NCBI RefSeq assembly: GCF_947503465.1
Contig: NZ_CANNDN010000002.1
Span: 434,001 to 498,000 of the forward strand
DNA length: 64,000 nt
Source: an uncultured Tateyamaria sp.
GTDB lineage: Bacteria > Pseudomonadota > Alphaproteobacteria > Rhodobacterales > Rhodobacteraceae
Direction: 5' to 3'
Both the position numbers and the translations under genes were made by a program. Below, piece after piece: positions 1 through 64,000 of this stretch (positions are counted from its first letter, which is position 1; the number at the start of each line of letters is the position of its first letter). The notes under the pieces are model-generated. The model ran no database searches, had not been told where the DNA came from, and worked only from the letters and a program-made list of their open reading frames with translations.

Positions 1-615
1 GGCCAGCAGCAACTCGACCCACGAGAACATGAAACAGAAGAACGCCGCCACACCCACGCCCGCCTTGATCGTGGGCAGAAAGATCACGACGAAGAAGCGC
101 GGGAAGGAATAGCCGTCGACATAGGCCGTCTCGTCCAGTTCCTTGGGCACACCGCCCATGAACCCCTCCAAAATCCACACAGCCAGCGGGATGTTGAACA
201 GGCAATGCGCCAGCGCCACCGCGATATGCGTGTCAAACAGACCGACCGAGGAATAGAGTTGGAAAAACGGCAACGCGAACACCGCCGCCGGGGCCATGCG
301 GTTTGTCAGCAACCAGAAAAACAACTGCTTGTCCCCAAGGAACCGATAGCGCGAGAACGCGTAGGCCGCAGGCAAGGCCACGCAAACCGAGATCACGGTG
401 TTCAGTGACACATAGATGATCGAGTTGATGTAGCCCCAGTACCAGCTCGGGTCGGTGAAAATGACCTTGTAGTTGTCCAGCGTGAAGGTCTGCGGGAAAA
501 GGGAAAACCCCGACAGGATCTCGTTCGTGGTTTTGAACGACATCGCCACCAGCCAATAGATCGGCAGCATCAGAAACGCGATATAGAGGATCGGGATGAG
601 GGAGCGTTTACGCAT
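1..615 (-). CDS. ABC transporter permease, MalG-like (partial, cut by window edge)
   Basis: Inner-membrane permease of a carbohydrate/polyol-type (CUT1) importer; 205 codons are visible and the C-terminus lies outside the window. The protein starts MRKRSLIPILY, has several hydrophobic membrane segments, and near the visible end carries the EAA-type coupling loop (ELDETAYVDGYS...) that contacts the ATPase. It is the last visible gene of the five-gene leftward operon and follows the other permease by about 115 bp, so the two permeases probably form a heterodimer. By family comparison it corresponds to the second permease of GlpSTPQV-type transporters. Substrate cannot be read from this subunit. 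Confidence 0.88.
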   Translation of the reverse strand, partial: MRKRSLIPILYIAFLMLPIYWLVAMSFKTTNEILSGFSLFPQTFTLDNYKVIFTDPSWYWGYINSIIYVSLNTVISVCVALPAAYAFSRYRFLGDKQLFFWLLTNRMAPAAVFALPFFQLYSSVGLFDTHIAVALAHCLFNIPLAVWILEGFMGGVPKELDETAYVDGYSFPRFFVVIFLPTIKAGVGVAAFFCFMFSWVELLLA

Positions 616-677
616 GGCAAACACCTCGCCCAATGGGTTGTTCGGCAGAACTGAGGGCTTGCACGCCCCCCCGGGGT

Positions 678-687
678 GGGCATGCCC
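678..687. repeat. short GC-rich palindrome between the two permease genes
   Basis: A perfect 10-base palindrome (GGGCATGCCC) lies in the 114-bp gap between the two permease genes, inside a very GC-rich stretch. It could form a small hairpin in the polycistronic message. No function can be assigned. Confidence 0.3.
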
Positions 688-729
688 GGCGGTGCCCGCC
701 GAGCGTGACTTGGATCAGACGATAAGACC

Positions 730-1593
730 TCATTGCGCATCATCCTTCGTCATCAGGGTGTAGAACAACCACGACACCAGCAGCGTGATCGCGAAATAGA
801 TCAGGCTCATCGCCGCCGCAGGGCCAAGGTCGAACTGCCCCAGGGCAATCTTGACCAGATCAATCGACAGCAATGTCGTCGAATTCCCGGGCCCGCCACC
901 GGTCAGAACAAACGGCTCCGTATAGATGTTGAAGCTGTCCATGAACCGCAGCAGGATGGCGATGGTCAGCACCGTCTTCATCTTCGGCAACTGGATATAG
1001 CGGAACACTTTCCAGGGGCTCGCCCCATCAATCTTGGCCGCCTGGTAATAGGCGTCCGGGATGGACACGAGGCCCGCATAGCTCAGCAGCACCACCAAGG
1101 ACGTCCAGTGCCACACGTCCATGACGATGATCGTCACCCAAGCCGCAAACGGGTTCTGGGTCATGTCATAGGGCACGCCCAACACGTCGTTCAGAAAATA
1201 GCCAAGCAATCCGATCTTGGGCAGGGTAAAGATGTTCCACATTGCCCCCACCACGTTCCAAGGGATCAGCATGGGCAGCGCCATCAGCACCAGGCACACA
1301 GGCACCCACATGCCCTTCTTCGGCATCGAAAGCGCAATGATTATACCCAACGGAATCTCGATGATCAGGATCAGGAAGGTGAACAGGAACTGCCGCCCCA
1401 GCGCGGCCTGAAAGCGGTCGGACCGCAGGATCTGTTCGAACCAATCCAGCCCCTGCCAGAAAAACACGTTGTTGCCAAACGTCTCCTGCACCGAATAGTT
1501 GACCACCGTCATGATCGGCACCAGCGCGTTGAACGCGACCAGCAGCAGCACGGGCAGGACAAAGAACCACGCCTTTTGATTTTCGGTCTTCAT
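730..1593 (-). CDS. ABC transporter permease, MalF-like
   Basis: Membrane permease of 287 residues in the sugar/polyol ABC importer. I place the start at MKTENQKAWFF because this ATG overlaps the TGA of the upstream ATPase gene (ATGA), the usual coupling in this window; an upstream in-frame ATG exists but lies inside the ATPase gene. An N-terminal membrane segment is followed by a periplasmic loop and further helices. The EAA loop is visible around residues 180-205 (YYQAAKIDGASPWKVFRYI). It pairs with the MalG-like permease downstream. Family comparison points to the GlpP/GlpQ class of glycerol-type transporters, but the substrate is not established. Confidence 0.9.
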   Translation of the reverse strand: MKTENQKAWFFVLPVLLLVAFNALVPIMTVVNYSVQETFGNNVFFWQGLDWFEQILRSDRFQAALGRQFLFTFLILIIEIPLGIIIALSMPKKGMWVPVCLVLMALPMLIPWNVVGAMWNIFTLPKIGLLGYFLNDVLGVPYDMTQNPFAAWVTIIVMDVWHWTSLVVLLSYAGLVSIPDAYYQAAKIDGASPWKVFRYIQLPKMKTVLTIAILLRFMDSFNIYTEPFVLTGGGPGNSTTLLSIDLVKIALGQFDLGPAAAMSLIYFAITLLVSWLFYTLMTKDDAQ

Positions 1594-2678
1594 TGTGCTG
1601 CCGGTCCCTCTTTTGCTGTCGCGATCCACCCATCCCGGTACAGGCGCGTATGGTCCGGCCGAAACGCCAGATGCACCTCTGCCCCCTGTTCAGGCAACTC
1701 ACCCTCGACTATGGCCTTGACGGGCGCGTCGCCCACCATCGCCTCGACCACGGCGTGACGGCCTACATCCGACACCTTGCGAACCCGTGCAGGCAGGCCC
1801 GCATCTGCAAGCGCGACAAATTCAGGGCGGATGCCGATCTGCGTGATGCCACCCTGCCCGGTCACAGCCCCTTCCAGGGCCACCGCGCGGCCCTGGAAGC
1901 GCACACCGCCATCGCGTTCTTCTGCGGGCAGGACATTCATGCCGGGCGAGCCGATGAAGTGACCCACGAAAATGTGCTGCGGCCGTTCGAACAGTTCCAC
2001 GGGCGTGCCGATCTGCACGATCTCACCGTCCTGCATCACCACCACCTGATCGGCAAAGGTCAGCGCCTCGGTCTGGTCATGGGTGACATAGATCATCGTG
2101 GCACGCACACGCTGGTGCAGTTCCTTCAGCTTGGACCGCAGCTTCCACTTCCGATGCGGGTCGATCACGGTCAGCGGTTCGTCGAACATGACGACGTTCA
2201 CGTCGTCGCGGACCAATCCCCGCCCCATCGAAATCTTCTGCTTGTTGTCGGGGGACAGATGCGCGGCGCGGATGTCGAGCATCTCCTCGACCTCCAGCAT
2301 CTGCGCAATCTCGGCCACGCGCTGCGCGATCCGCGCCTCGTCCACGCCGCGGTTGCGCAGCGGAAAGGCCAGATTGTTGCGCACCGTCATCGTGTCGTAG
2401 ATCACCGGGAACTGGAACACCTGCGCGATGTTGCGCTGATCGGGCGGCAGGTCGGTCACATCGCGGTCGTCAAACAGGATGCGCCCCTCGGACGGGGTCA
2501 GCAGGCCTGAGATGATATTGAGCAGCGTGGACTTGCCACAGCCCGACGGTCCCAGCAACGCATAGGCCCCGCCGTCCTGCCAATCGAGGTCGATTTCCTT
2601 GAGCGCATAGTCCGCAGGCCCCGAAGGCTTCGGCAGGTAGGAATGGCGTAGGTTCGAAAGCGTGATCTTGGCCATCAT
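1590..2678 (-). CDS. ABC transporter ATPase with degenerate signature motif (GlpT-like)
   Basis: Cytoplasmic ATPase of 362 residues. Walker A (GPSGCGKST), Q-loop (VFQ), Walker B (VVMFDEP) and H-loop (YVTHDQTEAL) are intact, but the ABC signature reads LSPDNKQK instead of LSGGQ. A C-terminal MalK-like regulatory/TOBE region follows. It is encoded directly after a second, different ATPase and overlaps the permease gene by 4 bp. Two non-identical ATPases in one importer are characteristic of the GlpS/GlpT pair of glycerol ABC systems. The signature loss here complements a defect in the partner, suggesting one active and one degenerate ATP site. A second in-frame ATG one codon later is an equally possible start. 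Confidence 0.9.
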   Translation of the reverse strand: MMAKITLSNLRHSYLPKPSGPADYALKEIDLDWQDGGAYALLGPSGCGKSTLLNIISGLLTPSEGRILFDDRDVTDLPPDQRNIAQVFQFPVIYDTMTVRNNLAFPLRNRGVDEARIAQRVAEIAQMLEVEEMLDIRAAHLSPDNKQKISMGRGLVRDDVNVVMFDEPLTVIDPHRKWKLRSKLKELHQRVRATMIYVTHDQTEALTFADQVVVMQDGEIVQIGTPVELFERPQHIFVGHFIGSPGMNVLPAEERDGGVRFQGRAVALEGAVTGQGGITQIGIRPEFVALADAGLPARVRKVSDVGRHAVVEAMVGDAPVKAIVEGELPEQGAEVHLAFRPDHTRLYRDGWIATAKEGPAAQ

Positions 2679-2691
2679 GTCGCTCCGGTGC

Positions 2692-2711
2692 GGTGCGCAT
2701 GAATGCGCACC
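2692..2711. repeat. inverted repeat (REP-like) between the two ATPase genes
   Basis: Perfect 9-bp arms GGTGCGCAT and ATGCGCACC flank a 2-base centre in the gap between the two ATPase genes. Further partial copies of the GTAGGGTG/GGCGCACC theme continue to about position 2748, giving the gap a REP-like, foldable character. It may affect mRNA stability or reflect a dispersed repeat family; the rest of the genome is needed to tell. Confidence 0.5.
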
Positions 2712-2766
2712 CTACAGGGTGCCGTAGGGTGTGCCTTGACGGCGCACCAATGCTGGGAAATCCGGG

Positions 2767-3831
2767 TCATGCCACGAGCCTCCCATCTTGAGAAAAATAA
2801 AACGCCTGGCTGGCATCCATGTAGAAATCATGCGCCTCGCCCACCTCATAGGGATGCACCCCATGGGCCAAAGATACCCAGCCGTCGCCCCCCATTTGGA
2901 AATGCGCACTGGACTCGGACCCCGACAATTCCGTTACCAAAACCTTACCGGATAATTTAACATAATCTGTCCCCGCGGGGACAGGCGTCACATGATGCGG
3001 TCGGATTGCGAGGGTATAGGACCCGTCGGGAAGGTCTGCCGCGGCACCTGCAACAGTCCAGCTTGCCCCGGTATCAAGGGTCGCTGTCGTCCCCGACTTC
3101 GACATCCGCGCCGCGTTGATCGGCGGATCCGAGAACACGCGCGCGGCGGTCAGATTTTCGGGCTTGCGATAGATGTCGGCGGTCGTTCCGAACTGCGTGA
3201 CCACGCCGTCATCCATCAACGCGGTCTTGCCACCCAGCAACAACGCCTCTTCCGGTTCGGACGTGGCGTAGACCACGACCGCCCCACGTCCTGCAAACAG
3301 TTCCGGCAGTTGTTCCCGCAATTCCTCGCGCAATTTGTAATCCAGGTTCGCCAGCGGTTCGTCCAGAAACACGGCCCGGCTTTCCTTGGCAATCGCGCGC
3401 GCCAGCGCAGTCCTTTGCTGCTGCCCGCCTGACAGCTCTTGCGGGCGGCGGTTGAGCATGGGGCGGAGTTGCAGGATGTCTGCGGCCTCCTCCACCCGGC
3501 CCTGAATTTCGGACTTGGCCATGCCTGCAACCCGCAAGGGGGAGGCGATGTTGTCGTAGACCGTCATCTGGGGGTAATTCACAAAGAACTGGTGCACGAG
3601 GCTGATATTGCGCTTTTGCGTGGACAGCTTGGACACGTCGCGCCCGTCCATCCAGATCTCGCCACCGGCCAGCGGGTCAAGGCCCGCCATCAGCTTAATC
3701 AAAGAGGTTTTGCCCGATCCGGTCTGGCCCAGAAGGACGTTGAAATGTCCCGTCTCCAGCACCAGAGAGGTCGGCTTGATATGGGTGATCCCGCGGATCG
3801 CCTTCGCGGCCGATTTCAGCTCGATTGTCAT
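2767..3831 (-). CDS. ABC transporter ATPase lacking the H-loop histidine (GlpS-like)
   Basis: Cytoplasmic ATPase of 354 residues. Walker A (GQTGSGKTS, near residues 35-43), signature LSGGQQQR and Walker B (AVFLDEPLANLD) are canonical. At the switch/H-loop position the protein reads VVYATSEPEEAL where MalK-type ATPases have VTHD, so the catalytic histidine is absent. A C-terminal TOBE-like regulatory domain follows. It is the first ATPase after the binding-protein gene and forms the natural partner of the signature-deficient ATPase downstream. In a head-to-tail dimer the two defects fall in the same ATP site. Assignment to the GlpS family is by recalled resemblance. Confidence 0.9.
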   Translation of the reverse strand: MTIELKSAAKAIRGITHIKPTSLVLETGHFNVLLGQTGSGKTSLIKLMAGLDPLAGGEIWMDGRDVSKLSTQKRNISLVHQFFVNYPQMTVYDNIASPLRVAGMAKSEIQGRVEEAADILQLRPMLNRRPQELSGGQQQRTALARAIAKESRAVFLDEPLANLDYKLREELREQLPELFAGRGAVVVYATSEPEEALLLGGKTALMDDGVVTQFGTTADIYRKPENLTAARVFSDPPINAARMSKSGTTATLDTGASWTVAGAAADLPDGSYTLAIRPHHVTPVPAGTDYVKLSGKVLVTELSGSESSAHFQMGGDGWVSLAHGVHPYEVGEAHDFYMDASQAFYFSQDGRLVA

Positions 3832-3843
3832 AAGTCTCGTCCC

Positions 3844-3902
3844 GTAGGCCGGGCTTCAGCCCGGCACACCCCATGCGGATGCCGGGCTGAAGCCCGGCCT
3901 GC
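3844..3902. repeat. pair of palindromic REP-like units in inverted orientation
   Basis: Two copies of a unit containing GCCGGGCTTCAGCCCGGC, each itself an inverted repeat, lie in opposite orientation separated by about 13 bases. This is the layout of a BIME-type REP pair. It sits between the binding-protein gene and the first ATPase gene. Such elements after periplasmic binding-protein genes commonly stabilise the upstream message or limit downstream expression; that role is inferred here. Confidence 0.6.
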
Positions 3903-3906
3903 AATC

Positions 3907-3936
3907 GGTGGTCCCCGCGTCCCCGCGGGGACCACC
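3907..3936 (-). terminator. strong stem-loop downstream of the binding-protein gene (attenuator candidate)
   Basis: A perfect 13-bp stem (GGTGGTCCCCGCG / CGCGGGGACCACC) with a 4-base loop begins 6 bp after the stop codon of the binding-protein gene. There is no U-tract, so it is more likely an RNA-stabilising or partial-attenuation hairpin than a full terminator. It would explain overproduction of the binding protein relative to the membrane subunits. Confidence 0.55.
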
Positions 3937-3942
3937 TGTCGC

Positions 3943-5676
3943 TTATTGCTGCCAGCGCGCGACCAGTTCGTCGTAGTTGACGGTCTCGCCCTGCGGCTTC
4001 TCGTTGTCGAGCTTCGGCTTGGCACCGCCATTGGCGAACCACCATTCGGCATCCCGCTCTTCGTTCAGACGCGGGCCGCAGCCGCCATAGACACCTGCCG
4101 CTTCGTCCGCCTGCTGCATCCGGGCCATGGTGATATCCATTTCCTCGGCCAGACGGTTCATCGCTTCCTGCGGTGTGAAGGCACCGGAGTTCACGTCACC
4201 GATCTGCTGCCACCAGATTTGGGCCAGCTTGGGGTAATCGGGCACGTTGATGCCAGTGGGCGACCACGCCACGCGATCAGGCGAGCGGTAGAACTCGACC
4301 AGACCACCCAGCTTGGGCGCGCGTTCGGTAAAGCTTTCGTGGTTGACCGAGCTGTCGCGGATGAAAGTCAGACCCACATGGGACTTCTTCACATCCACAG
4401 TCTTGGACGTCACGAACTGGGCATAGAGCCACGCGGCCTGCGCACGATCCGATGGTGTCGATTTCAGGAAGGTCCAGGACCCCACATCCTGATAGCCAAC
4501 CTTCTGTCCTTCGGTCCAGTATGGTCCGTGCGGGCTGGGCGCCATCCGCCAGAGCGGCATGCCGTCGTCGTCCACGGTGTTATTGCCTTCGGATTTCGGC
4601 TTGACCATATCGGCGGTAAAGGCGGTGTACCAGAAGATCTGCTGGGCCACGTTCCCTTGGCTAAGCGCAGGAAGAGATTGATAAAAATCAAACGAGGCCG
4701 CACCGGGTGGCGCGTATTGGCGCAGCCATTCATCCCATTTGCGGATCGCATAAACCGCCGCAGGGCCGTTTGCCGCACCGCCACGTGTCACAGACGCGCC
4801 CGCAGGGTTGCAGGACCCTGCTTCCATGCGGATGCCCCATTCGTCGATCGGCACGCCGTTTGGCTCGCCCACCGAACCCGCACCGGCCATCGACAGCCAC
4901 GCGTCGGTCATGCGCCAGCCAAGGTCCGGGGCGCGTTTGCCGTAATCCATGTGGCCATAGATGCGGACGCCGTCGATTTCCTGCACATCTTCCGAGAAGA
5001 ATTCGGCGATGTCCTCGTAAGCCGACCAGTTGACCGGAACACCCAGTTCATAGCCGTACTTGGCCTGGAATGCGGCCTTGTTTTCTTCGTCATCGAACCA
5101 GTCCTTGCGGAACCAGTACAGGTTCGCAAATTGCTGGTCGGGCAATTGGTAGAGGTTGCCATCGGGACCGGTGGTGAACTGGATGCCCATGAAGTCTTCC
5201 AGGTCCAGCGTCGGGCTTGTGGTGTCTGCCCAATCGCCGGCCATCTGCTCCGTCAGGTTGTAGGCCAGTTGCAGGCGCGAGTGGGTGCCGATCAGGTCCG
5301 AATCGTTGACGTAACCGTCATAGAGGTTCCGCTGTGTCTGCATCTGCGTTTGCACAGCCTGCACGACCTCGCCTTCGCCAAGGATCTGGTGGTTCACCTT
5401 GATGCCGGTGATTTCCTCGAACGCCTTGGTCAGCACTTCGGATTCATAGCCATGCGTCGGAATGCCTTCGGACAGCACGTTGATTTCCATGCCCGAGAAC
5501 GGCTCGGCTGCCTGGATGAACCATTCCATTTCCGACATCTGCTCGGCCTTGCTGAGCGTGGATGGCTGGAATTCCTGGTCAATCCATTTCTGGGCTGCCG
5601 CCGTGTCGGCAAAAGCAGTCCCATGCCCCGCAATGACTGCAAGCACAGCCGTCGCGGAGAGAAGATACTTGCGCAT
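3943..5676 (-). CDS. ABC transporter substrate-binding protein, GlpV-type (large family 1)
   Basis: Periplasmic solute-binding protein of 577 residues, much larger than typical 400-residue sugar binders and matching the length of glycerol binding protein GlpV. The start MRKYLLSATAV is preceded by GGAGGA at 6-bp spacing; an N-terminal Sec signal peptide ends near AFA-DT. Conserved-looking blocks include LPDQQFANLYWFR and SHVGLTFIR, which I recall from GlpV homologues. First gene of the transporter operon, behind a recognisable promoter. Glycerol genes (glpD, glpK) are absent nearby and a betaine-type catabolic cluster is adjacent, so the ligand may be a polyol or a betaine-like compound; sequence alone does not decide. 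Confidence 0.9.
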   Translation of the reverse strand: MRKYLLSATAVLAVIAGHGTAFADTAAAQKWIDQEFQPSTLSKAEQMSEMEWFIQAAEPFSGMEINVLSEGIPTHGYESEVLTKAFEEITGIKVNHQILGEGEVVQAVQTQMQTQRNLYDGYVNDSDLIGTHSRLQLAYNLTEQMAGDWADTTSPTLDLEDFMGIQFTTGPDGNLYQLPDQQFANLYWFRKDWFDDEENKAAFQAKYGYELGVPVNWSAYEDIAEFFSEDVQEIDGVRIYGHMDYGKRAPDLGWRMTDAWLSMAGAGSVGEPNGVPIDEWGIRMEAGSCNPAGASVTRGGAANGPAAVYAIRKWDEWLRQYAPPGAASFDFYQSLPALSQGNVAQQIFWYTAFTADMVKPKSEGNNTVDDDGMPLWRMAPSPHGPYWTEGQKVGYQDVGSWTFLKSTPSDRAQAAWLYAQFVTSKTVDVKKSHVGLTFIRDSSVNHESFTERAPKLGGLVEFYRSPDRVAWSPTGINVPDYPKLAQIWWQQIGDVNSGAFTPQEAMNRLAEEMDITMARMQQADEAAGVYGGCGPRLNEERDAEWWFANGGAKPKLDNEKPQGETVNYDELVARWQQ

Positions 5677-5726
5677 CTTGTGTCCTCCCAAATTTCCATG
5701 TGAGCCGGTTTTCTCCGACTTGAGCT

Positions 5727-5756
5727 ACGATAGGCGCAAAGTAAAATTTCTGTCAA
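5727..5756 (-). promoter_or_regulatory. predicted sigma70 promoter of the ABC transporter operon
   Basis: On the minus strand a perfect -35 hexamer TTGACA (5756-5751) is followed after 18 bp by TATCGT (5732-5727), about 50 bp upstream of the binding-protein start codon. The -35 box lies inside the palindromic operator-like sequence described separately, so a bound regulator would be expected to block polymerase. Confidence 0.6.
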
Positions 5757-5780
5757 ACTAAAAAGTTAGTAGAAATTTAC
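5741..5780. promoter_or_regulatory. nested palindrome, candidate RpiR-family operator
   Basis: Outer arms AAATTTCT (5744-5751) and AGAAATTT (5771-5778) enclose inner arms ACTAA (5757-5761) and TTAGT (5766-5770). AT-rich half sites of this kind resemble those described for RpiR-family regulators. It overlaps the -35 box of the transporter promoter, and an RpiR gene lies 1.6 kb away. Identity of the regulator is inferred. Confidence 0.5.
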
Positions 5781-5926
5781 GCCAGAGTTACAGCGCCTTA
5801 TCGCGAGCCGCAGCATTCAAAGCCCTTTGGACGCCATGCCGGTCGCCAACCGGACCCGGCAGCGTCCCGCTTGTCCAGGTGATCGAAACAGAGTGTGTCA
5901 CGGCGATTCCATACGGTGCCGCGTGC

Positions 5927-6307
5927 TCATTCTTCGTCAAGCACCCGGCGCGCGACCCGGAAACATTCCAACCCCTGCGGTACACCGCAATAGATCGCCA
6001 CCACATGGATGATGGCGCGGATTTCTTCGCGGCTGACACCGTTCGTGATGGCCCCGCGGCAATGGATTTCCCATTCGCTCATCTTCCCCAGCGCGCCGAT
6101 CATCGCAAGATTCATCATCGACCGCGTCTTGGCGTCGATCACATCGTCGCCCCAGCCAAACCCCCAGCACCACGCGGTCATCGCCTCTTGGAACGGTCGC
6201 GTGAAATCGTCAGCGGCGGCGAGGTTCCTTTCCACGTATTCCGCGCCCAGGGTCGCCTTGCGCTGTTCGAGGCCTTTCAGAAACAGGTCTTCGTCAAAGG
6301 TGCTCAT
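5927..6307 (-). CDS. carboxymuconolactone decarboxylase family protein
   Basis: Small cytoplasmic protein of 126 residues. The conserved core is clear: KTRSMMNLAMIGAL, then HCRGAITNGVSREEIRAIIHVVAIYCGVPQG, matching gamma-carboxymuconolactone decarboxylase rather than the CxxC-bearing AhpD peroxidase branch. It is the last gene of the RpiR-Rieske-CMD operon, and its ATG overlaps the Rieske stop (ATGA). No protocatechuate-pathway genes are nearby, so a role in lactone or keto-acid processing downstream of the betaine-like substrate is possible but unproven. The true reaction is unknown. Confidence 0.88.
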   Translation of the reverse strand: MSTFDEDLFLKGLEQRKATLGAEYVERNLAAADDFTRPFQEAMTAWCWGFGWGDDVIDAKTRSMMNLAMIGALGKMSEWEIHCRGAITNGVSREEIRAIIHVVAIYCGVPQGLECFRVARRVLDEE

Positions 6308-7410
6308 TGGGTGTCTCCTTGGGCTTGCGGTGCGTCTTCTATGGCCGCGCGCATCCAGCGTTGCAAATGCATGACCGGATGTTCGGAATTCACCCCGCCC
6401 TTTGGATCGACAACCAGCGGTCCGGGCACATATCCGCGCGATTGCAGGCCGCGTTGGACGGATTCCACCAGTCCGATATCTTCTTCGACCGTGGTGGCGC
6501 GATCCTGAACCGCAAGCCGTCGCACGGTTTCGTCGTCTGCGCCGTCCACCGAAAACCAGCCCCGCCAGACCACCACATTTTCAGCGTCGATGGCCCGCCA
6601 GTGGTAGGTGTTCAGCACATTGCCCGGATAGACCTGAAAGCTGAACATGGGCCACAGGAACCAGCTGGAATATTCGTGGCTGTGGGCAAAGCCGCTGTCG
6701 ATATCATAGGTCATCTGATCCAGTGACTGGCATTGCGTCGTGTGGCGCAGGCACTTGCCTTGCGGCTGGATGTCGTAGGTATCGGGCCGGACCACGCCGT
6801 TGGCAAAGGTCGGGTGGTTCAGGCTGCAATGGTAGCATTCCGAGTAGTTTTCGACGCTGACCTTCCAGTTGCAGCGTTCCGCGATCTCGACCCATTCGAG
6901 CGGGCGCAGGTCGGCCCAGTTGGGCACCCAGTCTTCCAGTTCCGCGCGTGCGTTCGGGAACCAGTCGTCCATGGGGGCCGCGTTCGGGTCAAGGTTGACG
7001 AAGACGAAGCCAAGGAACTCTTCGACCCGGATGGACGTGAGGCAGATTTCGGATTTTTGCAGCCCTTCGACCGCCTTGAGGTTGGGGCCTGCGCGCAACT
7101 CTCCGGTCAGTTCATAGGTCCACGCGTGGTAGGGGCAGACGATGACGCGGGTCGTGCCGCTGCCCTGCACCAGTTGGTGCGCGCGGTGCTGGCAGACATT
7201 GTAGTAGGCACGGATCACACCGTCGCGCCCCCGGATGGCAAAGAGGCTTTCGCCCGCAACCTCGAAACAGCAGTAGGCGCCGGGTTCGCCAAGGTCGGAG
7301 GCGTGGCAGGCAAATTGCCAGGTTTGCGCCAGCAGCCCGGCCCGTTCGACGGCAAACATGGTGGGGTCGGTGTAATAGCGCGCGGGAAGCGCGCGGATCG
7401 GTTCGGTCAT
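6304..7410 (-). CDS. Rieske non-heme iron oxygenase alpha subunit, quaternary-amine demethylase type
   Basis: Oxygenase of 368 residues. The Rieske [2Fe-2S] ligands are C73/H75 (CQH) and C92/H95 (CPYH). The mononuclear iron site is NYSECYHCSLNHP, with H194 and H199 as ligands and E191 in the bridging position. The glutamate in the bridge and the ECYHC context resemble glycine betaine (GbcA), carnitine (CntA) and stachydrine/hydroxyproline-betaine demethylases more than aromatic dioxygenases. The likely reaction is O2-dependent N-demethylation releasing formaldehyde. It overlaps both neighbours by 4 bp (RpiR upstream, CMD downstream). No cognate flavin/ferredoxin reductase is encoded in this window; it must come from elsewhere. 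Confidence 0.88.
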   Translation of the reverse strand: MTEPIRALPARYYTDPTMFAVERAGLLAQTWQFACHASDLGEPGAYCCFEVAGESLFAIRGRDGVIRAYYNVCQHRAHQLVQGSGTTRVIVCPYHAWTYELTGELRAGPNLKAVEGLQKSEICLTSIRVEEFLGFVFVNLDPNAAPMDDWFPNARAELEDWVPNWADLRPLEWVEIAERCNWKVSVENYSECYHCSLNHPTFANGVVRPDTYDIQPQGKCLRHTTQCQSLDQMTYDIDSGFAHSHEYSSWFLWPMFSFQVYPGNVLNTYHWRAIDAENVVVWRGWFSVDGADDETVRRLAVQDRATTVEEDIGLVESVQRGLQSRGYVPGPLVVDPKGGVNSEHPVMHLQRWMRAAIEDAPQAQGDTQ

Positions 7411-8294
7411 TCGGACCCCTCGGTATACAGACCAATGCGGTGACGGCGGGCGTGAAACGCCTCGACCCGCTCGACGATCTTGTCGGTGGATTGGGCGATG
7501 ACAAACGACAGAAGCGTTTCGAGCAGCGCGATGGTGCTGACCGAGGACGGAAAGAACTGCGGCGTGTCGGCGGCCACGACAAAGCCATGGTCGGCGGCGC
7601 GGTAGAGCGGGCTGGCGGGGCTGTCGGTTATCCCGATGATTGTCATGCCCTGTTCGCGCGCAACCTCGACCGCTTCGATCACTTCGCGGCGGTAGGGGGC
7701 GCAGGTGATGGCGATCAGGACATCGCGGTCGTCGCTCCAGGCCAGATCGTCTGTCGCGACGGACCCGGCGCGGGGGATCGCATGGAATTGCACCATGCCG
7801 GTCGAGGCAAGATAGGTGAAGTTGCGGGCGTTGGCATTGTTGACCCCGACACCAAGCACAAAGACGTTTCGGCAGGTCCAGATGGCCTTGGCTGCCGCGG
7901 TCAGGGCGTCGGTTGGAATGTTGGCGAATGTCTCTTCGATGTTGCGCAAGGCGGATTGGATCATGTCGGCATAGAGCGCGCCAAGCTGGCCGGATTTGCC
8001 GATGTCCTGCAGGTACCGCGCGCGGTCGGGGAAGGTCACCTGCCCCTGGCGGATCGCCTCGCGGAACGGGGCGCGAAAATCCTCGTACCCGTCAAAGCCG
8101 ACCTGCCGCGCCATACGCACAACGGTGTTGGGTTTGACCTGGGCCGCTTCCGCAATCTCGCGCACGGTCGACACACCTATGTCGCGGGGGTTTTCCAGCA
8201 CGTATTTGGCGGCCTTCTGCGCCTCGGGCGTGAGGTCGCCGAATTCGTCGGACAGACGGGTCAGGACGCGCGATGATACATCTGTGTCATTCAT
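7407..8294 (-). CDS. MurR/RpiR family transcriptional regulator
   Basis: Regulator of 295 residues: N-terminal HTH_6 domain (about residues 5-80, with REIAEAAQVKPNTVVRMARQVGF as the helix-turn-helix) and a C-terminal SIS sugar-phosphate-binding domain (about 125-265). First gene of the RpiR-Rieske-CMD operon and divergent from the DMGDH operon, with under 70 bp between them. This position makes it the obvious local regulator of both operons and probably of the ABC transporter operon, whose promoter carries a nested palindrome. SIS domains usually bind phosphosugars, so its effector in an apparent betaine cluster is an open question. Confidence 0.92.
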   Translation of the reverse strand: MNDTDVSSRVLTRLSDEFGDLTPEAQKAAKYVLENPRDIGVSTVREIAEAAQVKPNTVVRMARQVGFDGYEDFRAPFREAIRQGQVTFPDRARYLQDIGKSGQLGALYADMIQSALRNIEETFANIPTDALTAAAKAIWTCRNVFVLGVGVNNANARNFTYLASTGMVQFHAIPRAGSVATDDLAWSDDRDVLIAITCAPYRREVIEAVEVAREQGMTIIGITDSPASPLYRAADHGFVVAADTPQFFPSSVSTIALLETLLSFVIAQSTDKIVERVEAFHARRHRIGLYTEGSE

Positions 8295-8362
8295 AATTGA
8301 CGAAGGTATAAATGTACGATTAGCGTGTCGAGCATTATTTGCGCCAACCCGAGATGCGATTC

Positions 8363-10819
8363 ATGGCTGAGAGTGATTTTCCGACCCACGCGCGGGTCGT
8401 CATCGTGGGGGGCGGCGTGATGGGCGTGGGCCTTGCCTATCACCTTGGCCATGAAGGGTGGGGCGCGGACACGGTTCTCCTGGAGAAGGCGGAACTGACC
8501 AGCGGCAGCACGTGGCATGCTGCCGGGCAGATCACGCATTCGACGTCCAGTTTCTCATTGGGCAAATGCGTCGATTACAACATCGGCCTGTATTCCGGCG
8601 GGCTTGAGGCAGAGACGGGCCAGCCTGTCACTTGGCATGGCTGCGGGTCCTTTCGCCTCGCCTATACCGAGGACGAGATGGATTGGCTGCGGCACACGTT
8701 GTCGGTGGGCCGGTCCCTTGGGTTCAACATAGAGCTGGTCGGCCCCGAGCGTGTGGCCGCATTGCATCCGTTCTACAATCTGGACGGCGTGCTGGGCGCG
8801 CTGCACACACCCGATGACGGGCATGTGGACCCGACAAATGTAACTATGGCGATGGCGGCGGGCGCGCGGGCCAAGGGGGTCCGCATCGTGCGCCGCTGTC
8901 GCGCGACGAACATCACCCAGGGCACGAACGGCGCATGGGTGGTCGAAACGGAGCGCGGCACCATTTCCTGCGAACACGTGGTCAATGCCGGCGGCACCTA
9001 TGCCCGCCAGATGGGCGAATGGTCGGGGCTGCAACTGCCCATGACGTCGATGACCCACCATTACTTCGTGACTGACGAGGTGCCGGAATTCCGCGATCTG
9101 GACACCGAACTGCCGGTCATCCGCGATGACAAAAAAGTCTCTGGCTACATCCGGATGGAACAGAAGAAGGGGCTGATCGGCATATACGAAAAGGCCAATC
9201 CAAACACGGTGTGGGAGGATCATTGCCCGTGGGAGGCCGAGAACGAACTGTTTGATGCGGACTATGACCGGGTGATGCCGTGGCTTGAGGAAAGCCTGAA
9301 CCGCATGCCCATCTTTGCGAACCTTGGGATCACCCGCGATGTGCACGGGGCCATCAGCCATCCCCCCGATGGCAACCCGCTGATTGGCCCCGCGCCGGGT
9401 GTGCGGAACTACTGGTGTTGTTGTGGCACACAGATCGGGATTGGCTGGGGGCCGGGCCTGACGCGCGAACTGGCGCGATGGATGGTGCATGGGGCGGCGG
9501 ACATTTCGATGCGCGATTATGACCCGCGCCGCTTTGGCGGCTATGCCACCAAGGACTGGCAAGTGATCAAGGCCAAGGAAGATTACTGTCTGCGCCACGA
9601 GATCCCCTTCCCCCATTTCAACCGGCTGGCCGGGCGGCCGGTGAAACCATCGCCGCTCTATGCGCATCTGAAATCGAAGGGGGCGGTGTTCGAAGACGTG
9701 TACGGCTTTGAGCGCCCACGCTGGTTTGCGACAGGCGGTGTGGCGCAGGAAGACCATTACAGTTTCCGGCGCACGGTTGTGGATGACGTGGTCGCGGCCG
9801 AGGTCAAAGCGGTGCGCGAGGCGGCCGGGATCATGGATGTCACCGCATTTACCAAGGTCGAGGTGTCGGGGCCGGATGCTTACGCCCTGCTGGACCGGCT
9901 GACGGCCAACCGGATGCCACAGAATGTGGGGTCGATCACCCTGACCCACATGTTGAACCGTCGCGGTCGGATCGAATTGGAAACCACGATTGTACGGATG
10001 GCGGAGGATCGGTTCTACCTGGTGTGCGCCGCGTTCTTCGAGCAGCGGTTGCTGGATCACCTGGCACAGCATCAGGGCGATGCGGATGCAAGGGTCAAGG
10101 CGCTGTCGGCGGACTGGTCAGCCCTGTCGCTGAACGGGCCAAAGGCACGCGCCATCCTTGGGGCCTGTACCGATGCCCCCCTCGACAATGCCCGTTTTCG
10201 CTGGCTGTCGGCACGGGAAATCGCGGTGGCGGGTCAGTCTGTCTGGGCCTTCCGCATGTCCTATGCCGGGGAATTGGGGTGGGAACTGCACATGCCCAAC
10301 GCAGCCTGCGTTGATGTCTACGACGCCCTTTGGGCCGCCGGGGCACCGCTGGGCCTGAGGGACTATGGCAGCTTTGCCATGAATGTCATGCGCATGGAAA
10401 AGGGGTTCAAGGGCGCGGGCGAATTGACGAATGAGGTCACTCTGGCCGAAGCGGACGTGCTGCGCTTTGCCCGGGCGGACAAGACGTTCCTGGGGTCCGA
10501 ATGCACCTTCAACACCGACCTGCCCTGGGTCTGCGCCTATCTTGAGATCGAACCTGATGGTGAGATTGATGGCCATGGTGGCGAGGCGGTGTTGCACGAT
10601 GGCGTCGTTGTCGGATCGACCGCATCCGTTGTCTTTGGCCCGACGGTGGGCAAGGGCCTGGCCTTTGCCTACGTCAAACAGTCTGCCGCCACACCCGGCA
10701 CCGCGTTGCAGGTTGTCATTCATGGCACCCCGCGTCGGGCACGCGTGTTGGCCGAACCGGCCTATGACCCACACAGCGTGCGCCCGCGCACCGACAGCCA
10801 CATGGAGACGGCGCCATGA
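8363..10819 (+). CDS. DMGDH/sarcosine-dehydrogenase-like FAD protein with folate-binding GcvT domain
   Basis: Two-domain oxidoreductase of about 818 residues. The N-terminal DAO domain has the FAD dinucleotide fold (VVIVGGGVMGVG) and an STWHAAGQ motif; the His aligns with the covalent flavin histidine of dimethylglycine dehydrogenase. The C-terminal half is a GcvT/aminomethyltransferase-like tetrahydrofolate domain. Expected reaction: oxidative N-demethylation of a tertiary or secondary methylamine with transfer of the C1 unit to folate, the natural step after a Rieske demethylase. Starts at 8354 (ATG) or 8339 (TTG) are alternatives. Its stop overlaps the next gene (ATGA), opening a five-gene coupled operon. 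Confidence 0.9.
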   Translation: MAESDFPTHARVVIVGGGVMGVGLAYHLGHEGWGADTVLLEKAELTSGSTWHAAGQITHSTSSFSLGKCVDYNIGLYSGGLEAETGQPVTWHGCGSFRLAYTEDEMDWLRHTLSVGRSLGFNIELVGPERVAALHPFYNLDGVLGALHTPDDGHVDPTNVTMAMAAGARAKGVRIVRRCRATNITQGTNGAWVVETERGTISCEHVVNAGGTYARQMGEWSGLQLPMTSMTHHYFVTDEVPEFRDLDTELPVIRDDKKVSGYIRMEQKKGLIGIYEKANPNTVWEDHCPWEAENELFDADYDRVMPWLEESLNRMPIFANLGITRDVHGAISHPPDGNPLIGPAPGVRNYWCCCGTQIGIGWGPGLTRELARWMVHGAADISMRDYDPRRFGGYATKDWQVIKAKEDYCLRHEIPFPHFNRLAGRPVKPSPLYAHLKSKGAVFEDVYGFERPRWFATGGVAQEDHYSFRRTVVDDVVAAEVKAVREAAGIMDVTAFTKVEVSGPDAYALLDRLTANRMPQNVGSITLTHMLNRRGRIELETTIVRMAEDRFYLVCAAFFEQRLLDHLAQHQGDADARVKALSADWSALSLNGPKARAILGACTDAPLDNARFRWLSAREIAVAGQSVWAFRMSYAGELGWELHMPNAACVDVYDALWAAGAPLGLRDYGSFAMNVMRMEKGFKGAGELTNEVTLAEADVLRFARADKTFLGSECTFNTDLPWVCAYLEIEPDGEIDGHGGEAVLHDGVVVGSTASVVFGPTVGKGLAFAYVKQSAATPGTALQVVIHGTPRRARVLAEPAYDPHSVRPRTDSHMETAP

Positions 10820-11898
10820 CGTTGCCCGACACGATGAACGCAATGGTCACGATGGGCCATGGCGACATGGACCAGATGGTCTGGCACACCGATTGGCCGC
10901 GCCCCGAGGCCCGCCCCGGCGAAGTGCTGATCAAGGTGGGCGCCTGCGGGTTGAACAACACGGACGTGAACACGCGCTCGGGCTGGTATTCCAAGACAGT
11001 GACCGAGGCCACAAGCGGTGGGGCCTATGACGACGTGGGCGAAGAGGACCCAAGCTGGGGCGGCGCGCCCATCGCGTTCCCGCGTATCCAGGGGGCTGAT
11101 GTGTGCGGCACCATTGTGGCCGTGGGCGCAGGCGTTGATGCGGCCCGGATGGGCGAGCGGATCATCACTGACAACTGGCTGCGCGATCCAGAGGACCTGA
11201 CCGACAAGACAAGGACCGGGTATTTTGGATCGGAACGGGATGGCGGATTTGCCGAGTATACAACCATGCCCGCCCGCAACGCGGTGACTGTGCAGTCTGA
11301 TCTGTCGGATGCCGAGTTGGCAACGTTTTCCTGTTCGTATTCCACAGCCGAGGGGATGCTGACCCGGGCCGCTGTCACCGATGCCGATACCGTTCTTGTG
11401 CCCGGTGCCTCCGGCGGCGTGGGCGGCGCCCTGGTCCAGTTGGCCAGGCGGCGCGGGGCACGGGTGATTGCCCTGGCATCGGAACCCAAGCACGCCGACG
11501 TGGCTGCACTGGGCGCGGATGTCGTTCTGCCCCGCGCGCCCGGCAACCTGCGCAAGGCCCTGGGGGCCGAGAAGATCACCGTTCTGGCGGATGTCGTGGG
11601 CGGGACGTATTGGCCCACGATGATCGACGTGCTTGAGCGCGGCGGGCGCTACACCTGTTCCGGTGCCATTGCCGGGCCAATGGTGACGCTGGATCTGCGC
11701 ACGCTGTACCTGCGCGATCTGACCTTTGCCGGCTCGACCGTGATTGATCTTGAGGTCATGCCCAACCTCGTCCGCTACATCGAAGCGGGCGAGATCAGAC
11801 CGGCGCTGGCCGCGACCTATCCGCTGGCCGAGTTGCACGCCGCCCAGAGCGCCTTCATCGCCAAGGCGCACACAGGCAACATCGTCGTTGTCCCATGA
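10816..11898 (+). CDS. MDR-superfamily (zinc-type/quinone-reductase-like) oxidoreductase
   Basis: Medium-chain dehydrogenase/reductase of 360 residues. GroES-like N-terminal half followed by a Rossmann domain with PGASGGVGGALVQLA. The position usually holding the catalytic zinc Cys (GxCHTD) reads ACGLNNTD, so the protein does not show a classical zinc site and may act more like a quinone or enoyl reductase. Overlaps DMGDH upstream and the first racemase downstream by 4 bp each. Its role in the pathway, perhaps reduction or oxidation of a ring-opened semialdehyde or enoyl intermediate, is inference. Confidence 0.85.
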   Translation: MTLPDTMNAMVTMGHGDMDQMVWHTDWPRPEARPGEVLIKVGACGLNNTDVNTRSGWYSKTVTEATSGGAYDDVGEEDPSWGGAPIAFPRIQGADVCGTIVAVGAGVDAARMGERIITDNWLRDPEDLTDKTRTGYFGSERDGGFAEYTTMPARNAVTVQSDLSDAELATFSCSYSTAEGMLTRAAVTDADTVLVPGASGGVGGALVQLARRRGARVIALASEPKHADVAALGADVVLPRAPGNLRKALGAEKITVLADVVGGTYWPTMIDVLERGGRYTCSGAIAGPMVTLDLRTLYLRDLTFAGSTVIDLEVMPNLVRYIEAGEIRPALAATYPLAELHAAQSAFIAKAHTGNIVVVP

Positions 11899-13001
11899 AG
11901 ATCACGCGCCTTACCGTCTATCAGGTCGATCTGCCGCTTGAGCATCCCTATTGGCTGTCGGGCGGACGGCTGAAGTTCGAGACGCTGGATGCGACGCTGG
12001 TCAGGGTTGAAACCGACGCCGGGCTGATCGGCTGGGGCGAAGGCACGCCGTGGGGACATACCTATGTCCCGGCCCACGGCCCGGGCATACGCGCCGGGGT
12101 CGCGACGATGGCCCCTTTTGTCCTGGGCCTTGACCCGCGCCGGGTGCTGGATGTGGAGCGGGCCATGGACATGGCCCTGCCCGGTCACCTGTATGCCAAA
12201 AGCCCTATCGACATGGCGTGTTGGGACATTGCCGGACAAGCCGCCTGTCTGCCGATCGCCGATCTGATGGGCGGCGGGTCGCGCACGCCGCGTCCCATCG
12301 CGTCCTCTGTCGGGGCCAAGACGGCGGACGAGACCCGCGCCGTCATCGACCGTTACCGCCAGCGGGGATACATCGCCCATTCGGTGAAGATTGGCGGCGA
12401 CGTGGACCGCGACATTGCCCGCATTCGGGATGTCGAGGCACTGCGCGCGCCAGGCGACATCATCCTTTATGACGTGAACCGGGGCTGGACCCGGCAGCAG
12501 GCCCTGCGCGTCATGTCCGCATGCGAAGACCTGAACGTGATGTTCGAACAGCCCTGCGAAAGCCTGGATGGCATTGCCGCCATCGCGCCGCGCCATGCCT
12601 GTCCCGTGTCCATGGACGAAAGCCTTGTCACCCTGCAAGATGCCTGCCGCATCGCGCGCGAGGGGATTGCGGAGGTGTTCGGCATCAAGCTGAACCGCGT
12701 GGGGGGGCTGACCAAGGCGGCGCGGATGCGCGATGTGGCGCTGGCTCATGGGATCGACATGTTTGTGATGGCGACGGGTGGGTCGGTTCTGGCAGACACG
12801 GAAGCATTGCATCTGGCGGCGACGATCCCGGATGCCCATTGCCACGCGGTCTGGGCCTGTCAGGACATGATCACGGCAGAGATCGCAGGCGGGCGCGGGC
12901 CACGCAATCGCGATGGGCATTTGCATTTGCCCGAGGCACCCGGCCTTGGCGTGCACCCTGACGAAGACGCCCTGGGCGATCCGGTCGCGGTCTACGGATG
13001 A
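11895..13001 (+). CDS. enolase-superfamily racemase/epimerase, HpbD-like (paralogue 1)
   Basis: Mandelate racemase/muconate lactonizing enzyme family, 368 residues. Acid-base lysines K165 (HSVKIGG) and K265 (GIKLNRVGG) and metal ligands D193 (YDVNR), E218 (FEQP) and D241 (MDES) are all present, so it should be catalytically competent. Overall layout and length match 4-hydroxyproline betaine 2-epimerase HpbD, as recalled. A tyrosine aligning with the HpbD cage is kept (HTYVPAH), but the C-terminal tryptophan region reads FVMATGGS, so the substrate pocket differs from HpbD and from the neighbouring paralogue. Translationally coupled at both ends. Confidence 0.88.
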   Translation: MKITRLTVYQVDLPLEHPYWLSGGRLKFETLDATLVRVETDAGLIGWGEGTPWGHTYVPAHGPGIRAGVATMAPFVLGLDPRRVLDVERAMDMALPGHLYAKSPIDMACWDIAGQAACLPIADLMGGGSRTPRPIASSVGAKTADETRAVIDRYRQRGYIAHSVKIGGDVDRDIARIRDVEALRAPGDIILYDVNRGWTRQQALRVMSACEDLNVMFEQPCESLDGIAAIAPRHACPVSMDESLVTLQDACRIAREGIAEVFGIKLNRVGGLTKAARMRDVALAHGIDMFVMATGGSVLADTEALHLAATIPDAHCHAVWACQDMITAEIAGGRGPRNRDGHLHLPEAPGLGVHPDEDALGDPVAVYG

Positions 13002-14101
13002 AGATCACGCGCATCTCCTTGTGGCATGTGCCCCTGACAAGCCACGCGACCTATTACATGGCGGCGGGCAAGACCTGCGACACTGTCGAAACGGTCATTT
13101 TGCGGGTCGACACGGATGCGGGTGTGAGCGGTTGGGGCGAGGTGTGTCCGATCCCGAACTACCTGCCGGCCTATGCCCGCGGTGTCGCCCCGGCCATTGA
13201 AGAGATGGCCCCCCTTTTGATCGGCGCCAACCCGGTTGGGGTCGACGCACTCATGGCCCGGCTTGAGGCGCATCTGATCGACCACCGCTATGCCAAGTCC
13301 GCGCTTGATATCGCGTTCTGGGACATCACGGGACGCGTCGCCGACCTGCCCGTACATGCGTTGCTGGGCGGGCGTCAAAGCGAAAGCCTGCCCCTCTATC
13401 ACTCGATCACATGTGTTGACCCCGACGAGATGGCGCGCATCGCGCGCGATGCACAGGCGCAGGGCATCACCCAGTTTCAGGCCAAGCTGGGGGCGTCGGG
13501 CGGGTGGGATACGGATGTGGAACGGCTGGCCAGGGTGCGGGAGGCCGTGGGGCCCGGGCCGTTGGTCTATGGCGACTGGAACTGCGGTGCCACGTCGCTG
13601 GACGCCACGCGCGTGGGCCGGGCCGCGGCCCATCTGGATGTGATGCTGGAACAGCCCTGCCCGACCATTGAAGATTGCGCCCGGGTGCGCGATGCGACCT
13701 GCCTGCCCATGAAGTTGGACGAGGTCGCCCATGACACCGCATCCCTGCTTGAGGCACACGCCCGCGGCTGCATGGATGCCGTTGCCCTGAAACTCAGCAA
13801 GTTCGGCGGGTTGAGCGCGACGCGGCGTGCGCGCGACCTGTGCCTGTATCTGGGCGCGCGGATGTGCGTCGAAGACACCTGGGGCAGTGATATCACCACC
13901 GCTGCCGTCCTGCACCTGGCCGCCGCGACCCCGCCGGACCGGGTGCTGAACACCTGCGACCTGTCGGGCTATGTCAGCCCGCGCCTGGCACCCGATGCCC
14001 CGGTCCGGGCAAAGGGCCGCATTTGCCCCCCGGACGGTCCCGGCCTTGGCATCGCGGTCAATGCCGAGGCATTGGGCCGTCCTGATCACATCTGGGAGTA
14101 G
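12998..14101 (+). CDS. enolase-superfamily racemase/epimerase, HpbD-like (paralogue 2)
   Basis: Second enolase-superfamily enzyme, 367 residues. Acid-base lysines K163 (FQAKLGA) and K265 (ALKLSKFGG) and metal ligands D193 (YGDWN), E218 (LEQP) and D241 (KLDE) are intact. It keeps both aromatic positions that, in recalled HpbD structures, form the cation-pi cage around the quaternary ammonium: the Tyr in IPNYLPAY and the Trp in EDTWGSDI. This makes it the better candidate for a betaine 2-epimerase. Coupled by ATGA to paralogue 1 and followed 3 bp later by the aminotransferase gene. A racemase of another cyclic amino acid derivative remains possible. Confidence 0.88.
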   Translation: MKITRISLWHVPLTSHATYYMAAGKTCDTVETVILRVDTDAGVSGWGEVCPIPNYLPAYARGVAPAIEEMAPLLIGANPVGVDALMARLEAHLIDHRYAKSALDIAFWDITGRVADLPVHALLGGRQSESLPLYHSITCVDPDEMARIARDAQAQGITQFQAKLGASGGWDTDVERLARVREAVGPGPLVYGDWNCGATSLDATRVGRAAAHLDVMLEQPCPTIEDCARVRDATCLPMKLDEVAHDTASLLEAHARGCMDAVALKLSKFGGLSATRRARDLCLYLGARMCVEDTWGSDITTAAVLHLAAATPPDRVLNTCDLSGYVSPRLAPDAPVRAKGRICPPDGPGLGIAVNAEALGRPDHIWE

Positions 14102-14104
14102 CCA

Positions 14105-15379
14105 ATGAAAATCCGCACCCAAGCCGAATGGATTGACCATGCAAGCGCCGTGCTACCGGCGGCCGGGTTTGGCAATTTCGACCCCGGCATCGTGATCGCG
14201 CGCGGCGAGGGATCGCGGGTGTGGGACGAAGATGGACGCGCCTATGTCGATTACCTGATCGGGTCGGGCCCCATGCTTCTGGGCCACGGCCACCCCGAAG
14301 TCATGGAGGCGGTGCTGGAGCAATTGCCCAAGGGCATGACCTTTTTCGCCAACAATGCCGCAGGCATCGAGTTGGCCGCCGCCATCGTGGATGCGGTCCC
14401 CTGCTGCGAACAGGTCCGCTTTGTCACTTCGGGCGGCGAAGCGGACATGTATGCGATCCGGCTTGCGCGCGCCTTTACCGGGCGTACCAAGATCCTGAAG
14501 TTCGAGGGCGGGTATCACGGGATGAGCGCCGAAGCGCAAATGAGCTTGGCACCCGCGCGGGATGTGAATTTTCCGCAGGCCGTTCCCGACAGCGCGGGCA
14601 TTCCCGCCAGCGTGGCGGACCAGATGCTGATCGCGCCTTTCAATGACCTTCGGGCCGTGGCGTCGCTGCTGGATGAACATGCCGATATCGCGGCCATCAT
14701 CGTGGAGCCGTTGCAGCGTATCATTCCGCCGCAACCGGGTTTCCTGCACGGGCTGCGTGAGCTGTGCACGCGCCACGGTGTCTTGCTGATCTTTGACGAA
14801 ATCGTCACCGGCTTTCGCCTCGCCTATGGGGGGGCGCAGGAACATTACGGCGTGGTGCCCGACATCTGCACCTTGGGAAAGATCATTGGCGGCGGGTTTC
14901 CCCTGGCGGCCCTGGGTGCCAGCGCCGATATCATGGCCCATTTCGACAAGGCGCGCGTGGGACAGGGCAAATGGCTGATGCAGCTTGGCACACTTTCGGG
15001 GAACCCGGTCGCATCGGTTGCCGGGTTGAAGACGATGGAGATCCTGCGCAGACCCGGCCAATACGATGCCTTGCGGGCTGTGGGCACAGAGGTGATGGAA
15101 ATGATCAGCACCGCCCTAGCGCATGTGGACGTGCCACACAAGATGTGCGGGGATGCCACGCTGTTTGACGTGATTTTCACGGCGCAGTCCTGTGTGGATT
15201 ACCGGTCGGCCCGTCACGACGATCCGCAACGGAACGCACGGTGGAACGCGGTCTTGCGAGATCACGGCATCTTCAAGTCTCCGGGCAAGCTTTATCCGTC
15301 GCTGGCGCTGACCCGCAACGATATTGAGCGAACCCGTGCCGCCGTTGACGCCGCAGCGACGGCAATTTCACGGCACTAG
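14105..15379 (+). CDS. class III PLP-dependent aminotransferase / glutamate-1-semialdehyde aminomutase-like protein
   Basis: PLP enzyme of 424 residues, fold type I, subgroup II. PLP lysine K259 (TLGKIIGGGFP), cofactor aspartate D231 (FDEIVTGFR) and the phosphate-binding region VTSGGEADMYAIRLAR are recognisable; the last is altered from the usual NSGTEA. Length and the GYHG motif resemble glutamate-1-semialdehyde 2,1-aminomutase relatives used in catabolic clusters. Last gene of the rightward operon. It could transaminate a ring-opened amino-aldehyde or amino-keto acid, or act as an aminomutase; the sequence does not decide. Confidence 0.88.
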   Translation: MKIRTQAEWIDHASAVLPAAGFGNFDPGIVIARGEGSRVWDEDGRAYVDYLIGSGPMLLGHGHPEVMEAVLEQLPKGMTFFANNAAGIELAAAIVDAVPCCEQVRFVTSGGEADMYAIRLARAFTGRTKILKFEGGYHGMSAEAQMSLAPARDVNFPQAVPDSAGIPASVADQMLIAPFNDLRAVASLLDEHADIAAIIVEPLQRIIPPQPGFLHGLRELCTRHGVLLIFDEIVTGFRLAYGGAQEHYGVVPDICTLGKIIGGGFPLAALGASADIMAHFDKARVGQGKWLMQLGTLSGNPVASVAGLKTMEILRRPGQYDALRAVGTEVMEMISTALAHVDVPHKMCGDATLFDVIFTAQSCVDYRSARHDDPQRNARWNAVLRDHGIFKSPGKLYPSLALTRNDIERTRAAVDAAATAISRH

Positions 15380-15408
15380 GCCAGAGCGAGTTCCGGCGTA
15401 CACGATGG

Positions 15409-15435
15409 CTTAACCACTCTGTGTAACTGGTTAAG
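15409..15435. repeat. inverted repeat between the aminotransferase and the sensory operon
   Basis: Perfect 7-bp arms CTTAACC and GGTTAAG separated by 13 bases, 30 bp after the aminotransferase stop and about 135 bp before the binding-protein start. The AT-containing arms and lack of a U-tract fit an operator better than a terminator. The remaining gap to 15571 shows nothing else I can name. Confidence 0.35.
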
Positions 15436-15571
15436 AGCCCCGGGCATGCGGTGCCGTTGTGTTGGGTCCGTCGCGACACGTTGCGGCGTCGACGCGCAGA
15501 TGCAACTCATGCTTGTATCGGGACATGCGGCAGGCATAACTTACGCGCGAAGCAGGAACGGTGTGATCGAA

Positions 15572-16321
15572 ATGAAGAAATGTCTGTCGCTGTTGGCCTT
15601 GGCCGCAACGCTGCTTGGGACAGTTGTGCAGGTCGCCGGCGACACGCCCACCATCCGGGCGGTCGCGGACGAGTGGCCGCCATTCTCTGGCGCGGGATTG
15701 CCCGGCCGGGGACTGTCCCTTGATGTCATTACAGAAGTGTTCGCCCGTGCCGGGTACACGGTGGAAAGCGATGTGGTTCCCTGGGCACGGATCATGGACG
15801 GCGCGCGCCGCAGCGAATTCGATGTGGTCGGCAGCCTTTTTCTGGATGAGGAATTGACCGCATTCCTTGATTACAGTGACCCGTTTTATGCCACCGACGT
15901 GCATCTGGTTCAGCGGACGGGAGAGACTTACACATTCACGTCGGTGCCGGCGCTGCGGCCCTACACAATCGCGGTCGGAGACGGCTTTCTGTATGAAGAT
16001 GAATTTGATCGCGCCGATTACCTGAACAAGGTGTTTGTGACAACGACCCTGCAAGCCATGCAAATGGTGGCCTTTGGACGCGCGGATTTGACGCTCGATA
16101 GTGTTGATGTGGTAAACTATGCCATGCGCATCCTTGATCCGACCCTTGCCAGTCAGTTGGAGATTGTTCCAGGCGCGTTGACGTCGCAGAACATCCACAT
16201 GGCGATGCGCAACGATTTCCCGAACCGGGATCAGGTGCTGGGCGACTTTAACGCAGCGCTTGCGGATATGCGGGCGGATGGGACGCTGGACGCGATCCTG
16301 GACCGGCATGTGGGTGACTAG
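15572..16321 (+). CDS. periplasmic family 3 solute-binding protein (sensor partner candidate)
   Basis: Protein of 249 residues with a Sec signal peptide (MKKCLSLLALAATLLG..., cleavage near VAG-DT) followed by an amino-acid-type SBP_bac_3 fold: an N-terminal lobe with WPPFSG, then PWARIMDGARRSEFDVVGS and FSDPFY-like YSDPFYATDV. No permease or ATPase accompanies it; the next gene, 3 bp downstream, encodes a membrane histidine kinase. That arrangement suggests ligand sensing rather than transport. I chose ATG 15572 because it gives a clean signal peptide; upstream in-frame starts lack one. The ligand is unknown. Confidence 0.85.
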   Translation: MKKCLSLLALAATLLGTVVQVAGDTPTIRAVADEWPPFSGAGLPGRGLSLDVITEVFARAGYTVESDVVPWARIMDGARRSEFDVVGSLFLDEELTAFLDYSDPFYATDVHLVQRTGETYTFTSVPALRPYTIAVGDGFLYEDEFDRADYLNKVFVTTTLQAMQMVAFGRADLTLDSVDVVNYAMRILDPTLASQLEIVPGALTSQNIHMAMRNDFPNRDQVLGDFNAALADMRADGTLDAILDRHVGD

Positions 16322-16324
16322 CGG

Positions 16325-17797
16325 ATGGGGTTTGTTCGAACAGCGCTGCGCGATCCGCTGGGCCTCCGCCTGGTGGTTGCGACCCTTTTGATCAGCACGC
16401 TGTTTTCCGCGGTGGCGTCCAGTGTTCAATTGTACCTGAGTTATCAGCGCCAGGTCGGCACCGCCTTTCAGGTGGTTGATCGGGTCAGCGCCAGCGCGTT
16501 GGAACCCCTGCAAAACGCATTGTGGCAGTTTGACTTTGAACAGGTCGACATCATCTTGCGCGGCATTCAGTCGGACCCGGCGGTGGCGCATGTCATGTTG
16601 GCGTCGACCACCGGCCACAGCTTTGAATATGGCGATCAGTCGTATCTGGAACGCGAGACGACCTTCGAGCTTGAGCGCAATGTGAACGGCGAAGGCAATG
16701 TGATCGGCACGCTGACAATCTATCTGTCTCTCGACAGCATCTGGGCCGATCTGTGGGCACAATTCCTGACACTGATCGCAACGAACCTGATCAAGGCCTA
16801 TCTCGTCGCGTTTGCCTTGCTGATTGTCTACTATTGGTACGTCACGCGGCATCTGTCGGACGTCGCCGAACGTATAGGGGTGGCGGACCCGGGCCAGGCG
16901 CCCTTGTCCCTGACACTGGACCGGCGCGCCAAGATGCGCCCCGATGCCATAGACAAGATCGTGTCGGCCCTGAACGATATGAGCCATCGGTCGGCACAGC
17001 AGATCGACGCGCTGGAGAACGAAGTGGCGCAGCGCAAGAAGGCCGAAACCGAAGCGGTCACCGCCGCGCTTGCCCGCAAACGGTTTCTTGCCAACATGAG
17101 CCATGAGATCCGGACGCCGCTGAACGCGATGATGGGCCTGTTCCAGTTGATCGAGATGTCGGACGTGCCTGCGCGACAGAAAAAGCAGGCCGCGACCGGG
17201 TTGGATGCCGCCAACGTCCTGTTGGGGCAGTTGACCAACGTGCTGGAAGTGTCCCGGCTGGAAGCCAACGCAGTGCGCTTGAACCCGCGGTCGGTCAATC
17301 TGATGTCTCTTGCCGAACAATGGCGCGACACGGCCGTCGGGTCCGTCATGCGTTATGAAAAAGACATCAAGGTCCATCTTAAGGTCGCGGACGACGTGCC
17401 GACCGACGTGTGTTTCGATGACAAGCGTGTGTCGCAAATCGTTCACAACCTGTGTGACAACGCGGCAAAGTTCACGGCCGAGGGGGCAGTGATGATTGCC
17501 GTTGGCATGACCCAAGCAACCGCCGCAAACCGCCCGATGATCGAAATCTCTGTCTCGGACACCGGCCCGGGCATCTTGTGCAACGACGGCACAAACGTGT
17601 TCGAGCGTTTTTCACAAGTCGATGACAGCCTGACCCGCCGCCACAGCGGCACCGGTCTGGGGCTGTCGATCAGCCGCGATCTGGCCAAACTGATGGGCGG
17701 ACAGCTAGAGGTTGAAAGTCCGTCAAACTTAGAGGATTATGCGACGACCTTCACCTTGCAGATCCCTGCACGTGACATCGGGGAAGAAGCCGCATGA
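16325..17797 (+). CDS. membrane-bound sensor histidine kinase
   Basis: Kinase of 490 residues. One membrane helix near residues 14-38, a periplasmic sensor of about 110 residues, a second helix near 148-172, then a coiled coil (about 220-250). The HisKA domain has phosphoacceptor H260 (NMSHEIRTPLN) and the HATPase domain shows an N box (HNLCDNAAKF), DTGPGI and GTGLGLSIS. No receiver domain is fused. Its stop overlaps the following response-regulator start (ATGA), and the preceding gene encodes a periplasmic binding protein, so the three form a ligand-responsive phosphorelay. The target of the relay is not visible here. Confidence 0.93.
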   Translation: MGFVRTALRDPLGLRLVVATLLISTLFSAVASSVQLYLSYQRQVGTAFQVVDRVSASALEPLQNALWQFDFEQVDIILRGIQSDPAVAHVMLASTTGHSFEYGDQSYLERETTFELERNVNGEGNVIGTLTIYLSLDSIWADLWAQFLTLIATNLIKAYLVAFALLIVYYWYVTRHLSDVAERIGVADPGQAPLSLTLDRRAKMRPDAIDKIVSALNDMSHRSAQQIDALENEVAQRKKAETEAVTAALARKRFLANMSHEIRTPLNAMMGLFQLIEMSDVPARQKKQAATGLDAANVLLGQLTNVLEVSRLEANAVRLNPRSVNLMSLAEQWRDTAVGSVMRYEKDIKVHLKVADDVPTDVCFDDKRVSQIVHNLCDNAAKFTAEGAVMIAVGMTQATAANRPMIEISVSDTGPGILCNDGTNVFERFSQVDDSLTRRHSGTGLGLSISRDLAKLMGGQLEVESPSNLEDYATTFTLQIPARDIGEEAA

Positions 17798-18186
17798 CCC
17801 AACCTGCCAAGAAGATCCTGCTGGCCGAAGACGACAGTTTCACCCAGTACATGATGGGCGAAATCTTCAGCACCCTGGGCTACGACTATGACATCGCGAA
17901 GGACGGGCAGGAATGCCTGGATATCGTATGCGCCAACCCCGACGCCTATGGCGTCATCCTGATGGACATTCACATGCCCCGCATGTCCGGCGTCGATGCC
18001 ACGCGGAGCATTCGCGAAAAGGCATCCGACCCACCCCGGAGCATCCCGATCATCGCGGTGACCGCAGACAGCGACTATCACGACGATGGGGCGGTGACAT
18101 CAAATGGCATGAACGGGCATCTGCGCAAACCCATCATCGCATCCGAGATCAACGCAATCGTTCACAAGTATTGCGGATCGGCCTGA
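17794..18186 (+). CDS. single-domain response regulator (CheY-like)
   Basis: Receiver domain only, 130 residues, with no DNA-binding or enzymatic output. The acidic pair (AEDD), phosphoacceptor Asp (VILMDIHMP), the Thr/Ala switch position (AVTAD) and the conserved Lys (LRKP) are present. It is coupled by 4 bp to the histidine kinase. Such stand-alone receivers act by protein-protein interaction, as shuttles to a phosphotransfer protein, or on the flagellar motor. The output partner must lie outside this window. Confidence 0.92.
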   Translation: MTQPAKKILLAEDDSFTQYMMGEIFSTLGYDYDIAKDGQECLDIVCANPDAYGVILMDIHMPRMSGVDATRSIREKASDPPRSIPIIAVTADSDYHDDGAVTSNGMNGHLRKPIIASEINAIVHKYCGSA

Positions 18187-18233
18187 CGCAGCAGCAGGGC
18201 GCGGCAGGCGGCCAAATCGGAATGGTCGAGCCG

Positions 18234-18941
18234 TCAAACGGAAACGGCGCGCAGCAGCTCTGACCGCTCAATGCCGTGCCGTGGCCCGTCCAGCTTGACC
18301 GCGCCCCGTTCCAGAACAGTGAACCGGTCGCCAAGTTCAAAGGCAAAGTCGAAATACTGTTCGACCAGGATGATGGCCATCTGCCCCTTGTCCCGCAGGG
18401 TCGATATGACATCCCCGATCTGCTTGATGATGTTGGGTTGTATGCCTTCGGTCGGTTCGTCCAGCAGCAACAGCCTTGGCTCTGTGACCAGTGCGCGGGC
18501 TATGGCAAGCTGCTGCTGTTGCCCACCCGACAGGTCGCCGCCGCGCCTGTGCAGGAAGTCCTTGAGGATCGGAAACAGATCAAAGATGTCGTCCGGCACA
18601 CGGCGCTTGTCACGCGGCAGGCAGGCAAATCCGGTTTCCAGGTTTTCCTGTACCGTCAGAAACGGAAAAATTTCGCGCCCCTGCGGCACATAGGCGACCC
18701 CCCGTTGGGCCAGCGCATGGGCGCTGAGCCTGCCGATGTCATCCCCATCCAGATGATAGGTTCCGGCCGTCCGGACATGGGTGCCCGAGATGGCCTTGAG
18801 AAGGCTTGTCTTGCCCACACCATTTGTGCCCATGACGCAGGTGACCTCTCCGCGCCGCGCGCACAGGTCAATGCCCCGCAGGATCTCGCTGCCACCGTAG
18901 TGCAGCGTGAGCCCTTGGATTTCGAGAAGATTATCGGCCAA
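18234..18941 (-). CDS. urtE: urea ABC transporter ATP-binding protein UrtE
   Basis: LivF-type ATPase of 235 residues for high-affinity urea import. Walker A (GTNGVGKTS), signature (LSGGQQQQLA) and Walker B (LLLLDEPTEGIQPN) are intact. The EGIQPN sequence after Walker B is typical of LivF/UrtE proteins. It overlaps urtD by 11 bp and is last in the urtABCDE operon. It faces the response-regulator gene tail to tail with only 47 bp between stops, where I see no clear terminator. Confidence 0.95.
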   Translation of the reverse strand: MADNLLEIQGLTLHYGGSEILRGIDLCARRGEVTCVMGTNGVGKTSLLKAISGTHVRTAGTYHLDGDDIGRLSAHALAQRGVAYVPQGREIFPFLTVQENLETGFACLPRDKRRVPDDIFDLFPILKDFLHRRGGDLSGGQQQQLAIARALVTEPRLLLLDEPTEGIQPNIIKQIGDVISTLRDKGQMAIILVEQYFDFAFELGDRFTVLERGAVKLDGPRHGIERSELLRAVSV

Positions 18942-19671
18942 GATACACCTCGATCACCGCTTCGTTGGATGTGACATGGTCGATGGAGCCTTCGGCCAAC
19001 ACGGACCCTTCATGCAAGACCGTGACCTTGCACCCCAGCCGCCGCACGAATTCCATATCGTGTTCGACCACCACCACGGCGCGCGTCTTGGCCGCCTCGA
19101 CCAGGATTTCCGTAGTGTGCGCGCGCTCGGCCGGGGTCATCCCGGCGGCGGGTTCGTCCACCAACAACAGCCTTGGTTCCTGCGCCAACAGCATCCCGAT
19201 TTCGAGCCATTGTTTCTGTCCGTGGCTCAGTTCACCGGCCTTGCGGTGCAGTGCTGCGCCCAGGCCAATCTCTTCGGCCAGTTCGGTCACGCGCGCCCGG
19301 TCCGCAGCTGAGGCGCGAAAGCCCAGAACCGCAAGGGGCGATCGTTTCTTCTTCAACGCCAGCATCAGGTTTTCGGCAACGGTCTGATCTTCGAACACGG
19401 TGGGGCGCTGGAATTTGCGCCCAATTCCGGCCCGTGCGATCTGGCTTTCTGACATGGACAGCAGGGATTGCGATTTTTCGCCCCACAGGACGCGCCCTTC
19501 GTCCGGGCGCGTCTTGCCCGTCACGATATCCATGAACGTGGTCTTGCCCGCGCCGTTTGGACCGATCACAGCGCGCATTTCCGCCTCGCCGATCTGGAAG
19601 GTCAGGTTGTTGATGGCCTTGAATCCGTCAAAGGACACCGAAACCCCCGACACTTCGAGAAGCGTATTCAT
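18931..19671 (-). CDS. urtD: urea ABC transporter ATP-binding protein UrtD
   Basis: LivG-type ATPase of 246 residues. Walker A (GPNGAGKTT), signature variant LSHGQKQWLEIGM and Walker B (LLLVDEPAAGMTPAE) are present; the LSHGQ signature is the usual form in UrtD proteins. Its start overlaps the urtC stop (ATGA) and its end overlaps urtE. It pairs with UrtE to energise the UrtBC permease. Confidence 0.95.
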   Translation of the reverse strand: MNTLLEVSGVSVSFDGFKAINNLTFQIGEAEMRAVIGPNGAGKTTFMDIVTGKTRPDEGRVLWGEKSQSLLSMSESQIARAGIGRKFQRPTVFEDQTVAENLMLALKKKRSPLAVLGFRASAADRARVTELAEEIGLGAALHRKAGELSHGQKQWLEIGMLLAQEPRLLLVDEPAAGMTPAERAHTTEILVEAAKTRAVVVVEHDMEFVRRLGCKVTVLHEGSVLAEGSIDHVTSNEAVIEVYLGR

Positions 19672-20930
19672 GTGTCCGCCTCCTTTTCGCGCAGCGCACC
19701 GACATCCGGCCCCAGATCTGCACCATGCCGCGTGGGCGCCCGGCGCGCGGCAATCAGGTCAAAGAGCCCCCCCAACCCCTTGGGCGCAAACAAGGTGACG
19801 CACACAAAGGACAGGCCCAGCAGGACCGTCCACCAATCCACCCACTGCACGGTATAGCCCCCAAGGGCGATGTCAGGCGCCTGCCCGCCCGTGAAATAGG
19901 TGGACAGAAGCGACACGAACGCCGCGCCGATGACCGCGCCATAAAGCCGCCCGCGCCCGCCGATCGCGACCCAGACCGCCAGATAGATCGAGGCGATGGG
20001 CGCGATCTCTGCCGGGTTGATGATGCCCGCTTGCGGGTAATACAGCGCCCCGGCGATCCCTGCGATGACCGCGGTGATGGTGAAGATGAACAGCTTGTAG
20101 GCTTCGACCGGATAGCCCAGAAAGCGTACCCGGCTTTCATCATCGCGGATGGCGCGAATGACGGACCCGAACTTGCCCGACACCACCCAGGTACACAGCA
20201 CATAGCCAAGGCCCAGCGCCAGGGCCGACGCCCAGAAGAACCAGATCGAAACGGTGGATTGCGGCACTGCATCAAGGCCGGGAAGGTTTTGCAGGCCGGA
20301 CAGGCCGTTGTTCCCGCGCAGCCCGCTGTCGTTCTGGAAGAGATAAAGCGCCAGCGCCAGCGTCATGGCCTGCGTGAGGATCGACAGGTAGACCCCCGTG
20401 ACGCGGCTGCGAAAGGCCAGCCAACCGAAGAGCAACGCGATAAGGCCCGGCACCAGGACCACAGCCCCAAGCTGCATGGGCAGCGAATGGGCAAAAGCCC
20501 AGATTGGCGGAAATTCAGACGCCCCCACGACCCCGAAGATCTGTGTCGCGATCCCGTCCGAAATCTCTTGCGGCGTGGGTGGCAATGGCGCTGCAGCCAG
20601 ACTTTGCGTCACGATGATCTCGGTCCGCGCATACATCAGCCACATGCCGATGGCATAGCCACCGATCCCGAAGAACGCCATGTGCCCAAGGCTGAGGATG
20701 CCGCAATACCCCCAGACAAGGTCCATGGCGAGCGCCACGAGGCACAGGCAGAGCGTCTTGCCCAACGTCTTGACGAAACTGGTGGAGATCATCCCGATCC
20801 CGAACCCTTCGGCCAGGATCGTGACCGCCAGCGTAAAAACGGCCAGGCAGAAGATGAACAGGATAACCGACGGGTTTCCAACAAGGAAGAACCGGGGTTT
20901 GCGCGGCGCGTCCAGTACGGCGTGTGTCAT
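19668..20930 (-). CDS. urtC: urea ABC transporter permease UrtC
   Basis: LivM-type permease of 420 residues with about ten hydrophobic segments. A central block (SRVTGVYLSILTQAMTLAL, then NNGLSGLQ) is characteristic of branched-chain/urea permeases. The gene lies 3 bp after urtB and overlaps urtD by 4 bp. It forms the heterodimeric channel with UrtB for urea taken from UrtA. Confidence 0.95.
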   Translation of the reverse strand: MTHAVLDAPRKPRFFLVGNPSVILFIFCLAVFTLAVTILAEGFGIGMISTSFVKTLGKTLCLCLVALAMDLVWGYCGILSLGHMAFFGIGGYAIGMWLMYARTEIIVTQSLAAAPLPPTPQEISDGIATQIFGVVGASEFPPIWAFAHSLPMQLGAVVLVPGLIALLFGWLAFRSRVTGVYLSILTQAMTLALALYLFQNDSGLRGNNGLSGLQNLPGLDAVPQSTVSIWFFWASALALGLGYVLCTWVVSGKFGSVIRAIRDDESRVRFLGYPVEAYKLFIFTITAVIAGIAGALYYPQAGIINPAEIAPIASIYLAVWVAIGGRGRLYGAVIGAAFVSLLSTYFTGGQAPDIALGGYTVQWVDWWTVLLGLSFVCVTLFAPKGLGGLFDLIAARRAPTRHGADLGPDVGALREKEADT

Positions 20931-20933
20931 GGC

Positions 20934-22907
20934 TCAGGCCTCCGCCGCGCGACCCTTGAGGGCGATGATACCCTTGGGTCGGAACTGGATGAACAGGATG
21001 ATGAACAGGATCATATAGGTCTGTGCCGCCAGCGTGTTGGACGGGTTCAACCACTCGATCCCCTTTTGCAGCGTGCCGACCATGGTGGCCCCCAGAAGCG
21101 TGCCCCAGATGTTGCCCACCCCGCCGACGACCACGGTCATGAACGATTGCACGATATAGTCGCTGCCCATCTCGGACGTGACCTTGGCATAAAGCCCGAT
21201 GGCGACCCCTGCGATCCCGGCAATGCCCGATCCGAAGCCGAAGGTCAGCATGTTGATCTTGTCGGGGTTGATGCCCATGGACGCCGCCATGCGCGGGTTC
21301 TGGGTGACCGCCCGCACTTCAAGCCCCAGGCGCGTGCGGTTCATCACCACCCAGAACAGGGCCAGAAACAGCAGGGCCAGGACGAAGATGGCGATCCGGA
21401 TATAGCTGATCGATACGATGTCGTTGAAGGCAAGCGACCCGTCCAGCCAACCCGGTGCCGTCAGCGGGCGCGCCTGGGTGCCAAAGATGTTCTTGGCCAG
21501 TTGCTGCAAGGCAATCGAGATACCGAAGGTGGCCAGCAGGGTTTCCAGCGGCCTGTGATACAGCCAACGGATCACCGTCCGCTCCATCGCGACACCTGCG
21601 CCGAAGGTCACTGCAAAGGCCAGCGGGATCGCGACGATTATCGACACGGTATAGTCGGGAATGAACAACTGGACGACATAGCCCGTGTAGGCCCCCATCA
21701 TGATGAATTCGCCATGCGCCATGTTGATCACCCCCATGACGCCAAAGGTGATGGCAAGGCCGATGGCGGCCAGGAAATAGATCGACGCAAGCGACAGCGC
21801 GTCCAGACCCAGATCGATGGTCTGGTTCACGGCAACCTTGTTCTCGATACCCGTCAGGACGGCTTGCGCCGCAATTGCAACCGCCGGGGCCGTGCTGCGG
21901 TAGCGTTCGAAAAACACGTGTGCGGCCAGGGCGGCGTCGACATCTGCGTCCGTGGCCGCCGGTTCGACACTGCCCTGAGCGGCAAGGGCCGCATAGGCCA
22001 GATCACGCGCCGTTTCACTGTCCAGCGATGCGACCTTGATCCCTGCCACCTGGTCGCCATCGATATTCGCGATCAGGGCTGCCTTCTGCGCATCGCGCGA
22101 GATACGGCCCACGGCAAATCCCTTGGACACAAGAAGGTCGTACGCACTGGCCGTGCTGAGGTCATCCGACCCCGGAACAATCTGTCCAACAACGTCCGGA
22201 TCATCGGGCAGAACCGTCGCGACATCCACGGCCGTCACGACCAGCGGGTTCAGCGCGGCCCGCACATCGACGCCCAGATCGTCCGCAAAACTCTCGATGG
22301 CGGCAATGCGTTCGGCATCCGCCTCGGCGAACTGGATGGTCAGCAACCGTTCAAGCCGGTCAATGCGGACCCGCAGTTCGGGGTCAGCTTCGGTGTCGCG
22401 CACGGCGCGCAATGCGCCAAGATGGCTGGCGTCCGCATCCCGTTCGATCGCGTTCAGCGCGGCGTGACGTGCGACGGGGTTCGGGTCATTCAGTTGAAAG
22501 CGCACCAGTGCGGCACCGATCATACCGCGTATGCCGCTGTTCGGTTTGAGTTGCTTGAACCCGTCGTCGGGCACCGTGCCCAGATCAGCCCCGGACGCCA
22601 CGTCAAAGGTGCGGATCGTGCGGCGGTCGATTTCTTCGGCAAAGACGAACAGCCCGGTGTCCTCGTTCTGCCACATCTCCTTGGCCTGCCACCGCTCCAG
22701 CACGGTCTGGGCCTCGGGCAAACCGCTGTCGGCAAGCGCATCGATTGCGGGGCCAATCGTGCGCCGCGAGCTTTTGGCGATGATGTCGCCATGAACCTGC
22801 AGCAACTGCTGGATAGGCGCCGTGGCATCCTGCGCCGTCAAGGGCGCGGCCGACAGCACCACAAAAACGGATACCAGCGCGGCGCACAGGTTGCGGAAAA
22901 CCGACAT
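20934..22907 (-). CDS. urtB: urea ABC transporter permease UrtB with N-terminal periplasmic domain
   Basis: Permease of 657 residues. A signal-like N-terminus (MSVFRNLCAALVSVF...) is followed by about 330 residues of predicted extracytoplasmic helical sequence. From about residue 365 comes the LivH-type permease with GVINMAHGEFIMMGAY. The long N-terminal extension is known in UrtB and distinguishes it from LivH. I start at ATG 22907, where the signal sequence begins; the reading frame is open further upstream but lacks recognisable content. Two hairpins precede it in the urtA-urtB gap. Confidence 0.95.
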   Translation of the reverse strand: MSVFRNLCAALVSVFVVLSAAPLTAQDATAPIQQLLQVHGDIIAKSSRRTIGPAIDALADSGLPEAQTVLERWQAKEMWQNEDTGLFVFAEEIDRRTIRTFDVASGADLGTVPDDGFKQLKPNSGIRGMIGAALVRFQLNDPNPVARHAALNAIERDADASHLGALRAVRDTEADPELRVRIDRLERLLTIQFAEADAERIAAIESFADDLGVDVRAALNPLVVTAVDVATVLPDDPDVVGQIVPGSDDLSTASAYDLLVSKGFAVGRISRDAQKAALIANIDGDQVAGIKVASLDSETARDLAYAALAAQGSVEPAATDADVDAALAAHVFFERYRSTAPAVAIAAQAVLTGIENKVAVNQTIDLGLDALSLASIYFLAAIGLAITFGVMGVINMAHGEFIMMGAYTGYVVQLFIPDYTVSIIVAIPLAFAVTFGAGVAMERTVIRWLYHRPLETLLATFGISIALQQLAKNIFGTQARPLTAPGWLDGSLAFNDIVSISYIRIAIFVLALLFLALFWVVMNRTRLGLEVRAVTQNPRMAASMGINPDKINMLTFGFGSGIAGIAGVAIGLYAKVTSEMGSDYIVQSFMTVVVGGVGNIWGTLLGATMVGTLQKGIEWLNPSNTLAAQTYMILFIILFIQFRPKGIIALKGRAAEA

Positions 22908-22932
22908 GAGCGTCACTTCCTTGAAGGGGTCT

Positions 22933-22986
22933 GGCGGCACATCGCCGCCGCGCGGAAAAGGTCCGGGGGCAGCGCGCCGCCCCCGG
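22933..22986 (-). terminator. two stem-loops in the urtA-urtB gap (attenuator candidate)
   Basis: Immediately after urtA, CCGGGGGC/GCCCCCGG (8-bp stem, 8-base loop, 22963-22986) is followed by GGCGGC/GCCGCC (6-bp stem, 5-base loop, 22933-22949). There is no U-tract. As in the other transporter operon of this window, hairpins follow the binding-protein gene and probably raise its message level relative to the membrane subunits. Confidence 0.5.
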
Positions 22987-22995
22987 TATGTCACA

Positions 22996-24273
22996 TCAGT
23001 AGTTCGACTTGATCTGAACGCAGCTGGACGTTTCGGTGTTGTACATTCCGCAGCCCAGCTCTTTCCAATCGGACACCAGAACAGCCGATTCCGGCAGGAA
23101 GTCCGTCCAGGCATCGCCCGGCACTTCTTCGGTCTGGCTGATGATGTCGAATTGGCCGTCTTCCTGGATCTCACCGATCAGAACCGGCTTGGCCAGGTGG
23201 TGGTTCGGCAGCATGACCGCCGTACCGCCGGTCAGGTTCGGGAATTCCTGGCCATACATCGCGGTGCGCACTGCGTCGACATCGGTGGTGCCTGCTTCGG
23301 TGGCGGCGTTCACCCACATGTTGAAGCCGATGTAATGCGCTTCCATCGGGTCGTTGGTCACCCGATCGTCGCCCATACGGGCCTTCCACGCCTCGATCCA
23401 TGCGTCGTTGGCTTCGGATTCCGCAGACTGGAAATAGTTCCAGGCGGCCAGGTGCCCCACCAGGTTCGACGTATCAAGGCCCGCCAGTTCTTCTTCACCG
23501 ACCGAAAACGCCACAACGGGGATGTCATCGGCCGAGATGCCGGCAGCCGCCAATTCCTTGTAAAAGCCGACATTGGCGTCGCCGTTGATGGTCGAGATCA
23601 CACCGACCTTCTTGCCGTCCGCGCCAAGCGCCACAACGTCGGCCACGATCTTGGACCAGTCGGAATGACCGAAAGGCGTATAGTTGACGAAGATGTCCTC
23701 GGCCGCGATGCCCTTGTCCTGAAGGTAGGATTCCAGAATGTTGTTCGTGGTGCGGGGATAGACATAGTCGGTGCCCAACAGCGCGAATTTTTCGACCTCA
23801 AGCTCTTCGAGGAAATAATCGGTGGCCGGAATCGCCTGCTGGTTCGGGGCAGCACCGGTATAGAACACGTTCTTCGAGCTTTCCTCGCCCTCGTATTGCA
23901 CCGGGTAGAACAGCAGACCGTTCAGTTCCTCGATCACCGGCAGCACGGATTTTCGGCTGACGGATGTCCAGTTGCCAAAGATCACGTCGACCTCGTGCAC
24001 GGTCAGCAGCTCGCGCGCCTTTTCAGCAAAGAGCGGCCAGTCCGAGGCCGGATCGACCACCACGGCTTCGAGTTGGCAGCCCAGAACACCGCCCGCGGCG
24101 TTCTGCTGTTCGACCAGCATTTCCATCGTGTCCTTGAGCGTGGTTTCCGAAATCGCCATCGTGCCCGACAGCGAGTGCAGAACGCCGACCTTGATGGGGC
24201 AATCCTGTGCAACCGCAGGCAGTGCGGTCAATGCGGCCAATGCAGCCGTTGTTGCGAGAAGTTTGTTAGACAT
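22996..24273 (-). CDS. urtA: urea ABC transporter substrate-binding protein UrtA
   Basis: Periplasmic urea-binding protein of 425 residues. Start at MSNKLLATTAAL, preceded by AAAGGGA; the signal peptide ends near AVAQ-DC. The mature start CPIKVGVLHSLSGTMAISE and the block FYPVQYEGEESSKNVFYTGA are hallmark UrtA sequences. First gene of urtABCDE. No urease (ure) genes lie in this window, so hydrolysis of imported urea must be encoded elsewhere. Nitrogen control is usual for urt operons, but I found no convincing sigma54 promoter upstream. Confidence 0.96.
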   Translation of the reverse strand: MSNKLLATTAALAALTALPAVAQDCPIKVGVLHSLSGTMAISETTLKDTMEMLVEQQNAAGGVLGCQLEAVVVDPASDWPLFAEKARELLTVHEVDVIFGNWTSVSRKSVLPVIEELNGLLFYPVQYEGEESSKNVFYTGAAPNQQAIPATDYFLEELEVEKFALLGTDYVYPRTTNNILESYLQDKGIAAEDIFVNYTPFGHSDWSKIVADVVALGADGKKVGVISTINGDANVGFYKELAAAGISADDIPVVAFSVGEEELAGLDTSNLVGHLAAWNYFQSAESEANDAWIEAWKARMGDDRVTNDPMEAHYIGFNMWVNAATEAGTTDVDAVRTAMYGQEFPNLTGGTAVMLPNHHLAKPVLIGEIQEDGQFDIISQTEEVPGDAWTDFLPESAVLVSDWKELGCGMYNTETSSCVQIKSNY

Positions 24274-24869
24274 CGCCAATCCCTTTGCGTGTCGCGCGGG
24301 CGTTGCGTTTTGAATGACGAACATCCATATCCCCCCCACGCATTTGATGCGGAGTGCGATGGTGTTCATGGTTTCCTAGGCCGGGCACCGTCGCACGTTT
24401 TTCGGGCATCAACGCCCGGGGCAAGTCGTATCCGCATCCGCCCGCCGCACACGTCCTGGGGTTGGAAATGTGGCGCAGGCCGCGCACGTTTGCGCAAAGT
24501 TTAAGCGGAAAATGCGGCATCGCCGAAAATTCAGGCGCACCACGCCTTTTCGCGCGCAAACTTTGGTACGGATGATCAGGCCCGGCGCCCTTTTACCACC
24601 TGCCGGACCCGCGTGCTTGGGGCGAAGTCACTGAAGACAAATGGAATCGTGACAGATCAAGGCGCTCTTCGAGCCTCTACTTATCGTAGACTACGAGAAT
24701 CGTTTATGGCGAATTGGCGCAATCCGGTGCAGCGCACCGTCCGAGCCAGCGAAACAGGTTGGGTCAATTTGGTTGATGTCGACGTTTACATACACTCGCA
24801 CAAGCTGGCCGCGCATGGCGGCTTGAGGACCTGTCCCGGGGAAAGGGTCACAAGGCCAGCGAAATCGTC
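24274..24869. other. long intergenic region upstream of urtA
   Basis: About 600 bp with no convincing coding sequence on either strand. It should hold the urtA promoter, but I could not pick out -24/-12 or -35/-10 elements with confidence. The stretch between 24600 and 24800 is somewhat less GC-rich than its surroundings. Confidence 0.4.
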
Positions 24870-25500
24870 AAAGCAACGGCAAGAAGGTCAAAATCAAGCG
24901 TGACCCGGATCTGCCCAGGCAGATCAGGCTTGCCAGCATCATCGAAAGCGATCTGTTTGGTATGCCGTCCGCCGTTGGGGCAACACGTACGAAGGCCCAG
25001 AGGTGGTTCGACTCCACGCGCGCCGCAGCGCTTTATCAACTGGAAACAACGCTGCAAAAAGATATCCGCACCACCGGCACCGCGCTGGAACAGGCCATGC
25101 GGCGGAATGTGTTCCAGCGTAGAATAGACATGGACGACCTTGCCGCTGCGTTGGCCCTGTCCGGCGCGTTGAATGATCCCCCAAGGCGTCATTGGTGCCG
25201 TCATGACGCTGCCGGGATCGGCGCTGATCAGCGCGTTTACCGAAACGGCGGCGCATCAGATCCTGCAAACCAACACACTTCTGGGCGAACCCGCCTTTTC
25301 CCGAACCGATGGGCACGGCAACGGCACGCCGCATTGCGGGACGGCGCGGCCAGGCCTTTGCCGAACAGTAGCGGTCGCCTGTCGCGCCGTATCCTGCGTG
25401 ACGACCCCAGCCAGATCAGCCGCTTTGCCGAACCTGAATTCCTGTTGCATTCCGGGGTCCGGTTCGACCAGCACTGGGCGATGGCCCGCGCACTACCCGA
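24870..25500 (+). pseudogene. possible decayed, frameshifted gene of unknown family
   Basis: One frame reads protein-like from about 24884 to 25172 (for example RLASIIESDLFG and LEQAMRRNVFQRRIDMDDL). It then seems to continue in another frame (VMTLPGSALISAFTETAAHQ) and return to the first (DPSQISRFAEPEFLLHSG). There is no plausible start with a ribosome binding site. The pattern suggests one gene broken by at least two frameshifts. I do not recognise the family. Chance open frames in GC-rich DNA are the alternative, hence the low confidence. Confidence 0.25.
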
Positions 25501-25512
25501 CGCCCGGGCGCC

Positions 25513-25695
25513 CTATTTTGCAGCGGCAAGGGCCGCCCGCAAGATGTCACGGTCCCCGATATGGTTGGCCAGAACAAGGATCAGCCGCGCATTGAAATCC
25601 GTGCTGTCCTGCGTGCTCAGCCCTGCGTGCGCCGCCAATAATTCATCGTAAAACCCATCCGGGTCGGGCAGGTTCGGCTCAAGATTGAGTGTCAC
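25513..25695 (-). CDS. DUF2783 domain protein
   Basis: Small protein of 60 residues starting with GTG, 3 bp downstream of the FAD monooxygenase stop. The LPDPDGFYDELLAAHAGL and LNARLILVLANHIGD-like (FNARLILVLANHIGD) stretches match DUF2783, a family that repeatedly occurs next to FAD-dependent aromatic hydroxylases. It has no membrane segment or cysteine motif. Function is unknown; the tight spacing suggests an accessory or stabilising partner of the monooxygenase. Confidence 0.85.
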   Translation of the reverse strand: MTLNLEPNLPDPDGFYDELLAAHAGLSTQDSTDFNARLILVLANHIGDRDILRAALAAAK

Positions 25696-25698
25696 GGA

Positions 25699-27324
25699 TC
25701 AGACCCTCCCCAATGCGCGGTCCAGCGCTGCTGTCACATTGCCTGCATCAAAGTCCGCCCAGCGCGCAACCACGTGGTGATCGGGCCGGATCAGGTAAAC
25801 GGCGTGCGCCGCCTGCCCGAGATAGCGTGCCACCAAGGGCGGCGATGGGTCGGGAATGTGCAGAGCCGATATCATAGGATCGATCCCATCGGTCGTCAGG
25901 TCCGCGATCCCAAGGGCCAGCAGCGTGAATCCGTGACCCACATGGTCCAGAAGAAACCCGTCCCCGACAGGCGCATCCGGACACGCAGCGCCGGGCCGGG
26001 TGACGGGGGGGCCGCCCTGCAACATGTCCTCCGAAAAATGCGCAAATCCGTCATAGGTGCACGGCACCGACAAACGGCCCGAGTTCACCAATGGGCGCGC
26101 GAACGGGTGCTTTTGCGCAAGCTGCAGAACCGCGTTGCGAAACGTCTTTGACATGTCGGACTTGGGCGTCATGAAATCCGTGGCCCGGGTCGAATTCAGG
26201 ATGTTCTCATCCGCGGCAAAGCTGCGTTCGGCATCGTAGCTGTCCAGCAGGCGCCGCGCGGCATGCCCCTTGATCACGTAGTCCAGCTTCCAGGCCAGGT
26301 TCTCTGCATCCTGCATCCCCGAATTGGCACCGCGCGCCCCGAAGGGCGACACCTGATGCGCTGAATCGCCCGCGAAAAAGACACGGCCATGGCGAAAACT
26401 CCGCATCCTGCGGCATTGGAACGTGTAGATGGAGGTCCACACCAGATCATAGTCGGGAACCTCGCCCGTTTGACTGGACAGCATGGCGTCAACCCGTGTC
26501 CGGATCCGGTCCGGGTCCAGTTCCCTGGCGCGGTCAATGTCCCAACCCAGCTGAAAGTCGATCCGCCAGACATCATCCGGTTGCTTGTGCAGCAGCGCCG
26601 ACGCGCCCCCTGTCTTGAACGGCGGGTCGAACCAGAACCACCGTTCGGTGGGGAAATCGGCCGTCATACGGACGTCAGCGATCAGAAAGTTGTCCTCGAA
26701 CACCCGACCGTCGAATTCCAGACCCATCATCGTGCGGATGGGCGACCGTGCCCCGTCGCACGCAATCAGCCAATCCGCGTCGATCCGGTACGGTCCATCC
26801 GGTGTTTCAACATCCAGCCTGACGCCGGTGTCCGCGTCCGCCATCCCGACCACGGCGTTCCGTCCACGCACCTCAATCGGCGCGCCCCTGGCCTGTGCGG
26901 CCCGGATCCCGTCAAACAGGTATGTCTCGAAATAGGGCTGTTGCAGGTTGATGAAGGCCGGGTTCCTGTGTCCATCCTCCGGCAGCAGGTTGAATTCAAA
27001 CACCTTCGCCGTGTCGTGGAACACCTTGCCCACATTCCACACGATCCCCTTGTCGACCATGGGTGCCGCCACGCCCAGCCGATGTGCAATGTCGAGCGTG
27101 CGCTTGGCAAAGCAGATCGCCTTCGACCCCGTGCCGGGCCCGTCATGGTCATCCAGAACCAGCACCGGCGTGCCGCGCTGTCCAAGGTCAAGGGCCAGGC
27201 CCAGCCCGACCGGCCCCCCGCCCACGATGACCACCGGGTGCCGCGACGGCACATCGCTGTCCTGTGCCGCGACACGTTCATAGGGGTATAGCTTGAAAAC
27301 CGTGTCGTAGCGTGTGGCTGGCAT
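25699..27324 (-). CDS. FAD-dependent aromatic monooxygenase (MhpA/PobA-type)
   Basis: Class A flavoprotein hydroxylase of 541 residues. GxGxxG motif (VIVGGGPVGLGLALDLGQRG), DG motif (IACDGARSPIRTMMG) and GD motif (FFAGDSAHQVSPFGARGANSG) are in the expected order. I start at MPATRYDT, 5 bp after GAGAGG. It follows the metallo-hydrolase gene and precedes DUF2783 in the hmgA operon. The likely reaction is NAD(P)H-dependent ring hydroxylation of a phenolic acid; linkage to homogentisate dioxygenase suggests a hydroxyphenylacetate-type or related substrate. The common label 3-(3-hydroxyphenyl)propionate hydroxylase should not be taken literally. Confidence 0.9.
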   Translation of the reverse strand: MPATRYDTVFKLYPYERVAAQDSDVPSRHPVVIVGGGPVGLGLALDLGQRGTPVLVLDDHDGPGTGSKAICFAKRTLDIAHRLGVAAPMVDKGIVWNVGKVFHDTAKVFEFNLLPEDGHRNPAFINLQQPYFETYLFDGIRAAQARGAPIEVRGRNAVVGMADADTGVRLDVETPDGPYRIDADWLIACDGARSPIRTMMGLEFDGRVFEDNFLIADVRMTADFPTERWFWFDPPFKTGGASALLHKQPDDVWRIDFQLGWDIDRARELDPDRIRTRVDAMLSSQTGEVPDYDLVWTSIYTFQCRRMRSFRHGRVFFAGDSAHQVSPFGARGANSGMQDAENLAWKLDYVIKGHAARRLLDSYDAERSFAADENILNSTRATDFMTPKSDMSKTFRNAVLQLAQKHPFARPLVNSGRLSVPCTYDGFAHFSEDMLQGGPPVTRPGAACPDAPVGDGFLLDHVGHGFTLLALGIADLTTDGIDPMISALHIPDPSPPLVARYLGQAAHAVYLIRPDHHVVARWADFDAGNVTAALDRALGRV

Positions 27325-27347
27325 TCCGACCTCTCTCGACATGTTGA

Positions 27348-28298
27348 TCAGCCTTGCAGGGCGTCCCACATTTCGATGTCGCGCTGTGCGGTCCAGATCC
27401 GTGGGTGGGCAATTCCGCGCGCCTCGTCATAGGCGCGCGCGACGTTGAACGGCAGGCAGTGCTCGTAAATGGCATAATCCTTGAACTTGGGGTCGCATTC
27501 GGCGCGCACGGCATCCCATGCGTCCCTGAGGCTGCCACCGGACACAGCGACCCTGGCCGCGGGCCTGTAGGTGCTTTGAACGAAGTCGCGCGTGCTTTCG
27601 ATCGCGCGCTCGACCGCCTCGCGCCCGATGAGGGCCCCGCCGCGCCCGGGGGCGATGGCGTCCGCCTCATAGGCCCGGATCGCATCCAGCGTCGTGCCCC
27701 AATCGGCAAAGTGACCGTCGCCGCAATAACATGCCGACCGGTCTTCGACGATGTCGCCGGTGAACAGCACGTTCTGGTCCGGCACATGCACCACCGCATC
27801 ACCAGCCGTATGGGCCCGCCCGACATGTTTGATGTCCACACGCCGGTTGCCCAGATAGACGGTCATGCCGTGACTGAAGGTCGTGGTCGGATAGGTCAGG
27901 CCCGGAATGCTCTCATGCCCTTCGAACAGGCGGGGAAAGCGTTGGAATTCGCTGTCCCAATCCTCTTGCCCCCGTTCCATCACCATCGCGCGTGCGGCAT
28001 CCGACATGATGATCTGTGACGCGCCAAAGGCCGACGCGCCCAGGACCCGGACGGCGTGGTAGTGGGTCAGGACCACATGGGTGATCGGCTTGTCCGTCAC
28101 CTCGCGCACTTTCTCGATTACCTTGCTGGCCAGGCGGGGCGTGGCCTGTGCCTCGATGATCATCACGCTGTCATCGCCAATGATCACACCCGAATTCGGA
28201 TCCCCCTCGGCGGTAAAGGCCCAAAGCCCCTTGCCGACCTCGTCAAAGGAAATCGTCTTTTCTGTCATGTCCCCCTGCGAGGCAAAAGCTTTTCCCAT
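27348..28298 (-). CDS. MBL-fold metallo-hydrolase with altered metal motif
   Basis: Metallo-beta-lactamase-fold protein of 316 residues; start MGKAFASQ after GGGAGAG. The HxHxDH motif is changed to THYHAVRVLGA, keeping two histidines but lacking the Asp-His pair; later ligands GRAHTAGDAVVHV and FTGDIVED are present. It sits between hmgA and the FAD monooxygenase. A thioesterase or lactonase-like role in aromatic degradation is plausible. The altered motif suggests a mononuclear or atypical metal site. Confidence 0.88.
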   Translation of the reverse strand: MGKAFASQGDMTEKTISFDEVGKGLWAFTAEGDPNSGVIIGDDSVMIIEAQATPRLASKVIEKVREVTDKPITHVVLTHYHAVRVLGASAFGASQIIMSDAARAMVMERGQEDWDSEFQRFPRLFEGHESIPGLTYPTTTFSHGMTVYLGNRRVDIKHVGRAHTAGDAVVHVPDQNVLFTGDIVEDRSACYCGDGHFADWGTTLDAIRAYEADAIAPGRGGALIGREAVERAIESTRDFVQSTYRPAARVAVSGGSLRDAWDAVRAECDPKFKDYAIYEHCLPFNVARAYDEARGIAHPRIWTAQRDIEMWDALQG

Positions 28299-28391
28299 TC
28301 TACTCTCCCTTGATCGGGTCGTGGCCCGCATCGGTTGTTGTGTGGTGCCGTGCGGGCGCGCCGCGTGCAGTCGTGGCAGCCGCCGTGGTCG

Positions 28392-29747
28392 CTACTTCTT
28401 GCCGGGCGTGCCGTCGAATTTCTTGTCCAGTGACGCCCAGCAGTCGATGTAATCGTCCTGCAGCGGTGCCTCCTGCGCCGCGAATTGCGTCAGATGCTGC
28501 GGAAAGCGGGTTTCGAACATGAACGACATGGTCTGATCCAGCTTGTCCGGCCCCAGATTTGCGTTCGAGGCGCGTTCAAACGCATCCCGATCCGGACCAT
28601 GAGGCAGCATCATGTTGTGCAGGCTCATTCCGCCGGGCACGAACCCCTGTGGTTTGGCATCATACTGGCCATAGATGTTGCCCATCAGTTCGGACATCAC
28701 GTTCTTATGGTACCATGGCGGGCGGAACGTATCCTCGGCCACCAGCCAGCGTTCGCGAAACAGGACAAAGTCGATATTGGCCACACCCGGTTGCCCCGAT
28801 GGCGCCGAGAGCACGGTAAAGATCGACGGATCGGGATGGTCGAACAGGATGGCGCCCACCGGGCAATAGGTCTTGAGGTCATATTTGCTGGGCGCGTAGT
28901 TGCCGTGCCATGCGACGACATCCAGCGGCGAATGCCCAATCCGTGTCTCGTGAAACTGACCGCACCACTTGACCGTGACGGTAGACGGAACATCGCGATC
29001 CTCGAAGGCGGCGACCGGGGTCTTGAAGTCGCGCGGGTTCGCCATGCAATTGGCCCCGATGGGGCCACGATCCGGCAGGTCGAATGCCTGGCCATAGTTT
29101 TCGCACACGAACCCGCGGCACGGACCCTCCAGGACCTCCACCCGGTACACCAGCCCGCGCGGGATGATCGCGATGTCCTGCGGGGCAACGTCGATCACGC
29201 CCAGCTCGGTGGCAAACCGCAGACGGCCCTGTTGCGGGACAACCAGTAATTCGCTGTCGGCCGAATAGAAATAGGCATCCACCATGCTGTCGGTGACAAG
29301 GTAGATATGGCTGGCCATGCCGACCTGTGTGTTGACGTCCCCCGCCGTGGTCATCGTCCGCATGCCGGTCAACCAGGTCAGCGGCGCGCCCGTGTGTTCG
29401 ACCGGGTCCCAACGGTACTGGCCCAGCGACACGATCCCGCCCACGACATGCGGGGCCGTTTTCCAATGCGGCAGGTCTATTTGGTTGAACCGATGCGTGT
29501 GCTTGACAGATGGCCTGATCCGGTAACACCAGGTCCGTTCCGGGCCGGGTTGTGTAAAGGCCGTCCCCGACAGTTGTTCACCATAAAGCCCGTAGTTGCA
29601 CTTTTGCGGGCTGTTCATGCCCTGCGGCAATGCACCCGGCAGGGCTTCGGTCTCGAAATCGTTGGCCCAGCCGGGCATGTACCCCTCGTGGGTGCCGGTC
29701 ATGTTCGGCGCGCGCTTCAGTCCGGAAATCAACACATCCTGATTCAT
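28392..29747 (-). CDS. hmgA: homogentisate 1,2-dioxygenase
   Basis: Cupin-fold ring-cleavage dioxygenase of 451 residues, converting homogentisate to maleylacetoacetate in tyrosine/phenylalanine catabolism. The iron ligands of the family align as H347 (WYHKN), E353 (SELMGN) and H383 (LPHGPD), with the same spacing as in the human enzyme. The N-terminus ([20 protein letters not shown]) is diagnostic. First gene of a four-gene leftward operon. Maleylacetoacetate isomerase and fumarylacetoacetase are not in the window. Palindromes upstream suggest transcriptional control. Confidence 0.97.
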
Positions 29748-29776
29748 GGTTCAGCCCTTTCTGTCGGTCTTCCCTA

Positions 29777-29796
29777 TTAGTTGGATTTGTAACTAA
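29777..29796. promoter_or_regulatory. inverted repeat upstream of hmgA (operator candidate)
   Basis: Arms TTAGTT and AACTAA with an 8-base spacer lie 30-49 bp upstream of the hmgA start codon. TAATAG overlapping one arm on the minus strand could be a -10 element. Spacing and symmetry are compatible with a MarR-type or similar dimeric repressor. Confidence 0.4.
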
Positions 29797-29842
29797 CAAC
29801 TGAAAACCGGGCTGTACCTATGCCGGGGACAGGATGTTCTAC

Positions 29843-29877
29843 ATGCAATCATTTCCATAAATTGATTGCATACAATC
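29843..29877. promoter_or_regulatory. overlapping palindromes between hmgA and the DUF983 gene
   Basis: ATGCAATCA (29843-29851) and TGATTGCAT (29863-29871) form 9-bp arms with an 11-base spacer. The right arm also belongs to GATTG-CATA-CAATC (29864-29877). The TTGxATxCAA-like core resembles GntR (FCD/FadR-type) operators. It could serve either divergent gene. Confidence 0.4.
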
Positions 29878-29924
29878 CTTCCGGTCATATATGCACTGCA
29901 CGTGTCTTGCGATGGAGATGTGCG

Positions 29925-30305
29925 ATGACCGATGTTGCCAGCACCGCGCCAGCCGAGCGGGCGCTCAAACCCGCCCTGTTCAACGGTATGCGCCTGAAAT
30001 GCCCAAAATGCGGACGCGGCCGCCTGCTGCATTCCTATCTGAAGGTGAACGAACACTGCGACACGTGCCAAGAGGACCTGCGCCCGCAGCGTGCCGATGA
30101 TGGCCCCGCCTACCTGACCATCCTGCTTGTCGGCCACATCATGGGCTTTGTCCTGCACTTTGCGTACACGGCGTTCCGCCCCGAACCGCTGACACTGGCC
30201 CTTGTGCTGTCGGCGGTCGCGGTGGCATCGACACTGTTCCTGTTGCCCCGGATGAAGGGGCTTGTTGTTGCCTATCAATGGTCAAAACGGATGCACGGAT
30301 TCTAG
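29925..30305 (+). CDS. DUF983 membrane protein
   Basis: Protein of 126 residues. Start at ATG 29925 with GGAG 7 bp upstream. An N-terminal zinc-ribbon-like pair (CPKCGRGRLLHSYLKVNEHC and CDTC) precedes two membrane helices (about 65-85 and 88-110), the standard DUF983 layout. Family members are often found near cytochrome oxidase assembly genes, which is not the case here. Function is unknown; it faces a GNAT gene tail to tail. Confidence 0.9.
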   Translation: MTDVASTAPAERALKPALFNGMRLKCPKCGRGRLLHSYLKVNEHCDTCQEDLRPQRADDGPAYLTILLVGHIMGFVLHFAYTAFRPEPLTLALVLSAVAVASTLFLLPRMKGLVVAYQWSKRMHGF

Positions 30306-30351
30306 GTCGGGCGGTGTCGTTCGGCGGCGACTGGCAGGCATCCGGTTTCCG

Positions 30352-30873
30352 CTATCGCGGCGTCTCAAGCCGGTACTTCAGAAAGTCGCAGCCGTCATGG
30401 CGCACGCGTCCGACAAACGCAGCGCCCAGTCGCTCCAAAGCCTTCAGTCGGGTACGTGACGGCGGCAACAGGAACGTGACGAACGGAATGCGCTGGTCCG
30501 CCCGCGCGCAGGCCATCGCCAGATGTGCGATCCGTATGCCAAGCCCGAAGGCGTCCGGCTTCAAGACCAGTCCAAAGTCCCATTCGGCACCCTCTTTCTG
30601 AAAGCCTCCCCACCCGACATAGGCGCCACCCGCCAGAAAGGCCCAGTGGCCGAGGCCGTCGCGCTGCCAAAATGCCTCTTTCATGTCCACAAACCGTTTG
30701 GCCTTGGCGTGGTCCCACGCCGACGTCAGCAAGGGCATGTGCGCGGCCACGCGCGGGTCGGACATATGGGCGGCAATCTCGTCACAGGACACCGTCGACA
30801 GCCGCGCAAAAGTGATCGTGGCGCTCATCGCCTTGCCCGGTCGCGCAGAGTGATCATCACGCAGGGGCGACAT
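30352..30873 (-). CDS. GNAT-family N-acetyltransferase
   Basis: Acetyltransferase of 173 residues (or 158 if starting at MSATITFARL, 30828). The middle shows GHWAFLAGGAYVGWGGFQ as the central beta strands, followed by FGLGIRIAHLAMACA in the acetyl-CoA-binding region, where the usual Q/RxxGxG/A loop is modified. The C-terminal RLKALERLGAAFVGR fits the RimJ-like branch. No substrate can be assigned. Convergent with the DUF983 gene. Confidence 0.8.
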   Translation of the reverse strand: MSPLRDDHSARPGKAMSATITFARLSTVSCDEIAAHMSDPRVAAHMPLLTSAWDHAKAKRFVDMKEAFWQRDGLGHWAFLAGGAYVGWGGFQKEGAEWDFGLVLKPDAFGLGIRIAHLAMACARADQRIPFVTFLLPPSRTRLKALERLGAAFVGRVRHDGCDFLKYRLETPR

Positions 30874-30903
30874 CGCGGCACCTTCGTCCTTTGGCCGTGG
30901 GCG

Positions 30904-31362
30904 TCAGACAATACGCTGTTCCAGTTCCCTGGGGTCATCGACCCTGGCGGTCCAGAACTGCACCGCTCCGTCCGGCAACTGATCCAGGACACGGTCAAGG
31001 CTGCGTTGATCGACATGGCGGCGCAGGGCCCAGGCCGTGGCCTCGATGGCATTGTCCGGCGTCAGATTGTGATCCTTGCGCACGCGCTGCGCCTCGCGGG
31101 TCAGCTGTTCAAGGCTGGCAAAGGGAACGGGCGCCGCCTCGGGGTTCCAGCGATATACGAAGATGGCACGCGGAACAGATGGCAGCACATCGGCAAACAT
31201 CATCACCTGTGTCGGCGTCAGCCGTCGCCGGAACACCTGAAACACGGCATCAACGGCGGTATAGGTGCTGTTGTCCGACACCAGGCTCATCCGCTCCTTG
31301 GCATCGCCAAGAAAGGACCGAAACTCCCTTGTCGCATGGCGATAGGTCCAGGGCATCGGCAT
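30904..31362 (-). CDS. DUF2267 domain protein
   Basis: Protein of 152 residues. Sequence such as AVDAVFQVFRRRLTPTQVMMFADVLPSVPRAIFVYRW matches DUF2267, an all-helical family of unknown function found in stress-associated and heavy-metal-associated gene neighbourhoods. No signal or membrane segment. The start MPMPWTYRHATREF is chosen because the family domain begins there; an earlier in-frame ATG at 31413 would add 17 residues without recognisable content. Confidence 0.82.
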   Translation of the reverse strand: MPMPWTYRHATREFRSFLGDAKERMSLVSDNSTYTAVDAVFQVFRRRLTPTQVMMFADVLPSVPRAIFVYRWNPEAAPVPFASLEQLTREAQRVRKDHNLTPDNAIEATAWALRRHVDQRSLDRVLDQLPDGAVQFWTARVDDPRELEQRIV

Positions 31363-31486
31363 GGCACGGCATCCTTTTACGATTTGGTCAGACGCGGGCA
31401 GGCGCAGACGCATATCAATCTAGGAAGCAGGCAGCGCGTTTACCACATATATGGGCCCGGCAACCACACCGTCGACCCATTGGCGC

Positions 31487-31509
31487 ACCGGCACCGAACA
31501 GGTGCCGGT
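31487..31509 (-). terminator. stem-loop downstream of znuA
   Basis: Perfect 9-bp stem ACCGGCACC/GGTGCCGGT with a 5-base loop, 18 bp beyond the znuA stop codon. It lacks a T-run but is well placed to end the znuA transcript. Confidence 0.5.
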
Positions 31510-31527
31510 CACGACATGCCCGGGGTG

Positions 31528-32652
31528 TCAGAGACACTCGGCCAGGGTGGTGGCCATGTTTCTGATCAGCTGTGGATACAGGGCCGCGCCGGGTTCAAGG
31601 GCGGCCCCCAACGGATCGATGATCGCGGTATTGGCTTCGGTTCCGTCCAGAATGGTCTCGACCAGCCCGGCATTGAACTGCGGCTCTGCCAGAACGCAAT
31701 CCACACCCTCTTCGCGAATGCGGCCCTGCACCTCGGCCACGCGCGCCGGGCTTGGATCAGACGCATCGCTCAGCGAAATCGCACCGGACGCGGGAAAATC
31801 GAAATCCACCTCGAAATACTGGTATGCGTCGTGGAACACGACAAAGCTTCCGCCGCGGACGGGATCAAGCGTCGCAGTCACCTCGGCAGCCAGTGCCTGC
31901 ATGTCCTCCCGGGCGGCGGCTGCATTTGCAAAATAGCGGCCCGCGTTGTCGGGATCCGCCGCCGACAATTGCGCGGCAATGACATTCAGCCACGCGCCGG
32001 CATTCCGGGGGGACAGCCAGGCATGCGGATCATGCGCCCCGTGATCGTGCCCCGCATGATCGTCGTGCCCATGGTCGTCATGGCCGTGATCGTCGTGCTC
32101 GGCGTGTTTCTCGTCACCATGATCATCATGGGCATGGTCATCGTGGTTCGCGTGATCTTCATCGCCGTGATCGTCATGGCCATGGTCATCGTGTCCATCC
32201 GCGTCATGCTCTGCATGCTTTTCTTCACCATGGTCGTCGTGGCCGTGGTCATCATGGCCCGCGTGATCTTCATCGCCGTGATCATGCGCCTCGAACAACG
32301 CGCCTTCGCGGAAATCCAGAAGGGTCGTTCCATCCGCCTCCAGCAGGCTGGTCACCGCCGCGCCCGTCGCCAGCGTGTCGACTGCGCCCTCCATCCAGGG
32401 CGTCAGATCCTCGCCGATCCAGAACACAAGATCGGCATTCTGCAGGGCAGCGGCCTCGGACGGGCGCAAGCTGTATGCATGTGGGGATGCGCCGGGTTGA
32501 ACAATCAGGTCCGGCACGCCGACACCCTCCATGACCCGGGCCACAAGCGAATGTACCGGCGCAATATCAACGGCAACACGCGGCACCTCAGCCATGGCTG
32601 TTCCACCCATCAACATGGCGACAACAGAGAGGGACATGCGCGATCTGGACAT
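31528..32652 (-). CDS. znuA: zinc ABC transporter substrate-binding protein ZnuA with expanded His/Asp loop
   Basis: Periplasmic zinc binder (cluster A-I) of 374 residues with a Sec signal peptide (cleavage near AMA-EV). Ligand-type histidines occur in GASPHAY, DPHAWLSP and VFHDAYQYF, followed by a C-terminal NAGLVETI block. Residues about 121-210 form a charged loop with roughly 29 histidines and many aspartates, in near-repeats of HDDHG and EKHAEHD; most ZnuA loops are far shorter. It is transcribed divergently from zur-znuCB across a shared Zur box, so it should be induced by zinc starvation. Confidence 0.95.
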   Translation of the reverse strand: MSRSRMSLSVVAMLMGGTAMAEVPRVAVDIAPVHSLVARVMEGVGVPDLIVQPGASPHAYSLRPSEAAALQNADLVFWIGEDLTPWMEGAVDTLATGAAVTSLLEADGTTLLDFREGALFEAHDHGDEDHAGHDDHGHDDHGEEKHAEHDADGHDDHGHDDHGDEDHANHDDHAHDDHGDEKHAEHDDHGHDDHGHDDHAGHDHGAHDPHAWLSPRNAGAWLNVIAAQLSAADPDNAGRYFANAAAAREDMQALAAEVTATLDPVRGGSFVVFHDAYQYFEVDFDFPASGAISLSDASDPSPARVAEVQGRIREEGVDCVLAEPQFNAGLVETILDGTEANTAIIDPLGAALEPGAALYPQLIRNMATTLAECL

Positions 32653-32693
32653 TGTGATACCTATGTGATTTTATAACGTTTGTCGCTACATAA

Positions 32694-32710
32694 ATGATAT
32701 ATAATAACAT
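32694..32710. promoter_or_regulatory. Zur box between znuA and zur
   Basis: ATGATATATAATAACAT is a near-palindrome (7+3+7) fitting the proteobacterial Zur consensus of the ATGTTAT-n-ATAACAT type. It lies in the 77-bp gap between znuA and the proposed zur start, so one site can repress both directions. It overlaps an upstream in-frame zur ATG, supporting the downstream start. Confidence 0.7.
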
Positions 32711-32729
32711 GACAAGAGGCCTCCGACCC

Positions 32730-33227
32730 ATGTCCGCAGACGGTGCGACCCCCATCGGCTTTGAAAAACACGACCACAGGGCCTGTGTCGCCCAGGGCCT
32801 GGCCGAAGCAGAGGCACGCTGTGCCGAAAGCGGGCTGCGCCTGACACCGGTGCGGCGCAAGGTGCTGGAACTCCTGCTTCAGGAACACCGCGCGCTTGGG
32901 GCCTATGCGATTCTGGACATGCTGGGCGACGCAGGCTTCGGGTCACAGCCGCCGGTCGCCTATCGCGCGCTGGACTTTTTGGCCGAACACGGCTTCGTTC
33001 ACAAGATCGAACGGTTGAATGCCTTCGTCGCCTGCACGCATCCCGGCGAAACCCATTCGCCCGCGTTCATGATCTGCCGCCTGTGCGACGCCGTTGCCGA
33101 AGCGCAATCGCCGCCCGCAAAAGGCGCGCTTGGGGCGGCGGCGCGCGCAGTCGGGTTCCAGATCGAAAAGACAGTCATCGAAGCCGAAGGCATCTGCCCG
33201 GCCTGCGTGAACAAGGTCGACGTATGA
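32730..33227 (+). CDS. zur: zinc uptake regulator Zur (Fur family)
   Basis: Fur-family repressor of 165 residues. Winged helix around residues 30-90 (LTPVRRKVLELLLQEHRALGAYAILDML), then a dimerisation domain with structural-zinc cysteines CRLC and CPAC, and the histidine-containing CTHPGETHSPAF segment. Context with znuABC and a Zur box identifies Zur rather than Fur or Mur. I use ATG 32730 since the alternative at 32709 overlaps the operator. Its stop overlaps znuC (ATGA), making the regulator autoregulated with the transporter. Confidence 0.94.
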   Translation: MSADGATPIGFEKHDHRACVAQGLAEAEARCAESGLRLTPVRRKVLELLLQEHRALGAYAILDMLGDAGFGSQPPVAYRALDFLAEHGFVHKIERLNAFVACTHPGETHSPAFMICRLCDAVAEAQSPPAKGALGAAARAVGFQIEKTVIEAEGICPACVNKVDV

Positions 33228-33961
33228 ACCTGATCACCGTGAACGCCCTGAGCGTCGCCTACGGCGCAAACACCGTGCTGCACGATGTGGACCTGTGCGT
33301 GAAACCGGGCGAAATCGTCACCATCGTCGGCCCGAACGGATCAGGCAAGACCAGCCTGCTGCGCGCCGTTATTGGCGCCACCCGACCGACACGCGGCACG
33401 ATCGCGCTGAAAGACGGGCTGAAGATCGGCTATGTGCCGCAGCGCCTGCATATCGATCCGACCCTGCCCATCACCGTGGACCGGTTCATGCGCCTGACGG
33501 GCCGTGTGTCCAGATCCGCCTGCCGCGCGGCCCTGGACCGTGCGGGCGTGCCGGATCTGGAAAAACGGCAGATGTCGCACCTGTCCGGCGGCCAGTTTCA
33601 GCGTGTGCTTTTGGCGCGCGCGCTGATCAATCAGCCGGACATATTGCTGCTGGACGAGGCGACGCAGGGACTGGACCAGCGTGGGTCGGCGGCCTTTTAC
33701 CAGCAGATCGAACAGGTCCGGCGCGATACCGGCTGTGCCGTCTTGATGATCAGCCACGAATTGCACGTCGTCATGAGCGCCTCGGACCGGGTCGTCTGCC
33801 TGAACGGGCATGTCTGCTGCGAAGGCACCCCGGCCGTTGTCGCGTCCGCGCCCGAATATCGCGCGCTGTTCGGAACCGGGACCGGCGGCGCGCTGGCGCT
33901 GTACCGTCACGAACATGACCACGGCCATGATCACCCGCACAGCCACGAGGCCGCCGAATAA
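33224..33961 (+). CDS. znuC: zinc ABC transporter ATP-binding protein ZnuC
   Basis: ATPase of 245 residues. Walker A (GPNGSGKTS), signature (LSGGQFQRVLLARAL), Walker B (ILLLDEATQGLD) and H-loop (MISHELHVV) are intact. The LSGGQFQR and ATQGLD wording is typical of ZnuC. The C-terminus is a histidine-rich tail (HEHDHGHDHPHSHE), as in many ZnuC proteins, perhaps for zinc sensing or buffering. Coupled to zur upstream and to znuB downstream (TAATG). Confidence 0.96.
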   Translation: MNLITVNALSVAYGANTVLHDVDLCVKPGEIVTIVGPNGSGKTSLLRAVIGATRPTRGTIALKDGLKIGYVPQRLHIDPTLPITVDRFMRLTGRVSRSACRAALDRAGVPDLEKRQMSHLSGGQFQRVLLARALINQPDILLLDEATQGLDQRGSAAFYQQIEQVRRDTGCAVLMISHELHVVMSASDRVVCLNGHVCCEGTPAVVASAPEYRALFGTGTGGALALYRHEHDHGHDHPHSHEAAE

Positions 33962-34764
33962 TGCTGGATGACTTCATGACCCGCGCGACCCTGGCCGGGG
34001 TCGGTGTGGCCTTTGCCGCCGCGCCCCTGGGCTGCTTTGTGGTCTGGCGCCGGATGGCCTATTTCGGGGATGCAACGGCGCATGCCGCCATCCTGGGCGT
34101 CGCCTTGTCCCTGGCGTTCGAGATGTCGATCTTTCCCGGCGCACTGGCCGTGGCATTGGCCATGGCGCTCATCGTGACGGTTCTGGCCGGGCGCGGCTAT
34201 GCCATGGACACGCTGTTGGGCGTGCTTGCACATTCCGCCCTCGCCTTTGGCCTTGTGGCGGTGTCCTTCCTGTCGGGCATCCGGATCGACCTCATGGCGT
34301 ACCTGTTTGGCGATATCCTGGCCGTGTCCCGCACCGACCTTGTGGTGATCTGGGGCGGTGCGGCGATGGTAATGGGGCTGATCGCCTGGCGGTGGTCATC
34401 GCTGCTGACCTCGACCCTGAACGAGGAACTGGCATATGCCAGTGGCCTTGACCCAAAGCGGGAACAGCTGATCCTGACCGTGTCACTTGCCATCACCGTG
34501 GCCGTCGCAATCAAGGTTGTGGGCGTTTTGCTGATCGCGGCGATGCTGATCATCCCTGCGGCGGCGGCCCGCGGTCTGGCGCGCACCCCCGAGGCGATGG
34601 CCTTCATCGCAGCCGGGATCGGCGCACTCTCTGCCGTTGCCGGTTTACAGGGCGCGTATCTGTTCGACACCCCGGCGGGGCCATCCATCGTCTGTGTGGC
34701 CGCCGCGTCGTTTGCACTGCTGAACCTGATCGGCTGGCGCAGCCAGGGCGGGCACACGCGCTAG
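33961..34764 (+). CDS. znuB: zinc ABC transporter permease ZnuB
   Basis: Permease of 267 residues with about eight hydrophobic segments (ABC-3 family). Recognisable blocks are FFGDATAHAAILG-like (YFGDATAHAAILGVALS) and LLIAAMLIIPAAAARGLA. Start codon overlaps the znuC stop by one base. Last gene of zur-znuCB; a hairpin follows 24 bp later. Confidence 0.95.
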   Translation: MLDDFMTRATLAGVGVAFAAAPLGCFVVWRRMAYFGDATAHAAILGVALSLAFEMSIFPGALAVALAMALIVTVLAGRGYAMDTLLGVLAHSALAFGLVAVSFLSGIRIDLMAYLFGDILAVSRTDLVVIWGGAAMVMGLIAWRWSSLLTSTLNEELAYASGLDPKREQLILTVSLAITVAVAIKVVGVLLIAAMLIIPAAAARGLARTPEAMAFIAAGIGALSAVAGLQGAYLFDTPAGPSIVCVAAASFALLNLIGWRSQGGHTR

Positions 34765-34788
34765 CGTATCACGTCATGACCCGGGCAA

Positions 34789-34807
34789 GGGCACCCGCCG
34801 GGTGCCC
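34789..34807 (+). terminator. stem-loop downstream of znuB
   Basis: Perfect palindrome GGGCACCCG-C-CGGGTGCCC (realistically an 8-bp stem with a 3-base loop) 24 bp after znuB. GC-rich with no T-tract. The following gap to 35007 contains nothing else I can identify. Confidence 0.5.
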
Positions 34808-35007
34808 CCGGACGCGGCAGGGCATCACGGGTCCCGCCATATGCACATCCCCTGTCCGCAGCCGCGCCTGAATGGCGCCTGACACCTTTGAACCACCAGC
34901 AGGCGGGACAGGCCCGACCCCCTGGCATGGAACTGAACCTGAACCTCATGGGTTGATGCAGGCGTGCCGACACAATCGGCGCACGCCCCAGACTTCGGAG
35001 CACCGGC

Positions 35008-36318
35008 ATGACCCAGACCACCTTCCACAGCATCGTCATAGGCGGCGGATCCGGGGGGCTTTCGTTTGCGCGCACGGCGGCGGGACTGGGGGCACAGGTC
35101 CTGCTGGTGGAACAGGAAGACCTGGGCGGCACCTGCGTGAACCGGGGCTGCGTCCCGAAAAAGATCCTGTGGTCCGCGGGCCGGATGCAGCGCGCACTGG
35201 CAGCGGCCCACACGACCGGCATCCTTGGCCCGGCGGCGATGGATTTCCAAACGCTGGCCACCCGCCGCGACACGCACATCGCCGGCATCCGGGACGGGTT
35301 CGAGGAGTCCCTGGCACAGGACGGCGTCACCCTTGTCCGCGGCCGGGCGCAGGTTGACGGCACATGCGTGCGCGTGAACGACACGACTTACACCGCGGAA
35401 AACGTTGTCATCGCCACCGGCGCACGCCCCACGCCGCTGGACATCGAAGGCTCCGAACATCTGAGCGACAGCCGCGATGTCCTGTCCTGGACATCCCGGC
35501 CCGCGCGCATCCTGATCGTGGGGGCCGGGTATATCGGGTGCGAGTTTGCGGCGATCTTTGCCGCCATGGGCAGCGACATCACACTTGTGCAGGACGGGAC
35601 CACGATCCTTGATACCTTCCCCCCTTCCCTGGCCCAGCATGTGCAAAACATCTTCGAACACGACGGCATCGCCCTGCACATGGGCTCGGGCCTCACTGCG
35701 GTTCACCGCACGGATACGGGCCTGCGCTGCACACTTGCCGGTGGCGCGCAGGTCGAGACTGATGCCGTCATCGCCGCCGTGGGCCGTACACCCAACACCG
35801 ACACGCTCGGGCCGCTGTCGGATGACCTGGCCTGTGCCGACAGCGGGGCCGCGCAGGTGGATGACTGGCTTGCCACGAACGTGGCGGGTGTCCATGCCCT
35901 GGGCGATGCGGCGGACCGGATGCCGCTGACCCCGGTGGCCACGTCGGACGGGCGGCAACTGGCCCACATGCTGCACGGTGATGGCGGGGCCCTGATCGAT
36001 CTGGACAACGTCACCACAACCGCCTTTGTCTACCCGCCTGCGGCCTTCATCGGCACGGCAGACGGATCGCCCCGGACCGACACGTTCCGCACCCTGTCGG
36101 ACAGTGTCCTTGGTCCGGCGAACGGCCCTGAGCCACAGGTCTTCCGGCTCGGCTTTGACACGGGCGGCACCCTGACCGGGGCCGAGATCGCGGCAGAGCA
36201 TGCCGAGGATCTGATCGCCCTTCTGGCGTCCCTGCGCCGGTCCGGGGCGAAGGCCAGCGATCTGGACCGCATCGCGCCCATCCATCCGTCATTCGTCGAA
36301 GAGTTCACCGGCGGCTGA
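35008..36318 (+). CDS. glutathione-reductase-like pyridine nucleotide-disulfide oxidoreductase
   Basis: Flavoprotein of 436 residues. FAD site (IVIGGGSGGLSFARTAAGLG), redox-active cysteine pair GGTCVNRGCVPKK near residue 45, NAD(P) site (ILIVGAGYIGCEFAAIFAAMG) and C-terminal HPSFVEEF, which supplies the His-Glu pair. The family is glutathione/trypanothione reductase. The stretch after the second nucleotide fold (LVQDGTTIL) lacks the arginines that usually select NADPH, and the protein is slightly short, so cofactor or disulfide substrate may differ from true Gor. Stands alone as a single gene. Confidence 0.88.
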   Translation: MTQTTFHSIVIGGGSGGLSFARTAAGLGAQVLLVEQEDLGGTCVNRGCVPKKILWSAGRMQRALAAAHTTGILGPAAMDFQTLATRRDTHIAGIRDGFEESLAQDGVTLVRGRAQVDGTCVRVNDTTYTAENVVIATGARPTPLDIEGSEHLSDSRDVLSWTSRPARILIVGAGYIGCEFAAIFAAMGSDITLVQDGTTILDTFPPSLAQHVQNIFEHDGIALHMGSGLTAVHRTDTGLRCTLAGGAQVETDAVIAAVGRTPNTDTLGPLSDDLACADSGAAQVDDWLATNVAGVHALGDAADRMPLTPVATSDGRQLAHMLHGDGGALIDLDNVTTTAFVYPPAAFIGTADGSPRTDTFRTLSDSVLGPANGPEPQVFRLGFDTGGTLTGAEIAAEHAEDLIALLASLRRSGAKASDLDRIAPIHPSFVEEFTGG

Positions 36319-36555
36319 CCCCTGCACGCGTCCTCCCGAGGACACGGTCAGCAACAGCGCCAAGGCTGCAGATCACCGCGTTGCCACGGGCATCCGCTGC
36401 GGCGCTGGGGGCCATGTCCCGAAGACAGCACACCGCGGCCCGGTGGTATTGCGCACGCATTCAGGAACCGATCGGCCCTCAAGACGTTGGTGGACCATAC
36501 ACGCGCTCCAATCGCCCTCGCGGCGAACAGCGCCCGTCACGAAAGGATAAACCCC

Positions 36556-36693
36556 ATGAAACTCCACATACTTGCCCTTTTCTCGGTGCTCGCTCTTGCT
36601 GCCTGCGAAACGGCGGACGGCTTCGGCCGCGACGTCCAGGCCGGTGGTGAAGCCATCTCTGATGTCTCGAACGACGTCCAGCAAGAGCTTTGA
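36556..36693 (+). CDS. entericidin A/B family small lipoprotein
   Basis: Lipoprotein precursor of 45 residues. A short signal peptide ends in the lipobox LALAAC, giving lipidated Cys17; the mature part (ETADGFGRDVQAGGEAISDVSNDV) is the conserved entericidin helix. Start at ATG 36556 after AAAGGA. Entericidins are stress-related membrane lipoproteins, in E. coli a toxin-antidote-type pair; here only one copy is seen. The 237 bp before it shows no other gene. Confidence 0.88.
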   Translation: MKLHILALFSVLALAACETADGFGRDVQAGGEAISDVSNDVQQEL

Positions 36694-36714
36694 CCGCGCG
36701 CCAGTGATCCTGCC

Positions 36715-36743
36715 CCGCCCGTGCGCCGTGATGACACGGGCGG
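36715..36743. terminator. bidirectional stem-loop between entericidin and RND genes
   Basis: Perfect 9-bp arms CCGCCCGTG and CACGGGCGG with an 11-base loop, between two convergent genes (entericidin on plus, RND pump on minus). Position suggests use from both sides. Confidence 0.55.
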
Positions 36744-36763
36744 ACGGGCCAACCGAACCCGCG

Positions 36764-39700
36764 CTACTGCGCGGGTTTCGACCTTTTCAGACCCCTCAGA
36801 AAACCCGGTAGCCTGACCTGCGCCAGCCGATCCTGCAGCATCAGCATCGCAGGTGACAGCACCAGCGTCAGCACCGTCGCGACGGTCAGACCGCCGACGA
36901 TGGCGCTGGACAGTTCGGTCCACCACTGCGTCGACGGCGCGCCATAGACAACCTCGCGCGTGAAGAAATCCAGCTTCACCCCGATCACCATGGGCATCAG
37001 CCCAAGCGCGGTGGTGATGGATGTCAGCACCACAGGCCGCAGACGCTGCGCGCCGGTGCGCAATGCCGCCTCCAGCGACTGTACCCCCTGCCGTTTCAGA
37101 TCGTTGTAGGTGTCGATCAGCACGATGTTGTTGTTCACCACGATCCCCGCCAACGCGATCACCCCGATGCCACCCATCACGATGCCAAAGGGGCGGCCCG
37201 TGACCAGCAGGCCCAGCAGAACCCCGGCAATGGAGAAGATGATGGCGCTCATCACGATGGCCGCCTGAAAGAAGGAATTGAACTGGATCACCAGGATCAG
37301 GACCATCAGCACAAGGGCCGCGACAAAGGCGCTGCTCAGGAACTGCATCGCGTCCTGCTGGTCCTGTGCCTCACCGGCAAAGGAATAGGTGACACCGTCC
37401 GGCAGGTCCGCCCCCTCAAGGGCACCGCGCAGCGCGCTGATCTGTTCGGCCACCAGCACGCCCGGCGCCACGTCCGCCTCGATCGTGACGACGCGCGCCT
37501 CGTCAATGCGGCGGATGGTGCCGACGCGCTCGGAGGGCACGAAGGTCACGAAGTTCGAAATCGGCACCAGCCCCGAGGGCGTCGGCACGCGCAACGTGTT
37601 CAACTCGGCCAGCGACCGTTCCTCGCGCGGGAAGCGGACGCGGATGTCCAGCTCTCCGTCCGTGTCGTCGGGGCGATAATCCGTGACGGTGATCCCTTGG
37701 GTCAGAAGCTGCACCGCCTGCCCCAGCAGGCTGACATCCGCGCCATAGCGCGCGGCCTCGGACCGGTTGACCTGGATCGACACCTCGACCCCCGGCAGGG
37801 GCCGCGTGTCGGACACGTCCGTAAAGCCGCCGATCTCGTCCATCAGGGTCATCACGGTCTCGACCGCGGCGGCCTGCTTGTCGGGGCTGCGGGTGCGCAG
37901 TTGCAGGTTGATGGGCTTGCCCTGGTTGGGTCCGTTGCTGGCGGTCTGCACCTCGATATCGATGCCGGGGATTTCGCTCAGGTCGGCGCGCAGATCCGCG
38001 CCCAGTTCCGCGGCGGTGCGCCGTTCGTCCCAGTCGATCAGGTCCAGCTGGATGACGCCGATCGTATCCTCGTCCTGCCGCCCCTCGGCCAGTTGCGCGC
38101 GGGCATAGACCGTCTCGACCTCGTTATAGCCCTGCATGCGTGCCTCGACCGCGCGCACCAGCGCGTCGCGTTCCCAGATCGACAGGTTGTCGCGGGCGCG
38201 CAGTTCCACGCGCATGAACTCGGGCTCGATCTCGGGAAAGAACGACACGCCGCGCCCGAATTCGGCATAGGCGGCAAAGGTCGCGACCAGCAGGCCAACG
38301 GCACACAGCAACGTCGTGCCGGGGCGCAGGATCGCCCATTCCAGCACCCGCACATAGGCCCCCGTGGCCCCGCCGATGTCGCGCGGATCGCCCAGTTCGG
38401 CGGCGTGCAGCACCGCCTTGCCGCGCGCGCTTTGCGGCTGACGCTTGCCGATCACGCCGCCCACCACAGGGATAAAGATCAGCGCCATGAACAGCGACGC
38501 AAACAGCGTCAGGATCACGGTGATGGGCAGGAATTTCATGAACTCGCCCGTCGTGCCCGTCCAGAACAGCAGCGGAAAGAACACCGACAGCGTGGTCGCG
38601 GTGGACGCGATGATGGGCCACGCCATGCGCTTTGCGCCAAAGGCATAGGCCGCGCGCCGGTCCATCCCCTCCTGCAACTTGCGGTCGGCCAGTTCGACCG
38701 TGACGATGGCCCCGTCGACCAGCATCCCCACGACAAGGATCAGGGCAAAGAGCACAATCACGTTCATCGTGTAATCGAACGCCCACAGCGCGATGACGCC
38801 CGACAGGAACGCACCGGGAATGGCCAGCCCCACAAGGATCGCGGGCCGCAGGCCAAGGGCAAAGACCACGACGACCATGACCAGGATGACCGCTGCGATC
38901 ACATTCGCCTCAAGGTCCGACAACAGGGTTTCCACCTGTTCGCTCTGGTCCTGAAGATACGTCACCTGCACCGCATCGGGCCAGTCCTGCGACAGCGCGT
39001 CGATCCGCGCCTTCACCTGCGCGATGGTGTCGATGATGTTGGCGCCCGACCGCTTGGTCACTTCCAGCGACAGCGCGGGCTGGCCGTCGATCCGGGCAAA
39101 GCTGTCGGGGTCCTCGAACGTGCGGCGCACGGTGGCCACATCGCCAAAGGTCACGACCGCATCGCCGCGCACCTTGACAGGCATGTCCATCACATCCTCG
39201 ACGTTCTGGATCAGGCCCGGCACCTTCAGCACGATGCGCCCGCCGCCCGTCTGGATCGCACCGGCGGCAATCAGGCGGTTGTTGCGCTGGATCTGGCCCA
39301 CGATCTCGTCAAAGCTGAGGTTGTAGGTCTGGAACACCGTCGGGTCGATCAGCACCTCAAGGAATTCGTCCCGCTGCCCGCCGATGTCGATCTCCAGCAC
39401 GCCGGGAAGCGCCTCAAGCTCGTCCTGCACGGTGTCGGCAATGTCGTTCAGCGCCCGTTCCGGCAGCGGACCGGACAGCACGATGGTGATGATGGGAAAA
39501 AGGCTCGTGTTGATCTCGACAATCGTCAGGTCGCGCGCATCCTCGGGCAGTTCGCTTTCGACGCGGTCGGCGGCCTCGCGCACCTTGTCGAGCGCGTCGT
39601 CGATGTCGCCGCCTGCGGTAAACTCAAGCTGCACGTTGGCAAAGCCCTGCCCCGCCTGCGCCGTCATCTTTTCGAGGTTCTCGAGCGCGCCGAATTCGGT

Positions 39701-39907
39701 TTCCATCGGCTTGACCAGCAGGTCCTCGGCATCTGCGGGGCTGATGCCGTCAAGGCCGGTGGTGACAAAGACCAGCGGCAGCGGCACCTCGGGGTTCGCC
39801 TCTTTCGGGATCGCGACATAGGCATAGGCGCCCACGGCCAGAATGGCGACAAGCGCCATGATCACCACGCGGGTGCGGGAAAAGGCGGCGTCGATCACCG
39901 CGTTCAT
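36764..39907 (-). CDS. RND efflux transporter, AcrB/HAE1-type permease
   Basis: Inner-membrane proton-driven pump of 1047 residues with the usual two repeats of one helix, a large periplasmic loop and five helices. The TM4 proton-relay motif reads LVVGMLVDGAIVTVE: one acidic residue is kept but the second position of the usual DD pair is Gly, as in CzcA/heavy-metal or divergent HAE1 pumps. Start MNAVIDAAFSRTRVV overlaps the membrane-fusion gene stop (ATGA). No outer-membrane TolC-type factor is adjacent. Substrates cannot be predicted. Confidence 0.93.
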   Translation of the reverse strand: MNAVIDAAFSRTRVVIMALVAILAVGAYAYVAIPKEANPEVPLPLVFVTTGLDGISPADAEDLLVKPMETEFGALENLEKMTAQAGQGFANVQLEFTAGGDIDDALDKVREAADRVESELPEDARDLTIVEINTSLFPIITIVLSGPLPERALNDIADTVQDELEALPGVLEIDIGGQRDEFLEVLIDPTVFQTYNLSFDEIVGQIQRNNRLIAAGAIQTGGGRIVLKVPGLIQNVEDVMDMPVKVRGDAVVTFGDVATVRRTFEDPDSFARIDGQPALSLEVTKRSGANIIDTIAQVKARIDALSQDWPDAVQVTYLQDQSEQVETLLSDLEANVIAAVILVMVVVVFALGLRPAILVGLAIPGAFLSGVIALWAFDYTMNVIVLFALILVVGMLVDGAIVTVELADRKLQEGMDRRAAYAFGAKRMAWPIIASTATTLSVFFPLLFWTGTTGEFMKFLPITVILTLFASLFMALIFIPVVGGVIGKRQPQSARGKAVLHAAELGDPRDIGGATGAYVRVLEWAILRPGTTLLCAVGLLVATFAAYAEFGRGVSFFPEIEPEFMRVELRARDNLSIWERDALVRAVEARMQGYNEVETVYARAQLAEGRQDEDTIGVIQLDLIDWDERRTAAELGADLRADLSEIPGIDIEVQTASNGPNQGKPINLQLRTRSPDKQAAAVETVMTLMDEIGGFTDVSDTRPLPGVEVSIQVNRSEAARYGADVSLLGQAVQLLTQGITVTDYRPDDTDGELDIRVRFPREERSLAELNTLRVPTPSGLVPISNFVTFVPSERVGTIRRIDEARVVTIEADVAPGVLVAEQISALRGALEGADLPDGVTYSFAGEAQDQQDAMQFLSSAFVAALVLMVLILVIQFNSFFQAAIVMSAIIFSIAGVLLGLLVTGRPFGIVMGGIGVIALAGIVVNNNIVLIDTYNDLKRQGVQSLEAALRTGAQRLRPVVLTSITTALGLMPMVIGVKLDFFTREVVYGAPSTQWWTELSSAIVGGLTVATVLTLVLSPAMLMLQDRLAQVRLPGFLRGLKRSKPAQ

Positions 39908-41025
39908 CCGCTTGTGCCCTGCGCATCGGGTTCCGGCCGCGTGCGCACCGGTTCGCCATCCTGGACAAAGCCCTGGCCGATGGTGATCAACTCCACCTCG
40001 TCCGGCAGGCCCGTGACCCACAGGCCGTCCACCTCGGCGCGCGCGATCTCGACCTTGTGGAACACGACCGCGCCGTCCGCGACCGTCTTGACCCCGATCT
40101 CTCCGGCGGCGTTCAGCGACACGATGGAGGGTGCCACGAAATGCGCGCGTTCCTGCCCGTTGGGAATGCGGATTTCGGCCGAGATGCCAGCGGGAATGTC
40201 GCCATTTTCATTGGGCACGACGACTTCGGCCAGAAAGGTGCGCGTCTCGGACGCGGCGGACGATCCGACAAAGGCCACCCGCCCGTCGCGTTCCTGTCCG
40301 GTGATGAACGTCACGCGCGCTGTTTCGGCATCGCGCAGCCCGGCCAGCATCTGCTGCGGCACCTGAAGCGAGACGGTCAGGGGGCGGTTGTCGACGATGC
40401 GGCCCACCTCGGACCCGGCGGTGACATATTCGCCGGGATCGACGTTGAACTGTTCCAGCCGCCCGTCAAAGGGGGCTTCGATCCGGGCGGCGTCCAGCGC
40501 CTCTTCGGCGTTGGTGCGGGCGGCACGGGCGGCGGCCAGCGTGGCGCGCGCCTGCGACACGCGGTCCACCGTGGCCACACCCCGGTCCAGCAACTCGACG
40601 GCATTGTTGAATTCGCGGTCGGCGCGGTCGAATTCCTCTTCCGCGCGGCTCAGATCGGCCTGCAGGCGCGTCGTGGACAGCCGGGCAAGGATTTCGCCCG
40701 CCACGACATCACTGCCCTTTTCAACCAACACTTCGGCCACCTCGCCCGAGATTTCGGCGCGGATCATCGTCTCGCGGTCGGGTTCGGCCTGCCCCTCGCC
40801 TCGGAAATAAAGGGTGACGTCCTCGGCCCGGGACGGGCGCGTTGCGACGGACACCGCCTCGGCCTCGGTCTCGGTATTTGTGCTTTCGGACGTGTCGTCG
40901 GCGGGCCAGATAAATCCGCTGCCCATCCACAGAACGGCGGCAATCGTGATACCCGCCGCGATCCAGGCAGAACGCCCCGAGCCGGCATCATCCTCGAACT
41001 CCAGTGATGTGCGGTCCTCGCTCAT
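39904..41025 (-). CDS. RND efflux membrane fusion (periplasmic adaptor) protein
   Basis: Adaptor of 373 residues. A short acidic cytoplasmic N-terminus, one membrane helix (about 21-41), then a lipoyl half-motif (IRAEISGEVAEVLVEKGSDV), a helical hairpin (about 130-190), the second lipoyl half (IEAPFDGRLEQFNVDPGEYV) and a beta-barrel. The helix with no lipobox indicates a membrane-anchored adaptor. First gene of the two-gene efflux operon, coupled to the pump. No regulator is adjacent. Confidence 0.92.
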   Translation of the reverse strand: MSEDRTSLEFEDDAGSGRSAWIAAGITIAAVLWMGSGFIWPADDTSESTNTETEAEAVSVATRPSRAEDVTLYFRGEGQAEPDRETMIRAEISGEVAEVLVEKGSDVVAGEILARLSTTRLQADLSRAEEEFDRADREFNNAVELLDRGVATVDRVSQARATLAAARAARTNAEEALDAARIEAPFDGRLEQFNVDPGEYVTAGSEVGRIVDNRPLTVSLQVPQQMLAGLRDAETARVTFITGQERDGRVAFVGSSAASETRTFLAEVVVPNENGDIPAGISAEIRIPNGQERAHFVAPSIVSLNAAGEIGVKTVADGAVVFHKVEIARAEVDGLWVTGLPDEVELITIGQGFVQDGEPVRTRPEPDAQGTSG

Positions 41026-41176
41026 GAATGTGCGGGGGCGCAGGGACGGGTATGAGGAAATGTCATGGCGGCGGCTCTCCTACGTGTGAAAGCGCAACGC
41101 GCCTGCTTGGTGCAAGTTCCATGCACGTTTGGCAGCTGGGCACCCGCCCAGGATGATGGCGGGAGCCCTATCCGGT

Positions 41177-41743
41177 CTATTGCGCAGCGACGTTGCGCTG
41201 GTGTTCGCCCTCTTTCACCTCTTCCAGGATCTTGGCCACGAAGGCGTCGATGTCATCCGGATTGCGCGAGGTGATGATGCCGTTCGAGATGGCGACCTGG
41301 CTGTCGACCACGTTGGCCCCGGCATTGCGCAAGTCGGTGCGGATGGACGGATAGGCCGTCATCTCGCACCCTTCGACCACGCCCGCCTCGATCAGAAGCC
41401 ACGGGGCGTGGCAGATGGCGGCGACGATCTTGTTGCCTGCCACGAAGTCGCGCACAAGCTGCACGGCCGTTTCATCGGTGCGCAGGATATCGGGGTTGAT
41501 CTGCCCACCCGGCAGGACCAGCGCGATGTAGTCATCGACGGTCACGTCGCTGATCTTGAGGTCGGCCTCGACCGTGTCGCCCCAATCGCCACCGTCCCAG
41601 CCGGTGATCGCCTCGCCATCGGGCGTTGCGACATGGACCGTGGCCCCGGCATCGGCAAGTTGCTGTTTCGGCCCCGTCAGTTCGGACTGTTCGAACCCGT
41701 TGGTGGACATGATCAGGATCTTCGCGTTCTCTACGGCAGGCAT
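41177..41743 (-). CDS. DJ-1/PfpI family protein (type 1 glutamine amidotransferase-like)
   Basis: Protein of 188 residues; start MPAVENAKIL after AAGGAG. Nucleophile elbow AAICHAPWLL puts the catalytic Cys at 111 with His112, and Glu18 (FEQSEL) completes the pocket, as in PfpI/YhbO stress proteins. Proposed activities include glyoxalase III and protein deglycase functions. Single gene between the efflux operon and the hydrolase gene. Confidence 0.92.
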   Translation of the reverse strand: MPAVENAKILIMSTNGFEQSELTGPKQQLADAGATVHVATPDGEAITGWDGGDWGDTVEADLKISDVTVDDYIALVLPGGQINPDILRTDETAVQLVRDFVAGNKIVAAICHAPWLLIEAGVVEGCEMTAYPSIRTDLRNAGANVVDSQVAISNGIITSRNPDDIDAFVAKILEEVKEGEHQRNVAAQ

Positions 41744-41883
41744 CTTTGTCTCCTTTTTAGGTATCTGTCGGGTCAACCGATCCGCAGCGGGTGGGGTTCC
41801 ACAGGCAGCGCGCGGAAAATGCCGGGATCGGCGGTTATGCGCCGTGCCGCGCGCATGCGCGTGGTGCACCGTCTTCGCCCGGA

Positions 41884-42771
41884 TCAGGAACCGGGATCGC
41901 GGCCAATCGCGTCCGCATCGGCGGTCAGGAATGCCGCGATGCGCCGCAGGGTCATGTCCGCCGCACGCAGCCGCCCCGGCCAAAGCGGCCACAGGTGCCA
42001 CAGACCGCCGGGCATATCGGCACTGACGTTATGTCCGGCATGGGCCAGCGCCTGCATCAACAGGACGCTGTCGCCAAACAGCACCTCGTCCGGGGATGCG
42101 GTGACAAGGGTGCGCGGCAGGGCCGAAAGGTCCGCCAGAATGGGCGAGGCGTCGGGATCGTCCGGGGCCAGATCGGGCATCGCCATCCGCGCCAGACGCG
42201 CGTCATCGGCGTCGCTGTTCATCAGGTCGCTGTCGGAATTGGCCGCGCGGGTCCAGCTGCGCCCCGTGCGGTCGGTGTTGGGCGAGATCAGGGCCAGCGC
42301 GTGCACCCGCCCCGCGCGCCGCCGCGCGACGGCAAGGGCAAGGTGCCCCCCGGCGCTGTCGCCCACAAGGGCCACGGGACCCGGCAGCGCGTCCAGCACG
42401 GCGCAGGCATCCTCCAGCGGGGCAGGCCAGGGATGTTCGGGGGCAAGCCGGTAGTCGGGCACATAGACGGCGCAGCCGCTGACATGGGCCAGCGCATCAG
42501 CCGCCCGGGCGTGGGTGTGCGGCCCGCCAAAGACATAGCCACCACCGTGCAGCCACATCACCGCGGGCCCGTCCCCGTGCCGCACGCACGGCACGCCCGC
42601 AATCGTGGCAGGGTGTCCTGCGGGCCCGGCACCGACAAGCTGTGCAAAGCGGGCGCGCATCTGTACGGGCGGCCCCGTGACGGGTGCCACGTGCAGCCGT
42701 TCGGCGATGGCCGTGCGCAGGCGTTGCCCGTTGGCAACGTGGCGCAACGCGTTGTAATCAATGCTGTTCAT
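41884..42771 (-). CDS. alpha/beta hydrolase, hormone-sensitive-lipase (HSL) family esterase
   Basis: Esterase of 295 residues. Oxyanion motif HGGGYVFG (about 75-82), nucleophile S139 in GDSAGG, likely acid D228 (SPDEVLF) and histidine H259 (GGLWHLW). This is the bacterial HSL (family IV) pattern. The start MNSIDYN is the first ATG in front of conserved sequence; it is 11 bp beyond the end of the dehydrogenase small-subunit gene, so it may belong to the same leftward operon. Natural substrate unknown. Confidence 0.9.
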   Translation of the reverse strand: MNSIDYNALRHVANGQRLRTAIAERLHVAPVTGPPVQMRARFAQLVGAGPAGHPATIAGVPCVRHGDGPAVMWLHGGGYVFGGPHTHARAADALAHVSGCAVYVPDYRLAPEHPWPAPLEDACAVLDALPGPVALVGDSAGGHLALAVARRRAGRVHALALISPNTDRTGRSWTRAANSDSDLMNSDADDARLARMAMPDLAPDDPDASPILADLSALPRTLVTASPDEVLFGDSVLLMQALAHAGHNVSADMPGGLWHLWPLWPGRLRAADMTLRRIAAFLTADADAIGRDPGS

Positions 42772-42782
42772 GTCGTGCCGGG

Positions 42783-43199
42783 TTACGTGATTCGGGGCTT
42801 TTCGGCCCAATAGGCCGGCACGCCGCCGCAATAGCTGGGCACGTTCACGCTGTCCTCGATCGCGGCATACATCAGCGCGTCGGCATAGGCGAAGCGTTCC
42901 ATGTCGCCGTCGCGCGGCATGTGCCGCCCGGTATAAAGCGCCCTGAGCACCGTCTTGGTCACCGCGTCTGCCGCACCGTGCCCTTCGGCAAAGGCGGTGG
43001 CCTGCATGTCGTCCAGGACGCCGCGCGCGCCCGTCAGCAGGCTACGCGGCACCGGGTCAAAGCCGGACAGGGCGCGGGCGCGGGCGGCGAAATCCTCGAA
43101 TGTCGGCGCGGCTTGCGCCCATGCCTGGCCGGGGATCAGGGCGGCGGCGGACACGCCCGCCAGAAAGCTGCGGCGCGATGTGGGATATGGGTCAACCAT
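42783..43199 (-). CDS. FAD sugar/alcohol dehydrogenase small subunit (Tat-exported)
   Basis: Protein of 138 residues with a twin-arginine signal (SRRSFLAGVSAAALIPGQAWA). The mature part resembles the small gamma subunit of FAD-glucose/fructose/sorbitol dehydrogenase complexes, which escorts the folded catalytic subunit through Tat. It overlaps the cytochrome c gene by 8 bp and is third in the GMC-cytochrome-small subunit operon. This order differs from the common small-large-cytochrome arrangement. Confidence 0.85.
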   Translation of the reverse strand: MVDPYPTSRRSFLAGVSAAALIPGQAWAQAAPTFEDFAARARALSGFDPVPRSLLTGARGVLDDMQATAFAEGHGAADAVTKTVLRALYTGRHMPRDGDMERFAYADALMYAAIEDSVNVPSYCGGVPAYWAEKPRIT

Positions 43200-43845
43200 C
43201 GGTGTCGTCCTCCTGCGTCTGGTCGGTCTCCGGACCCCAGGCGGCGTAGTAGTCCGCCAGCGCGGTGATCTCGTCCTCGGTCAGTTCGGCGGCATAGGCG
43301 CGCATCCGGCCCATCGGGTCAGAGCGGCGCGTGCCGTCGGCATAGGCGCGCAACTGGCGGGCGATATAGGGCGCGGGGTGGCCGTGCAGGCGCGGCGACA
43401 GGCGCGCACGGTCATTAGGGTCCAGCGCGTGGCAGCTGGCGCAGGACGGCAGGCCGCGCGACCAGTCGCCCTCCATGACCAGCGTTTCGGCCTCGGCAAA
43501 CGCACCGGGCGATGCATTGAACGTCAGCTCCGGTACAGGCGCATCGGCGTACATGCGCGCCATGGCCCCTGCCCCGTCCCCCAGTGCCGTGGCCGTGGCC
43601 TGCATCTGCGGGTGCTGGCGCAGCCCTTGGCGATAGGCCCAAAGCTGGCGGTCGAGATAGCGCACCGATTGGCCGTTGAGGTTGGGATAGGGCGACGGCG
43701 CCCGCGCCATGTCGCCTGCGTTCCGGTCTGGCCCGACCGTGTGGCAGGCGGAGCAGTTCAGTAGCACGTCCGCCCCCTGCCCGCCCGCCTGCGGCGCGAG
43801 GGTCAGGGACAGGACGGCGGCGGCGATCAGGGAGATATGTCTCAT
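43192..43845 (-). CDS. diheme cytochrome c subunit of the FAD dehydrogenase
   Basis: Periplasmic cytochrome of 217 residues with a Sec signal peptide (MRHISLIAAAVLSLTLA). Two heme-binding motifs, CSACH and CASCH, lie in two c4-like domains. Cytochrome subunits of FAD fructose and glucose dehydrogenases typically carry three hemes and a membrane anchor; this one has two hemes and no C-terminal helix, so it is probably soluble or held by the complex. It ends in an acidic tail. Coupled to the GMC gene by ATGA. Confidence 0.9.
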   Translation of the reverse strand: MRHISLIAAAVLSLTLAPQAGGQGADVLLNCSACHTVGPDRNAGDMARAPSPYPNLNGQSVRYLDRQLWAYRQGLRQHPQMQATATALGDGAGAMARMYADAPVPELTFNASPGAFAEAETLVMEGDWSRGLPSCASCHALDPNDRARLSPRLHGHPAPYIARQLRAYADGTRRSDPMGRMRAYAAELTEDEITALADYYAAWGPETDQTQEDDTDG

Positions 43846-45461
43846 GGCCGCGCCTCCGCTGCGATGCTGTCGCCGATGCGCAGGGCAAGGGCGGCGATGG
43901 TCAGGGTCACGTTCACGCTGGACACCGACGGAAAGGTCGACGAGGACGCGATCCACAGGTTCGGGTGATCATGGGTGCGGCACTCGCTGTCCACCACGCT
44001 GTCGGACGGGTCGTCGCCCATGATCGTGGCCCCGGTGATGTGGTTGTTGGGGGCATAGCCGTCATTATGCGACACGCTGCCCGGCGCGGCCCCCATTGCC
44101 TCGGCAATCTTTTCGACGCGCGCACGGGTATCAGCCGCGGCGCGGTGCACGTAATCGTCGATGTTGTAGCGGATTTCCGGGCGCGGCAGGCCAAGCGCGT
44201 CGGTCAACCCTTCGGTCGAGGGGACGATGCGGTTGGCGGGGTCCGGCAGCTGTTCATTGAAGCTGGTGATCACCTGCGCGCGGGCCGTGCGGTGGCGGAT
44301 CGCGTCGCGCAAGGCGGTGCCGGTCAGCCCTTCGTCGATGGCGTCCTCTGTCACACCGGCCACGGGGTTCATGTTCAGGATCATCAGCTTGCGTGCGGCC
44401 ATGTCCGACCGCCACGGACCGTCGCGCAGGTTCGTGATGGCCGACAGCACGTTCGGCCCGCGCCCGGGCCAGAGCGGCTCGGCGCTTTGGAACGCGCTGG
44501 CGGTGCCGGGGTGGTCCATCAGGTTGCGACCCACCATATCCGACGCGTTGCCGACCCCGTCGGGGGCGTTTTCCTGTGTCGACATCAGCAGGATCTTCGG
44601 CCCCTCGATGCCGTTGGCGGCCAGAACGAAGCGTGACGCCTCGATGCGGAATTCGGACCGGTCGGGCTTGAGATACCGGGCGGCGGTGATGCGTCCGTCT
44701 GCGTCGACCTCAAGGTGATGGACAACCGCATCCGTGATCAGCTCCGCCCCGGCGGCCTGCGCCTTTTCCACGGACATGTTGCCGGAATACTGTGCCCCGA
44801 TGGGACAGATCGGCATGCAATTGGCGTTGCCGCAGCAAGGCGGGCGGTCGTCATAGACCTGCTGGTTGTTGCGCGCCTGCGGGGCTTGGATGTGATCATA
44901 ACCCAGCGCCGACAGTTTTTCGTTGAACGCACTGTCCATATAGGAAAACGGGGCCGGTCCCATGGGATACGGTTTGGACCGTGGAGCATCATAGGGCGCG
45001 TTTTCCGGCCCGGCGACGCCCATTTCCTCTTCGGCCATCTGGTACCACGGTTCGATGTCGTCATAGCTGATCGGCCAGTCGCGTCCGACGCCATAAAGGG
45101 TCTTCAGCTTCATGTCGTTGGGCAGATACCGCCATGTGGCGGCCGCCCAGTGCCAGGTCGTGCCACCCACGACGCGGATATATTGCTGGTCGTAGGGGTA
45201 TGGCCCCTTCTGGATCAGGTAGTCATCCGTGCGCACCGTCTGCGGTTGCGGCGCGTGGGGGACGACGGGATAGGGCGACATCATCGTCTGCTCGGGCGCG
45301 TTTCGAAACCGGTTGACCAGGTCGCCGCGCGCCACGACGGGACCGTCGCAGATGATGGTGACACGCAGGCCCGCCTCGGCCGCGCGCTTGGCCACCAGAC
45401 CACCGGCGACGCCTGCGCCAATGACCACGAGATCGGGGGTTTGGGGAAGTGTGGTGGTCAT
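43842..45461 (-). CDS. GMC-type FAD dehydrogenase catalytic subunit with [3Fe-4S] motif
   Basis: Flavoprotein of 539 residues. FAD fold LVVIGAGVAGGLVAKRAAEAG; a cysteine cluster C209-C210-x4-C215-x3-C219 (PPCCGNANCMPICPIG), the spacing known for the [3Fe-4S] centre of FAD-glucose dehydrogenases; C-terminal catalytic region NNHITGATIMG and SSSTFPSVSSVNVT. It oxidises a sugar, polyol or alcohol in the periplasm and passes electrons to the diheme cytochrome. No signal peptide, consistent with piggy-back Tat export by the small subunit. Start after GGAGACGCC. Confidence 0.9.
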   Translation of the reverse strand: MTTTLPQTPDLVVIGAGVAGGLVAKRAAEAGLRVTIICDGPVVARGDLVNRFRNAPEQTMMSPYPVVPHAPQPQTVRTDDYLIQKGPYPYDQQYIRVVGGTTWHWAAATWRYLPNDMKLKTLYGVGRDWPISYDDIEPWYQMAEEEMGVAGPENAPYDAPRSKPYPMGPAPFSYMDSAFNEKLSALGYDHIQAPQARNNQQVYDDRPPCCGNANCMPICPIGAQYSGNMSVEKAQAAGAELITDAVVHHLEVDADGRITAARYLKPDRSEFRIEASRFVLAANGIEGPKILLMSTQENAPDGVGNASDMVGRNLMDHPGTASAFQSAEPLWPGRGPNVLSAITNLRDGPWRSDMAARKLMILNMNPVAGVTEDAIDEGLTGTALRDAIRHRTARAQVITSFNEQLPDPANRIVPSTEGLTDALGLPRPEIRYNIDDYVHRAAADTRARVEKIAEAMGAAPGSVSHNDGYAPNNHITGATIMGDDPSDSVVDSECRTHDHPNLWIASSSTFPSVSSVNVTLTIAALALRIGDSIAAEARP

Positions 45462-45597
45462 GGCGTCTCCGATGCTGGACATGAAAGCAACGCAGGCCGC
45501 CGGTCGGTGGTTCCGCACGGATGCCCGGAACCGACCGCGCCCCTTGGGGGTTGATCTGTTGACCCCGCAGCGACGACAGCACAAAGGACCCCGTTCA

Positions 45598-45957
45598 ATG
45601 GCACAGGACCCCGCCCGCAAACCCCGCCCCAAGGCCGACCCCGTCGACCCGACGGATCATGCACACAACGCCGACACCGATCAGGGCGTGCATCCCGCCG
45701 CTGCCCCGCTGGGCACGGATGAAGAGGCCGGGCGCCGCGCGCCACGACCCGGAGCGGGCATGCAGAGCGAGACTGTCCATACCATCGACAGCCAGGGCGA
45801 AGTGCGTGCGGGCCCCGGGGATGCCGGATTGCAGGACGCCCCGCGCGTGCTGGATGACCCAAGCGACAAACCCGCCCGCAGCGGCAAGGGCCTGTTCATC
45901 GCCGCCCTGGTGGTGGGCCCGCTGTTTCTGATCCTGTTGTGGGTTCTTGCATCGTAA
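45598..45957 (+). CDS. small hypothetical protein with C-terminal membrane anchor
   Basis: Protein of 119 residues. A long, probably disordered, proline/aspartate-rich N-terminal region (about 1-94) is followed by one C-terminal helix (GLFIAALVVGPLFLILLWVL). AAAGGA lies 10 bp before the ATG. Divergent from the GMC dehydrogenase operon. I do not recognise a family; a tail-anchored regulatory or scaffold protein is one possibility. Confidence 0.7.
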   Translation: MAQDPARKPRPKADPVDPTDHAHNADTDQGVHPAAAPLGTDEEAGRRAPRPGAGMQSETVHTIDSQGEVRAGPGDAGLQDAPRVLDDPSDKPARSGKGLFIAALVVGPLFLILLWVLAS

Positions 45958-45966
45958 TCCGGTCCA

Positions 45967-45995
45967 GGACAGCGGCGCATCCCGGCGCCCTGTCC
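45967..45995 (+). terminator. stem-loop after the small membrane-anchored protein gene
   Basis: GGACAG-C-GGCGC and GCGCC-CTGTCC form an 11-bp stem with one bulged base and a 6-base loop, 9 bp after the stop codon. The remaining gap to 46221 shows no gene. Confidence 0.5.
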
Positions 45996-46221
45996 GGCGA
46001 CGGCCCTTTGTGCCGCGACATCCGCGGCGGCCTTTGCCAATGCGCACCTATGTTCACCTACGCCTCGGTCCAGGTCTTTCGGCGCCCGCACCGCACTTGC
46101 GTCTGACCTGCCAGGTGTCGATTCCCTAAGCCGATGGCGCGCTGGCCCAACTGTGCAGCGCGCAACTGGCACCCCGTTACATCTGGCATGACAATCGCCG
46201 TGATTGCGTTAAAATGCGGGC

Positions 46222-47268
46222 ATGACAATGGCTGCAGATACACACAGTTTGACCTGGCAGGTTTCGCCCGACCTGCTGGGTATCGTCAATCAGGCCGGTG
46301 TTTTTGTCGAGACGAACCCAGCATGGCAATCTGTTCTCGGGTGGAGCGAGCCTGAAATCAGGCGCATGGTCTTTACCGACTTTCTTCATCCTGAAGATAT
46401 AGAACGGACGCTTGCGCTGTTCAGCCGCATGCAAGCAGGCGAACCCGCGCTTCATTTCGAAAACAGGTACCGGTGCAAGGACGGCACCTATCGTTGGCTG
46501 TCCTGGGTTGCGGTCCCCGAGGGCGACATTTTCGTGTGCAGTGCGCGTGATGTGACACAGGACAGGGCGAACGCCCGGGCGCTGCAGTCCTCGGAGGACG
46601 AAGCCCTGTTGCGCGAGCAATTCATCGCCATTCTGGGGCATGACCTGCGCAATCCGCTGGCTGCCATCGGATCGGCCGCGCGGATCGCTTCACGCCAACC
46701 CCATGACGCACAAATCGCCGCCATGCTTGCCGCCATACATGGAAGTACGGAGCGGATGGCGGCGCTGATCGACAGCATCATGGATTTTGCCAGGGCCCGT
46801 CTGGGCGGCGGCATTCCTGTTGATCTGAAGCGGATCGACACGCTTCAGGCGGGGTTTGAACGCGTCGTGGATGAGGTCAGGATGGCGCATCCCGAGCGAC
46901 AGATCGAAACCTCGTTCACGTTTGATGGTGCATTGCTGTGCGATGCGGCCCGGCTGGATCAGCTGTTGTCGAACCTGGTTGCCAATGCCGTCGCGCACGG
47001 GGCACAGGATGACCCGATTTCTGTTGTCACGGACGAGGTGGATGGCTTTTTCGTGCTGTCGGTCGCCAACTCCGGACAGGCAATTCCGCCGGATATTCTT
47101 TCGAACCTGTTCAAGCCGTTCGAGCGTGCCGACAAGAGCGCGTCCCTTCAGGGATTGGGCCTGGGGCTGTACATCGCGGATCAGATCGCAAAGGCGCATG
47201 GCGGAGAGATTGGCGTGACATCGAATGACGATCGCACCGTATTCCGTCTGGCCATTCCGCTGGGCTGA
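46222..47268 (+). CDS. PAS-domain sensor histidine kinase (soluble, orphan)
   Basis: Kinase of 348 residues without membrane helices. PAS/PAC domain about residues 10-115 (VSPDLLGIVNQAGVFVETNPAW, YRCKDGTYRWLSWVAVP), HisKA with H140 (ILGHDLRNPLAAIG), HATPase with N box (LSNLVANAVAHG) and GLGLGLYIADQIAKAHGG. No response regulator is adjacent. The HDLRNPL wording is common in cytoplasmic kinases of the phytochrome/HWE-like periphery. The PAS signal is unknown. Confidence 0.92.
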   Translation: MTMAADTHSLTWQVSPDLLGIVNQAGVFVETNPAWQSVLGWSEPEIRRMVFTDFLHPEDIERTLALFSRMQAGEPALHFENRYRCKDGTYRWLSWVAVPEGDIFVCSARDVTQDRANARALQSSEDEALLREQFIAILGHDLRNPLAAIGSAARIASRQPHDAQIAAMLAAIHGSTERMAALIDSIMDFARARLGGGIPVDLKRIDTLQAGFERVVDEVRMAHPERQIETSFTFDGALLCDAARLDQLLSNLVANAVAHGAQDDPISVVTDEVDGFFVLSVANSGQAIPPDILSNLFKPFERADKSASLQGLGLGLYIADQIAKAHGGEIGVTSNDDRTVFRLAIPLG

Positions 47269-47356
47269 GACCAGCATACCCCAGGGCCGCAATGCCGGGC
47301 GCGATATCATCTGCGTGGGCAAGGACATTGCCAGCGTCGCGCCAGATCGCGAAGGG

Positions 47357-48247
47357 TCAGGTGTCGTTGCCCGCCGTGTCCGCGATATGCTTGACGCTTA
47401 CGCTCACATCCATCGACATCTGCGCATCTGTCGCACCGTGAAAACTGCCGGTCACCGGTGCGACCTGTTCGATCCGTCGCGCCACCGCGACGGGGATCAG
47501 GTTGGCCCCGCCGACCGACTGATTGGTCGGGTCGAACGGGATCCATCCGGCCCCCGGCACAAAAACCTCGACCCAGGCGTGGGTAGAGCCATCGCCCGCG
47601 GAACCGGTCAGATCGGCGTTCGGGTTTGAGAGATAGCCGGACACGATCCGCGCGCCGAAGCCCAGTGTCCGCGCAGCCTCGGCAAACAGAACGGCGAAAT
47701 CGCGGCAGGTGCCCCAGCCCCTGTCCAATGTGTCCAGCGGCCCTTGCGTCCCTTCCGTCTCGCGGCTTTGATAGGCGACCTGCGCCGTCACGCCATTGGC
47801 GACATCCTTGAGCAGGGACAGCGTGTCGGTCGGCCGCTGCATCACGAACCCTTCGACCCAGTCGGACAGACGACCGGCGTCATCCACGTATTGCGGCGCG
47901 GCCAGAGGCCCGAGATCGGTCATTGCGTCATTCATATAGACAAAGGGATAAGAGGCCGCGTCAGCCGAGATCGGGAAGACCGGCCAGACCGACGCGGTAA
48001 GATCGACAATCATGCGCGCCTTGATAGCAAGGGTATCGCTTGCGGCGTCGAAGGTTGCCTTGGCCACGGTGTTCCCGGCCACGTCGGTGGACCAGTCGAT
48101 ACGCGCGTCGGGCGACACATCCAGATCGAACCGCACCAGGCGCAGATCGCGGGTCTCGCGGGGGCGCAGCATCATCTGGTGCGGGCCCAGGGACACGGGA
48201 CCGGCGTACCGGTACGTCGTTTCATGGCGAATTTCGATATGTGGCAT
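47357..48247 (-). CDS. transglutaminase-like cysteine protease family protein
   Basis: Protein of 296 residues with an N-terminal transglutaminase-associated beta domain (HETTYRYAGPVSLGPHQMMLRPR) and a C-terminal core with the triad C181 (GWGTCRDFA), H223 (STHAWVEVF) and D239 (PFDPTNQ). No signal peptide. In many proteobacteria such proteins accompany circularly permuted ATP-grasp and alpha-E proteins; none is seen here. Activity, protease or amide-bond ligase, is unknown. Convergent with the orphan kinase. Confidence 0.9.
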   Translation of the reverse strand: MPHIEIRHETTYRYAGPVSLGPHQMMLRPRETRDLRLVRFDLDVSPDARIDWSTDVAGNTVAKATFDAASDTLAIKARMIVDLTASVWPVFPISADAASYPFVYMNDAMTDLGPLAAPQYVDDAGRLSDWVEGFVMQRPTDTLSLLKDVANGVTAQVAYQSRETEGTQGPLDTLDRGWGTCRDFAVLFAEAARTLGFGARIVSGYLSNPNADLTGSAGDGSTHAWVEVFVPGAGWIPFDPTNQSVGGANLIPVAVARRIEQVAPVTGSFHGATDAQMSMDVSVSVKHIADTAGNDT

Positions 48248-48369
48248 GGCCAGCGCTCAGGACCTCTGGCCTGAAGACCGTCGGCGGTCTTTAGGGCGGA
48301 TGACGGAAACGGACGTTTTGGATGTGGTCATTGTTTTGCTCCGGGCGGGACACCGTACTCCGCCAACCG

Positions 48370-48406
48370 CGCGCCGGTGCGCCACGCGGTGGGGCGCACC
48401 GGCGCG
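48370..48406 (-). terminator. strong stem-loop downstream of the NmrA-like gene
   Basis: A perfect 14-bp stem (CGCGCCGGTGCGCC / GGCGCACCGGCGCG) with a 9-base loop, 23 bp beyond the NmrA-like stop codon. The strongest hairpin in this part of the window. No T-run, as is common in GC-rich alphaproteobacteria. Confidence 0.6.
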
Positions 48407-48429
48407 GGGTCGGATTGGGCAAGCGGCGC

Positions 48430-49026
48430 TCAGGCCGACTGCATCAAAAGGGTCTTGCCAGCCCACGCGTCGCTGGTGACGGCATCGGCCAGAACGCGCG
48501 CGACATCGCCGCGCGCGGCCTTGGCCTTCGGATCAACGTCGTCGCCGAACTTCATGTCGCCGGTGCCATCGTCGTCAGTCAGCGCGACGGGGCGCACGAT
48601 GGCGTAGGTCAGGCCGGACCCTTTCAGGTGCTCGTCGGCGTCATGTTTCGCCTTCAGGTAATGGCCCATGTCGGTGCTGGGATCGGGATCATCCGCGCCG
48701 ACGCTGCTGAGCATGACAAAGCGAGCCACGCCCGCCTTGGACGCGTGATCGATCAAGCTGATCGCGCCGTCGCGATCAATCTTGTCGGTCATCTCCGCGC
48801 TGGTGTCGCCACCTGATCCGGCGGCAAAGATTACCGCCTCGCACCCGTTGCACACGCCGTCCTGAAGGTCCGCAAGGTCGCCCATGCGCGTCTCTGCCTG
48901 ATCCGGCAGTTTGCTGGTGTCCGAGCTTTCGCGCACCAAGGCGATGGGGGCGTGCCCCTCTGACACAAGCGTGTTCATAAGGCGTGTTCCGGTGGCGCCG
49001 GTGGCGCCTGCGACAAGAATTTTCAT
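48430..49026 (-). CDS. NAD(P)-binding NmrA/SDR-like protein
   Basis: Atypical short-chain dehydrogenase of 198 residues. Rossmann motif ILVAGATGATGTRLMNTL at the N-terminus; later VMLSSVGADDP and YLKAKHDADEHLKGSGLTYAIVRP match the NAD(P)-dependent epimerase/NmrA group without the classical YxxxK in canonical context (the YLKAK sequence may serve). AAAGGA precedes the ATG. Function probably redox sensing or an unknown reduction. Followed by a strong hairpin. Confidence 0.88.
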   Translation of the reverse strand: MKILVAGATGATGTRLMNTLVSEGHAPIALVRESSDTSKLPDQAETRMGDLADLQDGVCNGCEAVIFAAGSGGDTSAEMTDKIDRDGAISLIDHASKAGVARFVMLSSVGADDPDPSTDMGHYLKAKHDADEHLKGSGLTYAIVRPVALTDDDGTGDMKFGDDVDPKAKAARGDVARVLADAVTSDAWAGKTLLMQSA

Positions 49027-49076
49027 GACAAGGTCCTTTGTTGAATTTGAAGATGGGCCGCGCGGTTTGGGGCGGC

Positions 49077-49691
49077 TCAGAGATCGGGGGCCATCGGTCC
49101 GGCCACGTTCGTTGCGGCGATGTAGCCCGGCTGTTTTTGCAGGTCGTTCCAATAGGTTGCGACGCGCGGCGTTTCGGCCAGAAAGCCACCCGCAGCCAGG
49201 TTCGCCAGAAGGTAGGACATCTGGATGTCTGCCAATGTGGCCGCATCACCAAAAAGCAGACCGTGATCGGGCAGGGACTGCGCGATATAGCCCAGGTGCA
49301 TCTGCAGGGTATCCCGCGCCTTTTCGGCGACCTCCTCGCCCTTCATCGCTGGCAGCAGCACGCGCATGCACGCCGCTGCGAACGAACTTTCGACGTAGTC
49401 CAGCATCTCTTCGTGCTGCGCGAAGGCGGCTGACCCCGGGTCCGGCGTGTGGGTGTGATCGTCGAATTTGCGCGTCAGATACCGGAGGCAACTTGCTGAC
49501 TCGGCCAGACGCAGATCGCCATCCTCGATGACCGGCGATTTTCCCAGCGGATGGACATCGCGCAACGCCTGCGGTGCGCGAAAGGCATCGGTCCGGTCGT
49601 ATCGGACCAGGTCGTAGGGTTGGCCCAGATCCTCCATCAGCCAGATCAGCCGGATGGCGCGGGAATAGGCGAGGCAATGGATGGTGATCAC
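49077..49691 (-). CDS. glutathione S-transferase family protein
   Basis: Protein of 204 residues starting with GTG. N-terminal thioredoxin-like domain with LAYSRAIRLIWLMEDLG and the cis-Pro/GSH-binding block GKSPVIEDGDLRLAESASCLRYL; C-terminal helical domain ending in PRVATYWNDLQKQPGYIAA. Ser in the YSRA motif may be the activating residue. It lies 50 bp upstream of the NmrA-like gene and 75 bp downstream of the aldehyde dehydrogenase gene, all on the minus strand. Confidence 0.9.
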   Translation of the reverse strand: MITIHCLAYSRAIRLIWLMEDLGQPYDLVRYDRTDAFRAPQALRDVHPLGKSPVIEDGDLRLAESASCLRYLTRKFDDHTHTPDPGSAAFAQHEEMLDYVESSFAAACMRVLLPAMKGEEVAEKARDTLQMHLGYIAQSLPDHGLLFGDAATLADIQMSYLLANLAAGGFLAETPRVATYWNDLQKQPGYIAATNVAGPMAPDL

Positions 49692-49766
49692 GGCGTCAGG
49701 TGTCCTTTTCGAGGGCTTTGGGCAAAGGGCGACAACGGGGTCGTCCCGGCATCGGCAGGCGATGCT

Positions 49767-51143
49767 TCAGGGCATGTAGATCGCCTTGACGTTGACGAAT
49801 TCCTTCATGCCAAAGCCGCCATGTTCGCGCCCGAAACCGGAATCCTTCACCCCCCCGAAGGGCATGTTCGGGTCCGCGGCACCAAACGAATTGATCCGCA
49901 CCATGCCGGTGTCGAAATGATCGCGGGCCAGCTTGCGCGCCTTATCTTCGTCGCGGGTAAAGATACCCCCGCCCAGACCATACCGGCTGTCATTCGCGAT
50001 GCGCATTGCGTCTTCATCGTCCTTGGCCTTGATGACCGCGGCGACGGGGCCAAAAATCTCGTCATCATAGGCAGGTGTGCCGGGTTGGCAGTTCACCAGC
50101 ACGGTCGCGGGATAATACTGACCGGTCCGGTCCGGCGCTTCGCCGCCACACAGGATTTCCGCGCCACCCTTGACGCTGTCGGCGACCTGCGTGCAGATCG
50201 TGTCGAACTGTTCCTCGCTCGAAAGCGGGCCCAGTTGCGTGCTCTCGTCCTTGGGGTCGCCCAGTTCGATGGCGCGCATCTGTTCGACAAAGGCACCGAC
50301 GAAATCATCATACACCGCCTCGGTCACGACAAAGCGTTTGGCGGACACACAGGTTTCGCCATTGTTGAACAGACGGCCCTGGACGCAGGTTTTTACGGCC
50401 AATTCGATGTCGGCATCTTCGAGGACGAGATAGGCGTCGTTGGATCCAAGCTCCAACACAGTCTTCTTGAGGTTCTTGGCCGCGACTTGACCGATATGGC
50501 GGCCCCCGCCGTCGCTGCCTGTCATGGTCACGCCGCGGATCAGCTTGTGTTCGATGACCGCATCCGACGTGTCGTGATCAATGATCACCACATCGAACAA
50601 CCCTTCGGGCAGTCCGGCTTCAAGGCAGATGTCGCGCAGCATGAGGCCACTGCCTGTGCAGATCGACGCGTGTTTCAGGATGACGCCATTGCCTGCCATC
50701 AAGTTCGACGCAAGCACGCGGGTGGGTTGGTAGACCGGGAAATTCCACGGTTGGATGCTGTAGATCACCCCGATCGGGCAGTAGGCCACGACCCCCTGCT
50801 TGCCGTCCGCGCCATGCTGACGTTCTTCGTCGGCCAACATGTCCGGGCCGTGCTCGGCCGTGTATTCGAAAATCTGCGCGCAGAGTTCCACCTCGGTCTT
50901 GCCGTCGCGCAACAGCTTGCCGGTCTCCTCGGTCATCAGGTTGGCGTAGTCATCCGCCTTGTTGCGCAACAGGTTCGCGATGTCGCGCAGGTAGGGTGCG
51001 CGTTCCGTGTGGCTTTTCTTTCGCCAGTCCAGAAATGCGGTATGGCAGGTTTCGATTTTGCCAAAAGCCGCATCGGGCGACATCAGGTCATAGCCCGCCA
51101 GTTTGGTTTCAGTCGCAGGATTGATCGTCGAAAACGCCGTCAT
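49767..51143 (-). CDS. NAD(P)-dependent aldehyde dehydrogenase (succinate-semialdehyde dehydrogenase-like)
   Basis: Oxidoreductase of 458 residues. Oxyanion Asn in QPWNFP (N134), cofactor-binding K157, general base E231 (LELGSND) and nucleophile C265 (NNGETCVSAKR) are intact. The short N-terminus and YCPIGVIYSIQPWNFP sequence resemble the Sad/YneI group of succinate-semialdehyde dehydrogenases. LGSNDAYLVLEDAD is also characteristic of this group. The aldehyde substrate is not given by context; GST and NmrA-like genes follow on the same strand. Confidence 0.93.
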   Translation of the reverse strand: MTAFSTINPATETKLAGYDLMSPDAAFGKIETCHTAFLDWRKKSHTERAPYLRDIANLLRNKADDYANLMTEETGKLLRDGKTEVELCAQIFEYTAEHGPDMLADEERQHGADGKQGVVAYCPIGVIYSIQPWNFPVYQPTRVLASNLMAGNGVILKHASICTGSGLMLRDICLEAGLPEGLFDVVIIDHDTSDAVIEHKLIRGVTMTGSDGGGRHIGQVAAKNLKKTVLELGSNDAYLVLEDADIELAVKTCVQGRLFNNGETCVSAKRFVVTEAVYDDFVGAFVEQMRAIELGDPKDESTQLGPLSSEEQFDTICTQVADSVKGGAEILCGGEAPDRTGQYYPATVLVNCQPGTPAYDDEIFGPVAAVIKAKDDEDAMRIANDSRYGLGGGIFTRDEDKARKLARDHFDTGMVRINSFGAADPNMPFGGVKDSGFGREHGGFGMKEFVNVKAIYMP

Positions 51144-51335
51144 GTCGGGGGCTCACCTTGTTGGGATTCATGGTTCAACGCAGGATCGTGGGTTTCGTTC
51201 CGTGCGGGCGGCAGATGAAGACCCGCGCGTGCGGACGGTCCCGGGCCATCAACGGGCGCGCCATGGGCCGACGGTCTCACGCTGTGGCCTGTGTCGGACT
51301 GCACATGCGCCGCCGCCGTCGACCCTGCTGACCGG

Positions 51336-52040
51336 CTAGCGATGACCGGCGTTTGTCTCGCGCAGAAAGCGCCATGTCAGGTGCGCGATCATCGCCATGA
51401 ACAGGCCACCGCCCGCCACCCACATCAGCGCGCCCGCCAGTTGCTGATCGGCCAGTGCCGACAGCCCGTAAGGCACCGTGGTCAGCGCGTGCCAGCCGTG
51501 CCACGGGCTGGGCGACAGCGTCAAAAGGGCCGCGAACACCGTCAGTTGCGTGCCCGTCAGCGCGGCCGCCAGCACCGCCTTTTCCGGGGCGGCGCGCATC
51601 GAGGCGAACATCAGCGTCGCGGCGGCAAACAGGCTCAGATGCATGGACCAGTAGATCAGGTCGCTTTCCAGCGTCGCCTGATAAGGGCCGGGCGCGTGCC
51701 ACATCCAGAAGAGCCCGGCAAAGGCCGCCGCCGCCCCGACGGGTGAAACCCGTGTCTTCGGCAGGGCCGCCGCCAGCAGCGGGGCCGCCACCAGCGTCAG
51801 CAGGATGTGTTGCGCCACACGGGCGGAAAACAGCGCCATGGACGCGGCACATAGCGGCGAGACGAACAGGACCGCGACCAGCGCCCACGCCGTGGCAAAC
51901 CGCTGTCTGTCCGGTGCCCACGCCAGCCCGGCCCCCAGCGCGACCAGAAGGCCCGCGATCAGCACCGGATCGAAGGTCCAGCGTGTCAGCAGCTCGGTCG
52001 GGATCGGCGGTGTGCCGCAGAACGGGGTATAGGGGTCCAT
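51336..52040 (-). CDS. ctaG: cytochrome c oxidase assembly factor CtaG (caa3_CtaG family)
   Basis: Integral membrane protein of 234 residues with about seven helices. The AQHILLTLVAAPLL and FWMWHAPGPYQATL segments identify the caa3_CtaG family, which is distinct from the CtaG/Cox11 copper chaperone. Start after AAGGAG. Last gene of the dehydrogenase-oxidase operon; it probably supports assembly of the oxidase encoded just upstream. Confidence 0.92.
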   Translation of the reverse strand: MDPYTPFCGTPPIPTELLTRWTFDPVLIAGLLVALGAGLAWAPDRQRFATAWALVAVLFVSPLCAASMALFSARVAQHILLTLVAAPLLAAALPKTRVSPVGAAAAFAGLFWMWHAPGPYQATLESDLIYWSMHLSLFAAATLMFASMRAAPEKAVLAAALTGTQLTVFAALLTLSPSPWHGWHALTTVPYGLSALADQQLAGALMWVAGGGLFMAMIAHLTWRFLRETNAGHR

Positions 52041-52058
52041 GTCGCTCTCCTTGTCAGG

Positions 52059-52388
52059 TCAGCCCGCGCAGGTGGCGAGCACCGCCACGGGCCAGAGGTT
52101 TGCAAAGATGGCCAGCAGGGAAATCAGCGCCGACCAGATGACCGCCACGTTCAGCGGACGCTCCGGTGCATCCGCGTCCAGCGTGCGCGCCGTGCGCAGG
52201 CCCAGCACCAGCCACACCAGCAACACGATGGCGCAGCCTGCGGTGACGATGGCCGCGATGCCGCGCATCATGTCCGGATCAATCAGCCCGCGCGGCGCGC
52301 AGGCGGCCGAGATCAGCGCGTAGATCGCGATGAAGTGCAGCGACCACAGCGTGACGGGGCGCGCGATGCGGATCACCTGCCCGGTCAT
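52059..52388 (-). CDS. small three-helix membrane protein of the oxidase operon
   Basis: Protein of 109 residues with three predicted membrane helices (about 12-29, 42-63 and 82-104). Its ATG overlaps the stop of the fused oxidase gene (ATGA) and it is followed 18 bp later by ctaG. I do not recognise the family. Position and size fit an accessory (subunit IV-like) or assembly subunit of the oxidase. Confidence 0.8.
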   Translation of the reverse strand: MTGQVIRIARPVTLWSLHFIAIYALISAACAPRGLIDPDMMRGIAAIVTAGCAIVLLVWLVLGLRTARTLDADAPERPLNVAVIWSALISLLAIFANLWPVAVLATCAG

Positions 52389-54934
52389 TGCGGCGACCCC
52401 GCGACCAGATAGGCCAGCGCCGTCATCGCCGCCATGGTCGCCGTCGCCTTGCCGAACGATCCCAGCAGCAGATCGGGCAGTCCCTGACCGGGGCGCACCG
52501 CCCCCACCAGCTTGCGCAGCGCATTGAACAGCGACCAGTAAAGCGTCACGGACAGCAGCGCGCCCACGAATGCCCCAATCGCCCAACCGACGGCGGCAAA
52601 GGCCGTGCTGTAGGGATCGACCGGCAGCAGCGCCAAAAACAGGCACAGACCCAGGCCCAGCACCGTCAACGCCAGCAGCACATTCGCCACCAGCCCCAGC
52701 GCGCGCGGCCCCTGCAACAGCGCCGTGCGCCCGGCCATCCAGCTGAGCGCGAACATCACCACCGCAAGGCCGAAGGCCAGCAGGGCAAAGGTGCGCGCGG
52801 GGCGCTGCGTGGCCTCGGCAAAGTCGGGTTTGACGTTCCACAGGTAGAGGCCCGCGAACAGGAGCGACGCGTAGAGTGCGAACAGGATCAGGATCGTGCC
52901 CACCGTCCCCACATGCAGGTGGCTGGACCGGCTGACGGCATTCACCGGCAGGCGCAGGCCGTCGCGGATGCCGATGTCGCGGGTGACGCCGCTATCCGAC
53001 GGCTCCCACACCCAGCCGGTCAGGCCCGCGAGGGCCACCAGCGCACCGATGGCCGACAGCCAGTAAAGCGACGCGAGCGTGGCGGCGAAAAGGACGGCAA
53101 GGCCAAAGGCGGACACCAGCGGCATCCATGTCGGATGCGGCAGCCGCAGGATTTGAATGGGCGCGCCACTGACGGGATCGCAGCCCATCGTCTCGCGCCG
53201 GTGATCGGGATAGGCGCGCAATGCGCCGTCGATCTGCGCCGGGTCGCCCTGCGTCAGTTCGGGCTGGTCCCAGAGCGGTTCGCGCGACCGGATCTCGGGG
53301 ATGGCGCGAAAGTTGTAGCCGGGCGCGTTTGTCGGATAAAGCCATTCGAGCGTCGCCGCCCCCCACGGGTCACGCCCCGCCGCGCGCCCCGTGCGCTGGT
53401 GGCGGAAGAAATCCCAGATGAACACCGCAACCCCGGCGGCCAGGATGAAGGCGCCGATGGTGGACAGCATGTTCAGCCGGTCCCACCCGATCCCTTCGGG
53501 ATAGGTCGCGATGCGGCGCGGCATCCCGCGCAGCCCCGTCAGGTGCATCATGAAGAAGGCGAGGTTGAAGCCCGAGAACATCAGCCAGAACGCCCATTTG
53601 CCCAAGGTGTCGGACATCATGCGGCCCGTGAAATGCGGCACCCAATAGTAAAGCGCTGCGAACATCGGAAAGACAAAGCCGCCGATCAGCACGTAGTGCA
53701 GGTGCGCCACGACAAAGTAGCTGTCATGCGCCTGCAAGTTGAACGGCACCGCCGCCAGCATCACGCCGGTCAGCCCGCCCAGAACAAAGATGAACAGGAA
53801 GCCCAGAATAAACAGCATCGGCACCGTGAGGCGCGGCCGTGCCAGCGACAGCGTGGCGATGAAGCAGAATATCTGCACCCCCGTGGGCACCGCCACCATG
53901 GTCGAGGCGGCGGAAAACAGCGACAGCGACATGACCGGCAAACCGGTCGCGAACATGTGGTGCGCCCAGAGCCCAAAGCTGAGAAAGCCCATCGTGACGA
54001 CCGCCGCCACCGCAAAGCCATAGCCAAAAAGCGGCTTGCCCACGAACACGGGCAGCATCGTGGCGACCATCCCGGCGGCGGGCAGGAAGATGATGTAGAC
54101 CTCTGGATGGCCGAACAGCCAGAACAGGTGCTGCCAGAGCAGCGGGTCGCCCCCGAGGGCGATGTCGAAGAAGGGCAGGCCAAGCAGACGCTCGGCCTCC
54201 AGCAGGATGGAACCGATGATGAGGGGCGGAAAGCCGATGGCGATCATGAAGGCGGTGACCAGCAGGTACCACATCAGGATCGGCATCTTCGTCAGGCTCA
54301 TCCCCGGGGCGCGGGAACAGAGGATGGCGGCGATGATTTCCACGGCGGCGGTGACGGACGCAATCTCGGCCAGGGTGATGCCGATCAGCCAGAAATCGGC
54401 GCTTAACCCTTCGGTGTACTGGCTGGTGGACAGGGGCACATACATGAACCACCCGCCCGCCGGGGCCGCGTCGAAGATGAAGGACGACAGCACGATGATG
54501 CCGCCGAAGAGGTAGCAGTAATATCCGAACGACCCGAGGCGGGGGAACACCAGGTCGCGCGCGCCGATCATCAGCGGGATCAGGTAGACCGCGAACCCTT
54601 CCAGCATGGGGATCGCGAAAAGGAACATCATGATCGTGCCGTGCATGGTGAAGACCTGGTTGTAGGTCTCGCTGTCGAGAAAGGTGTTTTCGGGCACGAT
54701 CAGTTGCAGGCGGACCAGCAGGGCCAGCACGCCCGCGATCAGGAAAAAGATGAAGCCGGTGATCAGGAACCGCTTGCCCACGACGCGGTGGCTGACCGAT
54801 GACAGCACGCGCGCGCCTTGTGGCGTGGCCCAGATCTCCTCGAAATCCTTGTCCGGCTCGCCCTTGGGGGCCACATCATAGGCGTCGTTGCGCGGCGGCG
54901 GCACGGGGGTCGGATCAAACGGGGTGTCGGTCAT
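52385..54934 (-). CDS. cytochrome c oxidase subunit I fused to a subunit III-like domain
   Basis: Heme-copper oxidase of 849 residues. Residues about 50-540 are subunit I: heme a ligands H98 and H413, heme a3 ligand H411, CuB ligands H276, H325 and H326, and the cross-link Tyr280 in GHPEVY, whose Glu marks an A1-type D pathway. The K-pathway position reads TGVQIF where A-type enzymes have TGxK, so the lysine is Gln354. Residues about 600-849 form a helical domain with SHLHVGTVGTILI, like subunit III. Coupled to coxB and to the small membrane gene by 4-bp overlaps. Resembles the CoxMNOP-type alternative oxidases. Confidence 0.93.
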   Translation of the reverse strand: MTDTPFDPTPVPPPRNDAYDVAPKGEPDKDFEEIWATPQGARVLSSVSHRVVGKRFLITGFIFFLIAGVLALLVRLQLIVPENTFLDSETYNQVFTMHGTIMMFLFAIPMLEGFAVYLIPLMIGARDLVFPRLGSFGYYCYLFGGIIVLSSFIFDAAPAGGWFMYVPLSTSQYTEGLSADFWLIGITLAEIASVTAAVEIIAAILCSRAPGMSLTKMPILMWYLLVTAFMIAIGFPPLIIGSILLEAERLLGLPFFDIALGGDPLLWQHLFWLFGHPEVYIIFLPAAGMVATMLPVFVGKPLFGYGFAVAAVVTMGFLSFGLWAHHMFATGLPVMSLSLFSAASTMVAVPTGVQIFCFIATLSLARPRLTVPMLFILGFLFIFVLGGLTGVMLAAVPFNLQAHDSYFVVAHLHYVLIGGFVFPMFAALYYWVPHFTGRMMSDTLGKWAFWLMFSGFNLAFFMMHLTGLRGMPRRIATYPEGIGWDRLNMLSTIGAFILAAGVAVFIWDFFRHQRTGRAAGRDPWGAATLEWLYPTNAPGYNFRAIPEIRSREPLWDQPELTQGDPAQIDGALRAYPDHRRETMGCDPVSGAPIQILRLPHPTWMPLVSAFGLAVLFAATLASLYWLSAIGALVALAGLTGWVWEPSDSGVTRDIGIRDGLRLPVNAVSRSSHLHVGTVGTILILFALYASLLFAGLYLWNVKPDFAEATQRPARTFALLAFGLAVVMFALSWMAGRTALLQGPRALGLVANVLLALTVLGLGLCLFLALLPVDPYSTAFAAVGWAIGAFVGALLSVTLYWSLFNALRKLVGAVRPGQGLPDLLLGSFGKATATMAAMTALAYLVAGSPQ

Positions 54935-55881
54935 TTCAGGCTTGCCAGATAGGCGGAGACGGCGCGCAGTTCCGGCCCGCTGAGGTGGTTGTAGCTGGGC
55001 ATTTGCGCGCCCGGTTTCATGTCGCCCACATCGGCGATCCAGCCCGCGAGGTTGCCCTGGTTCATGCGCCACATGCCCGCGCCAAGCGCTGCGCGCCCGC
55101 CCACGCGCGTCAGGTCGGGGCCAAGACGCCCGCCCTCTGCCACGCCGCGAATTTCGTGGCAGGCGGGGCAGCCGTAGTCGATGAACACCTGTTTGCCGTC
55201 CAGCAGTTCCGGCTTGGCCGCGTCGCGCGCCTCGCCCTGCGTCTCGACCAGCCAGCGGTCGAAGTCGTCAGGTGCCAGCACGACCACTTCGAACGCCATG
55301 CGGGGGTGGCTGAGGCCGCAGAACTCGGCGCATTGACCGCGGTAGCGTCCGGGCGTGTCGGGGCGGATGGTCAGCGTGTTCACTCGGCCCGGAATCATGT
55401 CCATTTTCCCTGAGATGCTGGGCACCCAGAACGAGTGGATCACATCGGCCGACCGCAAGCGCAGCGTCACGGCACGGCCCGCAGGCAGCACCAGTTCGTT
55501 GGCGTCGCGCAGGGCGATGCCGCCGGGGTCATAGACGATATCCCACCAGAACTGATAGCCGGTGACGTCGATCACCAGCGCGCGGTCGTCGGCGCGGGTG
55601 CTGGCCACCAGGATCGCGGTCGACGCGGTCATCAGGACAAGGATGGCCGCGATGGGCAGCACGATGCCGCCCGACCAGACCCACCAGCGGCCCGCAGGCC
55701 GGTCGCGCCGCCAGGCCAGCCAGACGATGCCCATGACCCCGACAAAGACCATGCCGAAACCGATGGTCATCGCCAGTGTCAAATCCAGCGTCAGGTCCGC
55801 GCCAAGGCCCACGGGGTTCAGCGCGGATTGCGAGCCGTACATGTCCAGCGTTGATGGCGTGTGGTCCTGTGGCTCCATCAT
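54931..55881 (-). CDS. coxB: cytochrome c oxidase subunit II with fused cytochrome c (caa3 type)
   Basis: Subunit II of 316 residues: two membrane helices (about 38-57 and 71-92), a cupredoxin domain with CuA ligands H149, C184, E186, C188, H192 and M195 (CAEFCGLSHPRM), and a C-terminal cytochrome c domain with CPACH (238-242) and a distal Met in KPGAQMPSYN. The fused heme allows direct electron entry. The N-terminus lacks an obvious cleavable signal. It overlaps the cytochrome c gene upstream and the subunit I gene downstream by 4 bp each. Start MM; either Met is possible. Confidence 0.94.
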   Translation of the reverse strand: MMEPQDHTPSTLDMYGSQSALNPVGLGADLTLDLTLAMTIGFGMVFVGVMGIVWLAWRRDRPAGRWWVWSGGIVLPIAAILVLMTASTAILVASTRADDRALVIDVTGYQFWWDIVYDPGGIALRDANELVLPAGRAVTLRLRSADVIHSFWVPSISGKMDMIPGRVNTLTIRPDTPGRYRGQCAEFCGLSHPRMAFEVVVLAPDDFDRWLVETQGEARDAAKPELLDGKQVFIDYGCPACHEIRGVAEGGRLGPDLTRVGGRAALGAGMWRMNQGNLAGWIADVGDMKPGAQMPSYNHLSGPELRAVSAYLASLK

Positions 55882-56375
55882 CCGCCCCTGAGTGTGTAGA
55901 GATAGGCCGCCATGTCGCGCGCCTCCGCCTCGGTCACGCCAAGGTCGGGCATCGCGGTTTGCGGCGCGTGCACGGTGGGGTTCATCAGCCAGCGCACCAG
56001 CGATCCGGGGTCATTGGGCAGCACCCCCGCGACATAGGACCGGTGGCGCAGACCGGCCAGCGACGGGCCAACCGTACCGCGCGCACCCGACACGCCGGGG
56101 ATCACGTGGCAGGACCCGCAGCCATGGGCGATCATCAGGTCAGGCCCGCGCGACGCATCGGCGCCGTGCAGCGCAAGGCTTGCCGCGTCCCAGTCCGGTT
56201 GGCGGTCTGCGGGACCGCTGCGGTACCAGTCCCCGACATGGCGCAAGGCATCGCCCGCCGCCACCCATGTGCGGTGGCCGATGCCGTCACCGGGACGGAC
56301 CGCAGCCCACGCCATCGCGGCACAGGACAAGGCCACCAGCACGGTCGCCACCACATATGTGCGCCTGCGCGACAT
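55878..56375 (-). CDS. monoheme cytochrome c of the oxidase operon
   Basis: Protein of 165 residues with an uncleaved or cleavable N-terminal helix (TYVVATVLVALSCAAMAWA). One CGSCH motif, with the distal Met in QTAMPDLGV. The stretch PNDPGSLVRWLMNPT is like cytochromes that dock to oxidases. It lies between the diheme cytochrome and subunit II genes and is coupled to coxB by 4 bp, so it probably hands electrons to the CuA or fused heme centre. Confidence 0.9.
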   Translation of the reverse strand: MSRRRTYVVATVLVALSCAAMAWAAVRPGDGIGHRTWVAAGDALRHVGDWYRSGPADRQPDWDAASLALHGADASRGPDLMIAHGCGSCHVIPGVSGARGTVGPSLAGLRHRSYVAGVLPNDPGSLVRWLMNPTVHAPQTAMPDLGVTEAEARDMAAYLYTLRGG

Positions 56376-56381
56376 GCGCGG

Positions 56382-57203
56382 TCAGTCGGCAATCGCGGGC
56401 GTGTCGACAGGCTGTGGCGCGGTGTCGGCCACATGGTCGGTCGGACGCACGCGGGCGTAGTATTCGGACACGGCGCGCATGTCCTCGTCCGTCATCTTGG
56501 AGGCGATGGAGGACATGACGTTCATGGCGTCATTGTCGCGCACGCCCTCGCGCCAGAGCTGAAGCTGGTAGGTCATGTAATTGGCGTATTGACCGGCAAG
56601 ATACGGCACCGAAGGGGGATTGCCCGTGCCCGAGGGGCCGTGGCAGTTCACGCAGGCCGGAATGCCCTTTTCCGCCGACCCGGCAGCGCCCAGCTGGCCG
56701 CCCCATTGCAACAGGGCCACGTCCACATTGCCCGCAGGTTCGTGATAGGGCGCGTCGATGGCCGCGTAATAGGCGCTGACGGCTTCCATTTCACGCTCGG
56801 TCAGGCGTTGGGCGATGCCGGACATCACCTGATTGGGGCGCGCGCCCGAGGCGTAGTCGATCAGCTGCTTGTAGGTGTACCAGCCCGCCTGCCCGGCCAG
56901 CCGCGGAAACGCACCCGACCCGTCGCCCATCCCCTCGGCCCCGTGGCAGGTGATGCAGGCCATGCCCGATCCGCCACGTTCCGCACCGCCCACGGCGACA
57001 AGGCGGCCCAGTTCGAGCAGGTCGTCATCGACCGTTTCGTTGACCGTCGCGTTGAACAGCACCCGCTCATCCTGAAGGTTCGCCTCAAGCGCGCGGATGC
57101 CCGGTTGCTCTTCGCGGTTCTGGGCGATGGCGACAAGGGGGGCGACAATCACGATCGACAGTGTCGCTGCGATACTGCCGGCGATGTGGTTCTTGCGGGT
57201 CAT
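56382..57203 (-). CDS. diheme cytochrome c (c4-like)
   Basis: Periplasmic protein of 273 residues with a signal peptide ending near AIAQ. Two similar cytochrome domains carry CITCH and CVNCH, each followed by PRLAGQ/PYLAGQ and YQL-type sequences, the cytochrome c4 pattern. It follows the GMC dehydrogenase gene by 11 bp and precedes the monoheme cytochrome by 6 bp. It is the expected electron acceptor of the dehydrogenase. Confidence 0.92.
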   Translation of the reverse strand: MTRKNHIAGSIAATLSIVIVAPLVAIAQNREEQPGIRALEANLQDERVLFNATVNETVDDDLLELGRLVAVGGAERGGSGMACITCHGAEGMGDGSGAFPRLAGQAGWYTYKQLIDYASGARPNQVMSGIAQRLTEREMEAVSAYYAAIDAPYHEPAGNVDVALLQWGGQLGAAGSAEKGIPACVNCHGPSGTGNPPSVPYLAGQYANYMTYQLQLWREGVRDNDAMNVMSSIASKMTDEDMRAVSEYYARVRPTDHVADTAPQPVDTPAIAD

Positions 57204-57214
57204 AGGATCCTCCT

Positions 57215-58999
57215 TCAGGCGTCCATCAGCGGGCGGGGGTTGGGCAGGTAGTCGGTCTTCATGTGCTCAAGCGTCCAATAGGCCAGCCCCATCAGCGGCC
57301 CCGTGGGGTTGTAGCCAAGGTTCTGCGGGAACAGGCACGCGCCGAAGACGAAGACGTTGTGATGGTCCCACATCTGGCCATAGCGGTTCACGGCGCTGGT
57401 GGTCGGATCGGTGCCGATGACCGCGCCACCCACGTTGTGCGTCGTCTGGTAGGGCACGATGGAATAATCCTTGCCCTCTGCCGCCAGGTTGACCGACGAC
57501 ACCGAGGTGACGTTGTCCATCTCCTGCGCGATCTCGACGGCGCGGTTCATCACGTAATCGCTCATCTTCCGGTCGTTGTCGGGGAAGTTGAACGTCATCC
57601 GCAGCAGCGGCCTGCCATACGCGTCCGTCCATGTCGGATCGAGGTCGAGGTAGTTCTCGTGCGTGGACACGGACGAGCCGTGAATGACCAGATCGCCGTG
57701 GTGGTTGTAGTTGTCGCGCACCGCGCGTTTCCAGTCCCCGCCCCAGGCGGGCGTCCCTTCGGGTGTGGGCTGGTAGCTGATGGGGCGACCGTTGTACTGC
57801 TTGCACGCGATGTAACCGCCGCCCAGAAACCCCAGCTCGGCGTGGTCGAAATTGTCACCGTTGAAATCGTCAACCACCACGCCGAGCGCACCAGCCCCCA
57901 TGAAGGGGTTGGTAACCACATCCTTGTCGAAAAACGCATCCACCGCCGCAATGGTCTGGTAGGCATAGTTTCGGCCCACGACACCGGTACGCGTTTCGGG
58001 ATCGTAAGGTTTGCCAAGCTCGGACACGAGCATCAGGTGCACGTTCCACAGAGCATAGGCATTCAGGCAAACGGTGTCGGCGGGCTGGAACACCTCCACC
58101 CCGTCCTCATCCAGATAGGTGACGCCGGTGGCGGTCTGACCGTCCTCCGACTTTTCGACCCGCAGGACCTGTGCCTCGAACCGGATCTCGAAATTCTCGT
58201 GATCCTTGATGCGGTCATAGACGCAGATGATCGGGTCGGCCTTGGCGAAATATCCGCAGCCGAAGCGTTCGCAGAAGCCGCAATAGGTGCAGGGGTGCAG
58301 CTGCGCGCCATAGGGGTTTTCATAGGCCTGCGTGACGTTGGCCGAGGGCATGGGAAACGGGTTATACCCCAGCTTTTCGGCGGCCTTGCCGAACAGCGTG
58401 TTGGAAATGGGCTGCTTCATGGCGGGGTTCGGATAGTCGGCGCTGCGCCGTCCTTCGAACACGTTGCCGCCTGCCTGCGTCTCGCCGTTCAGGTTGCCCG
58501 CGTAACCGGCCGCCCCGCAGATCCGTTCAAAGAAATCCAGATGCGGTTCCAGTTCATCATAGGTCACGCCCCAGTCCTGAATGGTCAGGTCGTCCGGGAT
58601 GAACTGGCTGCCATAGCGGTCCTCGTAATGGGTCCGCATCTCAAGGTCCGACGGCAGGGGCCGCCAGATCTGGCCGTTCCAGTGGATGCCCGCACCGCCC
58701 AGCCCCGTGCCGGGCAGGAACGATCCCAGTCGCCGCATCGGCAGCGCCTGCTGGTCGCGGTTGTTGCGGAAGGTCAGCGTTTCCTTTTTGACGTCCTGCA
58801 TGTGGCCGTAGCGCAGGGCGTATTTCAACTCGTCATGTTCCTCGGGCCCGGCAAAAGACGTCGCCGTATGGCGGGTCTGTCCGCGTTCCAGCACGACACA
58901 GCGCTGCCCGGCATGGGCCAGTTCATAGGCCGCCGTCAGGCCGGTCCAGCCGCCGCCGACGATAACGACATCCGTCTTGGGAAGGGTGCGTGTGGCCAT
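57215..58999 (-). CDS. GMC oxidoreductase, gluconate 2-dehydrogenase-like flavoprotein subunit
   Basis: Flavoprotein of 594 residues. FAD fold DVVIVGGGWTGLTAAYELAHAG; LPGTGLGGAGIHWNGQ near residue 96; a cysteine cluster C237-x2-C240-x2-C243-x4-C248 (CTYCGFCERFGC); and C-terminal THNVGGAVIG and NPTGPLMGLAYW. The family oxidises sugars, sugar acids or polyols in the periplasm. No signal peptide, so it should be exported with the Tat-signal small subunit encoded just upstream. Starts the electron path that continues through the cytochromes and oxidase in the same operon. The substrate is not fixed by sequence. Confidence 0.92.
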   Translation of the reverse strand: MATRTLPKTDVVIVGGGWTGLTAAYELAHAGQRCVVLERGQTRHTATSFAGPEEHDELKYALRYGHMQDVKKETLTFRNNRDQQALPMRRLGSFLPGTGLGGAGIHWNGQIWRPLPSDLEMRTHYEDRYGSQFIPDDLTIQDWGVTYDELEPHLDFFERICGAAGYAGNLNGETQAGGNVFEGRRSADYPNPAMKQPISNTLFGKAAEKLGYNPFPMPSANVTQAYENPYGAQLHPCTYCGFCERFGCGYFAKADPIICVYDRIKDHENFEIRFEAQVLRVEKSEDGQTATGVTYLDEDGVEVFQPADTVCLNAYALWNVHLMLVSELGKPYDPETRTGVVGRNYAYQTIAAVDAFFDKDVVTNPFMGAGALGVVVDDFNGDNFDHAELGFLGGGYIACKQYNGRPISYQPTPEGTPAWGGDWKRAVRDNYNHHGDLVIHGSSVSTHENYLDLDPTWTDAYGRPLLRMTFNFPDNDRKMSDYVMNRAVEIAQEMDNVTSVSSVNLAAEGKDYSIVPYQTTHNVGGAVIGTDPTTSAVNRYGQMWDHHNVFVFGACLFPQNLGYNPTGPLMGLAYWTLEHMKTDYLPNPRPLMDA

Positions 59000-59002
59000 G
59001 GC

Positions 59003-59689
59003 TCAACCCTCCTGCACGATGGGACGGGGGGCGCGGTGGCGCAACTGGCCGTGCGCGATCCCCATGGGGGGCTGCCTGGTGGGGGCGTTGTCGCCCACCC
59101 GTTCGGTGAAATAGGCGTGCGCGCCGGGAAAGCCGACCATGCGCCAGCCCGCGTAATCGTGGTTGCCGAGGTAGATGGGATCGGCGAAATACCCTTCCTT
59201 CGTGAGGCTGAGCAACTCGCCAAAGAAGCTTTGCGCCGGTGCGTCCCCGATCGGATCTTCGCGCTTGGAAAACTCTTCGACCCAGGTCAGCCTGTCGGCA
59301 TCCGGCAGCGTGGCAAGGTCGGTCTCCTCGCGCGCCGCCGCGATCCCGTTGCGGATCAGTTCGGCGGGGGTCATGGGCAGTTGCCAACCCTGTTCGGGCG
59401 TGCCTTCGGGAAACGGCCCTGCAAGGTAAAGCCCCTGCCCCTGCCCGTAGCCGGTGGCCAGTTGCATGTCGATGTAGTCCACGACACCCGCCTGGCTGGC
59501 GCTGGGATGGTCGTCCTCGGGAATGAAGATGTCGGCCACGGCGGCCAGCCACCGCGCCTCGTCATCTGTCAGGAAGGCCCACGGTTCGGCGTCCATCTGG
59601 GCAAAGGCGTGCCGGACTGGCATGCCTGCAGCAAGGGCCGCGCCGCTCATGGACAGCAGGACGGCGCGTCGGGAAAAGCGGGGCGGCAT
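59003..59689 (-). CDS. gluconate 2-dehydrogenase subunit 3 family protein (Tat-exported)
   Basis: Protein of 228 residues with a twin-arginine signal (FSRRAVLLSMSGAALAAGM), followed by a helical domain with LTDDEARWLAAVADIFIPEDDHPSASQAGVVDYID, the core of the subunit 3 family. It carries the GMC subunit through Tat and stabilises it. First gene of the eight-gene leftward operon; the 157-bp gap to the divergent exchanger gene must hold the promoter, but I could not define it. Confidence 0.93.
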   Translation of the reverse strand: MPPRFSRRAVLLSMSGAALAAGMPVRHAFAQMDAEPWAFLTDDEARWLAAVADIFIPEDDHPSASQAGVVDYIDMQLATGYGQGQGLYLAGPFPEGTPEQGWQLPMTPAELIRNGIAAAREETDLATLPDADRLTWVEEFSKREDPIGDAPAQSFFGELLSLTKEGYFADPIYLGNHDYAGWRMVGFPGAHAYFTERVGDNAPTRQPPMGIAHGQLRHRAPRPIVQEG

Positions 59690-59846
59690 GGATATGTCTC
59701 CGGGTCAGTGAACAACAGACCAACGTCGCGCAACCGTGGCGGGTTCCATTGAAAATGGCCGGTGATGGCCCGGGATTATTTCAGGTCCGCACGCAAAGGT
59801 GCAAAGCGCGATTGAACAAAGAGGCGCCGGTTTGCGTTCTGTGGAT

Positions 59847-60878
59847 ATGCTGACTTCGTTTTCCCTGTGGGCCCTGTTTGGTGTCGGTGCGGTCGCCGCA
59901 ACCGTGATCCTGTTTGCGGGCATGCGCATGACGGACCTTGCCGATCGGATCGCGGACCGCACCGGATTGGGCGAGGCGGTCGTGGGTGGCGTCCTTCTGG
60001 GGGCGGCCACGTCGTTTTCGGGGACAATCGTATCGCTGACGGCGGCGCTGGACGGGCGCGCGTCGCTTGCCTTTTCCAACGGGATCGGCGGCATTGCGGC
60101 GCAGACGGCGTTTCTGGCCGTGGCGGATATACTGTACCGGCGCGCCAACCTTGAACATGCGGCTGCGGAACTGGCCAATGTCTTTCAATGCGGCGTGCTG
60201 CTGTTGCTGCTGAGCGTGCCGCTGGCCGCCTATGCCACGCCAGAGGTGGCCATATGGGGCGTGCACCCTGCGTCCCTGTTGCTGGTACTGCTTTACGGTC
60301 TTGGCGTCGTCGCCACGTCGCGGTTGCGCGCGGAACCGATGTGGCGCCCGGTCGAAACCGAAGACACCCGCGCCGATACGCCGGATGACGGCGATGAACC
60401 GGGCCAGCGCGCGACCGGGCTGCTGGTGCAGTTCGGGGTCCTGATGCTGTTTCTGGGTGCCGCCGGGTGGGCGATCGGGCAGGTCGGGGGTGAAATGACG
60501 GACCGGCTGAACCTGTCGGCATCGCTGGTCGGGGCCTTGATGACGGCCGTGGCGACATCACTGCCTGAACTGGTCACCACAATCGCCGCCGTCCGGCGGG
60601 GCGCACTGCAACTGGCCGTGGGCGGGATCATCGGCGGCAACACCTTTGACACCCTGTTCCTGACGATATCGGACGTGGGATATCGGGACGGCTCGATCTA
60701 CCACGCGATCCAGACAAGCGACCTGTTCTGGCTGACCGTGGGGATGATGATGACGGCGGTCCTGCTGCTTGGCCTGCTTTACCGAGAACGGCAGGGACCC
60801 GGCGGGATCGGGCGCGAGAGCCTTGCCATTCTGGGCCTCTATGCCGGGGCCATCGCCGTGCAGGCCATCGCGCTGTAA
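59847..60878 (+). CDS. sodium/calcium exchanger (CaCA) family membrane protein with altered first alpha repeat
   Basis: Polytopic protein of 343 residues with about ten helices in two homologous halves and an acidic cytoplasmic linker (ETEDTRADTPDDGDEP). The second alpha repeat is canonical (AVATSLPELVTT, then GGNTFD). The first reads GAATSFSGTIVS and GGIAAQTAF, lacking the Glu and the Asn/Asp that bind cations. Ion selectivity or stoichiometry should therefore differ from standard exchangers. I start at ATG 59847; a GTG at 59799 would add 16 residues. Divergent from the dehydrogenase-oxidase operon. Confidence 0.88.
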   Translation: MLTSFSLWALFGVGAVAATVILFAGMRMTDLADRIADRTGLGEAVVGGVLLGAATSFSGTIVSLTAALDGRASLAFSNGIGGIAAQTAFLAVADILYRRANLEHAAAELANVFQCGVLLLLLSVPLAAYATPEVAIWGVHPASLLLVLLYGLGVVATSRLRAEPMWRPVETEDTRADTPDDGDEPGQRATGLLVQFGVLMLFLGAAGWAIGQVGGEMTDRLNLSASLVGALMTAVATSLPELVTTIAAVRRGALQLAVGGIIGGNTFDTLFLTISDVGYRDGSIYHAIQTSDLFWLTVGMMMTAVLLLGLLYRERQGPGGIGRESLAILGLYAGAIAVQAIAL

Positions 60879-61048
60879 AGGCGCGCGGCGCATCCGGCTG
60901 CCGGGAAAAACCATCGTCAAATCAACGCAATCGCGCAGCATTCGGCATCAAAATGCACATCCTGCGCAACCGAAGCACGTTGAACCGCGTTGACCGTTAG
61001 GATGCGCAGCCATGGTCGCTGCGTCCGATCCATTCAAGGAGGTTCGCC

Positions 61049-61168
61049 ATGCTGCTTCACCTGATCCAGTCCTTCCGTCGATTTTTCTTTCCAAGTTTTG
61101 AACGCCGCGCATGTGTGCCGGTCCGCGCCATTTCCAGGCCGCGCCGACCGATTCTGCCCGCGCGCTGA
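61049..61168 (+). CDS. small ORF with perfect Shine-Dalgarno, arginine-rich 39-residue peptide
   Basis: ATG 61049 is preceded at 6 bp by AAGGAGG (61036-61042), the best ribosome binding site in the neighbourhood. The peptide begins MLLHLIQSFRRFFFPSF and continues strongly basic (about nine arginines) to TGA at 61166-61168. It lies alone in the 413-bp gap between the exchanger and symporter genes, 123 bp before the symporter start; the rest of that gap shows nothing I can name. It may be a genuine small protein or a leader peptide. Confidence 0.5.
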   Translation: MLLHLIQSFRRFFFPSFERRACVPVRAISRPRRPILPAR

Positions 61169-61291
61169 CTGCCCCGACCGAAAACGTCCCGAGGCCGCGT
61201 TTCCGTTCCACCGCACACTCCCCGGCGGCCATCGGACGGCGCAAGTTCCCGCCACCGGCCGACCACCGCGTACAGATGACAGAAGGCTATC

Positions 61292-62893
61292 ATGGGTGAC
61301 GCAAAGTTCGATCTTCACTGGATAGATTACGCGATTGTCGTCGTATACTTCATCGGCGTCATCGGTCACGGCATCTATGTCTCGCGCAAGTCCAAGGGGG
61401 GATCGGAAGACTATTTCCTCGCCGGTCGGTCCCTGCCCTGGTACCTGATCGGCTTCTCGCTCTTTGCCTCGAACATGTCGGGGTCCAGCTTTGTCGGGCT
61501 GATGGGCGGGGCCTATTCCAACGGCGTCGTCATCTTCAACTACGAATGGACGGCGGCGCTTGTCCTGATCCTGTTTGCGATCTTCATACTGCCCTCGTTC
61601 CTCAGGGCCAAGATCTCGACCGTTCCCGAATTCCTCGAAGTCCGCTATGACGTCCGGTCGCGCCGGGCGTTTTCGCTGTTCACGATCCTGGCCATCCTGT
61701 TCATCGACACGGCTGGCGCGCTCTATGCCGGGGGGCTCGTGATCTCGAACGTCACCGGCTATCTGAACCTGTGGACCGCCGTCGCCGTGCTGGCGCTGGT
61801 GGCGGGCATCTACACCATCCTGGGCGGGCTGTCGGCCGTGGTCGTGACAGACACGGTACAGGCCATCCTGCTGATCATCGGGGCGGCGGCCCTGTTCTGG
61901 ATCGGGCTGGACGAGATTGGCGGCTGGAAAGAGCTGTTCGTCGACATCCCCGAGGAAAAGACCAAGCTGATCCTGCCGCCGAGCGACGATTTCCTGCCGT
62001 GGACGGGACTGTGGGGTGTGGTTCTGCTGGGGTTCTATTACTGGACCATCAACCAGTTTGTCGTGCAGCGCACGTTGGGCGCCAAGAACCTGAAGGAAGG
62101 GCAGATCGGTGCCCTGTTCGCCGGGTTCCTGAAGCTGCCGAACCTGTTCCTGATGATCCTGCCGGGGCTGATCGCGCTGAAACTGTACCCTGGCCTTGAA
62201 ACGCCCGACCTGGCCTTTCCCACCCTCGCGTTCGAATTGATGCCCATCGGTCTGCGGGGCCTGATCATGGCGGCGCTGATCGCGGCGATCATGTCATCGC
62301 TGGATTCCGCGATGAACTCGGCCTCGACCCTCGTGGTGAAGGATTTCGTCGAACCCATCTGGGACGTGAGCGAGGAGCGGCAGGTCTGGCTGGGCCGGGT
62401 CGTGACCGGTGTGGTCATGGTGTTCGGCGCGCTCTATGCCCCGTCGATCGCGGGCTTTGAAAGCCTGTTCAGCTATTTCCAGTCGTCGCTGTCCTATATC
62501 ATCCCGACCATCGTGGTGGTCTATATCCTTGGCCTGTTCATCCCGTGGCTGAACGGGAACGGGGCGTTCTGGACCATTGTGCTGGGTCTTGTCGTGGGCA
62601 TTCCGCTGTTCATCATGAAAGAGGTGACGGGCATCTGGGCCGATCTGGGCCTGCCCGAGATCCACTATACCATCATGTCGACCATCATGATGGTCCTGGG
62701 CATCGCCACGCATATGGGCATTTCCGCCCTGACCTCGCCCGATGACAAGGAAAACGTGGGCGATCTGGTCTGGTCGGGCAAGGAAGCGCGAGAGGTGTTC
62801 ACCACCATCGAAACCCCGTTCTGGCAGGACCGCACCCTGTGGGCCGGTTTGCTGGTGGTCTGCACCGCAGGCTTCGTGATCTGGTTCTGGTGA
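61292..62893 (+). CDS. sodium:solute symporter (SSS family)
   Basis: Membrane transporter of 533 residues with about 14 helices in the LeuT-like fold of SLC5 proteins. The family block GFYYWTINQFVVQRTLGAKN and the sodium-site segment MSSLDSAMNSASTLVVKDF are present, and the N-terminal FLAGRSLPWYLIGFSLFASNMSGSSF is typical of the sugar/inositol-type branch. Expected to drive sugar or polyol uptake with Na+. Followed 6 bp later by an MscS gene, suggesting co-expression in osmotic or solute responses. Confidence 0.93.
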   Translation: MGDAKFDLHWIDYAIVVVYFIGVIGHGIYVSRKSKGGSEDYFLAGRSLPWYLIGFSLFASNMSGSSFVGLMGGAYSNGVVIFNYEWTAALVLILFAIFILPSFLRAKISTVPEFLEVRYDVRSRRAFSLFTILAILFIDTAGALYAGGLVISNVTGYLNLWTAVAVLALVAGIYTILGGLSAVVVTDTVQAILLIIGAAALFWIGLDEIGGWKELFVDIPEEKTKLILPPSDDFLPWTGLWGVVLLGFYYWTINQFVVQRTLGAKNLKEGQIGALFAGFLKLPNLFLMILPGLIALKLYPGLETPDLAFPTLAFELMPIGLRGLIMAALIAAIMSSLDSAMNSASTLVVKDFVEPIWDVSEERQVWLGRVVTGVVMVFGALYAPSIAGFESLFSYFQSSLSYIIPTIVVVYILGLFIPWLNGNGAFWTIVLGLVVGIPLFIMKEVTGIWADLGLPEIHYTIMSTIMMVLGIATHMGISALTSPDDKENVGDLVWSGKEAREVFTTIETPFWQDRTLWAGLLVVCTAGFVIWFW

Positions 62894-62899
62894 ACGGGC

Positions 62900-64000
62900 A
62901 TGGAACCGGCTGATCTGCAAAATGCGGCACAGGATGCCATCGCCTGGGTCGAAGGGTTGCCCGGCTTCCTGCTGCCCCTTGCGGCGGTCGGGCTTGCCAT
63001 TCTGGGCGGGCTGCTGCTGCACTGGCTGACGTTTCGCGTGCTGACGCGGGTGTTCGGGGCCGATGTCGGGCTGGCCGGGTCCGCCGTGCGCCGGGCGCGC
63101 AGGCCCATGCGGCTTGCCTTTGTCCTGCTTGGCCTGATCGTTGTGCTGCCTGCGGTGCGCCTGCCGACATTCTGGAACGACGGATTGCAGCACACGGTGC
63201 TTATCCTTCTGATCGTGCTTGTGGGGTGGACCGCCATCCTGCTGGTCAATCACTTTGCCGAACGGTCGATGCGCAAGTACCGGTTCGACACGGACGACAA
63301 CCTGGCCGCCCGCAAATACGTCACGCAGGTGCGCGTTTTGCGGCGCACCGCCGTGATCGTGCTGGGCATCTTCACCGCCGCCGCCGTCCTGCTGACATTC
63401 GAGAGCGTGCAGCGTTACGGCGTCAGCCTGTTCGCCTCCGCCGGGGCGGCGGGGTTGATCCTGGGCCTTGCGGCGCGGCCCGTGCTGGCCAACCTGATCG
63501 CGGGCATCCAGATCGCCATCACGCAGCCCATCCGGCTGGACGACGTTGTCATCGTCGAAGGCGAATGGGGCTGGATCGAAGAGATCTTTGCCACCTATGT
63601 CGTTGTGCGCATCTGGGACTGGCGGCGCATGGTGGTGCCGCTGTCCTATTTCATCGAACAGCCGTTCCAGAACTGGACCCGCGAAAGCGCGTCGATCATC
63701 GGTGCTGTGCACTGGTATCTGGACTATACCGTGCCGGTCAGTGCCGCGCGCGAACACCTGATGACGCTGCTGAAAAACTCGCCCCATTGGGACGGGCAGG
63801 TTGCCAACATGCAAGTGACCGACACCGACAAGGATACCGTCACCCTGCGCGGGTTGATGAGTGCCCGCACCTCGCCGCAGGCATGGGACCTGCGCTGCGA
63901 GATCCGGGAAAAGATGATCGAATGGTTCCAGTCCGAGTACCCGCAGGCGCTGCCGCGTCTGCGCGGAGAGTTGAGCACGCCCGCGCGCGACGACCGCGAC
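62900..64000 (+). CDS. mechanosensitive ion channel, MscS family (partial, runs off window)
   Basis: At least 367 residues with no stop before the window end. Four or five hydrophobic segments; the pore-lining region is SLFASAGAAGLILGLAARPVLANLIAGIQ, followed by the beta domain (QPIRLDDVVIVEGEWGWIEEI and RRMVVPLSYFIEQPFQNWT). These are standard MscS signatures. Start ATG 62900 lies 6 bp after the symporter stop. Releases solutes on hypo-osmotic shock. Confidence 0.93.
   Translation, partial: MEPADLQNAAQDAIAWVEGLPGFLLPLAAVGLAILGGLLLHWLTFRVLTRVFGADVGLAGSAVRRARRPMRLAFVLLGLIVVLPAVRLPTFWNDGLQHTVLILLIVLVGWTAILLVNHFAERSMRKYRFDTDDNLAARKYVTQVRVLRRTAVIVLGIFTAAAVLLTFESVQRYGVSLFASAGAAGLILGLAARPVLANLIAGIQIAITQPIRLDDVVIVEGEWGWIEEIFATYVVVRIWDWRRMVVPLSYFIEQPFQNWTRESASIIGAVHWYLDYTVPVSAAREHLMTLLKNSPHWDGQVANMQVTDTDKDTVTLRGLMSARTSPQAWDLRCEIREKMIEWFQSEYPQALPRLRGELSTPARDDRD

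Follow-up and report, generated by a model that had tools for sequence, protein, structure and literature searches.

A conserved roseobacter operon, apparently for the breakdown of a methylated amino-acid osmolyte, that carries dddQ in a sizeable share of its relatives

Within the window, by which we mean the whole 64,000-nucleotide stretch analysed from an uncultured Tateyamaria sp., eight genes fill positions 5927–15379 exactly. They represent an operon that is conserved among marine roseobacters, which are major consumers of algal osmolytes, and that apparently serves to degrade a methylated amino-acid osmolyte. At the family level, quaternary-amine ("betaine") catabolism, as proposed in the original prediction, was supported by a CntA-like Rieske oxygenase, a protein resembling dimethylglycine dehydrogenase (DMGDH), and the structure group of two racemases. 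The sequence cannot name the substrate; our best model, to which we assign a probability of about 40%, is the regulated catabolism of an amino-acid betaine resembling (hydroxy)proline betaine, in which a C–N bond is opened oxidatively. In the literature consulted (titles, abstracts, and some passages), the operon was undescribed and no substrate was assigned to it; Todd 2011 and Lei 2018, which perhaps treat the gene context, lay outside this scope. A widespread betaine operon of this kind gives substrate discovery a definite starting point.

In terms of gene order, one strand (−) carries the genes for an RpiR/MurR-type regulator (P0003, 7407–8294; Pfam HTH_6 and SIS), the Rieske oxygenase (P0002, 6304–7410), and a CMD protein (P0001, 5927–6307). 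The other strand (+) carries those for the DMGDH-like FAD and folate demethylase (P0004, 8363–10819), an MDR oxidoreductase (P0005, 10816–11898), two enolase-superfamily racemases or dehydratases, MLE1 (P0006, 11895–13001) and MLE2 (P0007, 12998–14101), the latter being the core enzyme of this type, and a class III aminotransferase resembling GSA aminomutase (P0008, 14105–15379). The gene content, strands, and coordinates predicted earlier agreed with the ORF calls and Pfam domains; no aldehyde dehydrogenase (ALDH) is among the eight. Genes overlap by 4 bp at five of the six same-strand junctions, and the sixth, between MLE2 and the aminotransferase, is a 3-bp gap. The open frame of P0004 has its first start at TTG 8339; the start kept in relatives is ATG 8363. 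In an alignment of 71 relatives and the window, the divergent intergenic block at 8295–8340 was conserved (consensus ATTGAC..TGGTACA.ATGT....TTAGCCTGTC) and is a candidate operator/promoter; a palindrome search of the block gave no exact inverted repeat common to two sequences.

The order and pairing of the genes were found again in dozens of genomes and therefore do not represent a chance run of genes. The relatives' loci are the 80 best among 311 that MLE2 retrieved, a sample that favours close relatives. For the cassette counts given below, 84 loci (L007–L090) were scanned; DMGDH and MLE2 were both present in 76, several of which end at contig edges and rest on a partial DMGDH. The 91 loci used for protein clustering, six of which (L001–L006) are short fragments of the window genome itself, had their ORFs called by a simple script, and some genes were missed or mis-called.

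In a comparison with PDB sequences, P0002 (Pfam Rieske and Ring_hydroxyl_A) aligned along its entire length with the carnitine monooxygenase CntA (216.6 bits). The next matches were 3n0q, named a putative aromatic-ring hydroxylating dioxygenase (120 bits), Stc2 (118 bits), and dioxygenases at ≤99.5 bits, with the best stretch in the N-terminal part; among the 33 PDB matches listed, CntA (two entries) alone had its best stretch over the full length. Y189 and E191 of P0002 correspond to Tyr203 and Glu205 of CntA, and H194, H199, and D311 to the iron triad His208/His213/Asp323; both Tyr203 and Glu205 were kept in 69 of 69 relatives. In the available passages of PMC7948474, the C–N-cutting oxygenases of group Va are marked by Tyr or another aromatic residue at position 203, and the N-demethylases GbcA and Stc2 by Asn. 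Judged from these residues, P0002 carries the group Va signature and not that of the group Vb N-demethylases, and it scored only 150 bits with the GbcA model (cut-off 670). The earlier label of a demethylase-type Rieske protein was not supported. P0002 differs from CntA at each of the six other pocket positions listed in those passages (PMC7948474), which fall in the weakly aligned half; F258 to Y is the conservative change, and all six residues are invariant across the 69 relatives. This difference counts against the best model, and carnitine is not implied. The reductase partner is a further uncertain point, since the best match to the GbcB model reached 147 bits (cut-off 500) and the model also matched 11 of 14 control genomes.

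An ALDH gene lies beyond the Rieske gene in 12 of the 26 loci readable for at least 3.5 kb on that side, which fits the Tyr signature of a C–N-cutting enzyme. For the one such ALDH scanned, that of L026, the top-scoring model was betaine-aldehyde dehydrogenase (406 bits against a cut-off of 669), which favours the best model. Its being closer to betaine-aldehyde than to glutamate-semialdehyde dehydrogenases argues against that model, as does the window genome, in which no cluster-type ALDH was found (best match 45%). The earlier version of the pathway, in which the Rieske protein and DMGDH stepwise N-demethylate a proline-betaine-like compound and the two racemases serve two stereoisomers, now seems doubtful. 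The combination of Rieske, DMGDH, and HpbD-like proteins agrees with it, as do the formaldehyde-activating-family (GFA) genes, whose cluster covers 13 of the 91 loci (with a Pfam scan of one member), but the Tyr in place of Asn at position 203 in all 69 relatives, the ALDH beside the Rieske gene, and the zero to three extra MLEs in relatives all speak against it.

P0004 contains DAO, FAO_M, GCV_T, and GCV_T_C domains over its full length and is nearest to dimethylglycine dehydrogenase (PDB 5l46, 494 bits over residues 8–813). P0008 (Aminotran_3; PDB 2cfb, 313 bits) fell below the cut-offs of both PRK00062 (380 bits, cut-off 398) and HemL TIGR00713 (354 bits, cut-off 527), and the PcaC-like P0001 (Pfam CMD, 65 bits) below that of PcaC TIGR02425 (120 bits, cut-off 155.7). 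Neither the aminotransferase nor the CMD protein has an obvious task in a proline-betaine route, which weakens the best model. So does Lichenihabitans, in which a P0001 homologue (81% identical) and an aminotransferase adjoin an ALDH and occur with a DMGDH homologue (33%), neither an MLE nor a P0002 homologue being present; another annotated ring-hydroxylating dioxygenase gene lies ~4.6 kb away. Likewise, a 20-kb stretch from a different family, with ORFs called by the script used for the 91 loci, combines genes for Rieske, ALDH, DMGDH, and aminotransferase proteins, and no MLE was among those ORFs. The aminotransferase context did not serve to name the substrate: relatives in Bosea, Thermomicrobium, and two more alphaproteobacterial genomes sit in unlike contexts.

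These genes would find their usual tasks, the aminotransferase above all, if the operon channelled an open-chain omega-betaine whose carbon next to the carboxylate is chiral, such as an alpha-substituted beta-alanine or GABA betaine. Here the Rieske protein would cut the trimethyl form to aldehyde and trimethylamine, the DMGDH-like protein would demethylate the di- and monomethyl forms, the aminotransferase would give the same aldehyde, the ALDH would oxidise it, and decarboxylation would fall to the CMD protein or, in some relatives, to a protein resembling arylmalonate decarboxylase. DGTA/DGTS betaine-lipid head groups and carnitine are ideas for such a substrate. This alternative, which we consider somewhat unlikely, fits the betaine-aldehyde-like ALDH, the fact that some relatives have lost the Rieske or MLE gene, the arylmalonate-decarboxylase-like gene in 7 of 91 loci (one member scanned, 27.7 bits versus 25.9), the action of DddQ on a beta-onium propionate, and the likeness to CntA as treated in the available part of PMC7948474. 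Some MDR–MLE pairs, however, lie near cyclic-amino-acid genes (L097, L095/L145). The substrates of the MLE subgroup also stand against it: to our knowledge, its characterised members all act on alpha-amino acids or their betaines.

Both MLEs consist of MR_MLE_N and MR_MLE_C domains. MLE1 is very near PDB 3eez (736 bits over residues 1–367), and the best structure for MLE2 was 4mgg (264.7 bits), which we take to be cis-3-hydroxy-L-proline dehydratase; the structure group nearest to both presumably includes HpbD and this dehydratase. The dehydratase model NF043002 was also the best curated model for P0006 and P0007, at 323 and 338 bits, both below its cut-off of 500 bits. Models of muconate cycloisomerases and sugar-acid dehydratases scored far lower with both, so the racemases did not group with those enzymes, nor did P0002 group with aromatic dioxygenases, CntA being nearest. 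The catabolism of an aromatic compound or sugar acid, with a Rieske dioxygenase, a PcaC-like CMD, and MLEs acting as cycloisomerases or sugar-acid dehydratases, is suggested by the family names only; it is scarcely credible given the model and structure scores of the MLEs and the Rieske protein and an operon without a second dioxygenase subunit. The lysine pair of MR/MLE racemases is catalytic. P0007 has this pair (163/265) and the acidic metal ligands 193, 218, and 241; lysine 265 and the three acids were kept in 74 of 74 members of the MLE2 group and lysine 163 in 73, and the catalytic residues of the MLE1 group in 35 of 35 (counts that include the L001/L002 copies of the window's own MLEs). 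The active sites are thus intact in both, as predicted, with the two lysines and three metal ligands of the HpbD group, as far as sequence alone can tell. The proposal of two HpbD-type racemases for two stereoisomers was not supported as it stood, the pair being one form of a wider pattern.

Clusters for proline-betaine catabolism (hpb) with HpbD are known from Pelagibaca and Paracoccus. The window operon resembles them in having an enolase-superfamily enzyme of the same subgroup, a Rieske oxygenase, an N-demethylase, and a divergent regulator. It differs in its DMGDH-like protein instead of HpbA, its group Va Rieske protein, the aminotransferase, CMD, and MDR cassette, and the betaine-aldehyde-like ALDH of its relatives; no close HpbA was found in the window genome (best match 32%), which again argues against the best model.

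The wider pattern concerns the region between DMGDH and MLE2, which holds zero to three extra MLEs, mostly with an MDR and often with a DddQ-type cupin. Among the 76 loci, an MDR was present in 47, an extra MLE in 47, both in 45, and neither in 27, so that the MDR and extra racemase form a nearly all-or-none, separable cassette. A DddQ-type cupin was found in 29 loci, 28 of them with an MDR, and was absent from this region in 47; one further locus (L025), not in the 29, has dddQ after MLE2. Fisher tests, which ignore relatedness, gave 5e-16 for the pairing of MDR with the extra MLE and 3e-7 for that with DddQ. P0005 (Pfam ADH_N and ADH_zinc_N; PDB 4j6f, 304 bits) has GLNNTD in place of the zinc-site motif and is apparently zinc-free.

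We prefer the (hydroxy)proline-betaine model in view of the CntA-likeness with Tyr203/Glu205, the ALDH neighbours, the DMGDH match, the GFA genes, the best model of the MLEs, and the cassette. MLE2 would invert the carbon next to the carboxylate and so let both stereoisomers enter. The MDR–MLE(–DddQ) cassette may convert hydroxylated or otherwise altered analogues to the core substrate: MLE1, as an alpha-proton abstractor, would epimerise or remove water, the zinc-free MDR would reduce the double bond left by MLE1, and DddQ-type cupins, where present, would perform a related elimination. The Rieske protein would hydroxylate the carbon adjacent to the ammonium group, opening the C–N bond to an aldehyde and an amine; a ring betaine opened in this way would yield a dimethylamino semialdehyde. 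We know of no such C–N cleavage route described for ring betaines. An ALDH, beside the Rieske gene in many relatives and absent from the window operon, would make the acid, the DMGDH-like enzyme would move the remaining N-methyls onto folate, the aminotransferase would remove the freed amine, and the CMD protein would act late.

As a betaine operon this one is ordinary; its interest lies in the native role of DddQ. The dddQ gene is known for the production of the climate-active gas DMS, and its being housed in a good part of the related operons raises the question of what DddQ is really for. The DddQ of PDB 4la2 is identical letter for letter to an operon gene in R. lacuscaerulensis ITI-1157. 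In the window genome, which has the MDR and MLE1 and not the dddQ-bearing form, no dddQ was found at E ≤ 0.01 in a search without a positive control; the same query matched 42 of 248 family genomes. In the available part of PMC3338564, dddQ adjoins SPO1593 in R. pomeroyi and ISM_14095 in R. nubinhibens, and its linkage to an MDR is reported; the window shares the MDR, here with MLE1, and the wider operon described here is new relative to that linkage. The R. nubinhibens MDR, not equated with P0005, is not AcuI and failed to replace YhdH (PMC3338564, same part). P0005 was likewise rejected as an AcuI-type acryloyl-CoA reductase (NF051456, 40.8 bits, cut-off 440).

A sulfonium (DMSP-like) operon with dddQ as its central gene is very improbable. 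In its favour, the crystallised DddQ is encoded in the operon, and the available passages of PMC5395565 describe induction of dddQ by DMSP and dddQ mutants with 97% less DMS in R. pomeroyi and 20% less in R. nubinhibens. The 47 of 76 loci with no DddQ-type gene between DMGDH and MLE2, the window genome with no dddQ found, and the R. nubinhibens MDR argue against it, and the Rieske and DMGDH-like proteins point to nitrogen compounds; the DMSP demethylase model gave P0004 54 bits against a cut-off of 410. It is possible, albeit tentative, that DddQ, although listed as a DMSP lyase, is by origin a part of this betaine operon, with DMS production as a side or later activity, and that the operon opens its betaine by C–N cleavage. 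DddQ would then be a metal-dependent alpha-proton abstractor working with the MDR and MLE1 on an amino-acid betaine by elimination, dehydration, or epimerisation. The operon offers a testable explanation of why DddQ has so low an affinity for DMSP (Km 22 mM, in the same passages of PMC5395565), and metagenomic dddQ counts may in part reflect the use of betaines instead of the production of DMS.

Outside the operon, eight MDR places were opened, and in four the MDR was followed by an MLE; in three of the eight, the pair had hpbA, 3-hydroxyproline genes, or a transporter for glycine betaine nearby. These pairs, which favour the best model, lie close to hpbA and to transporters for proline/glycine betaine (L097); on a stretch of plasmid with aconitase X, an ornithine-cyclodeaminase-like gene, TRAP genes in between, and a cis-3-hydroxyproline dehydratase scoring over its cut-off (L095/L145); near a glycine betaine ABC system (L149); and with Rieske and ALDH genes (L091). 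Against the model stand the weak likenesses of the L095 MLE to MLE1 (35%) and of the L091 Rieske protein to P0002 (29%), and the other four places, where no MLE was annotated and no betaine gene found. At one of these (L098), an ALDH lies upstream and, ~6 kb downstream, a gene for DMSP demethylase.

The lack of a conserved transporter also counts against the best model: none recurred widely, most flanking genes being unannotated, and ABC ATPase clusters recognised among the 40 largest protein clusters reached 6 and 4 of 91 loci at most. The ABC system at 730–5691 was rejected as part of the operon and is a separate sugar/glycerol-type set. Its binding protein is 89% identical in Aliiroseovarius, where it occurs with two ATPases, two permeases, and DUF2160, without the betaine operon within the 15.7 kb examined; among the loci mapped, a relative (62%) was present in L083 only.

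The original prediction had placed eight genes in two divergent sets at 5927–15379, and this placing was correct, with the domain content of all eight borne out by Pfam. One set encodes a CMD protein (P0001), a Rieske oxygenase (P0002), and an RpiR regulator (P0003), and the other a DMGDH-like demethylase (P0004), an MDR oxidoreductase (P0005), two MR/MLE enolase-superfamily racemases or dehydratases (MLE1, P0006, and MLE2, P0007), and a class III aminotransferase (P0008). Five of the six same-strand junctions show a 4-bp overlap of stop and start codons, and the MLE2 and aminotransferase genes are separated by a 3-bp gap. The DMGDH-like gene probably starts at the ATG at 8363 and not at the TTG at 8339, because the former is the start kept in the relatives. 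The divergent intergenic block at 8295–8340, which is kept in 71 relatives and has GGTACANATGT as its core, is a candidate RpiR operator. An aldehyde dehydrogenase (ALDH) gene is absent from the window's operon, and the best ALDH match in this genome (a 4.1-Mb assembly of 10 contigs) is 45%.

The reading of the operon as a quaternary-amine catabolic locus is well supported, with a probability that we place near 0.8. P0002 matched the carnitine monooxygenase CntA over its full length (216.6 bits), and for Stc2 and the remaining structures the best-matching stretch was in the N-terminal part. According to section 6 of PMC7948474, the quaternary-ammonium Rieske group Va (carnitine, choline, and benzalkonium) has Tyr or Phe at position 203, whereas group Vb, which demethylates glycine betaine and stachydrine, has Asn. 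Position 203 (CntA numbering) is Tyr in P0002 and in all 69 relatives, from which we predict that P0002 would hydroxylate the carbon beside the ammonium, leading to C–N cleavage. The six other pocket positions that PMC7948474 names all differ from those of CntA, one conservatively, so carnitine itself is not implied as the substrate; these six are invariant among the relatives, in a half of the protein where the alignment is weak.

A search of the named genome collection with MLE2 found 311 related stretches, and the best 80 of these, by their titles mostly from roseobacter-group Rhodobacterales, were kept. The best match listed was in a Shimia strain (82%), and very near records are possibly omitted there. 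When the window's proteins were mapped onto these 80 loci and four plasmid loci, the core order was CMD, often ALDH, Rieske, and RpiR, divergent from DMGDH, MLE2, and aminotransferase. DMGDH and MLE2 were both present in 76 of the 84 loci scanned, and between them lay no recognised gene in 25 of the 76. An MDR and an extra MLE were each present there in 47 loci, and the two together in 45; the window's MDR and MLE1 therefore form a cassette. The core, too, can be split. One stretch of 20 kb from another alphaproteobacterial family encodes the Rieske protein (67%), ALDH (75%), DMGDH (69%), and aminotransferase (66%), and none of the ORFs called there is an MLE. A plasmid locus in Lichenihabitans encodes the aminotransferase (66%), CMD (81%), ALDH (53%), and a DMGDH homologue (33%), with neither an MLE nor a P0002 homologue; another annotated ring-hydroxylating dioxygenase gene lies ~4.6 kb away.

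The cassettes of two loci (L082 and L086) had more than one DddQ-type cupin (two or three), together with three consecutive extra MLE paralogues. An arylmalonate-decarboxylase-like cluster occurred in seven loci, beyond the Rieske end in six and within the operon in L073, and a formaldehyde-activating-family (GFA) cluster in thirteen (e.g., for these two entries, L058:102-920 and L070:680-1093). One MLE2 orthologue (G558:C48:66152-67252) has an in-frame TAG and is possibly a pseudogene. A roseobacter-type copy of the operon was also found in a supposed Firmicute, Oceanobacillus sp. HTM 045 by its title, on the 110-kb contig WNWL01000009.1 (L067); this assembly is probably contaminated or mislabelled.

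A cupin of the type of DddQ, known as a DMSP lyase, lay between DMGDH and MLE2 in 29 of the 76 loci, in 28 of them with an MDR, and its belonging to the operon in many relatives raises the operon's significance. The protein recurs in the cassette, with 24 copies across 21 of the 91 clustered loci, and each of the four copies scanned contained the Pfam domain DMSP_lyase. The copy from Ruegeria lacuscaerulensis ITI-1157 (L053), whose gene lies between those for the MDR and MLE1, has the same sequence as PDB 4la2, the DMSP lyase DddQ, across 192 residues. The first cupin motif (tyrosines, histidines, and glutamates) was present in all 24 copies and the second-motif histidine pattern in 22. In a survey of 248 genomes of the family (DddQ-like at E ≤ 1e-12, MLE2 at E ≤ 1e-100), 42 had a DddQ-like protein, 41 had MLE2, and 22 had both (Fisher 1e-9, relatedness ignored); the two lay no more than 10 kb apart in 17 genomes, which account for 20 of the 50 DddQ places. 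Seventeen regions covering 19 of the remaining 30 places were examined. One (L128) contained an operon of the same kind without MLE2, four (L123, L124, L127, and L134) had a close MDR, CMD, GFA, or arylmalonate-decarboxylase-like gene, and the other 12 had no window gene above 36% identity. DddQ had no match in the window's own genome.

PMC3338564 describes dddQ as likely co-transcribed with an MDR gene and reports that the R. nubinhibens MDR gene failed to replace YhdH. Several statements of the review PMC5395565 speak against a purely non-DMSP role of DddQ, namely that dddQ mutants produced 97% less DMS in R. pomeroyi and 20% less in R. nubinhibens, that DMSP induces dddQ, and that the role of DddQ in DMSP cleavage is clearly demonstrated; the Km of DddQ given there, 22 mM, is weak.

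The nearest NCBIfam model to both MLEs was cis-3-hydroxyproline dehydratase (323 and 338 bits, below the cut-off of 500). P0006 was very near PDB 3eez (736 bits), an entry with no more specific name than putative MR/MLE protein, and the structure closest to P0007 was PDB 4mgg; the PDB structures of this group include HpbD and C3HypD. In an alignment of 145 sequences (three queries and 142 from the loci, each 330 aa or longer, with the window's L001/L002 copies among the latter), the lysine pair and three metal ligands were retained in every MLE group, the sole exception being one MLE2-group sequence at position 163.

Outside the operon, an MLE followed the MDR at four of the eight annotated MDR places examined. 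The Paracoccus place contains hpbA, a DMSP-lyase-family cupin, ETF genes, and proline/glycine betaine transport, and the Sulfitobacter plasmid place a glycine betaine ABC system. On a Phaeobacter plasmid, the pair is accompanied by a cis-3-hydroxyproline dehydratase over the cut-off, aconitase X, and an ornithine-cyclodeaminase-like gene, with a 34% DMGDH homologue on the same plasmid and TRAP genes in between; the Leisingera place has ALDH and a distant Rieske protein (29%). The other four places had neither an annotated MLE nor a betaine gene; at one of them (L098), an ALDH lies upstream and, at a greater distance, a gene for a DMSP demethylase.

Our best guess at the substrate is a cyclic amino-acid betaine, since proline-type compounds are suggested both by the racemase subgroup and by several of these other cassette homes. 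A strong rival is an open-chain omega-betaine, which would better account for the aminotransferase. With a cyclic betaine, dehydration by an MLE followed by reduction of the double bond by the apparently zinc-free MDR would be chemically sensible, since the enamine of a quaternary ring would be unable to tautomerise and its double bond would have to be reduced.

Elsewhere in the window, an ABC transporter set of the sugar/glycerol kind (730–5691, minus strand, and upstream), with a 582-aa binding protein, two ATPases, and permeases, forms an operon of its own. Its Aliiroseovarius counterpart has DUF2160, and a BlaI/M56-type pair adjoins the set in both genomes. Aromatic catabolism genes at 25699–29747 (minus strand) encode homogentisate dioxygenase (HgmA), an MBL-fold protein, and an FAD-binding monooxygenase-type protein, and a GMC oxidoreductase is encoded with gluconate 2-dehydrogenase subunit 3 at 57215–59689 (minus strand).
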